Part shown: positions 1 through 64,000 of the stretch, one piece after another
Layout of the letters: each line of letters begins with the position of its first letter
Position numbering within the stretch: position 1 is the stretch's first letter
NCBI RefSeq assembly: GCF_019396345.1
Contig: NZ_JAHKRM010000003.1
Location: forward strand, 248,001-312,000
DNA from: Nonomuraea guangzhouensis
Lineage (GTDB): Bacteria; Actinomycetota; Actinomycetes; Streptosporangiales; Streptosporangiaceae
Direction of reading: 5' to 3'
Length of the DNA: 64,000 bases
Made by a program: the position numbers and the translations under genes
Notes under the pieces: model-generated
What the model was told of the DNA's origin: nothing
Seen by the model: only the letters and a program-made list of their open reading frames with translations
Databases searched by the model: none

Positions 1-735
1 TCACCGTCACGGGCCGTGTTCAGCCCCGACGGCAGGACGATCGCGCTCGTCCTCGGCCCGTACGGGCAGACCCTGAAGTACTGGCTGACCGTGGTCGACG
101 CGGCCACCGGACGGGTTCTGCACGACAGCGCCACCACCAGCGACGGCGGCCCGTACCTGCCCGACGGCAAGAGGCTCGCCACCGGCTCCGGCAGGTTCAT
201 GGACGTGGCCACCGGCAAGCTGGTCGGGGAGGGTTATGACACGTCCACCTCCGGTGGGAACGGTGTCGCCCTGAGCGGCCGTGGTCTCATGGCCATCGCC
301 TACGACGAGACGGGTCGCGTCTCGCTCTGGGACCCCTCCGAGCCGAAGGCATTGCGTCCCATGCTGCCGAAAGCGGCGGGTCCCGCGAGCGTCCTGGCCT
401 TCTCACCGAGCGGGGACGTGCTCGCGGCGGCCAGCGGTGGCGTCCTCCAGCTCTGGGACCCCGTCAACAGGCGGCGGCTCGGCGGCGGCTTCGACCCCGG
501 GACCATCCAGGATGTCGACTCGCTGGCCTTCAGCGCCGACGGCGGCATGCTGTACTACTCGGCCGACGGCGACATCTGGGAGATCCCCGTCGGCGCAGAA
601 CGGGTCGCCGCGCTGGTGTGCGGGCGCGCGGGACGCAGGCTCAGCGAAGCGGAGTGGAGCCACTACCTGGGTGATGTCGCGTACCGGGAGACCTGCCCGA
701 AGCCGGCTCTGACGGTTGTCACTGATCCGGGCTGA
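1..735 (+). CDS. WD40-repeat protein, C-terminal part
   Basis: The frame is open from base 1, so the true start lies upstream. The visible 244 residues contain degenerate WD40 blades: FSPDGRTIAL near the start, a VLAFSPSGD...LQLWD repeat near residues 130-155, and a SLAFSADGG...IWEIP repeat near 175-200. The end has the ALVCGRAGRRLSEAEW...CPK tail common in large actinobacterial proteins that join an N-terminal NTPase or kinase module to C-terminal WD40 propellers. The missing N-terminal part would decide whether this is an nSTAND ATPase, a kinase or a plain propeller. A scaffold or sensor role is inferred from the family only. Confidence 0.8.
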   Translation, partial: SPSRAVFSPDGRTIALVLGPYGQTLKYWLTVVDAATGRVLHDSATTSDGGPYLPDGKRLATGSGRFMDVATGKLVGEGYDTSTSGGNGVALSGRGLMAIAYDETGRVSLWDPSEPKALRPMLPKAAGPASVLAFSPSGDVLAAASGGVLQLWDPVNRRRLGGGFDPGTIQDVDSLAFSADGGMLYYSADGDIWEIPVGAERVAALVCGRAGRRLSEAEWSHYLGDVAYRETCPKPALTVVTDPG

Positions 736-841
736 CAGTCGCCGCGGGCCCGTGACAGCGCGCGGTCAGCCGGGTCTCAGGGGTGGTGGGCATCGTCGTG
801 TTCGTCGAGAACGGAACACCGGGATGAGGAGAACACCCACC

Positions 842-1363
842 ATGATCGCATTCGCTGCTCTGCTGCAACTGCTCATCGCCCTGGCCTTCCTGAGCATCCC
901 TCTGGTACGCCACCTCTACGGACCCCGCGCGAAAGCCTGCGCGGAGGCGGAACTGAACCGCCAAGGCGTCCCCGTAGCCGTCCTGGAACAGAACAAGATC
1001 AGCTTTGACGCCAGTGGCCACGAAACGATCGTCCCCGCCACGGTCGCTCTGGTCATGACGATCGTCGCCGTCCTCAACCTGTCCGGCAGCCACTGGGGAC
1101 AGACCCTGTCGTGGATCTTCCAGCCGATCGTGCTCGCCGGCAACGTCCTCATCCTGTACAGCCAGCTGACCGCCGCCAAGTCGGTGAAGGCCGCCTTCGA
1201 CCGCAAGGGCGACCCGATCCTTCAGCGCATCGACGTGCAGGCCCTCCTCAAGGCCGCCGGGGACGGCTTTCCCACCTGGGTCATGCCTGTCCTCCAGAAC
1301 ATTCGCCACGCTGTGGTGATGGGTGGTTCGGCCCTCGTCCTGGTAGCAATGATCATCGCCTGA
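842..1363 (+). CDS. small integral membrane protein, unknown
   Basis: A 173-residue protein with an N-terminal hydrophobic helix (about 4-22), two central hydrophobic segments (about 63-80 and 92-110) and one at the C-terminus (about 155-172), so probably four membrane passes. I chose the ATG at 842 because GAGGAGA lies about 9 bases upstream; ATG 824 is possible but has no such site. The stop is 7 bases from the stop of the convergent GNAT gene. I do not recognise a family, and nothing in the neighbours suggests a function. Confidence 0.6.
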   Translation: MIAFAALLQLLIALAFLSIPLVRHLYGPRAKACAEAELNRQGVPVAVLEQNKISFDASGHETIVPATVALVMTIVAVLNLSGSHWGQTLSWIFQPIVLAGNVLILYSQLTAAKSVKAAFDRKGDPILQRIDVQALLKAAGDGFPTWVMPVLQNIRHAVVMGGSALVLVAMIIA

Positions 1364-1370
1364 TGGCGGA

Positions 1371-1994
1371 CTACCCGCCACTCACGGGGGTGAGGCGAGT
1401 GTGCAGCGCCGCCTTGACGGTCGGCCACTCGGCCGCGATCACGGAGAACATGGCCGAATCTCGCAGCATCCCCGCTTCGCCGGGCGCCCAGGACGGCGAC
1501 CAGCTACGCAACACCCCCTCGAAGCACGCGCCGAGGCGCTCAATGGCCCGACGAGACCTCTCGTTGCGGGCGTCCGTCTTGAGGTCGACGCGCGCGACGC
1601 CCAGCGTCTCGAACGCATGGGTGAAGAGGAGGAGCTTCGCCTCGAGATTGATCCCGGCGCCCTGCGCCGAAGCCGCGAGCCAGGTCCAACCGACCTCGAC
1701 GGCGCGCAGGTCCTGCCGGTCCGGCCAGGTCCGGGGGTCCCAGAACGCGGTGCATCCCACCGCCATCCCGTCCCGCACCCGAACCTGCGCGAACGGAGTC
1801 AGCCCCTCGTCCACCCGAGCGAACTGGGCCGCCAGATAATCCTCGATCTCGGTGGCCCGGGGGACCAAGGTGAAACCGTAGGAGGAACGATCCTCCTCTG
1901 CCGCCCGCGCCAGATCCGGCGCGTGCCTCATCGCCAGCGGCTCCAGCCGAACGGACGATCCATGAAGCACGGGGACATCGAGCCGTGGGCTCAT
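1371..1994 (-). CDS. GNAT family N-acetyltransferase (RimJ/RimL-like)
   Basis: A 207-residue protein of the RimJ/RimL type, which transfers acetyl from acetyl-CoA to an amine, typically a protein N-terminus or small molecule. Evidence: the opening [20 protein letters not shown], the central [25 protein letters not shown] (a degenerate acetyl-CoA-binding loop, more usually Q/R-x-x-G-x-G/A), and [20 protein letters not shown], the conserved 'N-x-x-S-x-x-x-I/L-x-x-x-G' segment. The ATG at 1994 has GAGGAG upstream; the frame stays open 21 codons further but without a site. Substrate unknown. Confidence 0.8.
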
Positions 1995-2143
1995 GGGACT
2001 CTCCTCATCGTTCCTGGCGTTGGCACCTTGCCCTCGGGCAGGTTGCCGGACCGTCATCGGGCCAGGCCCCTCGGATCCTCTGGATGATCTCGGTGGAGAG
2101 ATCCTGCCTCAGCGTGGCGGGCGGCGTCAAACGTCAACCCGAC

Positions 2144-3031
2144 CTACTGGTATGTCTGCGGATCCACACTGCGCCACTTGCCGCTGCCGTCGTCGTTGGC
2201 CACTCCGCCGATATACATTTTCTGATAGGAGGCGTAGTCGGTGTTGCGGGCGCTGACTTTGAAAGGCTTGCCGTGGTCGTCGATGCGCTGATTGGTCAGT
2301 TTGCCGTTGCTGAGCACATCGAGCTCGATCGAGAACTCGCAGTAATGCTTTTGTGTTGTCGCGATCACTTGAAAAGCGATCTCTTCATCGCGTTTGAGGG
2401 AGATCGTCTTCTCTCGAAAATAATCTCCACCCCATTCGGAGTCGTTGACCAGCGTCTTGCCTCGGGGGTCTGCTTCATCGAGGTCGAGGCCGATCTTTAT
2501 GCTGTCCTCGCTGCCCGCGCTCGGGCTCTCGAACAATGTGCCGGCCAGCGGTGGGCCGCAGCGGGGGACCGCCTTCATTCCGATGATGCGCGCGGGCCGA
2601 TCCGCGTTTCCGTGAACGACGATCTTGAGGTCGGTGCTGTACGGGTCGACGCCACCTTGTTGCCGAAACCACCTGTGTTGTGCATCTGAATATTCCGGTA
2701 GGGCATTGAGCTGGGCAAGTTGATCACCTGAGAGGGTCACCACCTGGGGAAAGATCCAGGTGTTGTGAAGGTTCGAATGTTCCACTTGGACGAGATCGAC
2801 TGACGCCGCTGGCCCCGCGGGGCGTGTCGGGGTCGGAGAGGGCGTACGAGAATCCGGTGTGGCGCTCGGGCGGGCCGACGAGGTGAACGGCTGTTGTATC
2901 GCCCAGATCAGCACGCCGACAAGCACCGGGGTGGCAATGGCAGTGCCGGCCCATTTCACGGCAGGCCGATTCCACCAACGCCGCTGCTCAACAGGATGTC
3001 GGATTCGTGGGTATTTCGAATGGTTTGCCAT
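2144..3031 (-). CDS. membrane-anchored protein with Pro/Thr linker, unknown
   Basis: A 295-residue protein with a short cytoplasmic basic N-terminus, one membrane helix (about 28-46, GTAIATPVLVGVLIWAI), a Ser/Pro/Thr-rich linker (about 50-75) and a ~220-residue extracytoplasmic domain with no motif I recognise. It starts inside the end of the PadR-like gene (44-base overlap), so the two are probably cotranscribed and possibly translationally coupled; a GAGGAGAG site lies about 15 bases before the ATG. PadR regulators are often followed by the membrane protein they control, so a stress or envelope role is a fair guess but only a guess. Confidence 0.65.
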   Translation of the reverse strand: MANHSKYPRIRHPVEQRRWWNRPAVKWAGTAIATPVLVGVLIWAIQQPFTSSARPSATPDSRTPSPTPTRPAGPAASVDLVQVEHSNLHNTWIFPQVVTLSGDQLAQLNALPEYSDAQHRWFRQQGGVDPYSTDLKIVVHGNADRPARIIGMKAVPRCGPPLAGTLFESPSAGSEDSIKIGLDLDEADPRGKTLVNDSEWGGDYFREKTISLKRDEEIAFQVIATTQKHYCEFSIELDVLSNGKLTNQRIDDHGKPFKVSARNTDYASYQKMYIGGVANDDGSGKWRSVDPQTYQ

Positions 3032-3290
3032 TTAAGAACCGGCTCTCCTCGGGATTCCGAGTCAATATTGAATGCCGGCTTCCTCGTACGCAATCGGATT
3101 CGACCTCCCGGTCCTCGGTGATGAGTCCTTCCGCCTGGAGGCGGTCGAAAGCGGCGTACAGGGTGCCGGCGCGTAGGCGGACCTGGCCGTCGGAGATGCG
3201 CTCCACGTCGGTGATGACGCCGTATCCATGCTGTGGACCGGCAGCGAGCGCGGTCAGGATCAGGAAGCTGGGCTCCTGCATTTGCCTCAT
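2988..3290 (-). CDS. PadR-family regulator, apparently truncated
   Basis: Residues 1-65 are a clear PadR winged helix (SFLILTALAAGPQHGYGVI at the N-terminus, then RAGTLYAAFDRLQAEGLI). The usual continuation 'DREEV..GRLRRYYRLT..G' and the dimerisation helix are missing. After DREVES the reading frame runs into an unrelated 40-residue tail that overlaps the start of the next gene in another frame. Either one DNA-binding wing has been lost by deletion or frameshift, or this is a minimal variant. I used the ATG at 3290 (MRQMQEPSF); ATG 3281 is possible. It is divergent from the formate dehydrogenase operon, 61 bases away. Confidence 0.6.
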   Translation of the reverse strand: MRQMQEPSFLILTALAAGPQHGYGVITDVERISDGQVRLRAGTLYAAFDRLQAEGLITEDREVESDCVRGSRHSILTRNPEESRFLNGKPFEIPTNPTSC

Positions 3291-3299
3291 GCGATCAGC

Positions 3300-3322
3300 A
3301 TATGTCGATGATCTATGCATAT
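3300..3322. promoter_or_regulatory. AT-rich dyad between padR-like gene and fdh operon
   Basis: ATATG (3300-3304) and CATAT (3318-3322) form an inverted repeat with a 13-base spacer, and a self-palindromic TATGCATA (3315-3322) sits at its right arm, in an otherwise GC-rich genome. PadR proteins bind ATGT/ACAT-like dyads, and an ACAT occurs further right at 3340-3343. It could be the PadR operator and could also affect the fdh promoter; this is inferred from position and symmetry only. Confidence 0.4.
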
Positions 3323-3351
3323 AACGGTGGTTAGGCCGTACATATCTGGGC

Positions 3352-6300
3352 ATGGCTCGCATTGTGTCCGGTGGGGGATGGTTCTCCCGGTGGCCGGTGG
3401 TTCGGCAGCTCAAGGGAGAGGACGGCAGGAGCGACGCCGCGCGCTCCGCCCGTACCGACGCGTTGACTCCCCGCATCCAGGAGGCCGACAAGGTCGCGCG
3501 GTCGGTCTGTCCCTACTGCGCGGTCGGTTGCGGGCAGCTCGTGTACGTCAAGGATGGCCGGGTCACGCAGATCGAGGGGGACCCCGACTCGCCCATCTCG
3601 CGCGGGCGGCTGTGTCCCAAGGGGTCGGCGAGCAAGCAACTGGTCACGCATCCCGGGCGCCAGACACAGGTGTTGTACCGGAGGCCGCACGGCACCGGGT
3701 GGGAGCGGCTCGATCTCGGCACCGCGATGGAGATGATCGCCGACCGGGTCGTGCGGACCCGGCGGGAGACGTGGCAGCAGACCCATGAGGGCAAGGTCGT
3801 GCGCCGCACGATGGGCATCGCCGGGTTGGGCGGGGCGACGCTCGACGACGAAGAGAACTACCTGATGAAGAAGCTCTACACCGCCCTCGGCGCGATCCAG
3901 GTGGAGAACCAGGCGCGTATTTGACACTCCTCCACCGTCCCCGGTCTGGGGATCAGCTTCGGGCGTGGCGGCGCGACCACCTTCCAGCAGGACCTGGCGG
4001 GTGCGGACTGCATCGTCATCCAGGGCTCCAACATGGCCGAATGCCATCCGGTGGGGTTCCAGTGGGTGGTGGAGGCCAAGGCGCGGGGGGCGAAGGTGTT
4101 CCACGTGGATCCGCGTTTCACCCGGACCAGCGCGCTGGCCGACCGCCACCTGCCGATCCGCGCGGGTAGCGACATCGTGCTGCTCGGGGCGCTGATCAGC
4201 CACGTGCTCGGCAATGAGCTGGACTTCCGTGAGTACGTGCTGGCCTACACCAACGCCGCCACGATCGTGTCCGAGGACTTCCGGGACACCGAGGACCTCG
4301 ACGGGCTGTTCTCCGGCTTCGACCCGGAGACGCGTACGTACGACCCGAGCAGCTGGGCGTACGAGGGGACGGGCGAGCAGGCGCCGGGCGAGCACCTGGA
4401 GGGCGGCCGGCACCACGCCGCTGCCGCCGGTGCGGACACCTACGGCTCCGGCGGGCCCGCCGCGCATCCCAGCGCGGCGACGGATCCGACGCTGTGCCAT
4501 CCACGCTGCGTCTACCAGATCCTCCGGCGGCACTTCGCCCGCTACACCCCGGAGCTGGTCGAGCGGCTGTGCGGCATCTCGCGGGCGGACTTCGTCGAGC
4601 TCGCCGACGCGATCACCGCGAACTCCGGCCGGGAGCGCACCACCGCCTGGGTGTACTCGGTCGGCTGGACCCAGCACACGGTGGGCGCGCAGTACATCCG
4701 CACCGCCGCGATCCTCCAGCTGCTGCTGGGCAACATGGGCCGGCCCGGTGGCGGCATCCTGGCGCTGCGCGGGCACGCGAGCATCCAGGGCTCGACCGAC
4801 ATCCCGACGCTGTTCAACCTCCTGCCCGGGTACCTGTCCATGCCCCACGCCCACCGGCACGAGGGCCTGGCCGACTACCTGGCCCGCGAGGGCGGCGAGA
4901 AGGGCTTCTGGGGTCACCGGCGCTCCTACCTGGTGAGCCTGCTCAAGGCGTGGTGGGGGGAGGCGGCCACCGAGGAGAACGACTTCTGCTTCGACCACCT
5001 GCCACGCCTCACCGGCGACCACGGCCACTACAACACCGTGATGGGCCAGATCGACGGGACGGTGAAGGGCTACTTCGTGGTGGGGGAGAACCCCGCCGTA
5101 GGCTCCTCCGGCGGCCGGGCGCAGCGCCTCGGCCTGGCCAACCTCGACTGGCTGGTGGTACGCGACCTGACGCTGGTGGAGACGGCCACCTTCTGGCAGG
5201 ACGGCCCGGAGCTGGAGACCGGGGAGCTGCGTACCGAGGACATCGCCACCGAGGTGTTCTTCCTGCCCGCCGCGAGCCACGTGGAGAAGGAAGGCACGTT
5301 CACCAACACCCAGCGGCTGCTGCAGTGGCGGGAGAAGGCGCTCGACCCGCCGGGCGACTGCCGCAGCGACCTGTGGTTCTACTACCACCTCGGCAAGCTG
5401 GTCAGGCGGCGGCTGACCGGCGACGAGATCGACCGGCCGCTGCGCGAGCTGACCTGGGACTATCCCGAGGAGGGGGCGCACCGGGATCCGTCGGCGTCGG
5501 CGGTGCTCCGCGAGATCAACGGGGTCGGCCCGGACGGGCGGGCGCTGTCCTCCTACACCCAGCTCAAGCCGGACGGGTCCACCAGCTGCGGCTGCTGGAT
5601 CTACTGCGGGGTTTACGCCGACGAGGTCAACCAGGCGGCCCGGCGCCGGCCGGGGCGGGAGCAGTCCCCCGTGGCGCCCGAATGGGGCTGGGCCTGGCCG
5701 GCCAACCGGCGGATCCTTTACAACCGGGCCTCCGCCGACCCGGAGGGCCGTCCGTGGAGCGAGCGCAAGGCCTATGTCTGGTGGGACGCCGAACGCGGGG
5801 AGTGGACCGGCCACGACGTGCCCGACTTCGAGAAGGGCAAGCCACCGGACTACGTGCCGCCCGAAGGTGCCAAGGCCGAGGCGGCGCTGGCCGGGATCGA
5901 CCCGTTCATCATGCAGTCCGACGGGAAGGGCTGGCTGTACGCGCCGGCCGGGCTGGCCGACGGCCCGCTGCCCGCGCACTACGAGCCGCACGAGTCGCCG
6001 GTCGGCAACCCGCTGTACGCCCAGCAGGCCAACCCCGCCCGCGAGATCTATTCGCGGCCGGAGAGCCCCTACAACCCGCCGGAGTCGCCGCGCTTCCCCT
6101 ACGTGCTGACCACGTACCGGCTCACCGAGCACCACACGGCGGGCGGCATGAGCCGGCCGCTGGCCTACCTGGCCGAGCTGCAGCCGGAGCTGTTCTGCGA
6201 GGTGTCCCCGCAGCTGGCCGCCGAGGTGGGGCTGGTCAACGGCGGCTGGGCGACGATCGTGACCACCCGCACCGTGATCGAGGCCAGGGTGCTGGTCACC

Positions 6301-6543
6301 GGCCGGATGCGGCCGCTGCGCGTCCAGGGCCGGGTGATCCATCAGATCGGCCTGCCGTACCACTGGGGCTGGGGCGGTGGCGGCCTGGTGACCGGCGACG
6401 TCGCCAACGACCTGCTGCCGCTGGTGCTCGACCCGAACGTGCACATTCAGGAGGGCAAGGCCATGACCTGCGACGTACGGCCCGGCAGACGGCCGAGGGG
6501 ACAGGCGATGCTCGATCTGCTGGAGGGTTACCGCCATGGCTGA
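3352..6543 (+). CDS. fdh: formate dehydrogenase alpha subunit, selenocysteine-containing
   Basis: Molybdopterin enzyme oxidising formate to CO2, 1063 residues when the in-frame UGA at 3922-3924 is read as selenocysteine 191. Visible: the [4Fe-4S] motif C53-x2-C56-x3-C60...C88 (CPYCAVGC, then GRLCPKG), and the family active site NQARI-U-HSSTVPGL with the invariant His right after Sec. Downstream are GSNMAECHPVGFQWV and a C-terminal molydopterin dinucleotide-binding domain (PYHWGWGGGG near the end). The downstream part is in the same frame as the N-terminal part and fully homologous, so this is recoding and not a nonsense mutation. No twin-arginine signal is seen, so the enzyme probably faces the cytoplasm. 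It overlaps the beta subunit by 8 bases. The start ATG at 3352 lacks a strong ribosome site. Confidence 0.96.
3922..3954 (+). promoter_or_regulatory. bacterial SECIS element (Sec-UGA plus hairpin)
   Basis: The UGA (3922-3924) is followed by a hairpin with stem UCCCC (3938-3942) / GGGGA (3948-3952) and loop GGUCU (3943-3947); a G-U pair (3937/3953) can extend it. From recalled sequence, the E. coli fdhF SECIS carries the same GGUCU apical motif, also starting at base 22 counted from the U of UGA. This is the element SelB's C-terminal winged helices bind, so that EF-Tu-like SelB can deliver Sec-tRNA at the UGA. Confidence 0.9.
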
Positions 6544-7327
6544 GCGGATGGGGTTCTTCACCGACACGAGCGTCTGCATCGGCTGCAAGGCCTGCGAGGT
6601 GGCCTGCAAGGAGTGGAACCAGCTGCCCGACGACGGGTTCGTGTTCGAGGCGACCTCGTACGACAACACCGGGGCGCTCGGGGCGAGCACCTGGCGGCAC
6701 GTGGCCTTCATCGAGCAGTCGGTGCGGGCGCCTGACGACCGCGCTGACGACGGCGTGGAGCGGTGGCTGATGTCGTCGGACGTGTGCAAGCACTGCACGC
6801 ACGCCGCCTGCCTGGACGTCTGCCCGACCGGTGCGTTGTTCCGCACGGAGTTCGGCACGGTGGTGATCCAGGAGGACATCTGCAACGGCTGCGGCTACTG
6901 CGTCTCGGCCTGCCCATACGGGGTGATCGACCGCAGGGAGGGCGACGGGCGGGCGTGGAAGTGCACCATGTGCTACGACCGGCAGCGCGGCGGCCTCGAA
7001 CCGGCCTGCGCCAAAGCGTGCCCGACCGACTCGATCCAGTTCGGCCCGCTCGACGAGCTCCGCGAGCGGGCGGAGGAGCGGGTGGAACGGCTGCGCGCCG
7101 ACGGGCGGACCGAGGCCCGGCTGTACGGCGAGAGCCCGGACGACGGGGTGGGCGGGGCGGGCGCGTTCTTCCTGCTGCTTGACGAGCCTGAGGTGTACGG
7201 GCTGCCGCCGGATCCCGTGGTGACCACCCGCGACCTGCCGTCCATGTGGCGTTGGGCGGGGGTGGCGGCGTTGTCCCTGGCCGGGGCGGTGGCGGTGGCC
7301 TTTGTGGGTTCGGGGGCGCGGCGATGA
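6536..7327 (+). CDS. formate dehydrogenase beta subunit, 4x[4Fe-4S] ferredoxin
   Basis: 263 residues, the electron-transfer subunit carrying electrons from the molybdenum subunit to the membrane. Four cysteine clusters are visible: CIGCKACEVAC (about 14-24), CKHCTHAACLDVC (about 82-95), CNGCGYCVSAC (about 118-128), and CTMC with CAKAC (about 142-165). A single hydrophobic helix near the C-terminus (about 238-258) anchors it, as in FdnH/FdoH. It overlaps the alpha gene by 8 bases and the next gene by ATGA, so the three genes are translated together. Confidence 0.93.
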   Translation: MAERMGFFTDTSVCIGCKACEVACKEWNQLPDDGFVFEATSYDNTGALGASTWRHVAFIEQSVRAPDDRADDGVERWLMSSDVCKHCTHAACLDVCPTGALFRTEFGTVVIQEDICNGCGYCVSACPYGVIDRREGDGRAWKCTMCYDRQRGGLEPACAKACPTDSIQFGPLDELRERAEERVERLRADGRTEARLYGESPDDGVGGAGAFFLLLDEPEVYGLPPDPVVTTRDLPSMWRWAGVAALSLAGAVAVAFVGSGARR

Positions 7328-8229
7328 CGCGGGAGCGGTCGATGGTGCCGGAGGCGGAGTTCCGCTCGTACTACGGCCGGCCGGTGCTCAAGGCCCCCGT
7401 CTGGCACGAACCCCATATGCCGACATATCTCTATTCGGGGGGTTTGTCGGGGGCCTCGTCGGTGATGGCGGTCATGGCCGGGCTCACTGGGCACGACCGG
7501 CTGGCGCGCACCGCCCGGGTCGCGGCGGCGCTCGGCGCCGCCGCCGGCACCGGGTTCCTCATAGCCGAACTGGGCAGGCCTTCTCGGTTTCTCAACATGT
7601 TCCGCGTGTTCAAGCCCACCTCGCCGATGAGCCTGGGCTCCTGGCTCCTGGCCGCCCAGGGCGGGCTGTCGGCGGTCGCCGCCTCGACCGAGCTGACCGG
7701 GATCCTGCCCGTCGCGGGCGACGCGGCGGCCCTCGCCACGGGCCTGACCGGCCCGCTGACCGCCACCTACACGGCCGTCGTGGTCGCCGACACCGCCGTA
7801 CCCGCCTGGCACGAGGCCTATCGGGAGCTGCCGTTCCTGTTCGCCGGGAGCGCGCTGGCCAGCGCCGGGGCGGTGGGCATGCTGGCGACCCCTCGGGCGG
7901 AGGCGGGGCCGGCTCGGGTGGTGGCGGTGGTCGGGGCGGTGGTGGAGAGTGTCGCGGGCATGCTGATGGAACGTCGGCTCGGGCTGGTCGGTGAGCCGTA
8001 TCGGGTGGGGAAGGCGGGGCGCCTGATGCTCTCGGCCCGCGTGCTGACGGCGGGTGGCGGGCTGCTCGCGGCGGTCGCCGGGCGCGGCCGTGTCCTGACC
8101 GCGCTTTCCGGTCTCGCCCTGACGGCGGGTGCGCTGTGTACTCGGTTCGGCATCCTGGAGGCGGGCAGGGCGTCGGCCGCCGACCCGAAGTACACCGTCG
8201 TTCCGCAGCGAGAGCGCCTCTGCACCTAG
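7324..8229 (+). CDS. NrfD/PsrC-like membrane subunit of formate dehydrogenase
   Basis: 301 residues with about eight hydrophobic segments, beginning after a polar N-terminus (YYGRPVLKAPVWHEPHMPTYLYSGG). That opening, plus FLIAELGRPSRFLNMFRVFKPTSPMSLGSW, is typical of the NrfD family, which passes electrons between a ferredoxin-like subunit and quinone without heme. It replaces the cytochrome b gamma subunit of the E. coli enzyme. The start is the ATG overlapping the beta stop (ATGA). Third gene of the operon; no fdhD or fdhE is seen nearby. Confidence 0.88.
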   Translation: MTRERSMVPEAEFRSYYGRPVLKAPVWHEPHMPTYLYSGGLSGASSVMAVMAGLTGHDRLARTARVAAALGAAAGTGFLIAELGRPSRFLNMFRVFKPTSPMSLGSWLLAAQGGLSAVAASTELTGILPVAGDAAALATGLTGPLTATYTAVVVADTAVPAWHEAYRELPFLFAGSALASAGAVGMLATPRAEAGPARVVAVVGAVVESVAGMLMERRLGLVGEPYRVGKAGRLMLSARVLTAGGGLLAAVAGRGRVLTALSGLALTAGALCTRFGILEAGRASAADPKYTVVPQRERLCT

Positions 8230-8237
8230 GACAGCGC

Positions 8238-8263
8238 GGCGCGCATGCGGTCGCATGCGCGCC
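8238..8263. terminator. perfect hairpin between convergent genes
   Basis: GGCGCGCATGCG (8238-8249) and CGCATGCGCGCC (8252-8263) form a perfect 12-base inverted repeat with a 2-base centre. It sits 8 bases after the fdh operon and 12 before the end of the convergent gene. No T-run follows, which is normal in high-GC actinomycetes. Probably a two-way terminator. Confidence 0.7.
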
Positions 8264-8275
8264 CGAGCAGGTGTG

Positions 8276-9472
8276 TCAGAGGCCCGCGTTCACCGTGACC
8301 GTCGTGTCATTCGGGACCTTGACCAGGGGCTTGGTCACGTTCTTGACGAGGTTGCCGGTGGAGACGACGGTCAGTGACGCGCCGCTCTTCTTCTCGTACT
8401 GCAGCCCTGTCTGGTCGGCGGTGCCGTTGCCCAGAATGGCGTTGCCGGTGACCACGACGTTCCCGGCGCCCGAGTCCACCCCGTCCAGGGCGATGTAGTA
8501 GTAGTGAGGGCCCGTCGGCGGCGTCTTGCCCGCGTCGCGGAAGTTGTGGATCTTGTTGTTGGAGATCGTCGTGGTCGCGCCTTCCTGCACTACGCAGCGG
8601 ATGCCGTACAACCACGCCTCTGCCGTGGTGGCCTGGTAGCCGAAGTCCTCGATGTAGTTGCCCTGGATCGACGTGCCGAAGCAGCGGTTGAGGTCGAGGG
8701 CGCTGCTCGCGTTGCCGTACAGGTGCAGGTCGCTGAGGAGCCAGCCGGCGGCGTTGTCCGATTCGACGGCGCTGGTGCCGCTGTCGCGTACCCATGAGCG
8801 GGTGAACGTCCAGTCGGTGATCACGCCGCCGTCCGGGTCGAGGACCTTGACGCCCGCGCCGCCGGAGCCGGTGATGTAGACGTCGCTGATCACCCCGTTC
8901 ACCATCGTGTTGGTGGCGGAATCGATGGTCGTCCCGTTCTTCGACGGGTTGCTCAGGCGGATGGCGTCCGAGGAGGTCTGCTCGATCTGGATGTCGGAGA
9001 TCCTGCTGCCCCAGGAGCGCAGCATCAGGCCGACGGTCCCGGTGGTGTTCTTGGCGCGGTTGCCGTCCAGGGTGAGCCGCTCGACGCGGATGGGGTTGCC
9101 GGAGTACGCCTGATTCGCGTCCCAGGTGTCCGAGGCCAGCAGGGCGGGCAGGTTCACGCTGTCCGCCTGCTTGATCCGCAGGCCGGTGCGCGAGTCACCG
9201 CGGTACGTGCGATCTCCGCGCAGCACGATGGTCTTGTTGATGACGCACACGGCCGGCTCGGCCGCGGTCACCGAGCGTCCTAAGATCACGATCTCGTCGC
9301 CGGCCTTCGATGCCGTGATGGCGTTGTTGATGATCGTGGCGTCGTCCGTGCCGGTGCATTGCACCTCCTTGCGGGCGGCCTCGGCGGGGGTCGGTTGCGC
9401 TATGACGGCGATCCCGGTGGCGGCCAAGGCCAGGACGGTGGCCGAGACCAGGGTGAATACCGATTTATGCAC
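8276..9472 (-). CDS. secreted right-handed beta-helix protein
   Basis: 398 residues with a Sec signal peptide (MHKSVFTLVSATVLALAATG...AEAA, cleavage about residue 33). The mature part has serial short N/S/T-rich turns (IRVERLTLDGN, ISDIQIEQTSSDAIRL, VISDVYITGSGGAGVKV, LSDLHLYGNASSALDL), the hallmark of parallel beta-helix pectate-lyase-like folds. Such proteins bind or cleave polysaccharides outside the cell. I cannot point to catalytic residues, so enzymatic activity is unproven. Monocistronic; shares the intergenic region 9473-9669 with the divergent protease gene. Confidence 0.75.
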   Translation of the reverse strand: MHKSVFTLVSATVLALAATGIAVIAQPTPAEAARKEVQCTGTDDATIINNAITASKAGDEIVILGRSVTAAEPAVCVINKTIVLRGDRTYRGDSRTGLRIKQADSVNLPALLASDTWDANQAYSGNPIRVERLTLDGNRAKNTTGTVGLMLRSWGSRISDIQIEQTSSDAIRLSNPSKNGTTIDSATNTMVNGVISDVYITGSGGAGVKVLDPDGGVITDWTFTRSWVRDSGTSAVESDNAAGWLLSDLHLYGNASSALDLNRCFGTSIQGNYIEDFGYQATTAEAWLYGIRCVVQEGATTTISNNKIHNFRDAGKTPPTGPHYYYIALDGVDSGAGNVVVTGNAILGNGTADQTGLQYEKKSGASLTVVSTGNLVKNVTKPLVKVPNDTTVTVNAGL

Positions 9473-9669
9473 TTCTCGTCTCCAGGGGGATAAAGATCGT
9501 TTACGTGCAAGATCAGTATGAAATGTATGGCTATTGAGATGAATGTCAGATTGGTCACAGATGCGCGGAACCCGTCCCCAGGGTTATCCCTCGAGGAAAA
9601 TACGGATCTTGAACGGTTGGAGCAGCGTGCCGGAGTATCGAGCCGCCCCCTACCAACCGGAGTTCCCCC

Positions 9670-10545
9670 ATGCGCAAACTCCTCGGCCATCCGCTGCCTC
9701 AGGCATTCGCCCTGCTGTTCGTGGTGCTGGCCGTCTTCTTCGCCCTGCAAGCCGTCCTGGCCACGGCCTTACAGATCGGCCCTGAGAACTTCACCCCGGT
9801 CTTGGGGCTGCTGCTGGGCCTGGCCGGAGTGGTGGCAGCGCTCATCACCATTCCGCTGGCCCGGCGCATGGAGCGTCAATCGCTCGCCGGTCTCGGCTTC
9901 CCGGCCAAGAACGCGGTCCGCCACCTGTTGAGCGGTTTCGCGGTCGGCGCGGGTGTTCAGGCGGCGGTGTTCGGAATCATGGCTGTGGCCGGCTGGTACA
10001 CCGTCTCGGCGGTCACGGTGGACATTGGTTCGCTCGTCACCATGACGTTGCTCGCCCTGTATGTCGCCTTCTGGGAGGAGTGGGCCTTCCGCGGCGTGAT
10101 GCTGCGGCTGCCGGAGAAGGCCATCGGCTCCTGGTGGGCGCTTGTGCTCAGCGCCGTGGTCTTCGGGCTCATCCACGCGCCCAACGCCAACGCCACGGCC
10201 CTGACACTGGTCGGCGTCACCGTGGCGGGCGTGCTCGTGCTCGGCGGCGGCTTCCTGCTGACCCGCTCGCTGTGGCTGCCCATCGGCATCCATACGGGCT
10301 GGAACCTGTTCGAGAACTCGGTGTTCGGGGCGGGATCGACCGGTGCCGGCGCCAACAGCGAAACCCCTTTGCTGCGAGGGCATGTCAACGGCCCGCAGTT
10401 GTGGACCGGCGGCCCTGGCGATCCGGAGTCCGGACTCGTCCTCATCCTGGTCGCCACGGTCGTGGGAGCTGTCCTTCTCTTCCTGGCCGCGCGGGCGGGC
10501 CACATCCGGGCGCCGCGCGGGAAGGCGGCTCTGGCTACCGTGTGA
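9670..10545 (+). CDS. CPBP-family (CAAX-type) intramembrane metalloprotease
   Basis: 291 residues, about eight membrane helices. The three CPBP motifs are intact: EEWAFRG with E136, E137 and R141; FGLIH with H169; and HTGWN with H208 and N212. In bacteria these proteases process peptides or act in immunity to self-made bacteriocins, and some cleave anti-sigma factors. The start has CGGAG 8 bases upstream. A response regulator gene follows after only 2 bases, so the protease and the regulator are one transcription unit. Confidence 0.85.
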   Translation: MRKLLGHPLPQAFALLFVVLAVFFALQAVLATALQIGPENFTPVLGLLLGLAGVVAALITIPLARRMERQSLAGLGFPAKNAVRHLLSGFAVGAGVQAAVFGIMAVAGWYTVSAVTVDIGSLVTMTLLALYVAFWEEWAFRGVMLRLPEKAIGSWWALVLSAVVFGLIHAPNANATALTLVGVTVAGVLVLGGGFLLTRSLWLPIGIHTGWNLFENSVFGAGSTGAGANSETPLLRGHVNGPQLWTGGPGDPESGLVLILVATVVGAVLLFLAARAGHIRAPRGKAALATV

Positions 10546-10547
10546 CC

Positions 10548-11192
10548 ATGCAGGTGATGATCGCCGACGATTCCGCGTTGTTCCGCGAGGGCCTGGCCGT
10601 CCTTCTGGAACGCGCGGGGTTCACCGTCACCGGCCTGGCCGGCGATGGGCAGACGCTGGCGCGACTGGTTCGCGCCCACCCGCCCGAGGTGGCGATCTTG
10701 GACATCCGCATGCCGCCCACCTATACGGTCGAAGGGCTGGAGCTGGCCATCCGGCTGCGCCGGGAGCATCCGTCCGTCGCGGTGCTGCTCCTGTCCAACC
10801 ACGTGGAGACCTACCACGCGGGAGAGCTCTTCGGCGGTATCCCGCACCGGACGGGCTACCTGCTGAAGGACCGGGTCGGGGCACCGGCCGAGCTGGCCGA
10901 CGCGCTGCACCGCGTGGCGGCCGGACAGACCGTGCTCGACCCCGCCGTGGTCTCGCAGTTGGTGTCCCGGCCCCGTGAGCCCGGCCCGCTCGACCGGCTC
11001 AGCCCACGTGAGCGGGAAGTGCTCACTCTCGTCGCGGAGGGCAGATCAAACCAGGGCATCGCTGACCTGCTCGGACTCACGCAGAAGACGGTCGAAGGCT
11101 ATGTCCGTGGCACTTTCGGCAAGCTCGGCCTAACGGACACGGCCGCCGACAACCGACGGGTCCTGGCCGTCCTCCGATATCTGCGCGGGTAG
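10548..11192 (+). CDS. NarL/LuxR-family response regulator
   Basis: 214 residues: receiver domain (1-120) with acidic pair D7/D8, phospho-acceptor D52 (ILDIRMP), S83 in the switch position and K107 (YLLKD), followed by a LuxR helix-turn-helix (about 148-205: LSPREREVLTLVAEG...IADLLGL..KTVEGYV). It starts 2 bases after the protease gene and its end overlaps the convergent histidine kinase gene by 63 bases. The kinase is its likely partner, and the protease gene or its own promoter a likely target. Confidence 0.92.
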   Translation: MQVMIADDSALFREGLAVLLERAGFTVTGLAGDGQTLARLVRAHPPEVAILDIRMPPTYTVEGLELAIRLRREHPSVAVLLLSNHVETYHAGELFGGIPHRTGYLLKDRVGAPAELADALHRVAAGQTVLDPAVVSQLVSRPREPGPLDRLSPREREVLTLVAEGRSNQGIADLLGLTQKTVEGYVRGTFGKLGLTDTAADNRRVLAVLRYLRG

Positions 11193-12506
11193 CACAGCTC
11201 GTACGGTGGTTCCAGCCCCAGGCGGGCTGTGCAGTAAGAAACTCCCCCCGCACGCCTCCACCCTGTCGGCCAGGCCGCGCAGGCCTCCTCCCGGTACGGC
11301 ACCCCCGCATCCGTCATCGGTCACCTCCACGGTCACCAGGCCCTTTTCCAGCACAGCGGTGATCCCCACGGTTGTCGCGCGGGCGTGCCTGCTCGCGTTG
11401 GCCAGCGCCTCCGCGGCCACGAAGTACGCGGTGCGCTCGACCTGCGGCGCCAGCCGAACGGGCAGATCGGTTCGCACCCGGACCGGCAGGGCGGCCCGCT
11501 CAGCCAGCGAGCCGAGCGCGGGACCCAGCCCAGCATCGGCCAACACCGCGGGGAACGCGCCGCGCGCCAACTCCCGTAACTCCTCCAAAGCCCGGCCCAG
11601 CTCGGCGACGGCCTGACCGAGGCGGGCCGGCTCATCACGCGCCAGTCCCAGCAACAGCCGCACGTTGACCAGCCGCTGCTGGGCGCCGTCATGGAGGTCC
11701 CGCTCGATCCGGCGCCTGGCCTCATCGCCGGCGTCGAGGAGCTCGGCCATCCGGCGCGTCGCCTCCCTGCGTCCGAGCACGACACGATAGGCCAGCGGCC
11801 AGACGATGAAACCCAGCACGACCAGGCTGTCCAGCAACCCGCCGGTGAAGTACACCGCTAGTCCACCGGCCTGCGCCAGGTTTTCCGCCTCGAGTACCAG
11901 CACCAGCAGCATGAGCACCAGCCCGGAGAACGTGACGGCCGCATCGCGTTCCTGCCGCGGCAGCCGAGCCCAGCGCAGGAACACCGCCGCTGACAGCCCG
12001 ACCGCATACGCACCGGCGATCGCCACCCCGAACAGGGCCAGCGCCGTCCGTCCTGACACCTGAGCCAGACAGAGGCACCCCCCGTCGGGCTGCTCTCCGT
12101 ACGCCATCGACATCGCGGCGGAGAGGAGTGGCACCGTGTAGCCGAGCGCCACGACCCCTCGACGGACCGGCGTGTCCGCGCGGCCGTGCGGGAGCACGAC
12201 CATCACGTGTCCGAGCAGTCCGTGCTGAAGGGCCGCCGCCACCGCGCCCAGCGCGACAGCCGCGGGCGCGCCCGCGTAGCCGACCCCGGTGGCCAGCCAC
12301 ATCACCCCGCTCCAGGCCAGCAACGATCCCACCGGGCTGTCCGGCCACCGCGTCCTCGCCCAGAGGCCACCCGATACCGCGGCAGCCCCCGCCGCATATC
12401 CCATGAACAGCAGCGGGACCTTCGTCACCACGAACTCCGCACCGATCATGGCCATTGTTCCCAAGGCGGCGAGCACGACCGCGAGTAGGGTGATCAGCCT
12501 GGGCAC
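11130..12506 (-). CDS. NarL-type sensor histidine kinase
   Basis: 458 residues from the GTG at 12506 (VPRLITLLA; the frame continues 23 codons upstream without a better site). About seven hydrophobic segments (1-245) form an integral-membrane sensor with no large loop. They are followed by a HisKA_3 dimerisation domain with H272 (ERDLHDGAQQRL) and an HATPase domain (ALANASRHA, VTDDGCGG, GLRGLADRVEA). Its 3' end lies inside the 3' end of the response regulator gene on the other strand. Cognate pairs are usually codirectional, so this tail-to-tail overlap is uncommon and may link their expression. Confidence 0.9.
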   Translation of the reverse strand: MPRLITLLAVVLAALGTMAMIGAEFVVTKVPLLFMGYAAGAAAVSGGLWARTRWPDSPVGSLLAWSGVMWLATGVGYAGAPAAVALGAVAAALQHGLLGHVMVVLPHGRADTPVRRGVVALGYTVPLLSAAMSMAYGEQPDGGCLCLAQVSGRTALALFGVAIAGAYAVGLSAAVFLRWARLPRQERDAAVTFSGLVLMLLVLVLEAENLAQAGGLAVYFTGGLLDSLVVLGFIVWPLAYRVVLGRREATRRMAELLDAGDEARRRIERDLHDGAQQRLVNVRLLLGLARDEPARLGQAVAELGRALEELRELARGAFPAVLADAGLGPALGSLAERAALPVRVRTDLPVRLAPQVERTAYFVAAEALANASRHARATTVGITAVLEKGLVTVEVTDDGCGGAVPGGGLRGLADRVEACGGSFLLHSPPGAGTTVRAVLPAQISEDGQDPSVVGGRVR

Positions 12507-12608
12507 CCGACCATTGTGGAGCCTGGCCGCTCCAGCGACGCGCCAAACCCCGTGGTGACCACGGGGGTCATCCACGGAGCTCCTCCCGTCGACTCGCGTC
12601 CGGGTCCG

Positions 12609-13343
12609 TCAGTCTGCGGTCTGGTGATACGACAGCTCGTACAGGTGCCCACCCTTGATCAAGACCGACACTTCGACCGGCCGCTCACTGTCGCTGTAGA
12701 CGACACGGAACTGCCGAAACACCGGCACGTCAGGTGGGAGATCCAGCTCCTGCACCTCCGTTTCGGTCGGCTGCCGAACGGAGATGCGGTCTATGAAGTG
12801 GTGTTGCGGAAACCCGAGGTCGGCCAGCACCTGTGGCGCGCCACCGCGGATTCTTCCCCGGCCGGCCAGCGGGCTTCCTGCTGCGATGCTTACCGGGTAG
12901 TAAGACCATGACAGTTCCACGGGGGCGCCGTCGTGCAGCAGCAGTCGATGACGCATGACGACGAGATCTTCACCGCTGACAGTGAACGCCGCAGCCACAT
13001 CACTGGGCGGTGCTACCTGCCCGACCTTCAGTAGCTCGTAGCTATATCCACGGGGATCTGGAGACATGTACGTGCTCGTGTTGACAACGAGAGGCTGCCT
13101 GTCGCGGACGAACACGCCCTTCCCAGCGTGGCCGCGTACGAATCCTTCGTCTTTCAGTGACTGAAGAGCGCGCTGGATCGTTGCGTTCGCCGCGTTGAAA
13201 CGTGCCACCAAGTGAGGCGTGGAAGGGAGTTGCTCGCCCGACTTCAGGTCACCGGACATGATCTCCGCACGCAGTTCGGCCGCGATCTGCTGATGGCGCG
13301 GACGAGAATCCAGCCGCGTACCCACGATTGCCGGTCTCCTCAC
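12609..13343 (-). CDS. GntR/HutC-family regulator (winged helix + UTRA)
   Basis: 244 residues. N-terminal GntR winged helix (about 15-80: HQQIAAELRAEIMSGDLKSGEQLPST..LVARFNAANATIQRALQSLKDEGFVRGHAGKGVFV) and C-terminal UTRA ligand-binding domain (about 100-240, VVMRHRLLLHDGAPVELSWSYYP, PTETEVQELDLPPDVPVF). It overlaps the upstream UTRA-only gene by ATGA and so is cotranscribed with it. The ligand is unknown. Likely operator: the dyad at 13985-14010. Confidence 0.9.
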   Translation of the reverse strand: MRRPAIVGTRLDSRPRHQQIAAELRAEIMSGDLKSGEQLPSTPHLVARFNAANATIQRALQSLKDEGFVRGHAGKGVFVRDRQPLVVNTSTYMSPDPRGYSYELLKVGQVAPPSDVAAAFTVSGEDLVVMRHRLLLHDGAPVELSWSYYPVSIAAGSPLAGRGRIRGGAPQVLADLGFPQHHFIDRISVRQPTETEVQELDLPPDVPVFRQFRVVYSDSERPVEVSVLIKGGHLYELSYHQTAD

Positions 13344-13882
13344 TTGATGATCATCTGATAGCGCAACTCGCGACCGTGGGCCACCATCGTCATCACGCTG
13401 ACCTCGATCGGCGTTCCGTCGTCAGTTCGAACGATGCGGGTCAGGAGTAGAACCCAGTCCTCTGGTCGAAGATCGAGAGCCTGTCGCTCTGATTCGGTCG
13501 CGGGGCGGGCTCGGACGGCTTCTTCCGCGCTGTGCGGGTGGTGGCCGAGCTGGGCGAGAAGGGTGGGAGCCCCGCCAGGGATCTTCCGCATTTCGGCGAG
13601 CTGAGTGCCACGGGCGATCGTCGCCGGGTAGTAGGAATCGGCGAGCTCCGTGGGCTGGCCGTCCGCGAGCACGAGACGGCGGCGGACGAAGGCGGTCTGA
13701 TCCGCTGCCAGTCCGAAGGCCCGCGCAACTTCCTTCGGCGGATGGACCTCTTCCACTGCCTGGAGGTGGTGCGTCCCAACCTTGCCGTGCTGGGCGGCTT
13801 CCTCCGCCCATGCATCGGGCTCTCCGGGACGCCGCGGCCGTACGTAGGGCGCGGAAACGCTGACCCAGCCCGCGTCTTCCAT
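13340..13882 (-). CDS. stand-alone UTRA-domain protein
   Basis: 180 residues containing a full UTRA domain (about 40-178: FVRRRLVLADGQPTELADSYYPATIARGT, IPGGAPTLLAQLGH, WVLLLTRIVRTDDGTPIEVSVMTM) but no DNA-binding domain. It is the paralogue of the C-terminal half of the GntR gene that follows and overlaps it by 4 bases. A UTRA-only protein coupled to a complete GntR regulator could form heterodimers or act as a ligand sink that tunes the repressor. That is inference; such pairs recur in actinomycetes. Confidence 0.82.
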   Translation of the reverse strand: MEDAGWVSVSAPYVRPRRPGEPDAWAEEAAQHGKVGTHHLQAVEEVHPPKEVARAFGLAADQTAFVRRRLVLADGQPTELADSYYPATIARGTQLAEMRKIPGGAPTLLAQLGHHPHSAEEAVRARPATESERQALDLRPEDWVLLLTRIVRTDDGTPIEVSVMTMVAHGRELRYQMIIK

Positions 13883-13984
13883 GCGCTCCTCCTTCGGTCA
13901 CGAAAGCCCGTTCAGCAGCCACCGTACCGGGTCGGTGGCGTCACACGCTGATCAAGGGAGTTGTGGCTGGCGGACGTTGTTTTT

Positions 13985-14010
13985 TTACTGCCTTTCGCGA
14001 ATCGCAGTAA
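13985..14010. promoter_or_regulatory. candidate GntR operator
   Basis: TTACTGC (13985-13991) and GCAGTAA (14004-14010) form a perfect 7-base inverted repeat with a 12-base spacer, next to a T-run, in the divergent region between the UTRA gene and the gene at 14076. Position and symmetry fit an operator of the neighbouring GntR regulator. Confidence 0.45.
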
Positions 14011-14075
14011 GGTTGTCGCAAGTCGATCGGGTCTAGGATCGGCGGCCCGCGAAGAGGTCGAAGGGGTGGGGATGC

Positions 14076-14423
14076 ATGCTTCTCAAGCCGTCGGTGATCG
14101 CCATCAGCCCTGCACAGAGCGCTCATGCCCTTCGCGATGCCCTGGCTGATCAGGGCATCGCCTCCGACATTCACGTCGGCTACGGGCTTGCTCTGGTATC
14201 GGTGTGGGTCAGCCTCGTGGTGTGGTGCGATGGCAACTGGTTCTGGTGGCGGGTGGTTGGAACGACCAGCGCAAGCGAGTCTTGTACGCCCGGCATCCAG
14301 CGGACGAACCCGTTAGAGCCGCTCGGCGGGTGGCTTGCCGGTACGCAGAGGTCTACCGGCACCATCCGCACTCGGAGCTGATCGCCGATGTCGTCTCTTC
14401 CGCCCGACGGCAAGGCACCGTGG
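14076..14423 (+). pseudogene. frameshifted small actinobacterial hypothetical gene
   Basis: Starts with ATG at 14076 (GGGGTGGGG upstream) and reads MLLKPSVIAISPAQSAHALRDAL...ALVSVWVSLVVWCDGNWFWW for about 59 residues. The C-terminal half expected in this family (KRVLYARHPADEP, AARRVACRYAEVYRHHP) is present but in the frame one base back (the frame of 14204). The switch must lie about 14250-14265. I recognise the family only as a common actinobacterial hypothetical found beside GntR/UTRA pairs. It may be a genuine pseudogene, a sequencing error, or a programmed shift. The end coordinate is approximate. Confidence 0.5.
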
Positions 14424-14901
14424 TGAGCATTCTGCGTAATGGCACGTTCGCCTTGATCGCGCTGGAGGACGAGCTAGGCCAGTTGCCTGGCGGGGTGCGG
14501 CGATGGTCCGTCCACTGGGACGACCTGCAGATCGAGTCGGGGGTGATCGGGCCTGATGAGGTGTTACGGCCTGTCCGCGGCCAGCAACGGCAGTACGTGG
14601 GCGCCGGCCAGGGACTGCATATCGGGCAGCGCCATCGTGCTGTTGAGCAGCACCATGAACTGCCCCAGGCAGGTCACTGTGAGCAAAGTTCCTCAACGTC
14701 CGGGAGGGTTTGCACTGGTCCGGCCGGGCGAGGTGGTGATCGTCGTCCTTATGGGGCGACCCCGTGTCGATGTTGTCCTGTTCGGCGTGGACGCGCCTGT
14801 GGCAAAGCCAAAACAGGTGGCAACCGCGACCAACGTGTTGTGGCCAACATGCCGACCGCGCCACCCGGGCTGCCGCTCCTCAAGATCGGCCGCCTCGGTC
14901 G
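14424..14901. other. decayed intergenic stretch, no intact gene
   Basis: About 480 bases with no convincing coding sequence on either strand. Long open frames exist but lack recognisable domains and show mixed codon bias. The only recognisable trace is the transporter-like remnant at 14564-14677. The stretch lies between a frameshifted gene and a TetR gene, so it looks like a site of past gene loss. Confidence 0.5.
14564..14677 (-). pseudogene. possible remnant of an MFS transporter N-terminus
   Basis: A 37-codon minus-strand stretch reading VTCLGQFMVLLNSTMALPDM, which resembles the first membrane helix of EmrB/QacA-type drug exporters (typical: CLxQFMxxLDxTIVNVALP). It then ends in a stop. 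It lies downstream of, and in the same direction as, the TetR gene, the usual layout of a TetR-controlled exporter. Short and weak; the similarity could be chance. Confidence 0.25.
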
Positions 14902-15486
14902 TTACCGTTCGTCGGGTTGTAGTCCGGCCAGCGTGAGCGTGACGAGGCGGCCGATCGATTCCGTTGACGGCAGGTCGCCGGCCGCGGTGAGGGAGTGCAG
15001 GCAGTAGGTCGCCAGTTCGTCGGGGGTGACGTCGGCGCGGATGATGCCCGCGTGGGCGGCCTCGGTCAGTGCATCGCGGACCAGGTCGTGCAGTTGCTGT
15101 TGAGCATGTGCGACGCGTTCGTCGCGGTGCAGCAGCGCGCTTAGCTCGGTGCCGGGGTGCCGGTGTGACATCTCGTGGGCGATGTGTGCGTAGGCGGCCA
15201 GCACGGCGTGCAGTCGCGTGGCGGGGTCCGCGGCCGTCGACCTGGCGTCGGCAAGGTTCTGGAGGTGGCCGGCGACGTGCTGGTCGTGCCAGGCGACCAG
15301 GATCGCCTCGACATCCGGAAAGTACTTGTAGAGCGTCGCGCGCCCGATGCCGGTCCGCTCGGCGATCTGCGCCATCGTCACCGACCGCAGCCCGCGCTCG
15401 GTGACGAGCTCGGCGGTGGTGTCGAGGATGGCCTGATGCACGTCGCGGCGGTGCGCCTCGATGGTCTCGTTCCACAGCCTCGGCAT
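14902..15486 (-). CDS. TetR-family transcriptional regulator
   Basis: 194 residues from ATG 15486 (MPRLWNETIEAHRR). HTH at about 15-60 (ILDTTAELVTERGLRSVTMAQIAERTGIGRATLYKYFPDVEAIL); the C-terminal ligand domain has no recognised pocket. Divergent from the DinB-like gene, with about 100 bases between starts holding the CTCTG/CAGAG dyad. The DinB-hydrolase genes are the likely targets. Confidence 0.9.
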   Translation of the reverse strand: MPRLWNETIEAHRRDVHQAILDTTAELVTERGLRSVTMAQIAERTGIGRATLYKYFPDVEAILVAWHDQHVAGHLQNLADARSTAADPATRLHAVLAAYAHIAHEMSHRHPGTELSALLHRDERVAHAQQQLHDLVRDALTEAAHAGIIRADVTPDELATYCLHSLTAAGDLPSTESIGRLVTLTLAGLQPDER

Positions 15487-15521
15487 GAGCTCGATGATAC
15501 ACAGTGACAAGCATCGAGACA

Positions 15522-15538
15522 CTCTGCAATTGACAGAG
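15522..15538. promoter_or_regulatory. candidate TetR operator and -35 box
   Basis: CTCTG (15522-15526) and CAGAG (15534-15538) form a dyad with a 7-base spacer. A consensus -35 hexamer TTGACA (15530-15535) reading toward the DinB-like gene lies within it, so a bound repressor would cover the promoter. No convincing -10 is seen at 17 bases. Confidence 0.35.
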
Positions 15539-15589
15539 ACATTATGTATAGCAAAACTGATCTCGTTGGCACCGACACGAGGAGACATC

Positions 15590-16081
15590 GTGGTGGACGG
15601 ACATGGCGTTGAGCTGATGGCGAAGGTGCGCCGCCAACTCGACGAGAGCGCGGCGGTCTTCGCCGCCCTGGACGACGCGGACCTGAGTAAGTGCTGCCCA
15701 GATGGTGATGGGGAAACGACCGGCACCGTCGCCTCGGCCGCTGCGCATCTGGCCGAGGGTTATGCCCGTCTTGGCCGGTTCCTGCATTCGACCGGGTACG
15801 TCCCGGCCGCTCCTGAACACGGCCACGGTCACGGCCATGCGCACGGTGCCGGCCACCGGCACGCGCCGCCGCCCGCGACCGTCGCCGACGTGCTGGAACT
15901 GCTGCACCGGGTGGAACAGCCGGTCACCCTGCTGGGCGACCTGACCGACCAGCAACTCGACAGCGTGCCCGCCAAGGCGAACCGGTTCGCCGACGGGCAC
16001 CGCACGCTCCAGCAGGTGATCGACGAGATGACGGCGCACCAGGCGGCGCATCTCGCGGCGATCAAGCAGGCCCTCACATGA
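15590..16081 (+). CDS. DinB-like protein with His-rich insert
   Basis: 163 residues from the GTG at 15590, preceded by GAGGAGA. The helix pattern (LMAKVRRQLDESAAVFAAL at the start, TLQQVIDEMTAHQAAHLAAIKQAL at the end with the H-x3-H pair) suggests a DinB/mycothiol-transferase-type four-helix bundle that binds a divalent metal. Residues 77-91 are a histidine run (HGHGHGHAHGAGHRH, seven His) between helices, not a usual DinB feature. Followed after 55 bases by the hydrolase-methyltransferase gene, which has a similar His-rich linker. Confidence 0.6.
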   Translation: MVDGHGVELMAKVRRQLDESAAVFAALDDADLSKCCPDGDGETTGTVASAAAHLAEGYARLGRFLHSTGYVPAAPEHGHGHGHAHGAGHRHAPPPATVADVLELLHRVEQPVTLLGDLTDQQLDSVPAKANRFADGHRTLQQVIDEMTAHQAAHLAAIKQALT

Positions 16082-16136
16082 CCCGCCCGGTGCGGCTCCG
16101 GCTTGCGATCAAGATCTTCAAGAATGGAGAAGGCAG

Positions 16137-17636
16137 ATGAGTTACCTCGATGTGCCCGGGGCTCGGCTCTACTACGAGACCCACGGCAGCGGCCCGACCC
16201 TGGTCATGATCGCGGGGGCGGGCGGCACGGCAGACGTCTTCCGTAGGGTGACCGAACACCTCATGGCGCGGTACATGGTCGTCATCTACGACAGGCGCGG
16301 CTTCTCACGCAGCCGTTTGGACGGACCGCAGGATTACGGCCGCCGGTTGGCGACCGACGCCGACGACGTCCAGCGGCTGATCACGCACCTCGGCGACGAC
16401 CCCGCGATCGTCTTCGGCGCCAGTTCCGGCGCGATCGTGGCGCTCACCGCGCTCGCCCGGCATCCGGCCGCGGTCGGCACCGTCATCCCGTTCGAGCCGC
16501 CGGTCATGCGGTACCTGCCCGACGGGCAGAAATGGATCGACGTTTTCGCGGAGCTTTATGAGATGTACCGCCGGGTCGGCATCGGGCCGGCGCTGGAGGC
16601 GTTCCGTGACCGTACCTTCCCACCGTCGGATCGGCTGGTCATGGCGGGCGCGCCACGCAACGACGCCAATGCCGCCTACTGGTTCGAGCATGAGTTGCGC
16701 CAGTACCCGGCGGTCGAGCTGGACCTGGCCGCGCTCAGGACGTACGCCGACCGGATCGTGCCCGCGGTCGGCCGCGACGGACACGGCTACCCGGCGCACG
16801 ACGTCACCGAGGTGCTGGGCCAGACGCTCGGCCGAACCGTCGTCGAACTGCCTGGTGGCCATGTCGGTTGCGTTTCGTACCCCGAGGGGTTCGCCCTTGG
16901 GCTCGTCGCGGCGCTTGAGCGGACCGGCGCTCCGATACCGCAGAGTCCGCCGAACCCCGCGGGCCACGATCACCCGGGCCACGGGGATTTAGATCGCGAC
17001 CACCAGCCGGGTCATAACGGGGGCTACCACGCGACACATTCGCCGGGTTTGATGAGTCCAGGCGAGTGGGACGACTCGTACGTCGCCACGCCGCACTGGG
17101 ATCTCGGCCGGCCCCAACCGGCGATGCGTGCACTCGCGGACAGGGGCATCATCGAGGGTCGGGTGCTGGACGTCGGCTGCGGGACCGGCGAGCACGTGCT
17201 CATGTGCACCGCACTCGGCCTGGACGCCACCGGCGTCGACCTCGCTCCCGCGGCATTGCGCGCCGCCGAGGACAAAGCGCGGCAGCGGGGACTCTCGGCG
17301 CAGTTCGTCCTGGGCGACGCCCAGCGCCTGACCGACCTCGGACGATCCTACGAGACGGTGCTCGACTGCGGGCTGTTCCACATCTTCGACGACGACGAGC
17401 GCGCCACCTACGTCGACAACGTACGCAGCGTGCTCACGCCGGGCGGCCGGTACCTCATGCTGTGCTTCAGCGACCAGGAGCCGGGCGATCAGGGACCGCG
17501 GCGGGTGACCCTCGACGACATCACCACCACGTTCGCCGACGGCTGGCGGATCGACTCGCTCGAACCAACGACGCTCGACAGCCCGACCGGATCGGCCGGC
17601 ATCCAGGCCTGGCAGGTCATCGTTACCCGGATCTGA
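16137..17636 (+). CDS. alpha/beta-hydrolase fused to SAM-dependent methyltransferase
   Basis: 499 residues. Residues 1-260 are an alpha/beta-hydrolase: oxyanion HGSGP at 16-20, RRGFSRS at 53-59, nucleophile motif GASSG with S96, and C-terminal H241 (GGHVGC). Residues 274-300 are a His-rich linker (HDHPGHGDLDRDHQPGHNGG). Residues 305-499 are a class I methyltransferase with motif I VLDVGCGTGEH (342-352) and DLCGLFHIF-like DCGLFHIFDDDER. The two domains are normally separate genes. The frame is continuous with consistent codon use, so this is a real fusion. Substrates unknown; strong RBS (GGAGAAGG). Confidence 0.85.
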   Translation: MSYLDVPGARLYYETHGSGPTLVMIAGAGGTADVFRRVTEHLMARYMVVIYDRRGFSRSRLDGPQDYGRRLATDADDVQRLITHLGDDPAIVFGASSGAIVALTALARHPAAVGTVIPFEPPVMRYLPDGQKWIDVFAELYEMYRRVGIGPALEAFRDRTFPPSDRLVMAGAPRNDANAAYWFEHELRQYPAVELDLAALRTYADRIVPAVGRDGHGYPAHDVTEVLGQTLGRTVVELPGGHVGCVSYPEGFALGLVAALERTGAPIPQSPPNPAGHDHPGHGDLDRDHQPGHNGGYHATHSPGLMSPGEWDDSYVATPHWDLGRPQPAMRALADRGIIEGRVLDVGCGTGEHVLMCTALGLDATGVDLAPAALRAAEDKARQRGLSAQFVLGDAQRLTDLGRSYETVLDCGLFHIFDDDERATYVDNVRSVLTPGGRYLMLCFSDQEPGDQGPRRVTLDDITTTFADGWRIDSLEPTTLDSPTGSAGIQAWQVIVTRI

Positions 17637-17666
17637 GCCGAACCCGGCGGATCATCGGTCTGTTGA

Positions 17667-17891
17667 TCAGAAGCGGAACATCTCGGGGAATCGGCTGAGT
17701 AGCGCGGGATCGCCTTCCACGCGCACGCTGCCGTCGTGGAGTACTTCGCTGGGAGTCTTGCTGCCACTCATCAGTTCGCGGATGGGGTGGCCGGTCAGCC
17801 GTTCGATGACGAGGTCGGGGGCAGGGTGCGGGCCGATGCCGTCCGTGAGTGTTCCATCGATGATCTGCAGGTGGAGCGTGACATCGCCCAT
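17667..17891 (-). pseudogene. remnant of SCP2-like C-terminal domain
   Basis: 74 codons reading GDVTLHLQI...APDLVIERLTGHPIRELMSGSKTPSEVLHDGSVRVEGDPALLSRFPEMF, the last part of an SCP2/sterol-carrier-like domain as found at the C-terminus of many HxlR regulators. Nothing of the N-terminal DNA-binding domain is visible upstream (17892-18078), and the frame closes a few codons before the ATG. Probably the tail of a deleted regulator. Confidence 0.5.
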
Positions 17892-18078
17892 GCGGACCTC
17901 GTAGCCGGCACGCGATGGCGTTGGTGCACGTGATCAAAAAGGGGTCGAAGATCGACGCTAAACACGTCGACAGCTCGGGTTCCCATCGCGATGAGTCCGA
18001 CACGCTGTGGCTGGACGGCAAGAACAATCGGCCCTGAGGAGTTGACCCGCGCAAACGCTGCTGCTGCTTACTAGATGG

Positions 18079-19083
18079 TCAGCGGAGTCGCAGGTGGGGG
18101 CCGTTCAGGGGGAGTAGTTCGCCGATGATCGGTGCGCCGGGGATCTCTCCGGCCACCAGCAGGCCGCCGGAGGTCTGGGCGTCGGCGAGGAGGTGCAGGT
18201 CGTTCTCGCCCAGGTCGCCGGGATCGAGCCATGGACGGACCCAGTCGAGGTTGCGGCGGGTGCCGCCGCTGACGTAGCCGTCGCGTACCGCCTCACGGGC
18301 CCCTTCCAGGTACGGTACGGCCGCTGCGTCCACGACGGCCGTGACGCCGCTCGCCCTGGCCAGCTTGTACAGGTGGCCCAGCAGGCCGAAGCCGGTCACG
18401 TCCGTGGCGCATTCCGCTCCGGCGGCCAGCGCCGCTCGGGAGGCGTCGCGGTTCAGGGTGGTCATCGCCGCTACTGCCTGCGGGAAGACCTCGCCGGTCG
18501 CCTTGTGCCGGGTGTTGAGCACGCCGATGCCGAGCGGTTTGGTGAGAGACAGCGGCAGGCCGGGGTGGCCGCCGTCGATGCGCAGTAGGTGCGCGGGATC
18601 GGCCAGGCCGGTGACGGCCATGCCGTACTTCGGTTCCGGGTCGTCGACGCTGTGGCCGCCGGCGACGTGGCAGGCCGCGGCCATGGCCATGTCCAGGCCG
18701 CCGCGCAGCACCTCTTTCGCCAGGTCCAAGGGGAGCTTCTCCCGGGGCCAGCCGAGCAGGTTGACCGCCACCAACGGCTCTCCGCCGACGGCGTACACGT
18801 CTGACAGGGCGTTGGCCGCCGCGATGCGGCCCCAGTCGTAAGGGTCGTCCACGACGGGGGTGAAGAAGTCGGCGGTGGCCACGATCGCCCGGTCGCCGTC
18901 GATGCGGACCACGGCGGCGTCGTCCCCGTCGTCCAGCCCGATGATCAGCTCACCTGTGGCGCCGGGGTCACGTGTGTGGAGGTCCGCCACCACGGCCTCC
19001 AGCTCGCCTGGCGGGATCTTGCAGGCGCAGCCGCCACCGTGTGCGTACTGCGTCAGCCGGACCTTCTCGCTGGATCGTGTCAT
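18079..19083 (-). CDS. selD: selenide, water dikinase
   Basis: 334 residues, makes selenophosphate from selenide and ATP, the selenium donor for SelA. The catalytic segment HGGGCACK gives C19 (equivalent to Cys17 of E. coli SelD) and K22 (equivalent to Lys20); here the catalytic residue is Cys, not Sec. Further signatures: DDAAVV, TADFFTPVVDDPYDWGRIAAANALSDVYAVGG, GGHSVDDPEPKYGMAVTG, DVTGFGLLGHL and DAQTSGGLL. The C-terminus is shorter than in E. coli. Start ATG 19083 has GGAGGA upstream. Divergent from the tRNA-Sec/selA/selB unit. Confidence 0.96.
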   Translation of the reverse strand: MTRSSEKVRLTQYAHGGGCACKIPPGELEAVVADLHTRDPGATGELIIGLDDGDDAAVVRIDGDRAIVATADFFTPVVDDPYDWGRIAAANALSDVYAVGGEPLVAVNLLGWPREKLPLDLAKEVLRGGLDMAMAAACHVAGGHSVDDPEPKYGMAVTGLADPAHLLRIDGGHPGLPLSLTKPLGIGVLNTRHKATGEVFPQAVAAMTTLNRDASRAALAAGAECATDVTGFGLLGHLYKLARASGVTAVVDAAAVPYLEGAREAVRDGYVSGGTRRNLDWVRPWLDPGDLGENDLHLLADAQTSGGLLVAGEIPGAPIIGELLPLNGPHLRLR

Positions 19084-19104
19084 GGCGTCCTCCGGGTGTG
19101 GCGT

Positions 19105-19125
19105 TTCAGCTCATACCCCGCTGAA
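19105..19125. promoter_or_regulatory. dyad between selD and tRNA-Sec
   Basis: TTCAGC (19105-19110) and GCTGAA (19120-19125) form an inverted repeat with a 9-base spacer in the 59-base region that must hold both the selD and tRNA-Sec promoters. Could be a regulator site; no known factor is implied. Confidence 0.3.
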
Positions 19126-19142
19126 CGAGTAGGTTTCCCCTT

Positions 19143-19235
19143 GGAGGCGTCTGGGTGCCTGGTGGCCCCCGCGGTCTTCAAAACCGACGAGGCCGAGGTC
19201 CTCGGCCTGGCGGGTTCGATTCCCGTCCGCCTCCG
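19143..19235 (+). tRNA. selC: tRNA-Sec (anticodon UCA)
   Basis: 93 bases without encoded CCA. Acceptor stem GGAGGCG / CGCCTCC, discriminator G at 19235. Anticodon arm CGGT-CTTCAAA-ACCG with anticodon TCA. Long variable arm AGGCCGAG / CTCGGCCT (8 pairs), T-arm with TTCGATT loop. The long extra arm plus the UCA anticodon are diagnostic. It lies 12 bases before the selA ATG, so tRNA and mRNA are probably one transcript that must be processed. Confidence 0.93.
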
Positions 19236-19247
19236 TCTTATTTTCGA

Positions 19248-20540
19248 ATGGTGGACCCACGAAGGCACGTACCGCGTACCGATGCCGTACTCGCCGATCC
19301 GCGGCTGGTCGCGGCGGGCGGGCGGCTGGGGCGGTCGGTCGTCAAGGACGCCGTGGCGTGGGCGCAGCGGCGGGCGCGGAGCGGTGAGATCGGTCCCGAG
19401 GAGGTGGCCGACGCGGCGGTGGCGGCGCTCCCGCCGCAGGCCGCGAGCCTGCGAGCGGTGATCAATGCGACGGGTGTGCTGGTGCACACGAATCTCGGCC
19501 GGGCGCCCCTGTCGGCCGCCGCGATCGAGGCGATGGTCGCCGTGGCCGGCCCCGCCGACGTGGAGTTCGATCTGGCGACCGGTGCTCGGGCCCGGCGCGG
19601 GCGGGGTGCGCTGGACGCGCTCGCCCGGGCCGTGCCGGCCGCCGAGGACGTGCACGTCGTCAACAACAACGCCGCCGCGCTCGTACTGGTGGCGACCGTA
19701 CTGGCCGCCGGGCGGGAGATCGTGATCAGCCGGGGCGAGCTCGTGGAGATCGGTGACGGGTTCCGCATCCCCGACCTGCTCGGCTCCACCGGGGCGCGGC
19801 TGCGCGAGGTGGGCACCACCAACCGCACCTCCTACCAGGACTACGCCAAAGCAGTGGGACCGGAGACCGGATGCGTGCTCAAGGTCCATCCGTCGAACTT
19901 CCGGATCGAGGGGTTCACCGGCTCCGTCGAGGTAGGGGAGCTGACCGGGCTCGGCGTGCCCGTCGTCGCCGACATCGGTTCCGGCCTGCTCGTTCGTGAG
20001 CCGTTGCTGCCCGCCGAGCCGGACGCGACGACCGTACTGGCGGCCGGGGCGGATCTGGTGACGGCCAGTGGCGACAAGCTGCTCGGCGGGCCGCAGGCGG
20101 GTCTCCTCCTCGGCCGCCGTGACCTGGTCGAACAGTGCAGGAGGCACCCCCTCGCCCGCGCCCTGCGGGTCGACAAGCTGACGCTGGCCGCGCTGGAGGC
20201 CACGCTCCGCGGGCCCGCCGTGCCCGTTCGGCGGGCGCTGCGCGCCGACCCCGCCGCGCTTGGTGACCGGGCCGCGGTGCTCGCCGGGCGGCTCGTCGAC
20301 GCGGGTGTCGACGCGCGGGCGGTGCCCAGCCAGGCCGCCGTGGGGGGCGGCGGGGCGCCCGGCGTGACGCTGCCGAGCGCCGCCGTCAGCCTGCCCGAAC
20401 GGCTCGCCGCACCGCTGCGGACCGGTGAGCCGCCGGTGGTCGGACGGATCGAAGGCGGGCGGTTGCTGCTCGACCTCCGTACCGTTCCCGGTGAGCGCGA
20501 CGAGGACGTGGTGCGGGCGATCCTCGGGGCAGGCGGCTGA
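19248..20540 (+). CDS. selA: L-seryl-tRNA(Sec) selenium transferase
   Basis: 430 residues from ATG 19248. PLP enzyme converting Ser-tRNA-Sec to Sec-tRNA-Sec with selenophosphate. Evidence: RAVINATGVLVHTNLGRAPL near 69-88, VEFDLATGARARRG, VHVVNNNAAAL, VISRGELVEIGDGFRIPDL, and PLP lysine K277 in SGDKLLGGPQAG. The first codon is 12 bases after the tRNA-Sec and has no Shine-Dalgarno. It overlaps selB by one base (TGATG). Confidence 0.96.
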   Translation: MVDPRRHVPRTDAVLADPRLVAAGGRLGRSVVKDAVAWAQRRARSGEIGPEEVADAAVAALPPQAASLRAVINATGVLVHTNLGRAPLSAAAIEAMVAVAGPADVEFDLATGARARRGRGALDALARAVPAAEDVHVVNNNAAALVLVATVLAAGREIVISRGELVEIGDGFRIPDLLGSTGARLREVGTTNRTSYQDYAKAVGPETGCVLKVHPSNFRIEGFTGSVEVGELTGLGVPVVADIGSGLLVREPLLPAEPDATTVLAAGADLVTASGDKLLGGPQAGLLLGRRDLVEQCRRHPLARALRVDKLTLAALEATLRGPAVPVRRALRADPAALGDRAAVLAGRLVDAGVDARAVPSQAAVGGGGAPGVTLPSAAVSLPERLAAPLRTGEPPVVGRIEGGRLLLDLRTVPGERDEDVVRAILGAGG

Positions 20541-22345
20541 TGTACGTCGTGGCCACGGCGGGGCACGTCGATCATGGCAAGTCCACGCTGGTGCGGGCGC
20601 TCACCGGGATGGAGCCCGACCGGCTGGCGGAGGAACGGCGGCGCGGGCTGACGATCGAGCTGGGGTACGCGTGGACGACGCTGCCGTCGGGGCGGCGCCT
20701 TGCCTTTGTGGATGTTCCGGGGCATGAGCGGTTTCTCGGGACGATGCTGGCCGGGGTGGGGCCGGTGCCGGCGGTGATGTTCGTGGTGGCCGCGGATGAG
20801 GGGTGGATGCCGCAGTCCGAGGAGCATGTGGTGGCGCTGGAGGCGCTCGGCGTGCGGCACTGCCTGCTCGTGGTGACCCGAGCGGACCTCGCCGACCCGG
20901 GCCCGGCCCTCGAACAGGCCCGTACTCGGCTGACCATTGGTGTGCTTGAGGCTGTGGTGGTGAGCGGGCGGACCGGACAGGGGCTCGGGGGGCTGCGGGA
21001 GGCGCTGGATCGGCTGGTCGCCGGGCTTCCCGTGCCTGATCCGGAGGCGCCGGTGCGGTTGTGGATCGACCGGGCGTTCAGCGTGGTCGGTAGCGGGACT
21101 GTCGTGACCGGAACTCTGCCTGCGGGCACCATTTCGGTGGGTGACGAGCTGGCGCTTGGTGGGGAGTCGGTACGGGTGCGGGCGCTGGAGGCCCTGAAGG
21201 AGCCGCTGTCCTCGGTGGCCGGTGTCGCCAGGGTGGCGGTCAACCTGCGTGGTCACGGGCTGCCTGAGCGAGGCCGGGCGCTGGTCACACCCGGCCGGTG
21301 GACGTACACGGAGCTGGTCGACGTCCGGATCTCCCCGGTAGGGGATCTCCGCGATGTCGGGGAGGAGTGGCGGCCGCCTCGGCGGCTGATCGCGCACATC
21401 GGGTCGGCGGCGGTGGGGTGTGAGGTGCGGATGCTCGGCGGGCGTGTCGTACGGCTGCGCCTGGCCCGCCCGCTCCCGCTCCGCCTCGGGGACGTGCTGC
21501 TGCTGCGCGATCCCGGCCGGGACCGGGCGGAGGTACGGGTGTTGGCGGGGGCGAGCGTGCTCGACGTACGTCCGCCGGCGCTCGGCCGCCGGGGCGCGGC
21601 GCGGGAGCACGCCGCCCGCCTGGAGTCGGCCGGACCGGACGCCGCCTCCGCCCTGCGCATCCACCGGCTGCTGCGGGCGGCCGACCTGATCGCGATGGTC
21701 AGCACATCCGGCACATCCGGCACATACGGCACGGGAGTGGTCGGCGCGTCTGACCTGGGCGTGACCGCCACGGTCTGCGGGGACTGGTACGCCGATCCCG
21801 ACCACTGGGCCGAGTTGGCCGAGCGGCTGACGGCCACGGCGCGCCGGTACGCCGTCGAACACCCGCTGGACCCCGGCATGCCACTCGAAGCCGCCCGCCA
21901 CGAGCTCGACCTGCCCGATCGGCAACTGGTCGCCGCGCTGGTACGCCCACCCCTCACACTCACCGAGGGCCGGATCATGACCGGCCCCTCCGCCCTGCCC
22001 GCGCCGGTCGCCCGGGCGGTCGAGCGGCTGAGGGTGGAGCTGTCGGCGCACCCGTTCCAGGCGCCGGAGGCCGGGCGGCTGGCCGAGCTGGGGCTGGGTT
22101 CGCGGGAGGTGGCGGCGGCCGTACGGGCCGGGCGGCTGCTGCGCGTGACCGACGGGATCGTGCTGCTGCCCGGCGCGGACGCCCGGGCGGCTGAGGTGCT
22201 GAGCCGCCTGCCGCAGCCCTTCACGGTGAGCCAGGCCCGGCGCGCCCTCGACACCAGCCGGCGGGTCGCGGTGCCGCTGCTCGAACACCTCGACCGGAGC
22301 GGGCTCACCCGACGGGTGGACGAGGTCCATCGCCGCTGCCCCTGA
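20540..22345 (+). CDS. selB: selenocysteine-specific elongation factor
   Basis: 601 residues. EF-Tu-like GTPase: G1 GHVDHGKS (8-15), G3 DVPGH (58-62), G4-like TRAD (113-116). Domains II-III follow, then C-terminal winged-helix repeats (about 440-601, ending RALDTSRRVAVPLLEHLDRSGLTRR) that bind the SECIS hairpin. It delivers Sec-tRNA-Sec to UGA in the fdh mRNA. A short repetitive insertion (TSGTSGTYGTG, about residue 395) interrupts the region before the winged helices. Translationally coupled to selA. Confidence 0.95.
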   Translation: MYVVATAGHVDHGKSTLVRALTGMEPDRLAEERRRGLTIELGYAWTTLPSGRRLAFVDVPGHERFLGTMLAGVGPVPAVMFVVAADEGWMPQSEEHVVALEALGVRHCLLVVTRADLADPGPALEQARTRLTIGVLEAVVVSGRTGQGLGGLREALDRLVAGLPVPDPEAPVRLWIDRAFSVVGSGTVVTGTLPAGTISVGDELALGGESVRVRALEALKEPLSSVAGVARVAVNLRGHGLPERGRALVTPGRWTYTELVDVRISPVGDLRDVGEEWRPPRRLIAHIGSAAVGCEVRMLGGRVVRLRLARPLPLRLGDVLLLRDPGRDRAEVRVLAGASVLDVRPPALGRRGAAREHAARLESAGPDAASALRIHRLLRAADLIAMVSTSGTSGTYGTGVVGASDLGVTATVCGDWYADPDHWAELAERLTATARRYAVEHPLDPGMPLEAARHELDLPDRQLVAALVRPPLTLTEGRIMTGPSALPAPVARAVERLRVELSAHPFQAPEAGRLAELGLGSREVAAAVRAGRLLRVTDGIVLLPGADARAAEVLSRLPQPFTVSQARRALDTSRRVAVPLLEHLDRSGLTRRVDEVHRRCP

Positions 22346-22416
22346 CAAAACTCCTTTTCGGGATGTCAGGTATATATTCGAATTTGGGGATAAACCATCG
22401 TCATCGGGGGGTTGCG

Positions 22417-23316
22417 ATGGTTGGAGACCTGCCGCGGCGTCTCGTCGCGGAAGCCATCGGAACGATGTTGCTGGTGCTGTTCGGTGCCGGCTCCGTGGTG
22501 GCCGCGCTGGTCATGGGGAACGGCCGGTTGGACTATCCCGGGCTCGGCATCATCTCGCTGTCGTTCGCCATAGTGGTCGCGCTGGTCATCTACGCGTTCG
22601 GCACCACGTCGGGCGCGCACATCAACCCGGCGGTCACCATCGCCCTGGCCGCGGGACGCCGGTTCCCGTGGGCCGAGGTGCCGTTCTACATCGTCGCCCA
22701 GCTCGTCGGCGCGTTCGCCGGCGGCCTGCTGATCGTGGGTGGGTTCGGCCGGCGGGCTGTCACCATGGGCGTCGGGTTGACGGCGCTCGGGCCGGGCGTG
22801 AACTACGGGCAGGGCATCCTGCTGGAGGCACTGGGGACGTTCCTGCTGCTGCTCACGATCATGGCGCTGGCGGTCGACCGGCGGGCGCCGTCCGGCTGGG
22901 CCGGTTGGATGATCGGACTGGCCGTGGCGTGCGAGATCTTCCTGATCGGCCCGCTGACGGGCGGCTCCATCAACCCGGCCCGTACGTTCGGGCCGTACCT
23001 GACGACCACTCTGTTCGGCGGCAACGCGCCATGGGCGCTGTACGGCGTCTACGTCGCCGGCCCGATCATCGGCGCGGTGCTGGCCGTCGTGGTGTACGAC
23101 CTGGTGGCACGCCCGGCCCGCGAGGTGCCGGAGCTGGTCGAACAGGGCGCCGCCGGAGAGATCGTCGGCGCGGGGGAGCCGCGGAGCGAGATGGCCGAGG
23201 CCGCGCAGGGTGCCGTGGGTGACATTCCGGCGGCCCGGCAGCCGCACGACGAACAGATCCGTGACCGGGTGGGGCACGGAGGCCGCCGCCGCTGGCACCT
23301 CGGACACAGGAGGTGA
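22417..23316 (+). CDS. aquaporin (MIP family)
   Basis: 299 residues, six membrane helices with both NPA half-helices: HINPAVT (about residue 67) and SINPART with the pore arginine (about 189). The overall pattern is closer to water-channel than glycerol-facilitator members, but selectivity is not certain. The last ~65 residues are a charged, non-membrane tail not usual in the family. ATG 22417 follows a G-rich site. It sits between selB and the formaldehyde dehydrogenase gene on the same strand; a functional link is unproven. Confidence 0.9.
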   Translation: MVGDLPRRLVAEAIGTMLLVLFGAGSVVAALVMGNGRLDYPGLGIISLSFAIVVALVIYAFGTTSGAHINPAVTIALAAGRRFPWAEVPFYIVAQLVGAFAGGLLIVGGFGRRAVTMGVGLTALGPGVNYGQGILLEALGTFLLLLTIMALAVDRRAPSGWAGWMIGLAVACEIFLIGPLTGGSINPARTFGPYLTTTLFGGNAPWALYGVYVAGPIIGAVLAVVVYDLVARPAREVPELVEQGAAGEIVGAGEPRSEMAEAAQGAVGDIPAARQPHDEQIRDRVGHGGRRRWHLGHRR

Positions 23317-23373
23317 TCCGTGACCAAGTGACCGAACGAAACATCCGTCATTTCGTACAAGGGAGGGATCGTC

Positions 23374-24597
23374 ATGCCCGGTAACAGGGGCGTGTCATAC
23401 GACGGTCCAGGCAAGGTCGAGGTACGCGAGACCGACTATCCCGAATTCGAGCTCAAAGATGGCCCAGGTGTAAACCCGGCCAATGTAGGGCGCAAACTAC
23501 CGCACGCCGCCATCCTCAAAACGGTGGCGACGAACATCTGTGGCAGCGACCAGCACATGGTACGCGGCCGCACCACGGCTCCGCAGGGCCTCATCCTCGG
23601 CCACGAGATCACCGGCGAGGTGGTCGACGTAGGTCCCGACGTGGAGTTCGTCAAGATCGGCGACCTCGTGTCGGTACCGTTCAACATCGCCTGCGGCCGT
23701 TGCCGCAACTGTAAGGAGGGCAAGACCGGCGTCTGCGAGAACGTCAACCCCGACCGGCCCGGCTCGGCGTACGGCTACGTCGACATGGGCGGCTGGGTAG
23801 GCGGGCAGGCGGACTACGTCCTGGTGCCGTACGCGGACTGGAACCTGCTCAAGTTCCCGGACAAGGACCGGGCCATGGAGAAGATCCTCGACCTGGCCAT
23901 GCTCGCGGACATCTTCCCGACGGGGTTCCACGGCTGCGTGAGCGCGGGGGTGAAGCCGGGATCGACCGTCTACATCGCCGGCGCCGGCCCGGTCGGGCTC
24001 GCCGCGGCGACCTCGGCGTTCCTGCTCGGTGCCGCCGTGGTGATCGTCGCCGACCTGAACAAGGAGCGGCTGGACCAGGCGCACACCTTCGGCTGCGAGA
24101 CCATCAACGTAGCCTTGGGCGAGCCGAAGGACCAGATCGAGCACATTCTCGGCGAACCAGTGGTGGACTGCGCCGTCGACGCCGTCGGGTTCGAGGCGCG
24201 CGGTCACGGACACGAGTCGGAGGAGGAGCACCCCGCCACGGTGCTCAACACGCTGATGGACGTCACCCGGGCGGGTGGCGCGCTCGGCATCCCAGGCCTG
24301 TACGTCACCGGCGACCCCGGTGCGCACGAGGAGGCGGCCAAGCGCGGTTCGCTGTCCATCCGGATCGGCCTCGGCTGGGCCAAGTCGCACTCCTTCGTCA
24401 CCGGACAGTGCCCGGTCATGAGGTACAACCGTCAGCTCATGATGGCGATCCTGAACGACCGGGTGCAGATCGCCAAGAACGTCAACGCCACGGCGATCCC
24501 GCTGGACGACGCGCCGCGGGGCTACCACGAGTTCGACGAGGGGGCCGCGCGCAAGTACGTGCTCGACCCGCACGGCATGCTCGCCAGGTCGTCCTAG
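23374..24597 (+). CDS. fdhA: glutathione-independent formaldehyde dehydrogenase
   Basis: 407 residues, zinc alcohol-dehydrogenase family, close in motif content to the Pseudomonas putida NAD-dependent enzyme that converts formaldehyde to formate without a thiol cofactor. Visible: MPGNRGVSYDGPGKVEV, catalytic-zinc NICGSDQHMVRGRT and GHEITGEVV, structural-zinc CGRCRNCKEGKTGVC, NAD loop GAGPVGLAAA, VDCAVDAVGFEARGHGHE, and GLGWAKSHSF. AGGGAGG precedes ATG. The product, formate, is the substrate of the Sec-containing dehydrogenase at 3352, giving a complete formaldehyde oxidation route. Confidence 0.93.
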   Translation: MPGNRGVSYDGPGKVEVRETDYPEFELKDGPGVNPANVGRKLPHAAILKTVATNICGSDQHMVRGRTTAPQGLILGHEITGEVVDVGPDVEFVKIGDLVSVPFNIACGRCRNCKEGKTGVCENVNPDRPGSAYGYVDMGGWVGGQADYVLVPYADWNLLKFPDKDRAMEKILDLAMLADIFPTGFHGCVSAGVKPGSTVYIAGAGPVGLAAATSAFLLGAAVVIVADLNKERLDQAHTFGCETINVALGEPKDQIEHILGEPVVDCAVDAVGFEARGHGHESEEEHPATVLNTLMDVTRAGGALGIPGLYVTGDPGAHEEAAKRGSLSIRIGLGWAKSHSFVTGQCPVMRYNRQLMMAILNDRVQIAKNVNATAIPLDDAPRGYHEFDEGAARKYVLDPHGMLARSS

Positions 24598-24603
24598 CGA
24601 CAA

Positions 24604-24632
24604 CTGCGAGCGGTGCGAAGCGCCGCTCGCAG
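24604..24632 (+). terminator. hairpin terminator after formaldehyde dehydrogenase
   Basis: CTGCGAGCGG (24604-24613) pairs with CCGCTCGCAG (24623-24632), and the inner bases extend the stem to about 13 pairs around a GAA loop. It starts 6 bases after the stop codon. Confidence 0.75.
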
Positions 24633-24724
24633 CACGTCGCCTTCGTCCTGCCGCGTGACAATCGGTAGGTAAATTTTCCCCCCATTCTTTTGTGCGGAGG
24701 CCTGACGCAACTTACAGTTCCCGC

Positions 24725-25492
24725 ATGCGTTTTGTCCCCTTTGCCCTGATTGCTGTGGCCAGTGTGGCCGGTGTCGCCACGCCCGCGTCCGCTGCCATCA
24801 CCCATGGCTCCGCCGACGGAAACGGCCATCCGGAGGTGGGAGCTCTCATCGCCGGCAAGCCGCACGACGACGGCACGTGGAGCTATTGCACCGGAACGCT
24901 CATCTCGCCCACCGTCTTCCTCACCGCCGCCCACTGCGGAGAGCACGGCCAGAAGACCGCCCAGGTCTCCTTCGACAGCGAGTACCAGCGTGGGGACAAG
25001 ACCTACACCGGCCGCTACGTGCCGGACACGCGCTTCAAGGACAGCTCCGAGCTTCATGACATGGCCGTCGTCATCTTCAAGACGGCCGTCCCGGGCATCA
25101 AGCCGGCTTCATTGCCGGCCGCGGGGATGCTCGACCATCTCAAGGCCGACAACAAGCTGAAGACAGCGCGGTTCACCCCCGTCGGATATGGCGCGGTGGG
25201 CCGGAAAGAGCGGCGTTTCGACTACTCCGACATCCGCCAGCAGGCCTCCATCTCCTTCGAGGCCCTCTCCCGCAAGTGGCTCGACCTGTCGGTGAACCGC
25301 TCCAAGGGCGACGGGAGCACCTGCTTCGGCGACTCGGGCGGCCCGAACTTCCTGGGCGGTCCCACCTCGCACCTCCTCATCGCCACCACCGTCAGCGGAG
25401 CCGACGACTTCTGCAAGGCGACCAACTTCGACTACCGCCTGGACACCGCCGCTGCCCGGCAGTTCCTCGGTAAGTTCGTCACGCTGCCCTGA
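24725..25492 (+). CDS. secreted trypsin-like serine protease
   Basis: 255 residues. Signal peptide (1-24, MRFVPFALIAVASVAGVATPASA). Catalytic triad visible: H70 (LTAAHC), D112 (HDMAVV), S204 (GDSGGP). Chymotrypsin (S1) fold, extracellular. The start at ATG 24725 gives a clean signal peptide; an in-frame start 33 bases upstream would not. No propeptide is obvious. Confidence 0.9.
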   Translation: MRFVPFALIAVASVAGVATPASAAITHGSADGNGHPEVGALIAGKPHDDGTWSYCTGTLISPTVFLTAAHCGEHGQKTAQVSFDSEYQRGDKTYTGRYVPDTRFKDSSELHDMAVVIFKTAVPGIKPASLPAAGMLDHLKADNKLKTARFTPVGYGAVGRKERRFDYSDIRQQASISFEALSRKWLDLSVNRSKGDGSTCFGDSGGPNFLGGPTSHLLIATTVSGADDFCKATNFDYRLDTAAARQFLGKFVTLP

Positions 25493-25517
25493 GACATGTC
25501 CCCGGCCCCGCACTACG

Positions 25518-26813
25518 TCAGGCGATGCCGCAGGTCGTGCCGTTGAGGGCGAAAGAAGTGGGTTTGCCGGTGTTGCCGCTGTGGTTGGCCTGGAAGCCGA
25601 AGTTGGTCGAGGCCCCGGCCGCGATGGTGCCGTTGTAGCTGACGTTCCTGGCGGTGACCTGGCCGCTGGCGGGGGAGATGGTGGCGCTCCAGGCGGAGGT
25701 GACCGTCTGTCCGCCGGGGAGGGTGAAGGTCAGGGCCCAGGTGTTGACCGGGGACGCACTGGTGTTGGTGATGGTGACGGACGCGGTGAATCCGGTGTTC
25801 CAGGTGTTCATGGTGTAGGTGATGCGGCAGGCCCCGGCCGGCGTCGGGGTGGGCGTCGGAGTCGGAGTCGGCGTCGGGGTGCCGGGCGTTCCGCCGTCCA
25901 GGCCGAAGAACTGGATGACCGACGCGGCCATGCCGCCCTGCGGGAGGCTGTGCCCGACGCCCTGGAGGCTGATGCCCTCGACGGCGACGTTGGTGCCGGT
26001 GCCGCCGTAACGGGTCCTAGTCCAGGTCGACTGCGGGTGGTCGGTGAAGGCGGGGGTCTGGCTCAGCCCGTGGACGTTGGTCCACTGCTTGATCTCTTCT
26101 TGGAAGTTCGGGTAGCGGAGGGTTGCGTCTTCAGTGCCGTGCCACAGTTGCATGCGCGGACGCGCCCCGGTGTAGCCGGGGAAGGCCCCGCGCACCAGGT
26201 CGCCCCACTCCTGCGGGGTCTTGATGATGGTGCCGTTGGCGCAGGCGCTGTTCCAGCCGGAGCCGTCGGTGGTGGCGAAGCAGCCGAACGGCACTCCCAT
26301 GAACGCCGCCCCGGCCTTGAAGACGTCGGGATAGTCGCCCAGCAGCACGTTCGTCATCATGCCGCCCGAGGACGCGCCGGTCACGTAGACCCTGGCAGGA
26401 TCGCCGTTGTTGTGCTGCTCGACGTACTTGACCATGGACACGATGCCCACCGGGTCGCTGCCGCCGTCGTGCTTGAGCGCCTGCGGCGAGGAGACGTCGA
26501 AGCAGTTTCCGCTCCTGGTGGCGGAGGGGTAGATGACGATGAATCCGTACCTGTCGGCCAGCGAGGCGAACTCGGTGCCGGAGTAGAAGGCGGGTCCGGA
26601 GCCCGTGCAGTAGTGCACGGCCACCAGGATCGGCGGCCGGGCCGCGACGTTGTTCGGTACGTACAGGTGCATGCGCAGGCCGCTGGGGTTGGTGCCGAAG
26701 TTGGTCACCTCGGTGAGCGAGGCCGGCGACGCCGGCGAGGCCATGGTCAGCCAGGCGACGACGAACATCGCGGCGGCGATCAAGGCGCCGAGCACTCTGG
26801 TGGTTGTCCTCAT
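25518..26813 (-). CDS. secreted esterase (PHB-depolymerase/feruloyl-esterase type) with CBM2
   Basis: 431 residues. Signal peptide (1-32); esterase domain (about 35-315) with VAVHYCTGSGPAF oxyanion region, nucleophile motif GASSG (S148), late His in GVGHSLP; a Pro-Thr linker (about 318-337); and a C-terminal family 2 carbohydrate-binding module (about 340-431, CRITYTMNTWNTGFTASVTITN) bounded by two cysteines. Cellulose/xylan-directed deacetylation or feruloyl release is the likely job. Start ATG 26813 has GGGAAG upstream. Near-convergent with the protease gene (25 bases between stops). Confidence 0.9.
   Translation of the reverse strand: MRTTTRVLGALIAAAMFVVAWLTMASPASPASLTEVTNFGTNPSGLRMHLYVPNNVAARPPILVAVHYCTGSGPAFYSGTEFASLADRYGFIVIYPSATRSGNCFDVSSPQALKHDGGSDPVGIVSMVKYVEQHNNGDPARVYVTGASSGGMMTNVLLGDYPDVFKAGAAFMGVPFGCFATTDGSGWNSACANGTIIKTPQEWGDLVRGAFPGYTGARPRMQLWHGTEDATLRYPNFQEEIKQWTNVHGLSQTPAFTDHPQSTWTRTRYGGTGTNVAVEGISLQGVGHSLPQGGMAASVIQFFGLDGGTPGTPTPTPTPTPTPTPAGACRITYTMNTWNTGFTASVTITNTSASPVNTWALTFTLPGGQTVTSAWSATISPASGQVTARNVSYNGTIAAGASTNFGFQANHSGNTGKPTSFALNGTTCGIA
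25841..25882 (-). repeat. hexanucleotide repeat coding the Pro-Thr linker
   Basis: About seven tandem copies of a GTCGGN unit (plus strand) that encode (PT)n between the catalytic and carbohydrate-binding domains. Length is prone to slippage and may differ between strains. Confidence 0.8.
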
Positions 26814-26839
26814 CCGCTTCCCGTTCTCTCGATGCGGAC

Positions 26840-26872
26840 CGAAATATTCGGAGTATTCGCAAAAATATTTCG
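26840..26872. promoter_or_regulatory. AT-rich dyad upstream of esterase-CBM2 gene
   Basis: CGAAATATT (26840-26848) and AATATTTCG (26864-26872) form a perfect 9-base inverted repeat with a 15-base spacer. They are flanked by an outer CTCTCGA / TCGAGAG pair, about 27 bases upstream of the start codon. It is far more AT-rich than its surroundings and could be an operator or an mRNA 5' structure. Confidence 0.45.
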
Positions 26873-27057
26873 AGAGACAAGAGTCCACGTGGGCCTTAGA
26901 GTTGGGCAGGCAAGTGACCTGGGAAGGCTCAGCCAGCGAGGGCAAGAAGCTTGAAACTTTCGGATCGATGGCCAGGCGTTCGTGACCTACCTTTAGGCCG
27001 TTTTGGGATGGAATGCGATGATCAGAGTCGTCCATTGCCGAGCGGATGGGTGGAAGC

Positions 27058-27762
27058 ATGACGGACGATCACGGCCGGAAGGCTCTGGTGGTGCGAGGCG
27101 GCTGGGAAGGGCACGCTCCGGTCGCCGCCACCGAGCTGTTCATCCCCTTCCTCGAAAAGCAGGGGTTCGAGGTGCACCGGGCGGATTCGCCCGCGCCGTA
27201 CGCGGATCCTGGGTTCATGGCCGATGTCGATCTCATCGTGCAGTGCTACACGATGGGGACGATCGAGCCCGCGGAGCTCAACGGCCTGCGGGCCGCGATC
27301 GAGTCGGGCACCGGGCTGGCGGGCTGGCACGGTGGCATCGCCGACTCCTTCCGTAACTCCTCCGACTACCTGCATCTCATCGGCGGGCAGTTCGCCTGCC
27401 ATCCGGGCAAGGATCCGGCCGAGTGCGAAGGCTCGCAGGCCGACAACTACGTGCCGTACACCGTGAACCTGCCGCCTGAAGCGGGCGATCACCCCATCAC
27501 GGCGGGCCTCGCCGACTTCGGCCTGGTGACCGAGCAGTACTGGGTGCTGACGGACGACTACATCGACGTGCTGGCGACCACGACGCAGAAGGTCCGCCCG
27601 TGGGACCCCTGGCATCGGGAGGTCACCTCGCCGGCGATCTGGACCCGGCGGTGGGGGAGCGGGCGGATCTTCGTCGCGACCCCGGGGCACAGCCTTGACG
27701 TCCTCCAGGACGAGAACGTGCGCACCATCATCGAAAGGGGCATGCTGTGGGCCAGCCGGTGA
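27058..27762 (+). CDS. ThuA-like (trehalose utilisation) domain protein
   Basis: 234 residues, class I glutamine-amidotransferase-like ThuA fold: KALVVRGGWEGHAPV at the start, VDLIVQCYTMG, GTGLAGWHGGIADSFRNS, GGQFACHPG, and GSGRIFVATPGHSLDVL. ThuA proteins are associated with 3-keto-disaccharide metabolism. ATG 27058 follows GGTGGAAG. It overlaps the following Gfo/Idh gene by 16 bases, a pairing repeated in many sugar loci. Confidence 0.85.
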   Translation: MTDDHGRKALVVRGGWEGHAPVAATELFIPFLEKQGFEVHRADSPAPYADPGFMADVDLIVQCYTMGTIEPAELNGLRAAIESGTGLAGWHGGIADSFRNSSDYLHLIGGQFACHPGKDPAECEGSQADNYVPYTVNLPPEAGDHPITAGLADFGLVTEQYWVLTDDYIDVLATTTQKVRPWDPWHREVTSPAIWTRRWGSGRIFVATPGHSLDVLQDENVRTIIERGMLWASR

Positions 27763-28853
27763 ACGTCGGCATCGTGGGGTGCGGTGCCATCTCGGCGCAG
27801 TATCTCCAGACCATCGACCGATTGCCGCAGTTGCGGCTGGTGGCCGTGGCCGACCTGGACCTTGACCGGGCGCGGGACGCGGTGCGGCCCTATGCGGGGG
27901 TCGACGTGCTGAGCGTGGCGGAGCTGATGGCGGACCCGCGCGTCGGCGTCGTGCTCAACCTCACCATTCCGGCGGCCCACGCCGAGATCGCGCTCCAGGC
28001 CATCGCGGCCGGCAAGGACGTCTATTGCGAGAAGCCCCTTGCCGCGACCGCCGAGGACGCCGCGGGGATGCTGCGGGCGGCCGAGGCCGCTCAGGTCCGC
28101 GTGGGCTGCGCGCCGGACACCGTATTGGGCACCGGTACGCAGACGGCGCGCAAGGCGATCGACGACGGCCTGATCGGCAGACCCGTCGCGGCGACCGCGA
28201 CGATGATGACGCCCGGCCACGAACGCTGGCACCCGAACCCCGACTTCTACTACGCCCCCGGCGGCGGCCCGCTCCTGGACATGGGCCCCTACTACATCAC
28301 CAGCCTGGTGACGCTGCTCGGGCCGGTGGCGACGGTCATCGGCGCCGCCAGCCGCACCCGGGCCAAGCGCACCATCGGCTCGGGCCCCCGCCAGGGCGAG
28401 GAGATCCCGGTGACGGTGGACACGCACGTCACCGGAGTGCTCGTGCACATTTCCGGAGCGCTGTCCACGCTGGTGATGAGCTTCGACGGGACGGCGACCA
28501 AGGCGCCCAACATCGAAGTGCACGGCGAGGCGGGCTCGCTCGTCGTCCCCGACCCCAACTATTTCGATGGGTCCGTCCTGTTCTCGGAGGGGCGGGAGGA
28601 CGGCTGGCAGACTCTTCCGGCGGCGGCCGGCTACGTCGGGGCCGGTCGCGGAGTGGGCCTGGCCGACTTCGCGTCGACCCCCGCGGGCGAGGAGCCTCGT
28701 ACGAGTGGATCGCTGGCCTACCACGTGCTCGACGTCATGGAGTCGCTGCTGACCTCGGCACACTCGGGCACTTCGGTGAACATCACGAGCACCTGCGAAC
28801 GGCCACCGCCGGTGGCCCTGATCGAGCCTTTGCAGAATATCGACTCGATGTAA
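27747..28853 (+). CDS. Gfo/Idh/MocA-family NAD(P)-dependent oxidoreductase
   Basis: 368 residues from GTG 27747. N-terminal Rossmann domain (VGIVGCGAISAQYL, AVADLDLDRA), the family motif YCEKPLA at about residue 94-100, and a C-terminal substrate domain with LLDMGPYYI. Oxidises or reduces sugar or cyclitol hydroxyls. It is cotranscribed with the ThuA-like gene, so a 3-keto-sugar route is the likely setting. No sugar transporter is adjacent. Confidence 0.88.
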   Translation: MGQPVNVGIVGCGAISAQYLQTIDRLPQLRLVAVADLDLDRARDAVRPYAGVDVLSVAELMADPRVGVVLNLTIPAAHAEIALQAIAAGKDVYCEKPLAATAEDAAGMLRAAEAAQVRVGCAPDTVLGTGTQTARKAIDDGLIGRPVAATATMMTPGHERWHPNPDFYYAPGGGPLLDMGPYYITSLVTLLGPVATVIGAASRTRAKRTIGSGPRQGEEIPVTVDTHVTGVLVHISGALSTLVMSFDGTATKAPNIEVHGEAGSLVVPDPNYFDGSVLFSEGREDGWQTLPAAAGYVGAGRGVGLADFASTPAGEEPRTSGSLAYHVLDVMESLLTSAHSGTSVNITSTCERPPPVALIEPLQNIDSM

Positions 28854-28971
28854 AGGTTCTTTGTCGGCGAACATTCCCGAGGAAGTTAAGCAGGATCTGC
28901 TTCTGCGTCAGGCGGCACTTCGCATCATTGTTGGACCGTCCGGTGAACCTTGGCAAGAGAAGCAGGTCCTC

Positions 28972-29502
28972 ATGGTCAGACGATCCCTCGCGCCGTTAGC
29001 CTCCGTCGTCCTCTCCCTGATCGCCGTCCTCGGATTCGCACTACCAGCCTACGCGGTGACGCTGGAGCAGAAACTCGCCGCCCTTTCCGGATTCTCCCAG
29101 CCCACCGCCGCCAGCGCCGCCTCCTGGAAGGCGGCCTGGCAGAACCAGGCGGCCTGGGCCGACTACGCCTTCGACTGGTCCACCGACCTGTGCTCCAGCA
29201 GCCCCGACCAACCACTCGGCTTCGATTTCCGGATGCCGTGCAGGCGGCACGATTTCGGTTATCGAAACTACAAGGCCGTGAGCCAATTCCCGGCGAACAA
29301 GGATCGTATCGACAGCGCCTTCTATTTCGATATGAAGCAGGTGTGCGCCGGATACTCGGGAATCTCCAAGGCCACGTGTGACGGCCTGGCCTGGACGTAC
29401 TACCAGGCCGTCAGGGAGCTCGGTGATCTCGTCGTCACGGACGCGCAGATCCAGCGGGTCAAGCGGGACGCCGAACTGAACGCCCAGAACGCCGACGCGT
29501 GA
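28972..29502 (+). CDS. secreted prokaryotic phospholipase A2
   Basis: 176 residues: signal peptide (1-28), then a small helical enzyme with DLCSSSPDQPLGFDF and CRRHDFGYRNY, where H93-D94 is the catalytic His-Asp pair, as in Streptomyces violaceoruber PLA2. Four cysteines in the mature part could form two disulfides. It hydrolyses the sn-2 acyl ester of phospholipids outside the cell with calcium. Strong terminator follows. Confidence 0.9.
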   Translation: MVRRSLAPLASVVLSLIAVLGFALPAYAVTLEQKLAALSGFSQPTAASAASWKAAWQNQAAWADYAFDWSTDLCSSSPDQPLGFDFRMPCRRHDFGYRNYKAVSQFPANKDRIDSAFYFDMKQVCAGYSGISKATCDGLAWTYYQAVRELGDLVVTDAQIQRVKRDAELNAQNADA

Positions 29503-29512
29503 ACTGAACGGA

Positions 29513-29545
29513 GAGGAGGGGATGCATTCATCGCATCCCCTCCTC
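29513..29545. terminator. 13-bp perfect hairpin terminator
   Basis: GAGGAGGGGATGC (29513-29525) and GCATCCCCTCCTC (29533-29545), 7-base loop, between the convergent phospholipase and signal-peptidase-like genes, 10 bases and 4 bases from their ends. Likely works in both directions. Confidence 0.8.
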
Positions 29546-29549
29546 GCGT

Positions 29550-30059
29550 TCAGGTGAGGGTTTCGGCGTCGACGACGCCTATGACGTTCGCTACGGCGAT
29601 GGTGCCAACGCCCCGATCCCCCTGGTGCGCCCGAGAATCCAGCGCCTTGCCGCGATTATCGCCCAACACCCAGAGCCGCCCCGGCGGCACAGTGAGCGAG
29701 AACGTGAGAGCGGAGGGGTCGGCGTTGCCGATGTACGGCTCGTCGAGGGGCCGCCGGTCGACGGTCAGCCGCCCCCGCTCGTCGCAACAGGCGACCGTGC
29801 TCCCTGGCACTCCTATGACGCGGAAGATATGGGCGTCCGTCTCTCCCCACTCCGGCGCCGAGAAGACCACGATGTCTCCCGGCTTGGGCGCGTAATCATC
29901 GCCGGTCAGGCGGGCCGTGACATGGCTGCCCTGCTTGAGCGTGGGCTCCATGGCGGCGCTGGAGACGGTATATCCCTGCTGCCCGAAGAGCGAGCAGCCC
30001 GCCGTCAAGACGGCCAGCAGGACTAACGGTGCACGCTTCACCGTCGCCATTATGCCCAT
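29550..30059 (-). CDS. signal-peptidase-I-fold lipoprotein, catalytic residues missing
   Basis: 169 residues (an in-frame ATG three codons later is also possible). N-terminus is a lipoprotein signal with lipobox LTAGC (C22). The rest follows the S26 signal peptidase I pattern: SSAAMEPTLKQGSHV, KPGDIVVFSAPEWGE, FRVIGVPGSTVACCDERGRLTVDRRPLDEPY, LWVLGDNRGKALDSRAH. The nucleophile Ser that should precede Met37 is Ala36, and the general-base Lys that should precede Arg80 is Phe79. It therefore cannot use the normal Ser/Lys dyad. Likely a non-catalytic relative, perhaps peptide-binding. Divergent from the cytochrome-b-like gene, 41 bases apart. Confidence 0.82.
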   Translation of the reverse strand: MGIMATVKRAPLVLLAVLTAGCSLFGQQGYTVSSAAMEPTLKQGSHVTARLTGDDYAPKPGDIVVFSAPEWGETDAHIFRVIGVPGSTVACCDERGRLTVDRRPLDEPYIGNADPSALTFSLTVPPGRLWVLGDNRGKALDSRAHQGDRGVGTIAVANVIGVVDAETLT

Positions 30060-30100
30060 CTAACGATCACCGTCCGGCAGCTCGTGGTGAAATATGCCGA

Positions 30101-30649
30101 ATGGAGCGAGCGCGGCAGTTGGTAGGCGAGATGCTCATCTACTGTTTCGTGGTGGTCCTGCTCACCGGCGGCTTTCTGACCTTCTTCTACACGCCCAGTG
30201 GCCAGCTGACGCCGTACGACGGCAGCTACGAGCCGCTCCGAGGCGTCATGATGAGCGAAGCTTACGAGTCCGCCCTGACGACTAGTTTCGAGGTGCGTGG
30301 CGGTGCGCTCATGCGGCAACTGCACCATCAATCCTCGGTTCTGCTGGTGATAGGAGCCGTCGTCTGGGCCCTGCTCGGCCGGTTGCGGCACACGCTCGCG
30401 CTGCTGGGCCTGGGCCTGAGTCTGCTGGGTGGCCTCACCGGCTATGGATCCGTCGACGACCTGCTGTCCGGGACCGTCCTGGGGAAACTTCCCATTCCCT
30501 TCTGGTACGGCCTGCACCTGCTGGCGGCGCTGGCCATGGGCGTCGTGCTGGTGATCTCCGCGCGCCGGGAGGCCGCCCGCGACCCCAGAACAGCGGCCTT
30601 CACGGCATTGGGCCTCGGCCTCGTCGTGTTGGTGATCTTCTGGCTTTGA
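30101..30649 (+). CDS. stand-alone cytochrome b N-domain-like membrane protein
   Basis: 182 residues, about five hydrophobic segments. It matches the N-terminal half of actinobacterial QcrB: FFYTPSGQLTPYDGSYEPLRGVMMSEAY, EVRGGALMRQLHHQSS, GGLTGYGSVDDLLSGTVL. The bc1 complex needs four heme-ligand His in two helices spaced 14 apart. Here H75 and H139 (first of each pair, heme bL type) are kept, but the partners are W89 and S153, so a second heme cannot be bound. The C-terminal quinol half is absent. Start ATG 30101. Function unknown; a single-heme membrane protein is the best reading. Confidence 0.75.
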   Translation: MERARQLVGEMLIYCFVVVLLTGGFLTFFYTPSGQLTPYDGSYEPLRGVMMSEAYESALTTSFEVRGGALMRQLHHQSSVLLVIGAVVWALLGRLRHTLALLGLGLSLLGGLTGYGSVDDLLSGTVLGKLPIPFWYGLHLLAALAMGVVLVISARREAARDPRTAAFTALGLGLVVLVIFWL

Positions 30650-30838
30650 CGCGCTATTCGAGGGCGAAGAGCAGCCACGACCGATCTGGGGCCAGGGGCC
30701 GGCCAGTTCGATCATCGGGCGCAGGTCGCGGGCTCGGTTCAGCGGAGTGGTGCCGACGGTGTGCAGTCGTGGCGCATCGCTCATTCCAGGTGCTCCTGTT
30801 CGTGATCGTCGGCGCTCCTATCGAAGGTCTGCAGAAAG
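30650..30838. other. intergenic, no gene seen
   Basis: About 190 bases between the cytochrome-b-like gene and the left hairpin of the insertion sequence. Open frames cross it on the minus strand, but they are short or antisense to neighbours and show no domain. The left boundary of the insertion element falls somewhere near the right end. Confidence 0.4.
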
Positions 30839-30940
30839 CCTCGGCCTTCGGGCCGGGGTTGAATGCGGTCCTCTTTTGGGGTTGGGGGGTGGCCTGCGGT
30901 AGACGGGGCATCCCGGAGCGCGGAGTGTGGAGCCGGAGCG

Positions 30941-31357
30941 TCAGGTGGGGCGGCGCTGTTGTTCGATGTATGCCTTGATGATCGATGGTGGTGCTCCGCC
31001 GCAGGAGGCGGCGAGGTAGCTGGGTGACCAGAAGGGGCCGTGCGTGATGGCGGGGTTGTCCCGGTCGGTGAACTCTTTGCGGAGGTAGTGCGAGGAGACG
31101 CCCTTCAACGAGTTGACGAGTTTGCTGATCGCGACCTTGGGCGGGTAGTGGATGAGCAGGTGGACGTGGTCGTGTTCGCCGTTGAACGCGCGGAGTTCGG
31201 CCTCGAAGCTGTCGCACACCTCGATCATGATGTCTTCGCAGCGGCGTAGCATCGCGTCGTTGAACACGTTTGTGCGATATTTGGTGACAAAGACCAGATG
31301 GACGTGCATCGCGGTAACCACGTGTCTGCCTCGTCGATATTCCACTTCCTGGCTCAT
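30941..31357 (-). CDS. tnpA: IS200/IS605 Y1-transposase TnpA
   Basis: 138 residues. HUH nuclease with H64-V-H66 (HDHVHLLI), catalytic tyrosine Y130 (KAYIEQQ), and family segments MHVHLVFVTKYR, KVAISKLVNSLKGVSSHYLRKEF and FWSPSYLAAS. It cuts and joins single-stranded element ends at the subterminal hairpins. Full length for the family (about 130-150). Starts divergently 66 bases from tnpB. Confidence 0.93.
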   Translation of the reverse strand: MSQEVEYRRGRHVVTAMHVHLVFVTKYRTNVFNDAMLRRCEDIMIEVCDSFEAELRAFNGEHDHVHLLIHYPPKVAISKLVNSLKGVSSHYLRKEFTDRDNPAITHGPFWSPSYLAASCGGAPPSIIKAYIEQQRRPT

Positions 31358-31423
31358 AGACCAGATGATAATGTGTTCGAGTCGGTGAGATGCAAGCGTC
31401 CCGTGGGGCAGGGGGTGTTGCGC

Positions 31424-32776
31424 ATGTTGGCGGGCCGGAAGTACCGCCTGGAGTTCGACTTCGGGCAGCGGGCGTTCGCCGAAAGGCTGGGCGGGATCTG
31501 CCGGGCCGTGTGGAACACCGGGCTGGAACAACGGCGGGAGTACCGGCGGCGCGGGCAGTGGATCAACTATGAGCAGCAGTGCAAGCAGCTCGCCGAGGCG
31601 AAGAAGGACCCGTACTGCGGGTGGCTCGCCGACGCCCCCGCCCAGGTGATCCAGCAGACGCTGAAGGACCTGGACCAGGCGTGCCGCAAGCATGGCACAT
31701 GGAAGGTGCGCTGGATGTCGAAGGCGAAGGGCCAGCCGTCGTTTCGGTTCCCCACCGGCAAACACCTGCCCGTTGAGCGGGTAGGCCGTAAGTGGGGGCG
31801 GGTGTTCTTGCCCAAGTTCGGGTGGGCGCGGTTTCGGATGTCGCGCCCGCTCGGGGGGAGCGTCAAGTCCGCGACCGTGTCCCGGGACGGCAGGCACTGG
31901 TTCATCAGCTTCCTGGTCGACGATGGGATCGCCGAGCGTGAGCGCCATGCGTGCCCTCAATGGGTGGGCGTGGACCGGGGGGTGGTCACGGCCGCCGTGA
32001 CCTCTGATGGGGAGTTCTTCGACCGCCGCCACGCCGGAACTGACGGTGTTTCCTCGAGGGAGCTCCCACCGGAGAGGAGAGAGGGTCGGAAGGAGCGGGG
32101 GAAACGGGAGGATGACCTCGGGTATCTCACGCCTGGCCAAGCGGAACGGTATCTGCGGCTGCAACGCCAACTCGCCCGCACGAAGAAGGGATCCAAGCGG
32201 CGCAAGACGGTCGTGGCCGCGATGAGTGAGATCATGCGGCGGGTCCGGTGGCGGCGCGCTGACTTCAACGCCCAAGCCGCGCACCGACTCACCCGCACGT
32301 ACGGGCACGTGGTCATCGAAGACCTGAACACCAAGGGCATGAGCGCGGCCGTCAAACCGAAGCCCGACCCCGACCGGCCGGGCAGGTTCCTGCGCAACGG
32401 CGCGGCCGCGAAATCCGGGCTCAACAAGGCGATTCTCGACAAGGGCTGGTACGGCCTGGAAGTCGCCCTCCGCTCCAAGGCCCGCTACACCGGCAGCGTC
32501 ATCTATAAGATCAACCCCGCGTACACGTCCCAGACGTGCCCGGAACCTGCGTGCGGGAAGGTGGACGAGAAGAGCCGCAAGAGCCAAGCGATCTTCTCCT
32601 GCACGTCTTGCGGGCACACCGAGCACGCCGACATCGTCGCGGCGCAGAACATCAAGACCAAAGGACAGGCGGCCGGGCTGGTCGTCTCAGGGCGTGGAGA
32701 CCCACCCGGGTCCGAGAAACGTCAAGCACCCCGTCCCACAGCACGAGCCGCGCAACCGGCACGAGCTGCCGCATAG
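31424..32776 (+). CDS. tnpB: TnpB, RNA-guided RuvC nuclease
   Basis: 450 residues from ATG 31424 (G-rich site upstream; GTG 31415 and 31385 also in frame). RuvC acidic residues are present: D184 (VGVDRGV), E299 (HVVIEDLN), D403 (HADIVAAQNI). The zinc finger is C372-x4-C377...C393-x2-C396, the first pair being one spacing longer than the usual C-x2-C. N-terminal OrfB HTH region present. By family knowledge TnpB uses a right-end RNA whose guide is copied from the flanking DNA, and cleaves the donor or empty site to keep the element. The C-terminal ~35 residues are basic and disordered. Confidence 0.92.
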   Translation: MLAGRKYRLEFDFGQRAFAERLGGICRAVWNTGLEQRREYRRRGQWINYEQQCKQLAEAKKDPYCGWLADAPAQVIQQTLKDLDQACRKHGTWKVRWMSKAKGQPSFRFPTGKHLPVERVGRKWGRVFLPKFGWARFRMSRPLGGSVKSATVSRDGRHWFISFLVDDGIAERERHACPQWVGVDRGVVTAAVTSDGEFFDRRHAGTDGVSSRELPPERREGRKERGKREDDLGYLTPGQAERYLRLQRQLARTKKGSKRRKTVVAAMSEIMRRVRWRRADFNAQAAHRLTRTYGHVVIEDLNTKGMSAAVKPKPDPDRPGRFLRNGAAAKSGLNKAILDKGWYGLEVALRSKARYTGSVIYKINPAYTSQTCPEPACGKVDEKSRKSQAIFSCTSCGHTEHADIVAAQNIKTKGQAAGLVVSGRGDPPGSEKRQAPRPTARAAQPARAAA

Positions 32777-32788
32777 CGGCACGGGAAT

Positions 32789-32809
32789 CCCCGTCCCTTC
32801 AGGACGGGG
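32789..32809 (+). other. right-end hairpin / presumed 3' end of TnpB guide RNA
   Basis: Perfect 8-base stem CCCCGTCC / GGACGGGG with a CTTCA loop, starting 12 bases after the tnpB stop. In IS605 elements the same sequence is the TnpA recognition hairpin in DNA and the last hairpin of the TnpB right-end RNA. The guide would then begin right after TCAA, at about 32820 (TCCGTCAGATCACGTA...). Confidence 0.6.
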
Positions 32810-32871
32810 AGCAGGTCAATCCGTCAGATCACGTAACTGACTGCCATATTGTCCAGGGGTCGAGGGCTATG

Positions 32872-33945
32872 TCACGCTGCGGCGTGGGCCCTGAGCCCGG
32901 CCTTTCGCCATACCTTGAACAGGCGCCTGGCCGAGCCGCCTATCGGGCCGACCGCCTCGTAGAGCACCTCGCGCGAGACGGGCTCGGCCGTTTCCACGGC
33001 GGTCACCGCGTCGTCCGCGCTGCTGATCGTGTGCGTGCAGACGCTCAGCAGGTAGTCGGGGATCTGCAGGCGCGGGTCCGTGCAGCCGACCAGCGGGACA
33101 CCTACTGCGGCGACGACCGGGAAAACGGTCCCGGGGATGCCGATGGCGGCTTCGGCCCGTGCCGACGCCTGGACCGACGGGACCGCGCTGATCTCGTACC
33201 GTTCCCACAGCGAGCGGTCCTCGCGCGGGTGCAGCCCGACCAGGATGTGCTTGCCGGCCGCCGCGAGGCGTTCCGCCGCGGCGAGCAGCAGGTCCGTGCC
33301 GGGTGCGGAACCGCCGGTGCTACTGGATTTGGTCACGCTGGTGAGCACCAGTACGGTGCCCGCTTCCGGAACATGCCGGGGCAGGTCGTCGGTCTGCGGC
33401 GTGCCCACGACCGTGATCGGGCGGCGCGTGCCCAGGTAGTCGTCGAACACCTTCGCCTCGGCGGGCGACGAGGCGGTGATCGCCCGTAGCCGCTCGCGGA
33501 ACTCCTTCGCGCGGGGCGCCTCGACGGGCAACTGGTAGGCCAGCGAGCTCGCGATCAGCGGCAGGTGGCGCAGCCGCGCGGCGCAGTCGGCGGGCCAGTC
33601 CCCGGCGCCGGTCACCACGAGCAGATCGCCTCGCGGGTTCTCGTCAGGTGTCGCGACCGGGACTGGATCACCTGGCTTTATCCCTGATCGGTCGGGCACG
33701 AGCTGCACGACCTCCCATCCCAGGCGCCGCGCCTCGGGCAGCAGCGGTGCCGCGTGATAGGTGCCCCACGGTTCGTTCGTGGCGATCAGTACCCGGGTCG
33801 GTCGAGCCGCTGCCTGGGCGGCGGTACCGCCCAGCACGGTGAGCCCGACTCCGGACAGCGCGCCGGCGAGCAGGGACCGCCGGGACAGGTCATTGAATCC
33901 CATGGTCTCGGAATCTATGGGGCGGTTGTGAACGGAGGTGGTCAT
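32872..33945 (-). CDS. Tat-exported protein resembling a GT-B / CDP-glycerol transferase C-domain
   Basis: 357 residues (start 33945; ATG 33903 would also keep the signal). Twin-arginine signal SRRSLLAGALSGVGLTVLGG...AQA at about 21-45. The body has VLIATNEPWGTYHAAPLLPEARRLGW and later LLLAAAERLAAAGKHILVGLHPRED..LWERYEISAVPS...GIPGTVFPVVAAVGVPLV, a layout like GT-B fold glycosyltransferases or glycerophosphotransferases. An exported folded transferase with no nucleotide-sugar outside the cell would be odd, so it may be a binding protein on that fold. Low functional certainty. Confidence 0.6.
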   Translation of the reverse strand: MTTSVHNRPIDSETMGFNDLSRRSLLAGALSGVGLTVLGGTAAQAAARPTRVLIATNEPWGTYHAAPLLPEARRLGWEVVQLVPDRSGIKPGDPVPVATPDENPRGDLLVVTGAGDWPADCAARLRHLPLIASSLAYQLPVEAPRAKEFRERLRAITASSPAEAKVFDDYLGTRRPITVVGTPQTDDLPRHVPEAGTVLVLTSVTKSSSTGGSAPGTDLLLAAAERLAAAGKHILVGLHPREDRSLWERYEISAVPSVQASARAEAAIGIPGTVFPVVAAVGVPLVGCTDPRLQIPDYLLSVCTHTISSADDAVTAVETAEPVSREVLYEAVGPIGGSARRLFKVWRKAGLRAHAAA

Positions 33946-34022
33946 TGAGGAGAACGGAGCGCCGGGCGTGCGCCGGGCCGAGATAGCTTTTATCGTCGAA
34001 GGAGCAGGAAGGCGAGGAACGG

Positions 34023-34958
34023 GTGGCGGGAGCGGAGCGGCCCAGCGCGATCGGGCAGGCGCTGCTGGCGATCAGTGACCAGTGGACCTTGCTGATCCTG
34101 CAGCGGTCCTTCCTCCTGCACGTCCGGCGCTTCGCCGACTGGCGGGACGAGCTGGGCATGTCCGAGTCGGTGCTGGCCAACCGGCTCAAGGAGCTGGTCG
34201 CGGGGGAGCTGCTGCGGCCGGTCCCCTACCGTGAGCAAGGCCGCACCCGCACCGAATACCTCCTGACCGAGCGCGCGGTCGAGCTGTGGCCGATGCTGGT
34301 GGAGATCTGGTCATGGGAACGCAGGTGGGTGCCGCGCCGCCAGGGGCTGCCGGAGTTGACGCACGACGTCTGCGGCAACCGTACCGACGTGGAGCTGGGC
34401 TGTGCGAGCTGCGGCCGGGCGCCGGTCGCCGCCCGTGACACCGAGTCCGTACGGGGCGCGGCCACCTTCGCCCAGGTGACGGTGCCGCGCCATCACCGCA
34501 GGACCGTCCGCGGCGAGGGCGATCCGCTGTCCTACCTCCCCGAGACGTTCGAGCTGCTGGGCGACCGCTGGAGCACGGTGATCCTCGCGGCCGCCTTCCT
34601 CGGCATCCGGCGCTTCGCCGACTTCCAGGCGGAGCTCGGCGTGGCCCCGTCGGTGTTGTCCAACCGGCTGCGTCTCTTCACGGAGCTGGGCGTGCTCGCC
34701 GTGGAGGAGCCCGGGACGCGGCCCCGGTACCGGCTGACCGACAAGGGCATGGACTTCTTCGGGGTCTTCGCGTTCATCGTCGACTGGGCGCAGACCTGGT
34801 ACACCGGCCCGCCGGACACCGACCTGCGTGTCACCCATCGCGCGTGCGGGCAGCCGTTCCGCCCGTGTCTACGGTGCCGGTCGTGTGGGCAGGCGCTCAG
34901 CCGTACGGAGGTGCACTTCGTCATCCCCAAGCGGGTCACAGCTTCAACTCCCTCTTGA
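34023..34958 (+). CDS. tandem HxlR-type regulator with two HTH domains
   Basis: 311 residues from GTG 34023. Two complete HxlR winged helices: about 8-100 (GQALLAISDQWTLLILQRSFL.VRRFADWRDELGMSESVLANRLKEL) and about 160-255 (FELLGDRWSTVILAAAFLGIRRFADFQAELGVAPSVLSNRLRLF). Each is followed by a cysteine cluster that could hold zinc: CGNRTDVELGCASCG (about 118-132) and CGQPFRPCLRCRSCG (about 281-295). This is an internal duplication; single-domain HxlR proteins dimerise, so this one may be a covalent dimer. It overlaps the convergent ligase gene by 23 bases and is a candidate regulator of it. Confidence 0.88.
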   Translation: MAGAERPSAIGQALLAISDQWTLLILQRSFLLHVRRFADWRDELGMSESVLANRLKELVAGELLRPVPYREQGRTRTEYLLTERAVELWPMLVEIWSWERRWVPRRQGLPELTHDVCGNRTDVELGCASCGRAPVAARDTESVRGAATFAQVTVPRHHRRTVRGEGDPLSYLPETFELLGDRWSTVILAAAFLGIRRFADFQAELGVAPSVLSNRLRLFTELGVLAVEEPGTRPRYRLTDKGMDFFGVFAFIVDWAQTWYTGPPDTDLRVTHRACGQPFRPCLRCRSCGQALSRTEVHFVIPKRVTASTPS

Positions 34959-36498
34959 GCACCTTGCCGACGGGGTTCCGGGGTAGCGCTTCGACGATCT
35001 CCAGCCGCTCCGGGAGCTTGTACGAGGCGATGCCCTTGTCCCTGAGGAAGGAGACGACCGAGTCGAGGTCGATCTCTCCGTTGGGGACCACGACCGCGCA
35101 GACCCGCTCGCCGAGCACGTCGTCGGGGTAGCCGGCGACCGCCGCCTCGGCGACCGCGGGGTGCCCGGCGAGTAGGGCTTCCAGCTCTGCGGGGGCGATG
35201 TTCATGCCGCCGCGGATGATGATGTCCCTGGCGCGGTCGACATAGCGCAGGTACTGGCCCTGGTCGCCGGCGATCTCGAAGAGGTCGCCGGTCCTGAGAT
35301 AGCCGTCCTCGTCGAACGGGTCCGTCTCGGCCGTGCCGGGCAGGTAGCCCGCGAACACCGTGGGGCCGGTCAGCCGCAGCTCGCCGGGGATCCCCGGCTC
35401 GGTGATCTCCTTCCCGTCCGGAGCGACCAGCCTGGTGCGCACCGGGTCGAGCAACTCCGGCGCCCCCGGCGCTCCTGGGCGCGGGAAGAAGCGGGCGCGT
35501 ACCTCCGGGTCGGGCATGTGCGCGGGGTCCGACAGCAGGGCGATGCCCTCGTTGGAGCCGAAGAAGTTGATGATCGCGATGCCGTGCCGGTCCTGCCAGC
35601 CGCGCACCATCGGCGGCGGCAGCGGGACGGAGCCCGAGCCGATGCGGGTGAGCGAGGAGATGTCGGCCTTGGCGAGGATCGCCTCCTGGTGCAGCAGCAG
35701 GGTGAGCAGTGCGGGCGGGGCCAGGGTGTAGGTGACCCGCTCGGCCGCGATCTGGGCCAGGTAGGTGGGCAGGTCGAAGGGGTGGTGCTGGACGAGCACC
35801 GCGCCGACCCGCAGCCACGGCAGGAAGACGCCGCCGATCCCGGCCATGTTCACCATCGGGAACGGGTTGAGGATCACGTCCTGGCCGGTGAGCGCGGGTG
35901 CGGCGGTGCAGATCGCCTCGACCGCGAGCCAGTCGTAGTGGCACCTCGGCACGCCCTTGGGAGTGGCCTCGGTGCCGGAGGTCCAGCAGATCGTCACCCG
36001 CTCGGCGGGATCGGCCACCCGCCACGGTGCTTCGGCGCCGGTCACGTCCTCCAGATCGCCCGGCCACGACAGCGTGGGCGTGCCTTCCGGTGCTCTGGAC
36101 TCCTGGCCGGTGATGAGCAGCCGGGCGCCGGACAGGGGTAGTAGCTGGGCCAGCTCGTACGCGCGGTACTGCACGGGGAAGGGCGTGACGGTCGCGCCGA
36201 GCCGGACGATCGCCAGGAGGCTCACCGCAAGTTCGACGCTGTTGGGCAGCTGTACGGCAACCACGTCGCCGGGGCCGATCCCCCGCTCGTGCAGCAGGCC
36301 GGCGACCCGGTCCACCTCCGAGCCGAGCTGTCCCCAGGTCAGCCGCTTGATCGGACCGACGAGCTTGTCGAGCGGGTCCACGATCGCCGTGTCGTCGGGC
36401 TTGGCCGCCACCTGCGTCCTGAGGAGCTGGTCAATCGTGTCACCGGTCCACCAGCCCTTGGCGGTGTAGCGGGCGATCCGGTCGGCGGAATGCGTCAT
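34936..36498 (-). CDS. AMP-dependent acyl/aryl-CoA synthetase
   Basis: 520 residues. Adenylate-forming enzyme: P-loop TICWTSGTEATPKGVPRCH (about 168-186), IINFFGSNEG (A5), YLRTGDLFEI and RYVDRARDIIIRGGMNIAPAELE (A7-A8), NPVGKVLKREL with the C-terminal catalytic Lys. It makes a CoA thioester from a carboxylate via an acyl-AMP; the substrate (aromatic or fatty acid) cannot be read from the sequence. Divergent from the carotenoid-oxygenase operon. Confidence 0.88.
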   Translation of the reverse strand: MTHSADRIARYTAKGWWTGDTIDQLLRTQVAAKPDDTAIVDPLDKLVGPIKRLTWGQLGSEVDRVAGLLHERGIGPGDVVAVQLPNSVELAVSLLAIVRLGATVTPFPVQYRAYELAQLLPLSGARLLITGQESRAPEGTPTLSWPGDLEDVTGAEAPWRVADPAERVTICWTSGTEATPKGVPRCHYDWLAVEAICTAAPALTGQDVILNPFPMVNMAGIGGVFLPWLRVGAVLVQHHPFDLPTYLAQIAAERVTYTLAPPALLTLLLHQEAILAKADISSLTRIGSGSVPLPPPMVRGWQDRHGIAIINFFGSNEGIALLSDPAHMPDPEVRARFFPRPGAPGAPELLDPVRTRLVAPDGKEITEPGIPGELRLTGPTVFAGYLPGTAETDPFDEDGYLRTGDLFEIAGDQGQYLRYVDRARDIIIRGGMNIAPAELEALLAGHPAVAEAAVAGYPDDVLGERVCAVVVPNGEIDLDSVVSFLRDKGIASYKLPERLEIVEALPRNPVGKVLKRELKL

Positions 36499-36541
36499 CG
36501 CGACTCCCGTGGGGGTGATGGCCCCAAGAATACGCCGTCAA

Positions 36542-36570
36542 TTGACTCCTGACTTCGCTTATCGTAGCTT
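36542..36570 (+). promoter_or_regulatory. sigma-70-like promoter of carotenoid oxygenase gene
   Basis: TTGACT (36542-36547), 17-base spacer, TAGCTT (36565-36570). Transcription would start about at the ATG at 36577, which has no ribosome site, so the mRNA would be leaderless. Confidence 0.5.
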
Positions 36571-36576
36571 TCAGAT

Positions 36577-38010
36577 ATGGCCGAAAGTATCGTGATGGTG
36601 GATGAATCCGGCGAGTTAAACCCGTACCTGCTGGGCGTCTACGCACCGGTCCAGGACGAGGTCACCGCGGACGAGCTCACGGTGATCGGGCAGATTCCCG
36701 CGGACCTCAACGGCGTCTACCTGCGCAACGGGCCCAACGCCCGCTTCCCGGTCAGGGGGCGCTACCACTGGTTCGACGGCGACGGCATGGTCCACGCCAT
36801 GCATTTCGAGAACGGCCGGGCCCGCTACCGCAACCGCTGGGTGCGTACCAGGGCGTTCGAGGCCGAGTCCGCCGCCGGGCGGTCGCTCTGGACCGGTGTG
36901 ATGGAGAACCCGAAGGGCAACCCGTTCGGCAACGCGCGCGGCCTGCCGTTCAAGGACACGGCCAACACTGATGTGATTTTCCATCGGGGCAAGGTGCTGG
37001 CCTCGTGGTATCTGTGCGGCGCGCCGTACAGTCTGGACCCGCTCTCACTGGAGACGCTCGGCGTCGACACCTTCCTCGACACGCTCAACGGTGACTTCAT
37101 GGCGCATCCCAAGGTGGACGAGCGCACCGGTGAGCTGTTCTGGTTCGACTACGGGCCGCGCCCGCCGTACCTGCGCTACGGCGTGGTCGGACCCGGCGGC
37201 GCCGTGGAGCACTGCGTGGAGCTGGACCTTCCGGGGGCGCGGCTGCCGCACGACATGGCGATCACGCGGGACCACGCGATCCTCATGGATCTGCCGCTGT
37301 ACCAGGACCTCGACGCCGCCCGGCAGGGGCGCTACAAGCTGACCTTCGACCGGGAGCTGCCCGCGCGCTTCGGCGTGATCCCGCGGCGGGGCCGGGCGAT
37401 TCGCTGGTTCGAGGCGAAGCCGTGCTACATCTACCACGTCGTCAACGCCTGGGAGGAGGGCGATGAGATCATCCTGGACGTCTGCCGGGTCTCGCGCCCG
37501 ACGCCGTCCACGACCGGCTCGCCGCTGGCGCGGATGATCTCCTATCTCAAGCTCGACGCGCGGATGTACCGCTACCGCTTCGACCTGCGGACGGGACGCA
37601 CGTCGGAGGGGTACGTGGACGCCGACCAGAACACCGAGTTCCCCTCGATCGACGCCCGCTCCACCGGATACCCCACGCGGTACGCCTACAACGTCACCGT
37701 GGCCGACGCCGAGACCAACCTCTTCGACGGCCTGGTCCGCTACGACAACGTCACCGGCGCCAAGGAGACCTACCGCTACGGCCCCGGCCGATACGGCAGC
37801 GAGGCGCCGTTCGCCCCGCGCGACGGCTCGACCGCCGAGGACGACGGCTACCTGGTCAGCTTCGTCACCGACGAGCGGGAGGGCCGCTCCGAGGTGCAGG
37901 TCCTGCACGCCGCCCGGCTCTCGGAGGGGCCGATCGCCCGCGTGCTGCTGCCCCGGCGGGTCCCGCTCGGCTTCCACGCCACCTGGGTACGGGCGGAGCA
38001 ACTGCGGTGA
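36577..38010 (+). CDS. carotenoid oxygenase / lignostilbene dioxygenase family
   Basis: 477 residues, RPE65/CCD superfamily beta-propeller with non-heme iron held by four His. Visible segments: NGPNARFPVRGRYHWFDGDGMVHAMHF, SGTAHPK-equivalent FMAHPKVDERTGELFWFDYG, GARLPHDMAITRDHAILMDLPL, CYIYHVVNAWEEGDEIILDVCR, and PRRVPLGFHATWV at the end; the His in each are the likely ligands. Cleaves a C=C bond of apocarotenoids or stilbenes with O2. Overlaps the LLM gene by GTGA. Leaderless start at 36577 inferred. Confidence 0.9.
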   Translation: MAESIVMVDESGELNPYLLGVYAPVQDEVTADELTVIGQIPADLNGVYLRNGPNARFPVRGRYHWFDGDGMVHAMHFENGRARYRNRWVRTRAFEAESAAGRSLWTGVMENPKGNPFGNARGLPFKDTANTDVIFHRGKVLASWYLCGAPYSLDPLSLETLGVDTFLDTLNGDFMAHPKVDERTGELFWFDYGPRPPYLRYGVVGPGGAVEHCVELDLPGARLPHDMAITRDHAILMDLPLYQDLDAARQGRYKLTFDRELPARFGVIPRRGRAIRWFEAKPCYIYHVVNAWEEGDEIILDVCRVSRPTPSTTGSPLARMISYLKLDARMYRYRFDLRTGRTSEGYVDADQNTEFPSIDARSTGYPTRYAYNVTVADAETNLFDGLVRYDNVTGAKETYRYGPGRYGSEAPFAPRDGSTAEDDGYLVSFVTDEREGRSEVQVLHAARLSEGPIARVLLPRRVPLGFHATWVRAEQLR

Positions 38011-38966
38011 ACCCCTCGCTCAGCGTGTCTCTTGGGTTGTGGCAGGACCGCCCCGCGGAGGAGGCCCTGCTGACGGCCCGGGTCGCTGACGAGCTGGGCT
38101 ATCCGTCCCTGTGGATCGGGGAGATGGCCACGTACGACGCCTTCGCCCTGGCCACCGCCATCGGGCTGGCCACCACGCGGATCCGGCTCACGATCGGGCC
38201 GCTGGCGGTGGCCGTACGCGATCCGATGATGATCGCGATGGGCGCGGCCTCGGTCGCCGGGCTGACCGGGCGGCAGGTGGACGTCGCCGTGGGCACCTCC
38301 AGCCCGCTCGTCGTGGAGGGGTGGCACGGGCGTTCGCGCGCTCGATCCGCGACCGCGTTGCGGGAGGCCGTCGAGGCCCTCCGCCCGTTGCTGGACGGCG
38401 AGCGCTCCGGCTTCGCCGGATCGTCCGTGGCGAGCACCGGCTACCGGCTCCGCCTGCCCGCCCCGCGCTCGCGGCTGTCCGTCGCGGCCTTCGGGCCGTC
38501 GGCCGTCCGGACCGCCGCCATGGCCGACCGGATGGTGCTCAACCTGATCACGCCCGCCTCGGCCGCGCGACTGGTCGCCCAGGTGCGTGCGGTGAACCCG
38601 GCCACCCCCGTGACCGCCTGGGTCACCGCCGCTGTGGATCCCGACCGCGAGGCCATCGATCGGATCCGCCGGGCCGTCGTCGGGTACCTGCCCGCTCCGG
38701 GGTACGGCGATATGTTCGCCGAGGCCGGCTTCGCCGACGTCGTCGCATTCGCCCGCACCCGGCCGCATCCCCGGGAACTGCTCGCCGCCGTGCCCGACGA
38801 ACTGGCCGCCTCGGTCTCGCTGCTCGGCGATGTGGATACGGTCGGCGCGCGGTTGTCCGCGTACGCCGAGGCTGGGGTGGATGAGGTGGCTTTGGTACCG
38901 GTGAGCACGGACCGCGACCCCGGCGGCGCGGCCACGCTCAAGGCTTTGGACGTGGCATTACGCTGA
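38007..38966 (+). CDS. LLM-class F420/FMN-dependent oxidoreductase
   Basis: 319 residues from GTG 38007, TIM-barrel bacterial-luciferase family. LSVSLGLWQDRPAEEALLTARVADELGYPSLWIGEM at the N-terminus, TIGPLAVAVRDPMMIAMGAASVAGLTGRQVDVAVGTSS, and the C-terminal AGVDEVALVPVS. The GTSS pattern favours F420 users but does not prove it. Translationally coupled to the carotenoid oxygenase; the two plus the divergent ligase look like a small catabolic unit. Confidence 0.88.
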   Translation: MNPSLSVSLGLWQDRPAEEALLTARVADELGYPSLWIGEMATYDAFALATAIGLATTRIRLTIGPLAVAVRDPMMIAMGAASVAGLTGRQVDVAVGTSSPLVVEGWHGRSRARSATALREAVEALRPLLDGERSGFAGSSVASTGYRLRLPAPRSRLSVAAFGPSAVRTAAMADRMVLNLITPASAARLVAQVRAVNPATPVTAWVTAAVDPDREAIDRIRRAVVGYLPAPGYGDMFAEAGFADVVAFARTRPHPRELLAAVPDELAASVSLLGDVDTVGARLSAYAEAGVDEVALVPVSTDRDPGGAATLKALDVALR

Positions 38967-38991
38967 CTTCGGTGCAGCCTTCCAGCCCGCC

Positions 38992-39343
38992 CTAGCGGAC
39001 CTTCACGGTCGCCTGGGGCAGCGACTCCTTGCGAGCGGCGGGCGTGCCGACGACCACCGACACACTGTTGCCGGACACCTGGGCGGCGGCGTTCCCGTCC
39101 AGCGTGACCTTGGCGCCCTTGGTCTTGACCTTGAGCAACATCCGGGTGGGCGTGCAGAACAGAATCACCCCGCTCTCTCCCACCATGGCCACGACAGCGG
39201 GCTCGGCCGGGCCCGCGAAACCCTCCTCAGCGGTGGTCGTGGTGCTGTACTCGTCGAGCGGCCACGTCGAGGGGTCGCGCAGCACCCGGTCGTCAGCTTG
39301 CGCCGAGCAGGGCGAGAGCCACCAGAGCCGCTGATGTCCTCAT
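38992..39343 (-). pseudogene. small secreted protein, frame broken in signal peptide
   Basis: ATG 39343 begins MRTSAALVALALLGAS, a good signal peptide, then hits a stop at 39293. The remainder (SAQADDRVLRDPSTWPL...FCTPTRMLLKVKTKG...VTLDGN, about 100 residues) continues in another frame, with only a GTG at 39285 as a possible start and no ribosome site for it. One indel in about 39286-39310 would restore a single ~115-residue exported protein. Could be a real frameshift or sequence error. Confidence 0.5.
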
Positions 39344-40237
39344 GACGATCACTGTAATGTTCCGCTCTCTGCCCGGGATGTCATCCTTTTCCAGAAGGCA
39401 CGTGTTCAGCGCACGATTACACAGGACGGGGAGCCTGCTTACCGCGTCCAACACCACGCGGTCATTCAGCGGCCCGTGGAGCTTGATGACACCCTGGCCG
39501 GATCGGCCGACACCCGCGCACATGCCGCTGACGTGCTCGGTGACGTAGATCCCCAGGACCACCAGATCCGGATCTTCGCGAACTCGTAGGCGGACGTCGG
39601 GCTGGTCGCTGGTGCAGGAGCCGTAGTCGTAGCTGACCAGCAGGGTGCGTTCGTCGAGCACCTCGAAGTCTCTGACGGGGCCTGCCAAGTGGTCCCCGAC
39701 GGCGGCTTCGACTGTACCGACCGCTTTCTGATCGACCGCGACGCGGTCGATCGGGCCGGGCAGGTTCGAGAAGTACAGTCGCCACGCGGGCACGGTCGCC
39801 ATGCCGCGTAGGGTGCTCAGCCGCATCCTCGTGTAGATGGCGCTGGTCAGCTTGTACGCCTCGCCGTCAGGGAAGGTGTATTCATGAGGCCAGGGCGACA
39901 AAGCCAGCAGTGCCTCTCGCGGTGTGACCACGGGGACCCGCATCGTGGACCCGTCGTCCCACTGGACCTGCGCGTCGGCCGGCGGAGCGGGGAGCGGGCC
40001 GGCCACCACCCAGCCGTACTCCTCATCTTTCTCGATCTGCTTGAGCACCTTCGGCGGTATCGCGCTCAGGTCCTCGATCGGGACGAAACCCTTGCGCCAG
40101 ATCTCCCCGGCACCGCTGGTCCGCCAGGTCCCGACGGCTTGGGCGGCGTGGTCTTCGAACGTACGCGGTTCGAACGGGAGTTGGCTGCCGTCGAATAGCA
40201 GCATCGCCGCCAGGAGTGTCGTGACTAATCGCAGCAT
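39293..40237 (-). CDS. secreted protein of unknown function
   Basis: 314 residues from ATG 40237 (a GTG 33 bases upstream is also in frame). Signal-like start MLRLVTTLLAAMLLFDG, then a mixed domain (EPRTFEDHAAQAVGTWRTSGAGE, KVLKQIEKDEEYGWVVAGPLPA, YTFPDGEAYKLTSAIYTRMRL) and paired cysteines in its C-terminal part. Its last 17 codons are the same frame as the signal peptide of the next small gene, i.e. no stop separates them. This supports a frame error in this area. No family recognised. Confidence 0.6.
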   Translation of the reverse strand: MLRLVTTLLAAMLLFDGSQLPFEPRTFEDHAAQAVGTWRTSGAGEIWRKGFVPIEDLSAIPPKVLKQIEKDEEYGWVVAGPLPAPPADAQVQWDDGSTMRVPVVTPREALLALSPWPHEYTFPDGEAYKLTSAIYTRMRLSTLRGMATVPAWRLYFSNLPGPIDRVAVDQKAVGTVEAAVGDHLAGPVRDFEVLDERTLLVSYDYGSCTSDQPDVRLRVREDPDLVVLGIYVTEHVSGMCAGVGRSGQGVIKLHGPLNDRVVLDAVSRLPVLCNRALNTCLLEKDDIPGRERNITVIVMRTSAALVALALLGAS

Positions 40238-40342
40238 TTGGCGATCTTGACAGGATGCCGCTTCCGACACCGCATCTAGGCGAGCGCGCCGGGCTCTTCT
40301 ATGTTCGGTCTGACCGTACGCCCTCCCAGGGAGATGTTCACC

Positions 40343-40870
40343 GTGAAGAGACTTCTCGAAGGAACCCCGTTACGTGCCGGTGTCGTCGCGGCCCTCGCGC
40401 TGGCTGGTGGACTGGTGGCCGCTGCCCCCGCCGCCGCGGTCGGCGAGCGGGCCGTCGTCGCGGTGGTGCGGACGGATGCTGCGGCGCGTCCGGGCAACGG
40501 CAAGATTCTTTACCACCGGCTCGGTGGCGGGCTGGGCACTCTCAAGATCAAGAACGGCACCTCCAGGGACGGGGTCGTCACGCTGGTCAAGGGCAAGGCC
40601 AAGGCGGTCAGCATCTACGTTCGCGCCAGGTCCACCGCCAGCGTCAAGGACGTCAGGGACGGGACGTACCGGGTCTTCTTCACCACCGGCTCCCGGTTCA
40701 GCACGTCGAAGGGCAGGTTCGGCCGGAACGCCGTGTACCAGCGGTTCAACGATCGGCTGAAGTTCAGCACGACCGCTACCTCGACGAGCATCTGGACCCT
40801 GACCCTCAACCCGGTCAAGGGAGGAAACGCGCGGACCAGCTCCATCAATCCGAAGGATTTCCCAGCTTGA
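40343..40870 (+). CDS. secreted protein of unknown function
   Basis: 175 residues from GTG 40343 (GGGAG 9 bases upstream; the ATG at 40334 sits on top of that site). Signal peptide with a positively charged start and AALALAGGLVAAAPAAAVG, cleavage about 33. The mature part is Gly/Lys/Thr-rich beta-type (GTLKIKNGTSRDGVVTLVKGKAKAVSIYVRARSTASVKDVRDGTYRVFFTTG), resembling small surface beta-sandwich proteins. Convergent with the GH1 gene (16 bases). Confidence 0.7.
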   Translation: MKRLLEGTPLRAGVVAALALAGGLVAAAPAAAVGERAVVAVVRTDAAARPGNGKILYHRLGGGLGTLKIKNGTSRDGVVTLVKGKAKAVSIYVRARSTASVKDVRDGTYRVFFTTGSRFSTSKGRFGRNAVYQRFNDRLKFSTTATSTSIWTLTLNPVKGGNARTSSINPKDFPA

Positions 40871-40886
40871 CCGGGGGCGAAGGGCC

Positions 40887-44566
<3,680 letters not shown>

Positions 44567-44590
44567 CACAATCCTTCGTGAGTCGGGTGG

Positions 44591-45430
44591 TCAGCCCTTG
44601 ACGCTGCCGGCCACGAGATCGAGCCGCCAGAACCGCTGCAGGAACAGGAACAGCGCGATGATCGGGATGATCGACAGCAGCGAGCCGCTGATCACCAGGC
44701 TGTACAGGGCCGGCTGCGAGGCACCCCGGTTGAGCAGCGAGTAGAGCCCCACGGTGAGCGGGAAGCGGTCGTCGTTCGCCAACATGATGTACGGCAGCAG
44801 AAAGTTGTTCCAGATGCCGATGAACTGCAACAGGAACACCGTCACCAGCCCCGGCGTCATGATCGGCACACCGACCGACCACAACAGCCGGAACTCACCC
44901 GCCCCGTCCACCCGGCCGGCCTCCAGGATCTCGTCCGGCACGGCCGCGGCGGCGTAGATGCGGCACAGGTAGATGCTGTACGGGCTGATGACGCTGGGCA
45001 GGATGACCGACCAGTAGGTGCCGACCAGCCCCATGTCCGACAGCAGGAGATACTGCGGGATGGCCAGGGTGATCTGCGGCACCAGCACCCCGGCCAGCAG
45101 CGCCCCGAAGATCAGCCGCTGCCCGGCGAAGCGGAACTTGGCCAGGGCGTACCCGCACGCGGCCGACACGACCACGGTCAGGAAGGCGCCGCCGCCGGCG
45201 TAGATGAGGCTGTTGAGCATCCACAGCCAGAACCGCCCGTTGCCGTACGCGCTCAGCGCGGCGATGTTGCCGGTGAAGCCGCCGTTGAAGCTGGGCCAGC
45301 CGGAGAACGTGGTGAACAGTTCCTCCGGGCCCTTCGTCGCCGCGATCACCACCCACAGCAGGGGCAGCAGGGCGTACACGCCGCCGAGCGCCAGGATCAG
45401 CGTGGGCACGATCTTGGTGCGCGCTCTCAT
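44591..45430 (-). CDS. sugar ABC transporter permease, MalG type
   Basis: 279 residues, six membrane helices, cytoplasmic EAA loop EILEAGRVDGAGEFRLLWSVGVPIMTPGL (about 180-208) that docks the ATPase. Overlaps the MalF-type gene by ATGA. The operon has no ATPase gene; in actinomycetes a shared MsiK-type ATPase usually serves such importers. Confidence 0.92.
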   Translation of the reverse strand: MRARTKIVPTLILALGGVYALLPLLWVVIAATKGPEELFTTFSGWPSFNGGFTGNIAALSAYGNGRFWLWMLNSLIYAGGGAFLTVVVSAACGYALAKFRFAGQRLIFGALLAGVLVPQITLAIPQYLLLSDMGLVGTYWSVILPSVISPYSIYLCRIYAAAAVPDEILEAGRVDGAGEFRLLWSVGVPIMTPGLVTVFLLQFIGIWNNFLLPYIMLANDDRFPLTVGLYSLLNRGASQPALYSLVISGSLLSIIPIIALFLFLQRFWRLDLVAGSVKG

Positions 45431-46323
45431 CGATCGCTCCTCGCGCTACGGGTCCTGAGGACGGCCAGCGCGGCCAGTGACAGCAGCACCGTCGCGCCGG
45501 CCAGCAGCACCGAACTGGCCGCGCCCAGGTAGATGTCGTTGTCCACGAACGCCTGCTGGTAGATCCGCATCAGCGGCACCCAGTCCTGGCTGATGGCGTT
45601 GGTCATCGGCCGCAGCGTGGCCGGTTCGCTGAAGACCTGCAGCATGCCGATCAGCGTGAAGACCGAGGTCATGGTGAGCGCCGGGCGCAGGAGCGGCACC
45701 TTGATCCGCAGCGCGATCCGCCACTCGCTGGCGCCGTCGAGGCGGGCGGCCTCGTACAGCTCCTTGGGGATGGCCCGCAGCGTGGTGTAGAGCACCACCA
45801 TGTTGAACCCGACCGAGCCCCACACGGCGATGTTGGCCACCGAGAAGAAGATCGACACGTCACCGAAGAAGTCCGCGGCCGGCAGGCCGGCCCCCTTCAG
45901 GGCGGCGCTGATCGGGCTGACCGCCGGAAGATAGATGAACCCCCACAGCAGGCTGGCGATGACGCCCGGCACCGCGTACGGCAGGAAGATCGTGATCCTC
46001 GAGGCGCGCTTGCCCCCGACCCTGGGCGCGTCCAGCAGCAGTGCGAACAGCAGGGCCAGGCCCATGGTGGCGGGCACCATGATCACGCCGTAGCCGAGCA
46101 TGCGCTGCATCGCCTCGTACAGCGCCGAGTCCCCGATCGCCTCCAGGTAGTTCTCCAGGCCGATGAACACCTCGGTCCGGATGCCGAACCCGGCGCCCCG
46201 CACCCGCATGGCGTGCAGACTCAGCCAGATGGCGTACCCGATCGGGATGACGATGAAGACCGTGAACAGGATGACGGCCGGCGCCGCCATCAGGTAGGGC
46301 GCGCGCTTCTGCTTTCCGGTCAT
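45427..46323 (-). CDS. sugar ABC transporter permease, MalF type
   Basis: 298 residues, six membrane helices (first APAVILFTVFIVIPIGYAIWLSL), EAA loop ELYEAARLDGASEWRIALRIKVPLLRPAL. ATG 46323 overlaps the binding-protein stop (ATGA). Partner of the MalG-type permease downstream. Confidence 0.92.
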   Translation of the reverse strand: MTGKQKRAPYLMAAPAVILFTVFIVIPIGYAIWLSLHAMRVRGAGFGIRTEVFIGLENYLEAIGDSALYEAMQRMLGYGVIMVPATMGLALLFALLLDAPRVGGKRASRITIFLPYAVPGVIASLLWGFIYLPAVSPISAALKGAGLPAADFFGDVSIFFSVANIAVWGSVGFNMVVLYTTLRAIPKELYEAARLDGASEWRIALRIKVPLLRPALTMTSVFTLIGMLQVFSEPATLRPMTNAISQDWVPLMRIYQQAFVDNDIYLGAASSVLLAGATVLLSLAALAVLRTRSARSDR

Positions 46324-47645
46324 CCGCCGACGACCTGGTAGCCCTGCTTCTTCAGGTCGGCGACGCTCGCCTGCTGCACCTTCGTGGCCACGGCCGCGAG
46401 GTCGGCCTTGTTCTTGACCGCCGTCGGCAGCTGGTCCTCGAACTGGCCGTAGGTGACGTTGGTGTTCGGCCCCCAGCTGTCGAAGCCGCGCGCCGTCTTC
46501 GAGATCTTCGAGGCGGACTCGTAGTAGTCGGGCTGACCGGTCATGTACGCGGGCGCGGCGTCGAGCCCGCCGGAGGTCTGGCCGAGCGTGGCGGCCGGGT
46601 AGAGGCCGATCTCGACGAGCACCTTCAGCGCCTCGGGGTCGGTGCTCAGCCATCTGGCGAACTTCGCCGCCGGCGCCTTCTGCTTGGAGGTCGCGCTGAC
46701 CGCGGTGGACGAGCCGCCCCAGAAGCCGGTGACGTTCTCGCCCGCGCTCCACTGCGGCAGCGGGGCCATCTTCCACTTGCCCTTGCTGGAGGGGGCGACG
46801 CCCGCCAGGACGCCGGAGCCCCAGACCGCGCTGGGCCAGGCGATGATGGTGCCATCGTTCATCTGGCTGTTCCACTGCGGCGTGTACATCGGGTCGCCGA
46901 GCACCGCGCCCGAGTTGACCAGCCCGCCCCAGAAGCTCAGCACCTTGCGGGTGGCCGGGTCGTCGATGGCGACCTTCCACGCCTCCTTCTGGTTGGACCA
47001 CCAGTTGGCCCCGGCCTGCTGGGCGAACCCGGCCACCCAGCCGGCGTCGCCGGGCGAGAACGTGGTCAGGTAGCGCTTGGGGTCCTTCTGCCGGACCGTC
47101 TCGGCGAGCGCGCCGAACTCCTCCCAGGTCTTCGGCACCGCGAGGCCCAGCCTCTCGAACAGGTCCGCGCGGTAGAAGAGCATCATCGGGCCGACGTCCG
47201 CGGGAATCGCGTAGGTGGCGCCGCCGAAGGAGGTCAGGTTCCAGGTGCCCTCGGGGAAGGCGGACTTGACCGGGGTGATCGAGTTGGTCAGGTCCTGAAG
47301 GGCGTTGTTGGTGATCAGGGTCGGCAGCGACTGGTACTCCGCCTGCAGGACGTCGGGCGCGTTGCCCGCCTTGACCGCCGTCAGGAACTTGGCGATCAGC
47401 TCGTCGCTGGCGGCCTGCCCGCTGAGGGTGACCTGCTGGTTGGGGTTCTTCTTGTTCCAGAGGTCGACGACGCGCTGGATGTTCTCCGCCCAGCTCCAGA
47501 AGACCAGGGAGGCCGCGGCGTTCTCGTCCCCGGCGATGGGGGAGGGAGCCGGGGCGGTGGCGTCGGAGCCGGAGTCGTCGGTGCTGCCGCAACCGGCCAG
47601 GAGCAGCGTGGCGGCCGACGAGGCGAGGAACGTTCTTCTACGCAA
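46320..47645 (-). CDS. sugar-binding lipoprotein of the ABC importer (family 1)
   Basis: 441 residues from TTG 47645, which has GGAG about 6 bases upstream and gives a clean lipoprotein signal (RRRTFLASSAATLLLAGC, acylated Cys at about residue 18). Family 1 extracellular solute-binding protein: LVFWSWAENIQRVVDLWNKKNPNQQV, GNAPDVLQAEYQSLP, PADVGPMMLFYRADLFERLGL, WGGSSTAV. It binds oligosaccharide outside the membrane. The TTG lies inside the end of the GH42 gene (8-base overlap). Confidence 0.9.
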   Translation of the reverse strand: MRRRTFLASSAATLLLAGCGSTDDSGSDATAPAPSPIAGDENAAASLVFWSWAENIQRVVDLWNKKNPNQQVTLSGQAASDELIAKFLTAVKAGNAPDVLQAEYQSLPTLITNNALQDLTNSITPVKSAFPEGTWNLTSFGGATYAIPADVGPMMLFYRADLFERLGLAVPKTWEEFGALAETVRQKDPKRYLTTFSPGDAGWVAGFAQQAGANWWSNQKEAWKVAIDDPATRKVLSFWGGLVNSGAVLGDPMYTPQWNSQMNDGTIIAWPSAVWGSGVLAGVAPSSKGKWKMAPLPQWSAGENVTGFWGGSSTAVSATSKQKAPAAKFARWLSTDPEALKVLVEIGLYPAATLGQTSGGLDAAPAYMTGQPDYYESASKISKTARGFDSWGPNTNVTYGQFEDQLPTAVKNKADLAAVATKVQQASVADLKKQGYQVVGG

Positions 47646-49698
47646 GGGGATCTCCAAACGGTGGTTGAACTCGGGGGCGCAGCGCGGCGACCGCACGCGG
47701 CGTGAGCGTGACGTGGCCCGTCGCGGGGGATCCGGTCAGCAGGTCATCGGCCGCGTGGGGGATCGGCAGCCGTACGGTGGCGGTGCCGTGGTTGAGCAGG
47801 AACAGGACGTCGCCGCGGCGGACCGCCTCGACGCCCGGCGGCAGGTCGGGCAGCTCCCCGCGCACGCCGGCGTCGGCCAGCAGCCGCCCGGCCAGCGCGC
47901 CGAGCGCGACCGGCTCGGGCATGGTCGCCACGTACCAGGCGACGCCCTGCCCGGCGCGGTGCCGCAGCACGGCGGGGTACCCGGCGAGGTCACCTTCGGT
48001 GAACTCGGCCACCGTCTCGGCGCCCTCCGCGGCGATCAGCTCGGTCCAGGTGTGCGCGGTGAACTCGGCGCCGCCGGTCCATGCGTGCGCGGCGGGCTCG
48101 CCGCCGCCGGTCCACTGGCAGCGCACGGGCCGGTCCTCGGGCGCGGGCAGCCACTCCTCGCCGGACGCGCCGAGCACCTCACGCAGCGGCGCGGGGAACC
48201 GCCCGGTCCGTACGTGCGCCCGCGGGTCCACGATCCCGGAGAACGGCCCGACCATCAGCACACCGCCGCCGTGCACGTACGCGGTCAACGCGGCGGCGTC
48301 CTGATCGCTGATGAGGTAGAGGTTCGGCACCACAACCAGCGGGTAACCGCTCAGCTCGGCCGAAGGCGGCACCAGATCCACGCTCACACCGCGTTCCCAG
48401 AACGGCAGGTAGTAGCTCAGGAGCTGGTCCGGTGCGTTGAGGCGGTCGCTGGGCCGGCCGCGCTCCTCCAGCGCCCACCAACTCGCCCAGTCGAACACCA
48501 TCGCCACCCGCGCCGGCACCGGCTCGCCCGCCACGGGGGCGAGCTCGCGCAGCTCCTGGCCGTGCGCGCGGACCTCGGCGTGCAGGCGCGTGTCCGGGCC
48601 CGCGTGCGGCACCATCGCGGCGTGGAAGCGCTCGGCGCCGAAGCGCGAGGCCCGCCACTGGAAGTAGCAGAGCCCGTCGGCGCCGCGGGCCACCGCCTGC
48701 AGCGATTCGAGCCGGAACTGCCCCGGCGGCTTGGGCAGGTTGTGCGGGCGCCAGTTGACGCCGTTCGTGGCCTGCTCCATCAGCAGCCAGGGCCGTCCCT
48801 GGCCGAGCCCGCGCATCAGGTCGTGCGTGAGCGCGGTCCGCGCGGGGGAGAGCGGGTCCGCCGGGTCGGGGTAGCAGTCGTTGGAGACGATGTCCTCTTC
48901 GCCGGCCCACGACCAGTAGTCCACCGGCTTGAACAGGCCCATGAAGTTCGTGGTGACCGGCGTGCCGGGGGTGCGCTCGCGCAGGATGTCGCGTTCGGCC
49001 TGGTAGTGGGCGAGGAGCGCGTCGGAGCAGAAGCGCTGCCAGTCGAGCTGCTGCGTGGGATTGATCATGTACGGGGCGCGGCGCGGGGGGATGATCTCGG
49101 CCCAGTCGCTGTAGCGCTGGCTCCAGAACGTGGTGCCCCATGCCTCGTTGAGCGTGTCCAGGTCGCCGTGGCGGGCCTGGAGCCAGGTGCGGAAGGCCGC
49201 CGCCGACTCGTCGCAGTGGCAGATCTGGCCGTACTCGTTGCCCACGTGCCACAGGGCCAGGGTGGGGTGGCCGGCGTACCGGTCGGCTAAGTCGGTCACG
49301 ATCGCCAGCGCCCGCTCCCGGTAGACCGGCGACGACGGGCAGAACTGGTTGCGCGAGCCGTACCAGAGGCGGTGCCCCGACTCGTCGACCGGCAGCGTCT
49401 CCGGCCAGCGGTGTCCCAGCCACGGCGGCGGCGAGGCGGTCGGCGTGGCCAGGTCGACCGCGATCTCGGCCGCGCCGAGCAGGTCGAGGACCCGGTCCAG
49501 CCAGCCGAAGTCCCGCGCGCCCGGCTCCGGCTCGATCCGTGCCCAGCTGAACACGCCGACGGTGACCAGGTTGACCCCGGCCGCCTTCATCAGCTCGACG
49601 TCCTCGGTCCAGACCTCCTCCGGCCACTGCTCGGGGTTGTAGTCCCCGCCGAACAGCAGGCCGCGCCCGTCGGTCAGCGTGTGCGTCCCCAGCCTCAT
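47638..49698 (-). CDS. GH42 beta-galactosidase
   Basis: 686 residues, no signal peptide. LLFGGDYNPEQWPEEVWTEDVELMKAAGVNLVTVGVFSWARIEP opening; acid/base E155 in WHVGNEYG; nucleophile E308 in LLMEQATNGVNW; trimerisation and beta domains follow. An insertion with a repeated WTGG motif (TGGGEPAAHAWTGGAEFTAHTW, about 540-562) is a small internal duplication. Removes terminal beta-galactose. Overlaps the LacI gene by ATGA. Confidence 0.93.
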   Translation of the reverse strand: MRLGTHTLTDGRGLLFGGDYNPEQWPEEVWTEDVELMKAAGVNLVTVGVFSWARIEPEPGARDFGWLDRVLDLLGAAEIAVDLATPTASPPPWLGHRWPETLPVDESGHRLWYGSRNQFCPSSPVYRERALAIVTDLADRYAGHPTLALWHVGNEYGQICHCDESAAAFRTWLQARHGDLDTLNEAWGTTFWSQRYSDWAEIIPPRRAPYMINPTQQLDWQRFCSDALLAHYQAERDILRERTPGTPVTTNFMGLFKPVDYWSWAGEEDIVSNDCYPDPADPLSPARTALTHDLMRGLGQGRPWLLMEQATNGVNWRPHNLPKPPGQFRLESLQAVARGADGLCYFQWRASRFGAERFHAAMVPHAGPDTRLHAEVRAHGQELRELAPVAGEPVPARVAMVFDWASWWALEERGRPSDRLNAPDQLLSYYLPFWERGVSVDLVPPSAELSGYPLVVVPNLYLISDQDAAALTAYVHGGGVLMVGPFSGIVDPRAHVRTGRFPAPLREVLGASGEEWLPAPEDRPVRCQWTGGGEPAAHAWTGGAEFTAHTWTELIAAEGAETVAEFTEGDLAGYPAVLRHRAGQGVAWYVATMPEPVALGALAGRLLADAGVRGELPDLPPGVEAVRRGDVLFLLNHGTATVRLPIPHAADDLLTGSPATGHVTLTPRAVAALRPRVQPPFGDPLA

Positions 49699-50720
49699 AC
49701 CGTTCTCCCTTCGCGTGGTGGTGCGGAGCTGTCGCCGATCACCAGGCGGCAGGGCACGAGCCGCTGCTGTGGCGGGGCGTCGCCCCGCAGCCGGTCGATG
49801 AGCATCCGCGCGCCGAGCCGGCCCAGCTCGGCGCTGGGCGGCTCCAGCGTGGTGAGCCTGGGGTGGAACATCTCGGCGACGCGCGCCGACGACAGCACCA
49901 GCAGCAGCGTCAGGTCCTCCGGGATCCGCCAGCCGCGTGCCGCCACGGCGGCGATCACGCCGACCGCCGCGTGATCGTCCATGACGGCCAGCGCCGTCAC
50001 GTCGGGATGCGCGGCGACCAGCTCCTCGAACGCCTGCCTGCCCTCCTCGGCAGAGCCGGGGCGGAAGTCGTCCACGTAATCGATCCCGGCCGCGCGGGCG
50101 GCCCCGGCGAACTCGATCTCGGCCCGGATCGCGGGCCCATACTGGGCCGCGTACGTGTCGGTCGACAGGTTGAAGAAGGCCAGCTTGCGATGCCCCAGCC
50201 CGGCCACGTGCGCCACGGCGTCCCTCGCCGTCGCCGCGAAGTCGATGTCGGCGTAGTCGATCGAGCCGGGCTCGCGGGTCCGCCCTATCATGCTGAACGC
50301 CACCCCGGCCGCCGACAGGAACTCCGGCCGCTCGTCGTCGAGGCCCACCTCCATCAGCAGTACGCCGTCCACCAGCCCCAGGCCGGTGAGGTGGCGCAGC
50401 TCCTCGATCGGGTCCGCGTTCTCGGGGGAGAGCAGCAGGTGATAGCCCAGCTCGCTGGCCGCCTCGGCGGCGCCGGTCGCGAACTGCATCTCGGTGAGCC
50501 CGAACCCGCTGCGCGGCGCCGGGAACAGCAGCGCCAGGATGCGCGTCCGCTTGCTCTGCAGGCCCCGGGCCAGCAGGTTCGGGCGGTAGCCGAGCTCGGC
50601 CGCGGCCTGCTCGATGCGCCGCTTGGTCGCCGCCGCCACCGGGCGGGTGCCGTTGAGCGCGGCGGAGACGGTGCTGACCGCCACCTGTGCCCGTTCGGCC
50701 ACGTCACGCAACTTGGACAT
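49695..50720 (-). CDS. LacI-family regulator of the glycan operon
   Basis: 341 residues from ATG 50720 (GGAG upstream). HTH 1-25 (KLRDVAERAQVAVSTVSAALNG), hinge KRRIEQAAAELGYRPNLLARGL, then a periplasmic-binding-protein-like sensor domain. First gene of the minus-strand operon and overlapping GH42 by 4 bases, so it is autoregulated with the operon, most likely through the palindrome at 50771-50782. Confidence 0.92.
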   Translation of the reverse strand: MSKLRDVAERAQVAVSTVSAALNGTRPVAAATKRRIEQAAAELGYRPNLLARGLQSKRTRILALLFPAPRSGFGLTEMQFATGAAEAASELGYHLLLSPENADPIEELRHLTGLGLVDGVLLMEVGLDDERPEFLSAAGVAFSMIGRTREPGSIDYADIDFAATARDAVAHVAGLGHRKLAFFNLSTDTYAAQYGPAIRAEIEFAGAARAAGIDYVDDFRPGSAEEGRQAFEELVAAHPDVTALAVMDDHAAVGVIAAVAARGWRIPEDLTLLLVLSSARVAEMFHPRLTTLEPPSAELGRLGARMLIDRLRGDAPPQQRLVPCRLVIGDSSAPPREGRTV

Positions 50721-50770
50721 ACCCACTCCGGCCCTGTGCGAGGCCGCCGATGACCGGCCTGTACGGTTGT

Positions 50771-50782
50771 CGAAACGTTTCG
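50771..50782. promoter_or_regulatory. LacI-type operator
   Basis: CGAAACGTTTCG is a perfect 12-base palindrome with central CG, flanked by TTGT on the left and CACAA on the right, 51 bases upstream of the lacI-type start. This matches the LacI/CcpA-like operator pattern. Confidence 0.75.
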
Positions 50783-50853
50783 CACAACCTAGGGTCCGTT
50801 TTACGGAGATGTCAATATCGTTAAATCTGCCGTCCTAAATACGGCCTGCGTGG

Positions 50854-51948
50854 TCAGCCGCTCGCGGCCGACCGCCTGGTGTTGAGTTGGTCGAACCCGA
50901 CCGCGACGAGGATGAGCACGCCGATGGCGATCTGGAGGTAGAAGGCGTTGATCGCCAGGAGGTTGCCGCCGTTGTTCAGCACGCCCATGATCAGCGCCCC
51001 GGTGGCGGCGCCGACCGCACTGCCCTTCGCGCCGAACAGGCTCGCGCCGCCGATGACGCAGGCGGCGATCGCGTTGAGCTCGAAGCCGGTGCCGGCGGTG
51101 GGGATGCCCGCGCCCAGGCGGGAGGCGAGCAGCACCCCGCCGAGACCGGCGAGCAGGCCCGAGATCATGTAGACCGAGATCGTCACCATCCGCACGGGGA
51201 CACCCGCGAGACGGGCCGACTCCGGGTTCGAGCCGACGGCGTAGATGTAGCGGCCGAAGACCGTCCGGGCGAGCACGAACCACATCACGGCGGTGATCGC
51301 CGCGGCGATGATGAGCAGGTTGGGGATGCCGAGGATCGTGCCGTTGGCGATGACCTGGAACGCGTCCGGCACACCCTGAATGGTCTGGGCGTCGGTGGTG
51401 ACCAGGACCAGTCCGCGGGCGATGCCGAGCATGCCCAGCGTCGCGATGAACGGCGGCAGCAGGGCCTTGGTCACCAGCAGGCCGTTGACGATGCCGAGCA
51501 CGGTGCCGATCGCCACGCCGAGCAGGATCGACGGCAGGATCGGCATGCCCGCGACCAGGAACTGCGCGGTGGAGGCGCCGGACAGGCCGAGAATCGAGCC
51601 GACCGACAGGTCGATCCCGGCGGTCAGGATGACCAGGAGCTGGCCGACCGCGATGATCCCGAAGATGGCGACCTGGCGGGCGAGGTTGGCCAGGTTGTTG
51701 CCGGTGAGGAACTCGTCGCTGGCGAGCGTGAGGGCGCCGATCGCCACGAGCAGCACGACGAGCCCGCCGCTCTCCCGTCCGGCGATGTCGCCCAGCGTGA
51801 TGACCCGTCGCTTGGGCTCGGCCGTCGCTTCGGCCGCCTGCCTGGGCTGCGGCACCGTCTCCAGCGCGGCCGCGTCGGCTTGGTCGGTGGGTGGCCGGTT
51901 GGTGATCGTCGTGGTCTCGATCGGCTCGCGCCAGATCAGCTTAGGCAT
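50854..51948 (-). CDS. sugar ABC transporter permease, RbsC type
   Basis: 364 residues. A ~50-residue cytoplasmic N-tail rich in Thr/Ala/Pro precedes about ten membrane helices; signature GIDLSVGSILGLSGA, GRYIYAVGSNPESARLAGVPVRMVTISVYMISGLLAGLGGVLL. Single permease forming a homodimer. Overlaps the ATPase gene by 8 bases. Confidence 0.92.
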   Translation of the reverse strand: MPKLIWREPIETTTITNRPPTDQADAAALETVPQPRQAAEATAEPKRRVITLGDIAGRESGGLVVLLVAIGALTLASDEFLTGNNLANLARQVAIFGIIAVGQLLVILTAGIDLSVGSILGLSGASTAQFLVAGMPILPSILLGVAIGTVLGIVNGLLVTKALLPPFIATLGMLGIARGLVLVTTDAQTIQGVPDAFQVIANGTILGIPNLLIIAAAITAVMWFVLARTVFGRYIYAVGSNPESARLAGVPVRMVTISVYMISGLLAGLGGVLLASRLGAGIPTAGTGFELNAIAACVIGGASLFGAKGSAVGAATGALIMGVLNNGGNLLAINAFYLQIAIGVLILVAVGFDQLNTRRSAASG

Positions 51949-53521
51949 CTCGGCTCACCCCTCCTGGGTCGTCCGTGCTCTCGCCTGCGGCGGCCGGAGG
52001 CTCATCCGCAGTGGCCGGAGGTGCGGCGCCTCCGGTGCCGCTCGCCAGGTGGAGCACCTCCTCCTCGGTGGCGGAGCCGGGCAGCTCGCCCGCGACCGCC
52101 CCGTCGCGCAGCACGAGGATGCGATCGGCGAGCCCCAGCAGCTCCGGGAGGTACGACGAGACCACGATGATCCCCAGCCCGCTCGCCGCCAGGTCACCGA
52201 TGACGGTGTAGAGCTCGCCCTTGGCCCCGACGTCGATGCCCTTCGTGGGCTCGTCGAACATCAGCACCTTCGGCTTGGTGAGCAGCCAGCGGGCGAGCAG
52301 CACCTTCTGCTGGTTGCCGCCGGACAGCGTCGAGACCGGCTGGTCGTAGGAACCGGCACGCAGCCGCAGGCTGTCGAGCAGCCGGTCCGCCTCCTCGGCC
52401 TGTTCGCGGCCGGGCAGCAGACCGTGGCGAGAGCCGCTGCGCAGGCTCGCGATGGTGACGTTCTCCCTGATCGACAGCTCCGGCAGCAGGCCCAGCACCT
52501 TGCGGTCCTCGGTGAGCAGCCCTACTCCGGCGTTCATCATCACGCGCGGCCCGGACGGTTTCACCGGCTTGCCGGCGACCTCCACCTGACCGGCGACGAT
52601 GGGCGCGGCGCCGAAGATGGACAGCAGCAACCCGCTCCTTCCCGCCCCCAGCAGCCCGCCGATGCCGAGGATCTCCCCGGCCCCGACGTGGAGGTCGATG
52701 CTCGGCGAGCCGTCGAACCGGCGCAGCCCCCGGACCTGGAGCGCGGGCGGTCCCGCGTGCCGGTGGGTCTCCGGATAGAGCGAGCTGATCTCCCGGCCGA
52801 CCATGGCGGTGATCAGCCGGTCCTCGTCGTACCTGCTGATCGGCCCGGCCTCGGACAGGCCACCGTCCCGCAGGACGGTCACCCAGTCGCCGATCTCGAA
52901 CATCTCCTCCAGCCGGTGGGTCACGTAGAGCATCGCGATTCCGCGCTCGCGCAGCCGCAGGATGTGCTGGAGCAGTCGTTCCGACTCCGCCTCGGTGAGC
53001 GCCGTGGTCGGCTCGTCGAAGACGATCACCTTCACGGAGTCCGCGGTCAGCACCTTGGCGATCTCCACGAGCTGGCGGGTGGCCGCCGGGAGCCGTTCCA
53101 CGATCGCCTGCGGGCTGAGCTCCGTCAGGCCGACCTCGTCGAGGGCCTTCCTGGCGCGGGTCTCCAGCCGGCCCCTGGCGATGATCCCGGTACGGGCGGG
53201 AAGGCGGCCCATGAACAGGTTCTCCGCGACCGACAGGTGAGGCAGCAGGCTGAGCTCCTGGTAGACGGCCTGGACGCCGGCCGCGCGTACGGATGCCGGA
53301 GTCGGCGTGTTGACCGGCCGGCCGGCGATCTCGTAGCTGCCGTTGTCCCGGCGCAGCGCGCCCGTCAGCACCCGGATCAGGGTCGACTTCCCCGCGCCGT
53401 TCTCCCCGGCGAGGCAGTTCACCTGGCCGGGGACCAGCCGGAGCGAGACGTCGTTGAGTGCCTGGACCGGGCCGAAGGCCTTGGAGACGCCGTGCAGTTC
53501 GACGACGGGCTCGGCCATCAT
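51941..53521 (-). CDS. sugar ABC transporter ATPase, RbsA type (two NBDs)
   Basis: 526 residues with two nucleotide-binding domains. First: Walker A GENGAGKST (about 40-48), signature LPAATRQLVEIAKVL, Walker B VIVFDEPT. Second: degenerate Walker A GGLLGAGRSG, signature LSGGNQQKVLLARWL, LMFDEPTKGID. The degenerate second P-loop is normal in RbsA/MglA/XylG. Overlaps the binding-protein gene by ATGA. Confidence 0.94.
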   Translation of the reverse strand: MMAEPVVELHGVSKAFGPVQALNDVSLRLVPGQVNCLAGENGAGKSTLIRVLTGALRRDNGSYEIAGRPVNTPTPASVRAAGVQAVYQELSLLPHLSVAENLFMGRLPARTGIIARGRLETRARKALDEVGLTELSPQAIVERLPAATRQLVEIAKVLTADSVKVIVFDEPTTALTEAESERLLQHILRLRERGIAMLYVTHRLEEMFEIGDWVTVLRDGGLSEAGPISRYDEDRLITAMVGREISSLYPETHRHAGPPALQVRGLRRFDGSPSIDLHVGAGEILGIGGLLGAGRSGLLLSIFGAAPIVAGQVEVAGKPVKPSGPRVMMNAGVGLLTEDRKVLGLLPELSIRENVTIASLRSGSRHGLLPGREQAEEADRLLDSLRLRAGSYDQPVSTLSGGNQQKVLLARWLLTKPKVLMFDEPTKGIDVGAKGELYTVIGDLAASGLGIIVVSSYLPELLGLADRILVLRDGAVAGELPGSATEEEVLHLASGTGGAAPPATADEPPAAAGESTDDPGGVSRDA

Positions 53522-54555
53522 TCCGCCTTCATCGTCGGCGGGTTGAGCAGCTGCTTGACGTCGGGCTCGGTCATGTTCGTCTTGTCGGCCACGACCGCAC
53601 CGGGATCGATGTCACGCGGCGGGATGCGCTTGACCGTGGCCATCCCGGCGGCCAGGACGCCCTGGTAGCCGAAGAAGTACGGGTTCTGCACCACCAGCGC
53701 GTCGATGGTGCCGGCCGACAGCGCGGCGTTCTCCTGCGGGTCGGAGTCGAACGCCACGACGGGGACGGTCTCGGCGGCGTGGTTGTCCTGGATCGCCCGA
53801 GCGGCGCCGACGCCTGAGGTGTTGTTGTCCGCGAACACCCCCGCCAGGTTCGGGTTGGCCGTCAGCGCGTCGTTGACCTGTGAGGCCGCGGTGTTGATGT
53901 CGTTGTTGTTGAAGCGCTGCAGCGCCACCTTGACCTGCGGGCAGTTGATCGCGATGCCCTGCTTGAAGCCGGCGTCCCGATCGACGAGTGACTGGATGCC
54001 GGCCACGGAGGACTCGATCATGACGCTGCCGCTCGTCTTGTTCTGCGCCTTGAGCAGCGCGCACATGCGCTTGCCCGCCTGCATTCCGGCCTTGACGTTG
54101 TCGGTGCCGATGAACCCCTCCGACGGGGTGGTCACGCGGCTGTCCACGGTGATGACCTTGAGACCCGCCTTGCGCGCCCGGTCGATCGCCGAGTTCAGGG
54201 CGCTGGAGGAGTTGGGCGCGATGACCAGCCCGTCAGCGCCCCGGGAGATGGAGTTCTCCACCAGTTGGACCTGCTGGTCGATGTTCGTCTCGGACGTCGG
54301 GCCGAAGGTGCTCACGTTCAGCCCGAAATCCCCACCCGCCTGTTTGGCCCCGGCGATCATCGTCTGCCAGAACGACGAGTCGCTCGCCTTGATGATCACG
54401 TCGATCTTCTTGCCGCTGGCCGCCCCGCCCGCGGCTCCACCGGCCGCCTGTACGGCCGAGCTCGTCGCCCGGCCGCCCACCACCCCGAGCACCAGCGCCA
54501 CCAACGCGATCGCCGCGACCAGTGAGAGCGAGAAGACGATACGAGAACGAGCCAT
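53518..54555 (-). CDS. sugar-binding protein, RbsB type
   Basis: 345 residues. N-terminal signal/anchor (MARSRIVFSLSLVAAIALVALVLG) and type 1 periplasmic-binding fold: KIDVIIKASDSSFWQTMIAGAKQAGGDFGLNVS, DQQVQLVENSISRGADGLVIAPN, AGLKVITVDSRV, GVFADNNTSGVGAARAIQ. First gene of a binding protein-ATPase-permease operon. Ligand probably a pentose or cyclitol but not determinable. No lipobox Cys is seen. Confidence 0.9.
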   Translation of the reverse strand: MARSRIVFSLSLVAAIALVALVLGVVGGRATSSAVQAAGGAAGGAASGKKIDVIIKASDSSFWQTMIAGAKQAGGDFGLNVSTFGPTSETNIDQQVQLVENSISRGADGLVIAPNSSSALNSAIDRARKAGLKVITVDSRVTTPSEGFIGTDNVKAGMQAGKRMCALLKAQNKTSGSVMIESSVAGIQSLVDRDAGFKQGIAINCPQVKVALQRFNNNDINTAASQVNDALTANPNLAGVFADNNTSGVGAARAIQDNHAAETVPVVAFDSDPQENAALSAGTIDALVVQNPYFFGYQGVLAAGMATVKRIPPRDIDPGAVVADKTNMTEPDVKQLLNPPTMKAE

Positions 54556-54659
54556 GACGGCCCCCCGGAGAAGTCTTGATTCCCTTCCAGCAAAGCCCGG
54601 GAATTCACTGGTTGGAGTTAGCGAAGAGAAAAGAACGCATTACTCGTGCTCGCCACGCG

Positions 54660-55841
54660 CTACAGCAGGATGCGTCTGTGCCGCACGTCCTGGCGGGGAA
54701 GCTGGACCCTGGCGAGTTCGCGCAGCGCTCGCGACGCGCCGCTCCGCCTGGCCAGGGCAAGAGCCTGACGGGCCGTCTCGGCCGAGCGCTCCCGCTCGTG
54801 GGCGTCGGCGTACGCGTGGGCCATGCGGGCCAGGGCGTAGGCGACGGCATAGGTCGGCTGCGCCTTCGGCGGTTCGTGTTCCAGGATCTCGATCGCGCCG
54901 CCGGCCTGGCCGAGATCGACGAGACACCCAGCGCACAGGGCGTTGTGCGCTTCGGACCGGTACGGCGGTTCGTCGCCGCATTCCTCCAGCGACTGCGCCG
55001 ACTCCTCCAGGCGGCGATGGCACATGTCCACGTCCCCGGCGAGGGCATGACCCTGCGCTTCGTGGTCCCGCGACAGGGCGTCCACCCACGGCGGGAGGTG
55101 GGCGCGTTCGCGGGCGGCGACGGCGAGGTCGACGAGCCGGCCGGGGTCGCCGATGGTGTCGGAAAGACCGCCCCGCTGGGCGAGCGCATAGGCCTCCAGC
55201 AGCGCGTCCGCCGCTTCACGCGCGTCGCGGATGGCCTCGTCCGACCAGGCCAGCGCCTCGTCAGGGTCGCCGGACTCGTGGTGCATGCGGCTGATCAGCT
55301 CCGCGTTCTCCGCGGCGAGCATCAGGAAGGCCCGCCGGACAGGTGGACCGGCCTCGCGGTGGAACTCCTCGATCCCGGCGAAGACCGGCCGCAGCACGTG
55401 GATCAGGTCGGCGGGTCGGAGATCGGCTCGGGTGTAGGCGTCGAGGGTGGTCCTGAAGTAACTGACCGTTCCTTCATCGGCCCGCTGGGGTGCCTCGATC
55501 GCCCGGCCGGTACGCTCCTCCTCCTCGGCGGTGAACATCCCCGACCGCAGCGGAATGCCGGTGAGGTAGTGCCACAGCGTGGTGCCGGCCGCGTCCCCGA
55601 CGAAGAGATCCGACTCGGCCACGCCGAACGCCCGGCAGAGCAACTCCGCGTTCGCCTCGTCGGGCCGCCGCTCCCCGGCCTCCCAGAGCCGAATCATCGT
55701 CTCCGGGTCGGGTAGCTGATCACGCCCCGTCTCGTCCGCCGCGTCGGCCAGCCGTCTCCCGAGCTCCCGATGGTTCCACAGCCGCCCCCGGCGCAGGACC
55801 CGCAGACGCGCGGCCCAGATCGGAACATCGATGTCGACCAT
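54660..55841 (-). CDS. XRE-type helix-turn-helix regulator with TPR domain
   Basis: 393 residues. N-terminal HTH (about 8-75: ARLRVLRRGRLWNHRELGRRLADAA...TMIRLWEAGERRPDEANAELLCRAFGVAESDLF) and a long helical C-terminal part (about 130-390) with TPR-like repeats (ALAWSDEAIRDAREAADALLEAYALAQRGG). Such actinobacterial regulators sense small molecules or peptides. Codirectional with, and 61 bases downstream of, the epimerase gene. Confidence 0.85.
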   Translation of the reverse strand: MVDIDVPIWAARLRVLRRGRLWNHRELGRRLADAADETGRDQLPDPETMIRLWEAGERRPDEANAELLCRAFGVAESDLFVGDAAGTTLWHYLTGIPLRSGMFTAEEEERTGRAIEAPQRADEGTVSYFRTTLDAYTRADLRPADLIHVLRPVFAGIEEFHREAGPPVRRAFLMLAAENAELISRMHHESGDPDEALAWSDEAIRDAREAADALLEAYALAQRGGLSDTIGDPGRLVDLAVAARERAHLPPWVDALSRDHEAQGHALAGDVDMCHRRLEESAQSLEECGDEPPYRSEAHNALCAGCLVDLGQAGGAIEILEHEPPKAQPTYAVAYALARMAHAYADAHERERSAETARQALALARRSGASRALRELARVQLPRQDVRHRRILL

Positions 55842-55902
55842 TGGCGTTCCCCCGACCGCCTAGGTGATTTGTGCCTATTGTCCCCTTTCTGGGGTCGTCT
55901 CG

Positions 55903-56856
55903 TCAGTCCTTGGTCGGTAGATCAAAGTAGTGGCCCTTGTCCAGGTCGTCGATGAGCCCGGGCTGGGTCGGCTGCCAGCCCAGCAGCTCGCGGGTCAGCG
56001 TGCTCGAGGCCGGGCAGTCGGCCGAGAGGGGGCCGGCCAGCCAGCCGAAGTGCGCGCCCGCGTCCTCGGGAGAGATGGCGGCCACCGGGATGCCCAGATG
56101 CCGGCCGATCACCTCGGCGACGGTCCGGATCGGCACGCCCTGGTCGGCGACGGCGTGCAGCACCGATGCCGCCGGGGCCTGCTCCAGCGCCAGTTGGAAC
56201 AGGTGCGCGGCATCGAGTCGGTGCACGGCGCACCAGCGGTTGGACCCGTCGCCGGGGTAGCCGGAGACGCCCTTGTCGCGGGCGATGCCGACCGACATCG
56301 CCATGAAGCCGTAGTCTCCTTCGCCGTGCACCGTCGGGGGGAGCCGTACCACCGACGAGCGGACGCCGCGGGAAGCGAGGGCGAGCGTGAACTGCGCGGT
56401 GGCCATCCGGCCCTGCGCACCGCCGCCCGGCAGCGCACTCCGCGCGCCGCTACTCGGCTCCCCTGAGCCATGGCCGTCCTGTTCGGTCGCCACACGCCCC
56501 GGCGCCAGCCCGAGCGTCCCGGAGGCGAGTACGAACGGCCGGTCGGAACCCGCGAGTGCCTCGCCGAACGCCTCGACAGCGCGTCGATCCGCGTCGACGG
56601 CGCCCTGGAAGTCGCCCGAGAAGGCGATGTCGTGCTTGAACGCGAGGTGGATCACGCCATCCGACGCGGCAGCCGCACTCCGCAGGCTGTCGAGATCGTC
56701 AAGCGTGCCGCGATGTACTTGCGCCCCGGCCGCGGTGAGGGCGGCGGCCGAGGCGTCCGACCGGGCCAGCCCGGTGACCTGATGGCCCGCGCCGATGAGC
56801 TCGGGGACGACGGCGGAGCCGATCCAGCCGGACGCGCCGGTGACGAAAACACGCAT
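55903..56856 (-). CDS. NAD(P)-dependent epimerase/SDR-like oxidoreductase
   Basis: 317 residues from ATG 56856 (GGAGGTTCTCTC upstream). Extended/atypical SDR with FVTGASGWIGSAVVPELI (4-21), VIHLAFKHD, VVRLPPTVHGEGDYGF. The usual Tyr of the YxxxK pair is not evident (the aligned region reads RMATAQFTLALASRG), so catalysis may be modified or lost. Divergent from the TetR gene, with tandem operators in between. Confidence 0.85.
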   Translation of the reverse strand: MRVFVTGASGWIGSAVVPELIGAGHQVTGLARSDASAAALTAAGAQVHRGTLDDLDSLRSAAAASDGVIHLAFKHDIAFSGDFQGAVDADRRAVEAFGEALAGSDRPFVLASGTLGLAPGRVATEQDGHGSGEPSSGARSALPGGGAQGRMATAQFTLALASRGVRSSVVRLPPTVHGEGDYGFMAMSVGIARDKGVSGYPGDGSNRWCAVHRLDAAHLFQLALEQAPAASVLHAVADQGVPIRTVAEVIGRHLGIPVAAISPEDAGAHFGWLAGPLSADCPASSTLTRELLGWQPTQPGLIDDLDKGHYFDLPTKD

Positions 56857-56869
56857 GAGAGAACCTCCG

Positions 56870-56914
56870 ATGTCAGGTACTGACATCACTGTAAGGCATG
56901 TCAGTCACTGTCAT
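56870..56914. promoter_or_regulatory. tandem palindromic TetR operators
   Basis: Site 1: ATGTCAG-GTA-CTGACAT (56870-56886), a perfect dyad extended by one G/C pair on each side. Site 2: ATGTCAG-TCA-CTGTCAT (56898-56914), same motif with one mismatch. Centres are 28 bases apart. They lie between the divergent epimerase and tetR genes, so one regulator could shut both. Confidence 0.75.
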
Positions 56915-56930
56915 CAACTATGATCTGGGC

Positions 56931-57515
56931 ATGGGGCGATGGGAGCCGAACGCGCGTGGCCGACTTGAGCAGGCGGCACTGGAGCTCTATGGCGAGCGCG
57001 GGTACGAACAGACCACGGTGGCCGAGATCGCCAAGCGGGCGGGGCTCACGGAGCGAACGTTCTTCCGGCACTTCGCCGACAAGCGCGAGGTGCTGTTCGG
57101 GGGGCAGGGCGCACTGCGAGAGGTCTTCGTGCACGCCGTCGCCGAGGCGCCTGATTCCGCGGCGCCGATCGACGCGATAGCCGCGGCCCTGGAGGCCGCC
57201 GGTGCCCTGTTTCAGGAGCGCCACGAACACTCCCAGCGGCGCCAGGCCATCATCGCCGCGAACGCGGAGCTTCTGGAGCGTGAGCTGATCAAGCTGGCCT
57301 CACTCGCCGAGGCGATCGCCGACGCGTTGCGCCTGCGTGGCATCACCGACCCGGCCGCGAGCCTGGCCGCCGAGGCGGGGATCGCCGTCTTCAGGGTCGC
57401 CTTCGCCCGCTGGATCGGCGAGACCGGCCGGCCGGACCTGTCGCGCGTCATCCGGGAGTCGATGGACGAGCTGAAAGCCGTGACCGCGGGCGCCTCTAGG
57501 GTGGACACAAGGTAA
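56931..57515 (+). CDS. TetR-family transcriptional regulator
   Basis: 194 residues from ATG 56931 (MGRWEPNARGRLEQAALELYGERGYEQTTVAEIAKRAGLTERTFFRHFADKREVLF). The earlier ATG at 56898 is inside operator site 2, which argues against it. A TATGAT -10 at 56919-56924 lies 7 bases before ATG 56931, suggesting a leaderless mRNA. Likely represses itself and the epimerase gene. Confidence 0.88.
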   Translation: MGRWEPNARGRLEQAALELYGERGYEQTTVAEIAKRAGLTERTFFRHFADKREVLFGGQGALREVFVHAVAEAPDSAAPIDAIAAALEAAGALFQERHEHSQRRQAIIAANAELLERELIKLASLAEAIADALRLRGITDPAASLAAEAGIAVFRVAFARWIGETGRPDLSRVIRESMDELKAVTAGASRVDTR

Positions 57516-57527
57516 CCATCACGTTAC

Positions 57528-57582
57528 TGATCACTGCTATCTGTTGTCTGTCGACCCCAACCGCTATGTGATGTGATCACTG
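57528..57582. promoter_or_regulatory. direct repeats TGATCACTG upstream of P450
   Basis: TGATCACTG occurs at 57528-57536 and 57574-57582, 46 bases apart, each containing the palindrome TGATCA. A GTAAC/GTTAC dyad (57512-57516 / 57523-57527) precedes them. This ~100-base region must hold the P450 promoter; the repeats could be binding sites. Confidence 0.35.
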
Positions 57583-57614
57583 ACTATTTACGGAGTTCCT
57601 GACTAAGGGGTCAA

Positions 57615-58835
57615 ATGACGACAAGCCTCCCCTCTTTCCCGGTCGTGGGCGAGAACCCGCTCGACACCTGCATCCGGTTCCGGGAGATCGCGCCCGTGGT
57701 CGAGGTGGAATTCCCGGGAGGCGTACCCGCCTACCTGGCACTGACCCACAAGGCGGTGCGGGAGATCCTCGCCGGGGACAACAAGACCTTCCTCAGGGAT
57801 CCCCAGCACTGGCCCGCGCTGCACGACGGCTCCATTCCCGAGGACTGGCCGCTGCGCGCCATCATTCAGGGCGGTCACCTGTCCACCATGGACGGCGGCG
57901 ACCACCGGCGGCTGCGCGGCCTGATCAGCAAGGCGTTCACGCCCGCCCGGGTGCAGGCCATGGAGCCGCGGATCCAGCAGATGATCGATGACTTACTGGA
58001 TGAGGTGGCGGCCACCGGTGACGGCGCGGACCTGGTTCCCGCCTTCACCGAGGCACTGCCGATGTGGGTGATCTGCGAGCTGTTCGGCGTGCCCGTCGAG
58101 GACCGGCTCCGGCTGCGCAAGTGGACCGCCACGCTGCTGGCGCACACCACTCCGCCGGAGGAGGCGTTCGCGACGCAGAACAACCTCATGGCGTTCCTGC
58201 ACGACCTCGTGGAGCGTAAGCAGCGCGAACCGGGCGACGACCTCACCACCGGCCTGGTTCAGATCCGCGACGAGGGTGACCACCTCACCGCCGACGAACT
58301 GGTCGGCCTACTGTGGATCATGCTCGTGGCCGGCCACGAGACCACCGTCCACCTGCTCGGGTACGCCATCGTGGCGCTGGCCCGGAATCCCGACCAGCTG
58401 GAGCTCGCCAAGGCCGAGGACCGGTGGGCCGACGTGGTCGAGGAGACCGTGCGCTACCGCCACTCGGTGATGATGACCAGCTTCCGTTTCACGGCGGAGG
58501 ACGTGACCATCGCCGGGGTGGACATCCCCAAGGGCAACGCCGTGGGTGTGGTCTTCCAGGCGACCGGCGTCGACCCGGCGGAGCACGGCGAGAGCGCCGA
58601 CCGGTTCGACATCACCCGCGAGCAGACCGGACACCTCGGCTTTGGTCACGGCCCGCGGTTCTGCATCGGGGCGCCGCTGGCCCGGATGGAGGGCCGTTTG
58701 GCGCTCGCCGCGCTGTACCGGCGTTTTCCGGGGCTCAGCCTCGCGATCGACCCCGACGAGATCCCGTACTCCCCGTCGTTCTTCACGATCGGCCCGCTGT
58801 CCTTGCCGGTCGACCTCGGTATAGCCACTCCCTGA
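57615..58835 (+). CDS. cytochrome P450
   Basis: 406 residues, bacterial class I size. I-helix AGHETT (239-244), ExxR E277/R280 (EETVRY), heme loop FGHGPRFCIG with C350. Monooxygenase needing ferredoxin and reductase from elsewhere (none adjacent). The preference for QATGVDP and open active site give no substrate. Has a strong terminator downstream. Confidence 0.94.
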   Translation: MTTSLPSFPVVGENPLDTCIRFREIAPVVEVEFPGGVPAYLALTHKAVREILAGDNKTFLRDPQHWPALHDGSIPEDWPLRAIIQGGHLSTMDGGDHRRLRGLISKAFTPARVQAMEPRIQQMIDDLLDEVAATGDGADLVPAFTEALPMWVICELFGVPVEDRLRLRKWTATLLAHTTPPEEAFATQNNLMAFLHDLVERKQREPGDDLTTGLVQIRDEGDHLTADELVGLLWIMLVAGHETTVHLLGYAIVALARNPDQLELAKAEDRWADVVEETVRYRHSVMMTSFRFTAEDVTIAGVDIPKGNAVGVVFQATGVDPAEHGESADRFDITREQTGHLGFGHGPRFCIGAPLARMEGRLALAALYRRFPGLSLAIDPDEIPYSPSFFTIGPLSLPVDLGIATP

Positions 58836-58845
58836 CGCGCTGACG

Positions 58846-58878
58846 TCCGGCCCGGACAGCCCTGGCTGCCGGGCCGGA
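58846..58878 (+). terminator. hairpin terminator after P450
   Basis: TCCGGCCCGG (58846-58855) pairs with CCGGGCCGGA (58869-58878), and inner CAGCC/GGCTG continues the stem after one bulged A. Begins 11 bases after the stop. Confidence 0.75.
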
Positions 58879-58885
58879 CAGAATG

Positions 58886-58903
58886 CATCAAACAGGTTTG
58901 ATG
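58886..58903. promoter_or_regulatory. ArsR-type operator
   Basis: CATCAAA (58886-58892), 4-base spacer, TTTGATG (58897-58903): a perfect 7-base dyad of the ATCAA-n6-TTGAT type bound by ArsR/SmtB repressors, 14 bases upstream of the ArsR-fusion start codon. Confidence 0.75.
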
Positions 58904-58916
58904 TATTCTGCTAGGC

Positions 58917-59696
58917 GTGGTGTCCAGCACGGCCCCGGCGTTCGTACGCATGGCCGCCCACCCGCTGCGGTGGCGGCTGCTGACCGAGCTGGCCGCGAGC
59001 GACTACCGGGTCCGCGAGCTCGTCGACCGGCTCGGCCACCCGCAGAACCTGATCTCCTACCATCTGCGACTGCTGCGCGGAGCCGGGCTGGTCACCGCCC
59101 ACCGGAGCAGCTTCGACGCCCGTGACAGCTACTACCACCTCGACCTGGAGCGCTGCGCGCAGGCGCTGACCGCCGCCGGTGCCGCCCTGCACCCGGCGCT
59201 GCGCCTCGATCCCGCTCCACCATCGGCCACGACCGCCGACCCCCCGGTCCGGCCTCGCGTGCTGTTCGCCTGCACCGGCAACAGCGCCCGCTCGCCCGTC
59301 GCCGAGGCCCTGCTCCGCCATCGCACCAGCGGTCACGTGGAGGCGGCCAGCGCCGGCAGCCACCCCAAACCGCACCTGCATCCCAACGCCGTGCGAGTCC
59401 TGCGCGAGCACTACGGCATCGACATCGCCGGCCAGCGGCCACGCCACCTGGACACGGTCGCCCACCACCGCTTCGATCACCTGATCAGCCTGTGCGACAA
59501 GGTCCGCGAGGTCCGCCCCGAGTTCGGCGATCAGCCGCGACCGATCCACTGGAGCATCCCCGACCCCGCCGCCAGCAACGACAACGATCAGGCCAGCTAC
59601 CCCGCTTTCCGGCACATGGCGGCGGACATCGACACGCGTATCCGCTATCTGCTGCCCGTTCTTTCCCACGTCACGAATACGGAGGTTCAGCCGTGA
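58917..59696 (+). CDS. ArsR regulator fused to LMW phosphatase/arsenate-reductase domain
   Basis: 259 residues from GTG 58917. N-terminal ArsR winged helix (about 8-95: ADHPLRWRLLTELA-like MAAHPLRWRLLTELAASDYRVRELVDRLGHPQNLISYHLRLLRGAGLV). C-terminal LMW phosphatase fold (about 113-255) with P-loop C119-TGNSA-R125-S and general acid D216 (SIPDP). Arsenate reductases of this fold need Cys in a LCDxVREVC segment; here C193 is present but the second position is R200. The ArsR half has no cysteines to sense arsenite. Real arsenate role is therefore uncertain. Overlaps the VOC gene by GTGA. Confidence 0.88.
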   Translation: MVSSTAPAFVRMAAHPLRWRLLTELAASDYRVRELVDRLGHPQNLISYHLRLLRGAGLVTAHRSSFDARDSYYHLDLERCAQALTAAGAALHPALRLDPAPPSATTADPPVRPRVLFACTGNSARSPVAEALLRHRTSGHVEAASAGSHPKPHLHPNAVRVLREHYGIDIAGQRPRHLDTVAHHRFDHLISLCDKVREVRPEFGDQPRPIHWSIPDPAASNDNDQASYPAFRHMAADIDTRIRYLLPVLSHVTNTEVQP

Positions 59697-60076
59697 CAAC
59701 AACACCCGACGAGCTCGCCGGCGTCCGCTACATCGTCGACGACGTGGCCGCCGCCGTCCACTTCTACACCACTCATCTCGGCTTCACCCTGCGCACCAAC
59801 CCCGCGCCCGCGTTCGCCGACGTGGTCCGCGGCCCGCTGCGGCTGCTGCTGTCCGGGCCGGCGAGCTCCGGTGCCCGGGCCACGCCCGACGACTCCACCG
59901 CGCCGGGCCGCAACCGCATCCATCTCATCGTCAAGGACCTCGACGCTGAGATCGACCGGCTGCGTACCGCCGGACTGTCCTTCCGCGGCGACGTCGTCGC
60001 CGGCCCCGGCGGCCGCCAGATCCTGCTCACCGACCCGGCCGGCAACCTCATCGAACTATTCGAACCGGCCCGCTGA
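59693..60076 (+). CDS. VOC/glyoxalase-fold protein
   Basis: 127 residues from GTG 59693 (GGAGG upstream). Two beta-alpha-beta-beta-beta units: GVRYIVDDVAAAVHFYTTHLGF and NRIHLIVKDLDAEIDRLRTAGL...GGRQILLTDPAGNLIELFEPA. Metal-dependent lyase/dioxygenase or resistance family. Cotranscribed with the ArsR-phosphatase fusion, typical of resistance cassettes. The cysteines of ArsI C-As lyases are absent. Confidence 0.85.
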   Translation: MTTTPDELAGVRYIVDDVAAAVHFYTTHLGFTLRTNPAPAFADVVRGPLRLLLSGPASSGARATPDDSTAPGRNRIHLIVKDLDAEIDRLRTAGLSFRGDVVAGPGGRQILLTDPAGNLIELFEPAR

Positions 60077-60095
60077 ACCGTGGTGCCGCCCTCTG

Positions 60096-60767
60096 TCAGT
60101 ACATCTTGGTGGTGGTGCGCTGGACGGCAGCGGGAGCCAGGCGGATGCCCTTGGCCGTGACCTTGTGGCCGCGGGTGTCAGTGACCCGCACGGTGAAGGG
60201 GCCCTGGCCCGCGCCGGAATCGGCGATCCAGTAGTTGTAGTCGGCCCGGGCCAGCTTGCGCCACGCGCCGCCGGCGCCCTTCACCTCGACCGACGTGAGC
60301 GGGTTGCCGTGGTCGATGACCAGCAGGGCCAGCCACCACTGCGACGACCCCTCCTTGACGCGGAAGGACAGCGGGCTGCCGACGCGCGGGTTGGAGACCG
60401 GGCGGTAGGTGACCCCCACCAGGCCCTTGGCGGGGTCCGCGACGCGGGCGAAGGCCGTACGGCTCAGGTCGATGTGCCCTGCGGCGCACTCCGGGCACTG
60501 GTCGACGACCTTGACCCGGACGGTGCCCTTCGGTCCGGTGACGTCCAGGTAGCCGCCGCAGGCGGCCGCGGCGGCGTACTCGCCGGGGGAGAGCGCGGCG
60601 TACAGGTTGCCGGCGGGAGAAGACGGATATGAGCAGTTGCCACCCCCCGACTGGAGCTCGTACATGGTCGCCTGCCCCTTGATCGCTTTGGCCTGCGCCA
60701 GGGCGGGGGCTGGGAGGAGCGAGGTCGCGGCGAGCGCGGTGGCGAGAACGGGGGGTAAAAGTCGCAT
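60096..60767 (-). CDS. secreted expansin-like protein (EXLX type)
   Basis: 223 residues from ATG 60767 (AGAGGAACC upstream). Signal peptide 1-24. Domain 1, double-psi beta-barrel: GQATMYELQSGGGNCSYP, ACGGYLDVTGPKGTVRVKVVDQCPEC, and GHIDLSRTAFARVAD carrying the conserved Asp. Domain 2 (about 135-223) has VKEGSSQWWLALLVIDHGNPL with aromatic residues for glucan binding. Loosens cellulose/xyloglucan contacts without hydrolysis. Fits with the xyloglucan operon elsewhere in the window. Confidence 0.88.
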   Translation of the reverse strand: MRLLPPVLATALAATSLLPAPALAQAKAIKGQATMYELQSGGGNCSYPSSPAGNLYAALSPGEYAAAAACGGYLDVTGPKGTVRVKVVDQCPECAAGHIDLSRTAFARVADPAKGLVGVTYRPVSNPRVGSPLSFRVKEGSSQWWLALLVIDHGNPLTSVEVKGAGGAWRKLARADYNYWIADSGAGQGPFTVRVTDTRGHKVTAKGIRLAPAAVQRTTTKMY

Positions 60768-60857
60768 CCGGGGTTCCTCTCGTGCGGGACGGATGTGACA
60801 GTAGCGAAAAGAGTGCATCACGGTACGGTAAAGCACGAGATATCCGTATATGCCGTG

Positions 60858-61634
60858 TCACGTGAAGAGCTGGCCGCCATTGACGTCGATGGTGGCGCCG
60901 GTGACGGCCTTGGCGTGGTCGGAGGCGAGGTAAACGACGGCGCGGGCCACGTCCTCCTCCGTGGCGATGCGGCGCAGCGCCATCGCCGAGACGTCGTGGG
61001 CGAGGATCTCCTCGAAGGTCACGCCTTCCGCCGCCGCCCGGGTACGCATCCACTCGTCCAGCACCTCGCTGGCGATCCAGCCGGGCGCGACGCAGTTCAC
61101 CCGAACCCCGTACGGCCCGAGCTCGTCGGCGAGGCAGTGCGACAGCAGGTGCGCGGCGGCCTTGCCGGCGGCGTAGTCACTGCGCCCCGCGTAACCCGTG
61201 CGGGACGACATGGACGTGATGTTGACGATCGAGCCGGAGCCCTGGGCCACCATGTGCGGCGCGATGAACCGGCAGGCCAGCAGCGTCCCATAGCCGCCTG
61301 TCTCGACGGCCCCGCGCCAGGCCTCCAGGTCGTCGGCCGACATGTCGAGCACGTTCCTGCGGTGCGAGCCGGGAAAGGCGGCGTTGACCAGCACATCCAC
61401 CCGGCCGAACCGGTCGATCACGGTGTCGGCCAGCCGCCGTACGTCGTCGACCCTGGTCACGTCGGCGGGTACGGCCAGCGCGCCCGGCACCTCGGCGGCG
61501 GTCTTCGCCACGGTCGCCGAGGTGCGGGCGGCCACGACGACCCTGGCGCCCTCCTCGCTCAGCAGCCCCGCCAGCGTCCGACCCAGCCCGGGACCCGCCC
61601 CGGTGACGACCGCGACCTTGCCCTCCAGCAGCAC
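60858..61634 (-). CDS. SDR-family oxidoreductase
   Basis: 258 residues, classical SDR: VVTGAGPGLGRTLA (9-22), NAAF in the NAG position, catalytic S of SSR and YAAGK (Tyr-x3-Lys), C-terminal TIDVNGG. NAD(P)-dependent; substrate unknown. A CAAGC/GCTTG dyad precedes the start. Confidence 0.9.
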   Translation of the reverse strand: MLLEGKVAVVTGAGPGLGRTLAGLLSEEGARVVVAARTSATVAKTAAEVPGALAVPADVTRVDDVRRLADTVIDRFGRVDVLVNAAFPGSHRRNVLDMSADDLEAWRGAVETGGYGTLLACRFIAPHMVAQGSGSIVNITSMSSRTGYAGRSDYAAGKAAAHLLSHCLADELGPYGVRVNCVAPGWIASEVLDEWMRTRAAAEGVTFEEILAHDVSAMALRRIATEEDVARAVVYLASDHAKAVTGATIDVNGGQLFT

Positions 61635-61647
61635 GCCACAACATTAC

Positions 61648-61661
61648 CAAGCGTTTGCTTG
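61648..61661. promoter_or_regulatory. TetR-like operator before SDR gene
   Basis: CAAGC-GTTT-GCTTG (61648-61661), perfect 5-base arms, 14 bases upstream of the SDR start codon. Motifs of the AAGC-n4-GCTT type are bound by TetR regulators of acyl-CoA or lipid genes in actinomycetes; the regulator is not adjacent. Confidence 0.5.
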
Positions 61662-61716
61662 ATTTCGCTGAGCCGGCTGCCGGCCGACGGGTCGTTCACC
61701 GCGGCGGTCACCTAGG

Positions 61717-61899
61717 TCAGCGTGCTCTGTCCTCGTCGTCATCAGGGATGGGAGGCTCCGCCAGTGTGGCGGCAGCTTGGGCGGCGGCGATGGTCGTGCT
61801 CGGTGTGTCGGCCGCGCTCGCGGCCAGCGTGGTGAGTGCGGTCGAGCCGATGATTGCGGAGGCCACCACGGCGGCGGCAACAAGAAGGCGTTCGAACAT
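61717..61899 (-). CDS. small exported peptide, unknown
   Basis: 60 residues. Short charged start, hydrophobic core LLVAAAVVASAIIGSTALTTLAASA, then an Ala/Thr stretch and acidic end (DDDEDRAR). A GGAG site lies about 9 bases before ATG. Could be a secreted peptide or a chance frame; the ribosome site and clean signal argue for real. Confidence 0.5.
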   Translation of the reverse strand: MFERLLVAAAVVASAIIGSTALTTLAASAADTPSTTIAAAQAAATLAEPPIPDDDEDRAR

Positions 61900-62147
61900 C
61901 AGAGATCACTCCGTAAGGTGATGATCGTCCAGATGATTCAGGACTGACGGAGCGTCGACTTGGGCTCCCCGGGAAGCGCCAGAACGGCGCATCGAACATT
62001 TCTCACTCTAGCGAGGGTGGTCCGCGGGGTCTCTCGGCAAGCGGCAAAGCACTGCAAAGTCCGCATGCCGCTTTTTTCGCACCTTGGCCGACGTAATAGA
62101 TCATGTAAGGTGAGCCCGGCATACCCTCCAATAGCCTGGAGTCCGCC

Positions 62148-64000
62148 GTGTCGCACATGTCTCGTCGCCAGGTTCTCTCCCTGCTCCCCGCCGCCGGCCT
62201 GCTCACCGTAGCCTCCCCCTCGCGTGCCGCAGCGGGGGTCGATCACGCGCGGCTGCTCGCCAACACCGTGGCCATCTTCGCGGGCACCCCGGAGGTCAAC
62301 GCCCGGCCCGAGGTAGCAGGCAATCTCGCGGTGATCCTCCGGAACGCCAAGCAGCGGCTGACCGCCATGGACCAGGCGGGCGACGGCGAGCTGTTCTCCG
62401 GCCTGCGGCTCGGCACCGACGACGCCAACCTGCGACTGGCCTTCCAGTACCTGTACGAGATCGCGCTCGCGACCCGCACACCAGGCGGCGAACTGGAGGG
62501 TGACGCGGCGGCCCAGCGGCGGGTCGTCGACGGTCTGCTGTGGCTGCACGAGCGCTACTACGGCAACCAGTCGGCGGGCTACTACGGCAACTGGTTCAAC
62601 TGGGAGATCGGCATCTCCACCCAGGTGAGCAGGACGCTGGCCCTGCTGGCCGAACGGCTGCGGGCCGAACGGCCCGACCTGACGGCGACCTACATCGCCT
62701 CGATGGACGCCTACCTGCGCAACGGCAAGAACGGCGACGTCGACCTCGACTCCCGCTTCCACACCGGGGCGAACCTGGCCGACATCACCGGCAACCGGAT
62801 CCTGCAGGGCGCGCTCACCGGCGACGACGCCCGCGTCGGCAAGGCCATCTCCGACCAGGCCACCGTCTTCGCCACGATCGACCCCTACAACCTCCAGCAC
62901 GGGGTCACCGACGGCTACTACCGCGACGGCTCCTTCATCCAGCACGACTCGGTCGCCTACACGGGCTCGTACGGGAAGGCCCTGCTCACCCGCGTCGTCC
63001 AGACCCTCAAGATGCTCGAGGGCGCGACGAGTGGCGGCACCTCCGACCTGGCCGGCGTGGTGTACCGCTGGGTCGCCGACGGCTTCGCCCCGCTGATCTT
63101 CGAGGGGTGGATGATGGAGATCGTCAAGGGGCGGGCGGCCTCGCGCACCACCACCGGCTACGCCGACGTAGGGGTGGTCGTGGAGGCCGTTTCCGACCTG
63201 GCCGATCACGTCGAGGGCGCCGGCGCGCTCGCCCTGAAGAAGTACGTCAAGTTCCTGCCGGCCGCCGACACGGCCACCTTCGTCTCCCCGATCAGCGTCG
63301 CCCGGTACGCGGCCATCCGCGCCGACTCCGCCATCCCGGCCGCCGACCTTAATGCGCCAGAGCGCTGTGTGGCGTTCAACGCCATGGACAGGACCGTCCA
63401 CCGGCGCCCCGGCTACGCCTTCGCCCTGGCGCGCAGCTCCGACCGGATCAGCAAGTACGAGTACATGAGCGGCGAGAACCTCATGCCCTGGTTCCAGGGC
63501 GACGGCGCCTACTACCTCTACCTCGCGGGTGAGGACCAGCGCGAGGTCTTCGGCGTCGACTACTACACGGCCGTCTCGCCGTACCGGCTGGCCGGGATCA
63601 CCGCGCCGGTGCAGGAGCGGCGGACGGTGCCCGAGCTGTACGGCCGGCTCTGGTACGAGAACCCTGGTCACCCGCTGAACTTCACCTCCTCCTCGGAGTC
63701 CCAGAACACCTACGTGTACTTCCCCCGCGCCGGGAACGCCTTCTCCGGCGGCACGACGCTCGGCGCGTACGGGGCGGCCGGCATGGTCCAGTCCGACGAC
63801 GCCGCCTACACCGCCAAACAGGCGGGCATCCTGCCGGACGACTTCGTCGCTTACCAGAACGCCCGCGCGACCAAGTCCTGGTTCATGCTCGACAACGAGA
63901 TCGTGGTGCTGGCCGCGGGCGTCTCCGGCGAGGGCGGCCGCGACGCGGTGACCACCGTGGACAGCCGCATCGCCGCTCCCGGCGACGCGGTCGTACTCAC
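62148..64000 (+). CDS. polysaccharide lyase family 8 (hyaluronate/chondroitin/xanthan lyase), 3' truncated by window
   Basis: At least 617 codons open to the window end. Start GTG 62148 has GGAG 6 bases upstream; ATG 62157 is possible. Twin-arginine signal SRRQVLSLLPAAGLL then Ala cleavage (about 30). (alpha/alpha) toroid: NWFNWEIGIS (catalytic Asn region), DGSFIQHDSVAYTGSYG carrying the His and Tyr of the PL8 active site, then the beta domain opening RPGYAFALARSSDRISKYEYMSGENLMPWFQGDGAYYLY. Cleaves uronic-acid polysaccharides by beta-elimination outside the cell; which polymer is not decidable. Confidence 0.9.
   Translation, partial: MSHMSRRQVLSLLPAAGLLTVASPSRAAAGVDHARLLANTVAIFAGTPEVNARPEVAGNLAVILRNAKQRLTAMDQAGDGELFSGLRLGTDDANLRLAFQYLYEIALATRTPGGELEGDAAAQRRVVDGLLWLHERYYGNQSAGYYGNWFNWEIGISTQVSRTLALLAERLRAERPDLTATYIASMDAYLRNGKNGDVDLDSRFHTGANLADITGNRILQGALTGDDARVGKAISDQATVFATIDPYNLQHGVTDGYYRDGSFIQHDSVAYTGSYGKALLTRVVQTLKMLEGATSGGTSDLAGVVYRWVADGFAPLIFEGWMMEIVKGRAASRTTTGYADVGVVVEAVSDLADHVEGAGALALKKYVKFLPAADTATFVSPISVARYAAIRADSAIPAADLNAPERCVAFNAMDRTVHRRPGYAFALARSSDRISKYEYMSGENLMPWFQGDGAYYLYLAGEDQREVFGVDYYTAVSPYRLAGITAPVQERRTVPELYGRLWYENPGHPLNFTSSSESQNTYVYFPRAGNAFSGGTTLGAYGAAGMVQSDDAAYTAKQAGILPDDFVAYQNARATKSWFMLDNEIVVLAAGVSGEGGRDAVTTVDSRIAAPGDAVVL

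What the first reader, a model, noticed from the sequence alone, without database searches (positions are those of the whole stretch)
3352..6543. Formate dehydrogenase with recoded UGA and a conserved-geometry SECIS
The catalytic subunit has one in-frame UGA exactly at the family Sec position, followed by a hairpin whose loop (GGUCU) starts at base 22 from the UGA, the same position as I recall for E. coli fdhF. Automated callers will split it into two genes (3352-3924 and 4033-6543) or call it a pseudogene.
Basis: partly seen in the sequence, partly recalled or inferred. Interest (0 to 1): 0.75.

Follow-up and report, generated by a model that had tools for sequence, protein, structure and literature searches.

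The report
Selenocysteine formate dehydrogenase with its machinery
This actinobacterial DNA carries a formate dehydrogenase gene with an in-frame stop codon followed by a conserved hairpin, and that stop codon is predicted to be read as the rare amino acid selenocysteine by machinery whose genes lie in the same stretch; this is a known kind of enzyme, but related bacteria carry a second gene family with the same kind of signal that likely encodes an undescribed selenium-containing membrane protein.

Summary
Codon 191 of an otherwise open 1,063-codon frame (3352-6543) is TGA (3922-3924), at the Sec position of solved selenocysteine formate dehydrogenases. GUCCCC-GGUCU-GGGGAU follows; its loop starts at base 22 from the U, as in E. 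coli fdhF. The hairpin is under selection: in 95 of 95 UGA/UAG homologues the wobble bases of Val196 and Gly200 can pair, the best of 249 comparable codon pairs. All 11 close homologues found in the genus (Nonomuraea, inferred; 86-97% identity) keep UGA; the Cys form is a separate 63-66% lineage. The window also holds selD, tRNA-Sec(UCA), selA, selB, fdhB and nrfD. Listed database copies of this clade are truncated. So the reading is right, but the kind is known: NCBIfam has an actinobacterial FDH model.

Following the Sec machinery outward gave something newer: a membrane protein family ("SecX", possibly DsbD/CcdA-like, not found in this genome) with one in-frame TGA in 72 of 73 matches, a covarying hairpin with mostly GGUCU/GGUCC loop, strong SelA in 63 of 63 host genomes (152 of 250 overall), and 115 of 116 database proteins starting after the UGA. 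No library or catalogue that I searched has it.

The parts
3352..6543 (+). fdhA: formate dehydrogenase alpha subunit, 1,063 residues with predicted Sec at 191
   Evidence: NF041513 1952 bits (cut-off 1400), TIGR01553 909 bits; PF04879, PF00384, PF01568
3922..3924 (+). UGA, predicted selenocysteine codon 191
   Evidence: only internal stop; aligns with Sec of 1kqf and 1h0h; TGA in 83, TAG in 12 and TGC in 15 of 110 homologous sites read out, own included
3937..3953 (+). SECIS-like hairpin: stem 3937-3942 with 3948-3953 (outermost pair G-U), loop GGUCU 3943-3947
   Evidence: wobble pair can form in 95 of 95 and covaries; fits the published bSECIS model; -9.0 kcal/mol alone
6536..7327 (+). fdhB: 4Fe-4S beta subunit, overlapping the fdhA end
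   Evidence: Fer4_11, Fer4_7; TIGR01582 187 bits, below its 335-bit cut-off
7324..8229 (+). NrfD-type membrane anchor subunit
   Evidence: PF03916 39.6 bits; no NCBIfam match
18079..19083 (-). selD, selenophosphate synthase (Cys form, GGGCACK)
   Evidence: TIGR00476 380 bits; residues read
19143..19234 (+). tRNA-Sec, anticodon UCA
   Evidence: RF01852 72.8 bits; ARAGORN; the only listed match over the cut-off in this genome
19251..20540 (+). selA, selenocysteine synthase (start GTG 19251 inferred; ORF listed from 19155)
   Evidence: TIGR00474 433 bits; the only SelA match in the genome
20540..22345 (+). selB, Sec-specific elongation factor
   Evidence: TIGR00475 258 bits, cut-off 242; SelB-wing_3
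8230..18078 (.). about 9.8 kb of other genes between nrfD and selD; in relative G006 the two matches end about 40 bp apart

Best explanation
The gene at 3352-6543 likely encodes the catalytic subunit of a formate dehydrogenase whose in-frame UGA codon 191 would be translated as selenocysteine with the help of the hairpin just downstream. Shown by calls: the site, the covarying hairpin, conservation of UGA in close relatives, and matches to selA, selB, tRNA-Sec (selC) and selD in the same window. Inferred: SelB carrying Sec-tRNA-Sec(UCA) binds the GGUCU loop 18 nt after the UGA and delivers Sec in place of termination. The selenium would ligate the Mo or W of the bis-MGD cofactor, as in solved relatives (recalled). 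Formate would be oxidised on the cytoplasmic side, because no Tat signal is seen, and electrons would pass through the FdhB iron-sulphur clusters and the NrfD-type anchor, probably to menaquinone. The layout fdhA-fdhB-nrfD-selD-tRNA-selA-selB seen in G006 suggests that the enzyme and the machinery it needs are kept as one module.
For: One internal stop, at the Sec site. All 11 same-genus close homologues have UGA at the site. Pair 196/200: 95 of 95 pairable, rank 1 of 249. Loop spacing equals E. coli fdhF. It fits the bSECIS model of PMC13188914 (section 5 read): loop 5 nt, stem 6 bp, G in the first two loop positions, spacing 18 nt, hairpin alone -9.0 kcal/mol. selD, tRNA-Sec, selA and selB in the window. 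Of 250 family genomes, at least 100 have a listed FDH row with one in-frame TGA, and 97 of these 100 have a strong SelA. Twelve loci of Blastococcus, Geodermatophilus, Modestobacter and Klenkia have UAG at the site with the hairpin kept, so the hairpin rather than the codon carries the signal.
Against: No selenium measurement. The 44-nt stretch is not unusually stable (z 0.90). Three genomes (G098, G149, G222) have a one-TGA FDH row but no SelA found; they are 82, 86 and 67% complete. In the 250-genome rows the codon itself was not read out, and one such row (G008, one TGA) proved to be a Cys allele with TGT at the site; the table was also cut, so 100 is approximate. The beta-subunit and NrfD matches are weak. 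Direction of catalysis, metal and electron acceptor are untested.
Confidence: 0.95

Rival explanations
1. The UGA is a real stop and the gene is a decayed or split pseudogene; the downstream piece may be translated alone.
For: Standard calling gives two ORFs, and databases hold 835-864 aa downstream pieces.
Against: The frame is intact on both sides with no other stop. The stop sits at the same codon in all 11 close relatives. Synonymous sites downstream covary to keep a hairpin. A downstream-only product lacks the Fe4S4 domain.
Confidence: 0.02
2. The UGA is read through as a standard residue (Cys or Trp) by suppression rather than as Sec.
For: Cys is the residue in the sister lineage.
Against: A complete Sec machinery lies in the same window. 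The hairpin fits the SelB-dependent model and is absent from the 15 Cys alleles read. Twelve loci use UAG with the hairpin kept.
Confidence: 0.03
3. The enzyme is a selenoprotein, but works mainly as a CO2 reductase or on another one-carbon substrate.
For: Homology does not fix direction; no electron acceptor was identified.
Against: Best models are formate dehydrogenase-N type, with an NrfD-type membrane subunit.
Confidence: 0.1

Closest known systems
NCBIfam NF041513 formate_DH_Act (actinobacterial formate dehydrogenase)
   Same: 1952 bits against a 1400-bit cut-off over residues 10-1062
   Different: nothing found; this is a member
E. coli FdnG (1kqf) and the 1h0h alpha subunit (Desulfovibrio gigas, recalled)
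   Same: Sec at the aligned position, same order of aligned stretches
   Different: no Tat signal seen here; about 30 extra residues between 338 and 375; anchor is NrfD-type, not cytochrome b (FdnI recalled)
E. coli fdhF SECIS
   Same: 18 nt from UGA to GGUCU
   Different: plain 6-bp stem, no bulged U (recalled for E. coli); remaining sequence differs
UAG-decoding FDHs of Geodermatophilus and Blastococcus (Mukai et al. 2016, recalled; passages of PMC10778597 seen mention UAG, UAA and ten sense codons, without these genera)
   Same: same protein family, same type of hairpin
   Different: the window uses UGA and tRNA-Sec(UCA)

Membership tests
Formate dehydrogenase alpha subunit, Sec form (TIGR01553 / NF041513) | model score over curated cut-off | tested here: met
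   908.8 against 814.2 and 1952.3 against 1400 bits
Formate dehydrogenase alpha subunit, Sec form (TIGR01553 / NF041513) | Sec codon at the metal-ligand position | tested here: met
   aligned with X of 1kqf and 1h0h
Formate dehydrogenase alpha subunit, Sec form (TIGR01553 / NF041513) | selenium in the protein and formate oxidation | not testable with these tools
   needs experiment
Periplasmic FDH-N (FdnG sense) | twin-arginine signal peptide | tested here: not met
   N-terminus MARIVSGGGWFSRWPVVRQLKGEDGRSDAARSARTDAL has no RR motif with hydrophobic stretch (read; no signal predictor run)
Bacterial SECIS (bSECIS model, PMC13188914) | 3-9 nt loop, 4-16 bp stem, G in first two loop positions, 16-37 nt spacing, MFE at or below -7.5 | tested here: met
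   5 nt, 6 bp (one G-U), GG, 18 nt, -9.0 kcal/mol for the hairpin alone; in its 44-nt context another fold is the MFE
Bacterial SECIS (bSECIS model, PMC13188914) | binding by SelB | not testable with these tools
   -
Bacterial Sec-decoding trait | selA, selB, selC, selD present | tested here: met
   all in the window
SecX as a selenoprotein family (side finding) | in-frame UGA with coding conservation on both sides | tested here: met
   72 of 73 matches in 63 of 250 genomes have one TGA; position read out in 58 aligned copies, repeats included
SecX as a selenoprotein family (side finding) | covarying SECIS-like hairpin downstream | tested here: met
   45 distinct contexts, six core pairs 43-45 of 45 paired, a seventh 25 of 45; seven-pair stem 91.4% against 41.6-50.5% when slid
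SecX as a selenoprotein family (side finding) | Cys-containing homologue at the same site | tested here: inconclusive
   two remote homologues (L201, L203) have TGC in WSPCG, but at E 2.9e-12 and 4.7e-10 only
DsbD/CcdA superfamily (SecX) | family model or fold match | tested here: inconclusive
   three other remote homologues (L202, L204, L206) reach PF13386 at E 5e-5 to 6e-4, under its cut-off; L201 and L203 do not; SecX itself has no such hit; fold search without significant match

The most novel reading that the evidence does not exclude
The Sec machinery of this lineage has two separable clients. One is the known formate dehydrogenase of the window. The other, in sister species and many genomes of the same family, is an undescribed selenoprotein family, SecX: a roughly 240-residue membrane protein, probably of the DsbD/CcdA kind, whose UGA lies in SGSxUSxNSA (most members) and is followed by a stem whose loop, mostly GGUCU or GGUCC, lies 32 nt on. 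It sits beside a membrane-anchored CxxC protein, a Tat-type Cys-rich small protein and, in some, MauE, often near selD, selA and selB genes. It would pass electrons across the membrane to mature the Cys-rich protein. In 29 of 63 SecX genomes no formate dehydrogenase with an in-frame TGA was listed, so SecX may by itself keep the Sec trait there.
Probability: 0.9. Interest if true: 0.8.

Novelty: new member of a known kind. Interest (0 to 1): 0.4.

Why it matters
For the window, it settles an annotation: the listed database copies of this clade hold only the downstream four fifths of the enzyme, without the iron-sulphur domain. Beyond it, the same check applied to sister genomes exposes a likely selenoprotein family that gene callers truncate almost without exception and that may explain why genomes without a selenocysteine formate dehydrogenase keep Sec machinery. 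That makes a testable prediction about extracytoplasmic thiol chemistry in actinobacteria.

Full report
Observation. The frame 3352-6543 is open for 1,063 codons except for one TGA at 3922-3924, codon 191. The translation scores 1952 bits against NCBIfam NF041513, the actinobacterial formate dehydrogenase model, and 909 bits against TIGR01553, both over their cut-offs. Codon 191 aligns with the selenocysteine (X) of 1kqf_A and 1h0h_A. The loop GGTCT begins at base 22 counted from the U of UGA. In an E. coli record the fdhF TGA is likewise followed by 18 nt and then GGTCT.

Is the hairpin real? Folding the UGA and the 41 nt after it does not favour it: the MFE structure is another one, and 167 of 200 shuffles fold at least as well. 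Evolution does. I read out the site in 30 loci from whole-genome searches (the own genome plus 29 others, 30 being the most loci could give) and in 80 loci from named records, the 80 best kept of 586: 83 TGA, 12 TAG, 15 TGC (three chance motif matches dropped). In the 95 TGA/TAG sequences the third base of Val196 and the third base of Gly200 are CG 56, TA 20, TG 7, GC 2, GT 10, so 95 of 95 can pair although both positions are free to vary for the protein. Among 249 pairs of conserved fourfold-degenerate codons 2-12 apart in the same genes this pair has the largest excess of pairing over expectation (0.34; next 0.16), and it is the only pair with two variable sites that always pairs. The Pro197 wobble never varies, the lowest diversity of 114 sites. 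The 15 Cys alleles encode VVGLG or VAGLG there and lack the hairpin. The window's own outermost pair is G-U where 93 of 95 have G-C. The element meets the published bacterial SECIS model: 5-nt loop, 6-bp stem, GG start, 18-nt spacing, -9.0 kcal/mol for the hairpin alone.

Relatives. In 59 genomes (own, 35 of the same genus, 23 further), homologues at 86-97% identity occur in 11 genomes of the genus besides the window's own, each with exactly one TGA; the genus also has a 63-66% lineage, Cys wherever I read the site, and G011 has both. In a draw of 250 family genomes, at least 100 have a listed FDH row with one in-frame TGA, and 97 of these have a strong SelA; the three without are drafts of 82, 86 and 67% completeness. 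These rows were not read codon by codon, the table was cut, and G008 shows that a one-TGA row can be a Cys allele. The database view confirms the annotation problem: of the 120 listed homologues (of 7,968), all 27 at 82% identity or more are 835-864 aa downstream pieces without PF04879, and the 93 others, at 66-69%, are full length.

Machinery and layout. The window holds selD (18079-19083, -), tRNA-Sec with UCA anticodon (19143-19234, +, 72.8 bits), selA and selB. They are the only listed tRNA-Sec over the cut-off and the only SelA match of this genome. In relative G006 the nrfD and selD matches end about 40 bp apart, giving fdhA-fdhB-nrfD-selD-tRNA-selA-selB. The window has about 9.8 kb of other genes in between, and G026 has fdhA and fdhB about 20 kb apart. 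The gene has no visible twin-arginine signal, so I place it in the cytoplasmic, NrfD-anchored type by inference.

Verdict on the finding. A sound call of a known kind: FdhA is described as the most widely distributed bacterial selenoprotein family (PMC13188914, section 7 part 2), and this subfamily is curated. Selenium itself is unproven here.

Where the machinery led. Several genomes of the genus have SelA and tRNA-Sec at a second place, or have them without a one-TGA FDH row. There I found a membrane protein gene with an in-frame UGA. A search of 52 of the 59 genomes (seven of the class left out) gave 18 matches in 13 genomes, 17 with exactly one TGA and one that starts beyond the site; none in the window's genome. 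With a 9-row alignment, 63 of 250 family genomes gave 73 matches, 72 with exactly one TGA; the exception is weak (E 2.8e-6) and starts beyond the site. In 394 class genomes (partly the same ones) all 16 strong matches have one TGA and nine weak ones (E 2.9e-12 or worse) have none. Of 67 aligned copies, with repeats, 58 have TGA at the site, 2 remote ones have TGC (WSPCG) and 7 do not cover it. In 45 distinct TGA contexts a stem has, 32 nt after the UGA, the loop GGUCU (24) or GGUCC (13); eight have other letters there. Its six core pairs hold in 43-45 of 45, with changes such as U-A to G-C; a seventh holds in 25. Pairing of the seven drops from 91.4% to 41.6-50.5% when slid. All 63 SecX genomes are among the 152 of 250 with strong SelA (14 weak SelA matches dropped); hypergeometric p is 3.5e-17, which ignores relatedness. 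In 29 of the 63, no one-TGA FDH was listed (the list was cut and held matches at E 1e-150 or better, so a second, 40%-identical FDH type could be missed). Of 116 database proteins, 115 start after the site; the one that crosses it has Trp there, as a caller reading TGA as Trp would give (inference; only 7,999 candidates were scored). No Pfam or NCBIfam family matches over its cut-off.

SecX surroundings and likely role. I compared 11 neighbourhoods, three of them found through their sel genes; by similarity clusters, 8 of 11 hold a SelA-, SelB- or SelD-like gene. Recurrent neighbours are a membrane-anchored CxxC protein that resembles MauD/TlpA thioredoxins (best Pfam match E 0.056, under cut-off), a small Cys-rich protein with a twin-arginine start and an NAWRW motif (no family over cut-off), a 220-300 aa protein without a family over cut-off, and MauE (PF07291) in two of the loci scanned. 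I therefore propose that SecX feeds electrons across the membrane to mature the Cys-rich protein. That role is inferred: the superfamily assignment rests on three remote homologues that reach PF13386 just under its cut-off and that do not cover the Sec site, and the fold search was inconclusive.

Noticed in passing
L145-L150, L152-L200, L210-L212 (whole-genome loci); L036 13953-14666 (-): SecX: membrane protein family with in-frame UGA and a hairpin with mostly GGUCU/GGUCC loop, beside a CxxC protein and a Tat-type Cys-rich protein, MauE in some; not found in the window's genome.
   Followed up: yes
L046 8980-9070 and L220 12487-12578: tRNA-Sec (69.4 and 68.0 bits) with anticodon ACA, in L046 beside SelB, SelA (419 bits) and an AIRS protein taken as SelD: a whole Sec module that would read the Cys codon UGU; its client protein was not found.
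   Followed up: partly
window 2002-2090 (-): SAM-I riboswitch (57.7 bits) directly upstream of a GNAT acetyltransferase gene (1371-1994, -, start inferred); one of two matches in the genome, both on the same contig. A target that struck me as unusual (recalled).
   Followed up: partly
window 8230-18078; L049/L050: Fdh-sel module interrupted: about 9.8 kb with beta-helix, Rce1-like, two-component and GntR/UTRA genes here; in G026 fdhA and fdhB are about 20 kb apart.
   Followed up: partly
L067, L069, L075, L079-L081, L086, L091, L097, L103, L109, L111: UAG instead of UGA at the Sec site in 12 Blastococcus, Geodermatophilus, Modestobacter and Klenkia loci, with the hairpin kept.
   Followed up: partly
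L042, L045, L047, L144: A second, 40%-identical FDH with TGA at the site in four sister genomes read; G035 (L042) has it although no SelA was found in that draft.
   Followed up: partly
L100 2651-2743 and its FDH: Saccharomonospora halophila 8, listed as an orphan-SelD organism in PMC5029168 Table 1 (passage), has an FDH with TGA at the Sec site and a tRNA-Sec(UCA) on one contig.
   Followed up: partly
26 genomes of the 250-genome draw (e.g. G262, G252, G277): Strong SelA but neither a one-TGA FDH nor SecX among the listed rows; they may hold further Sec clients, or FDH rows beyond the cut list.
   Followed up: no
L052 (G018): This fdh-sel locus has selD, tRNA-Sec and selB but no selA match; the only SelA match of the genome is on another contig.
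   Followed up: no
window 12609-13882 (-): Adjacent overlapping genes, GntR-UTRA and a UTRA-only protein.
   Followed up: no
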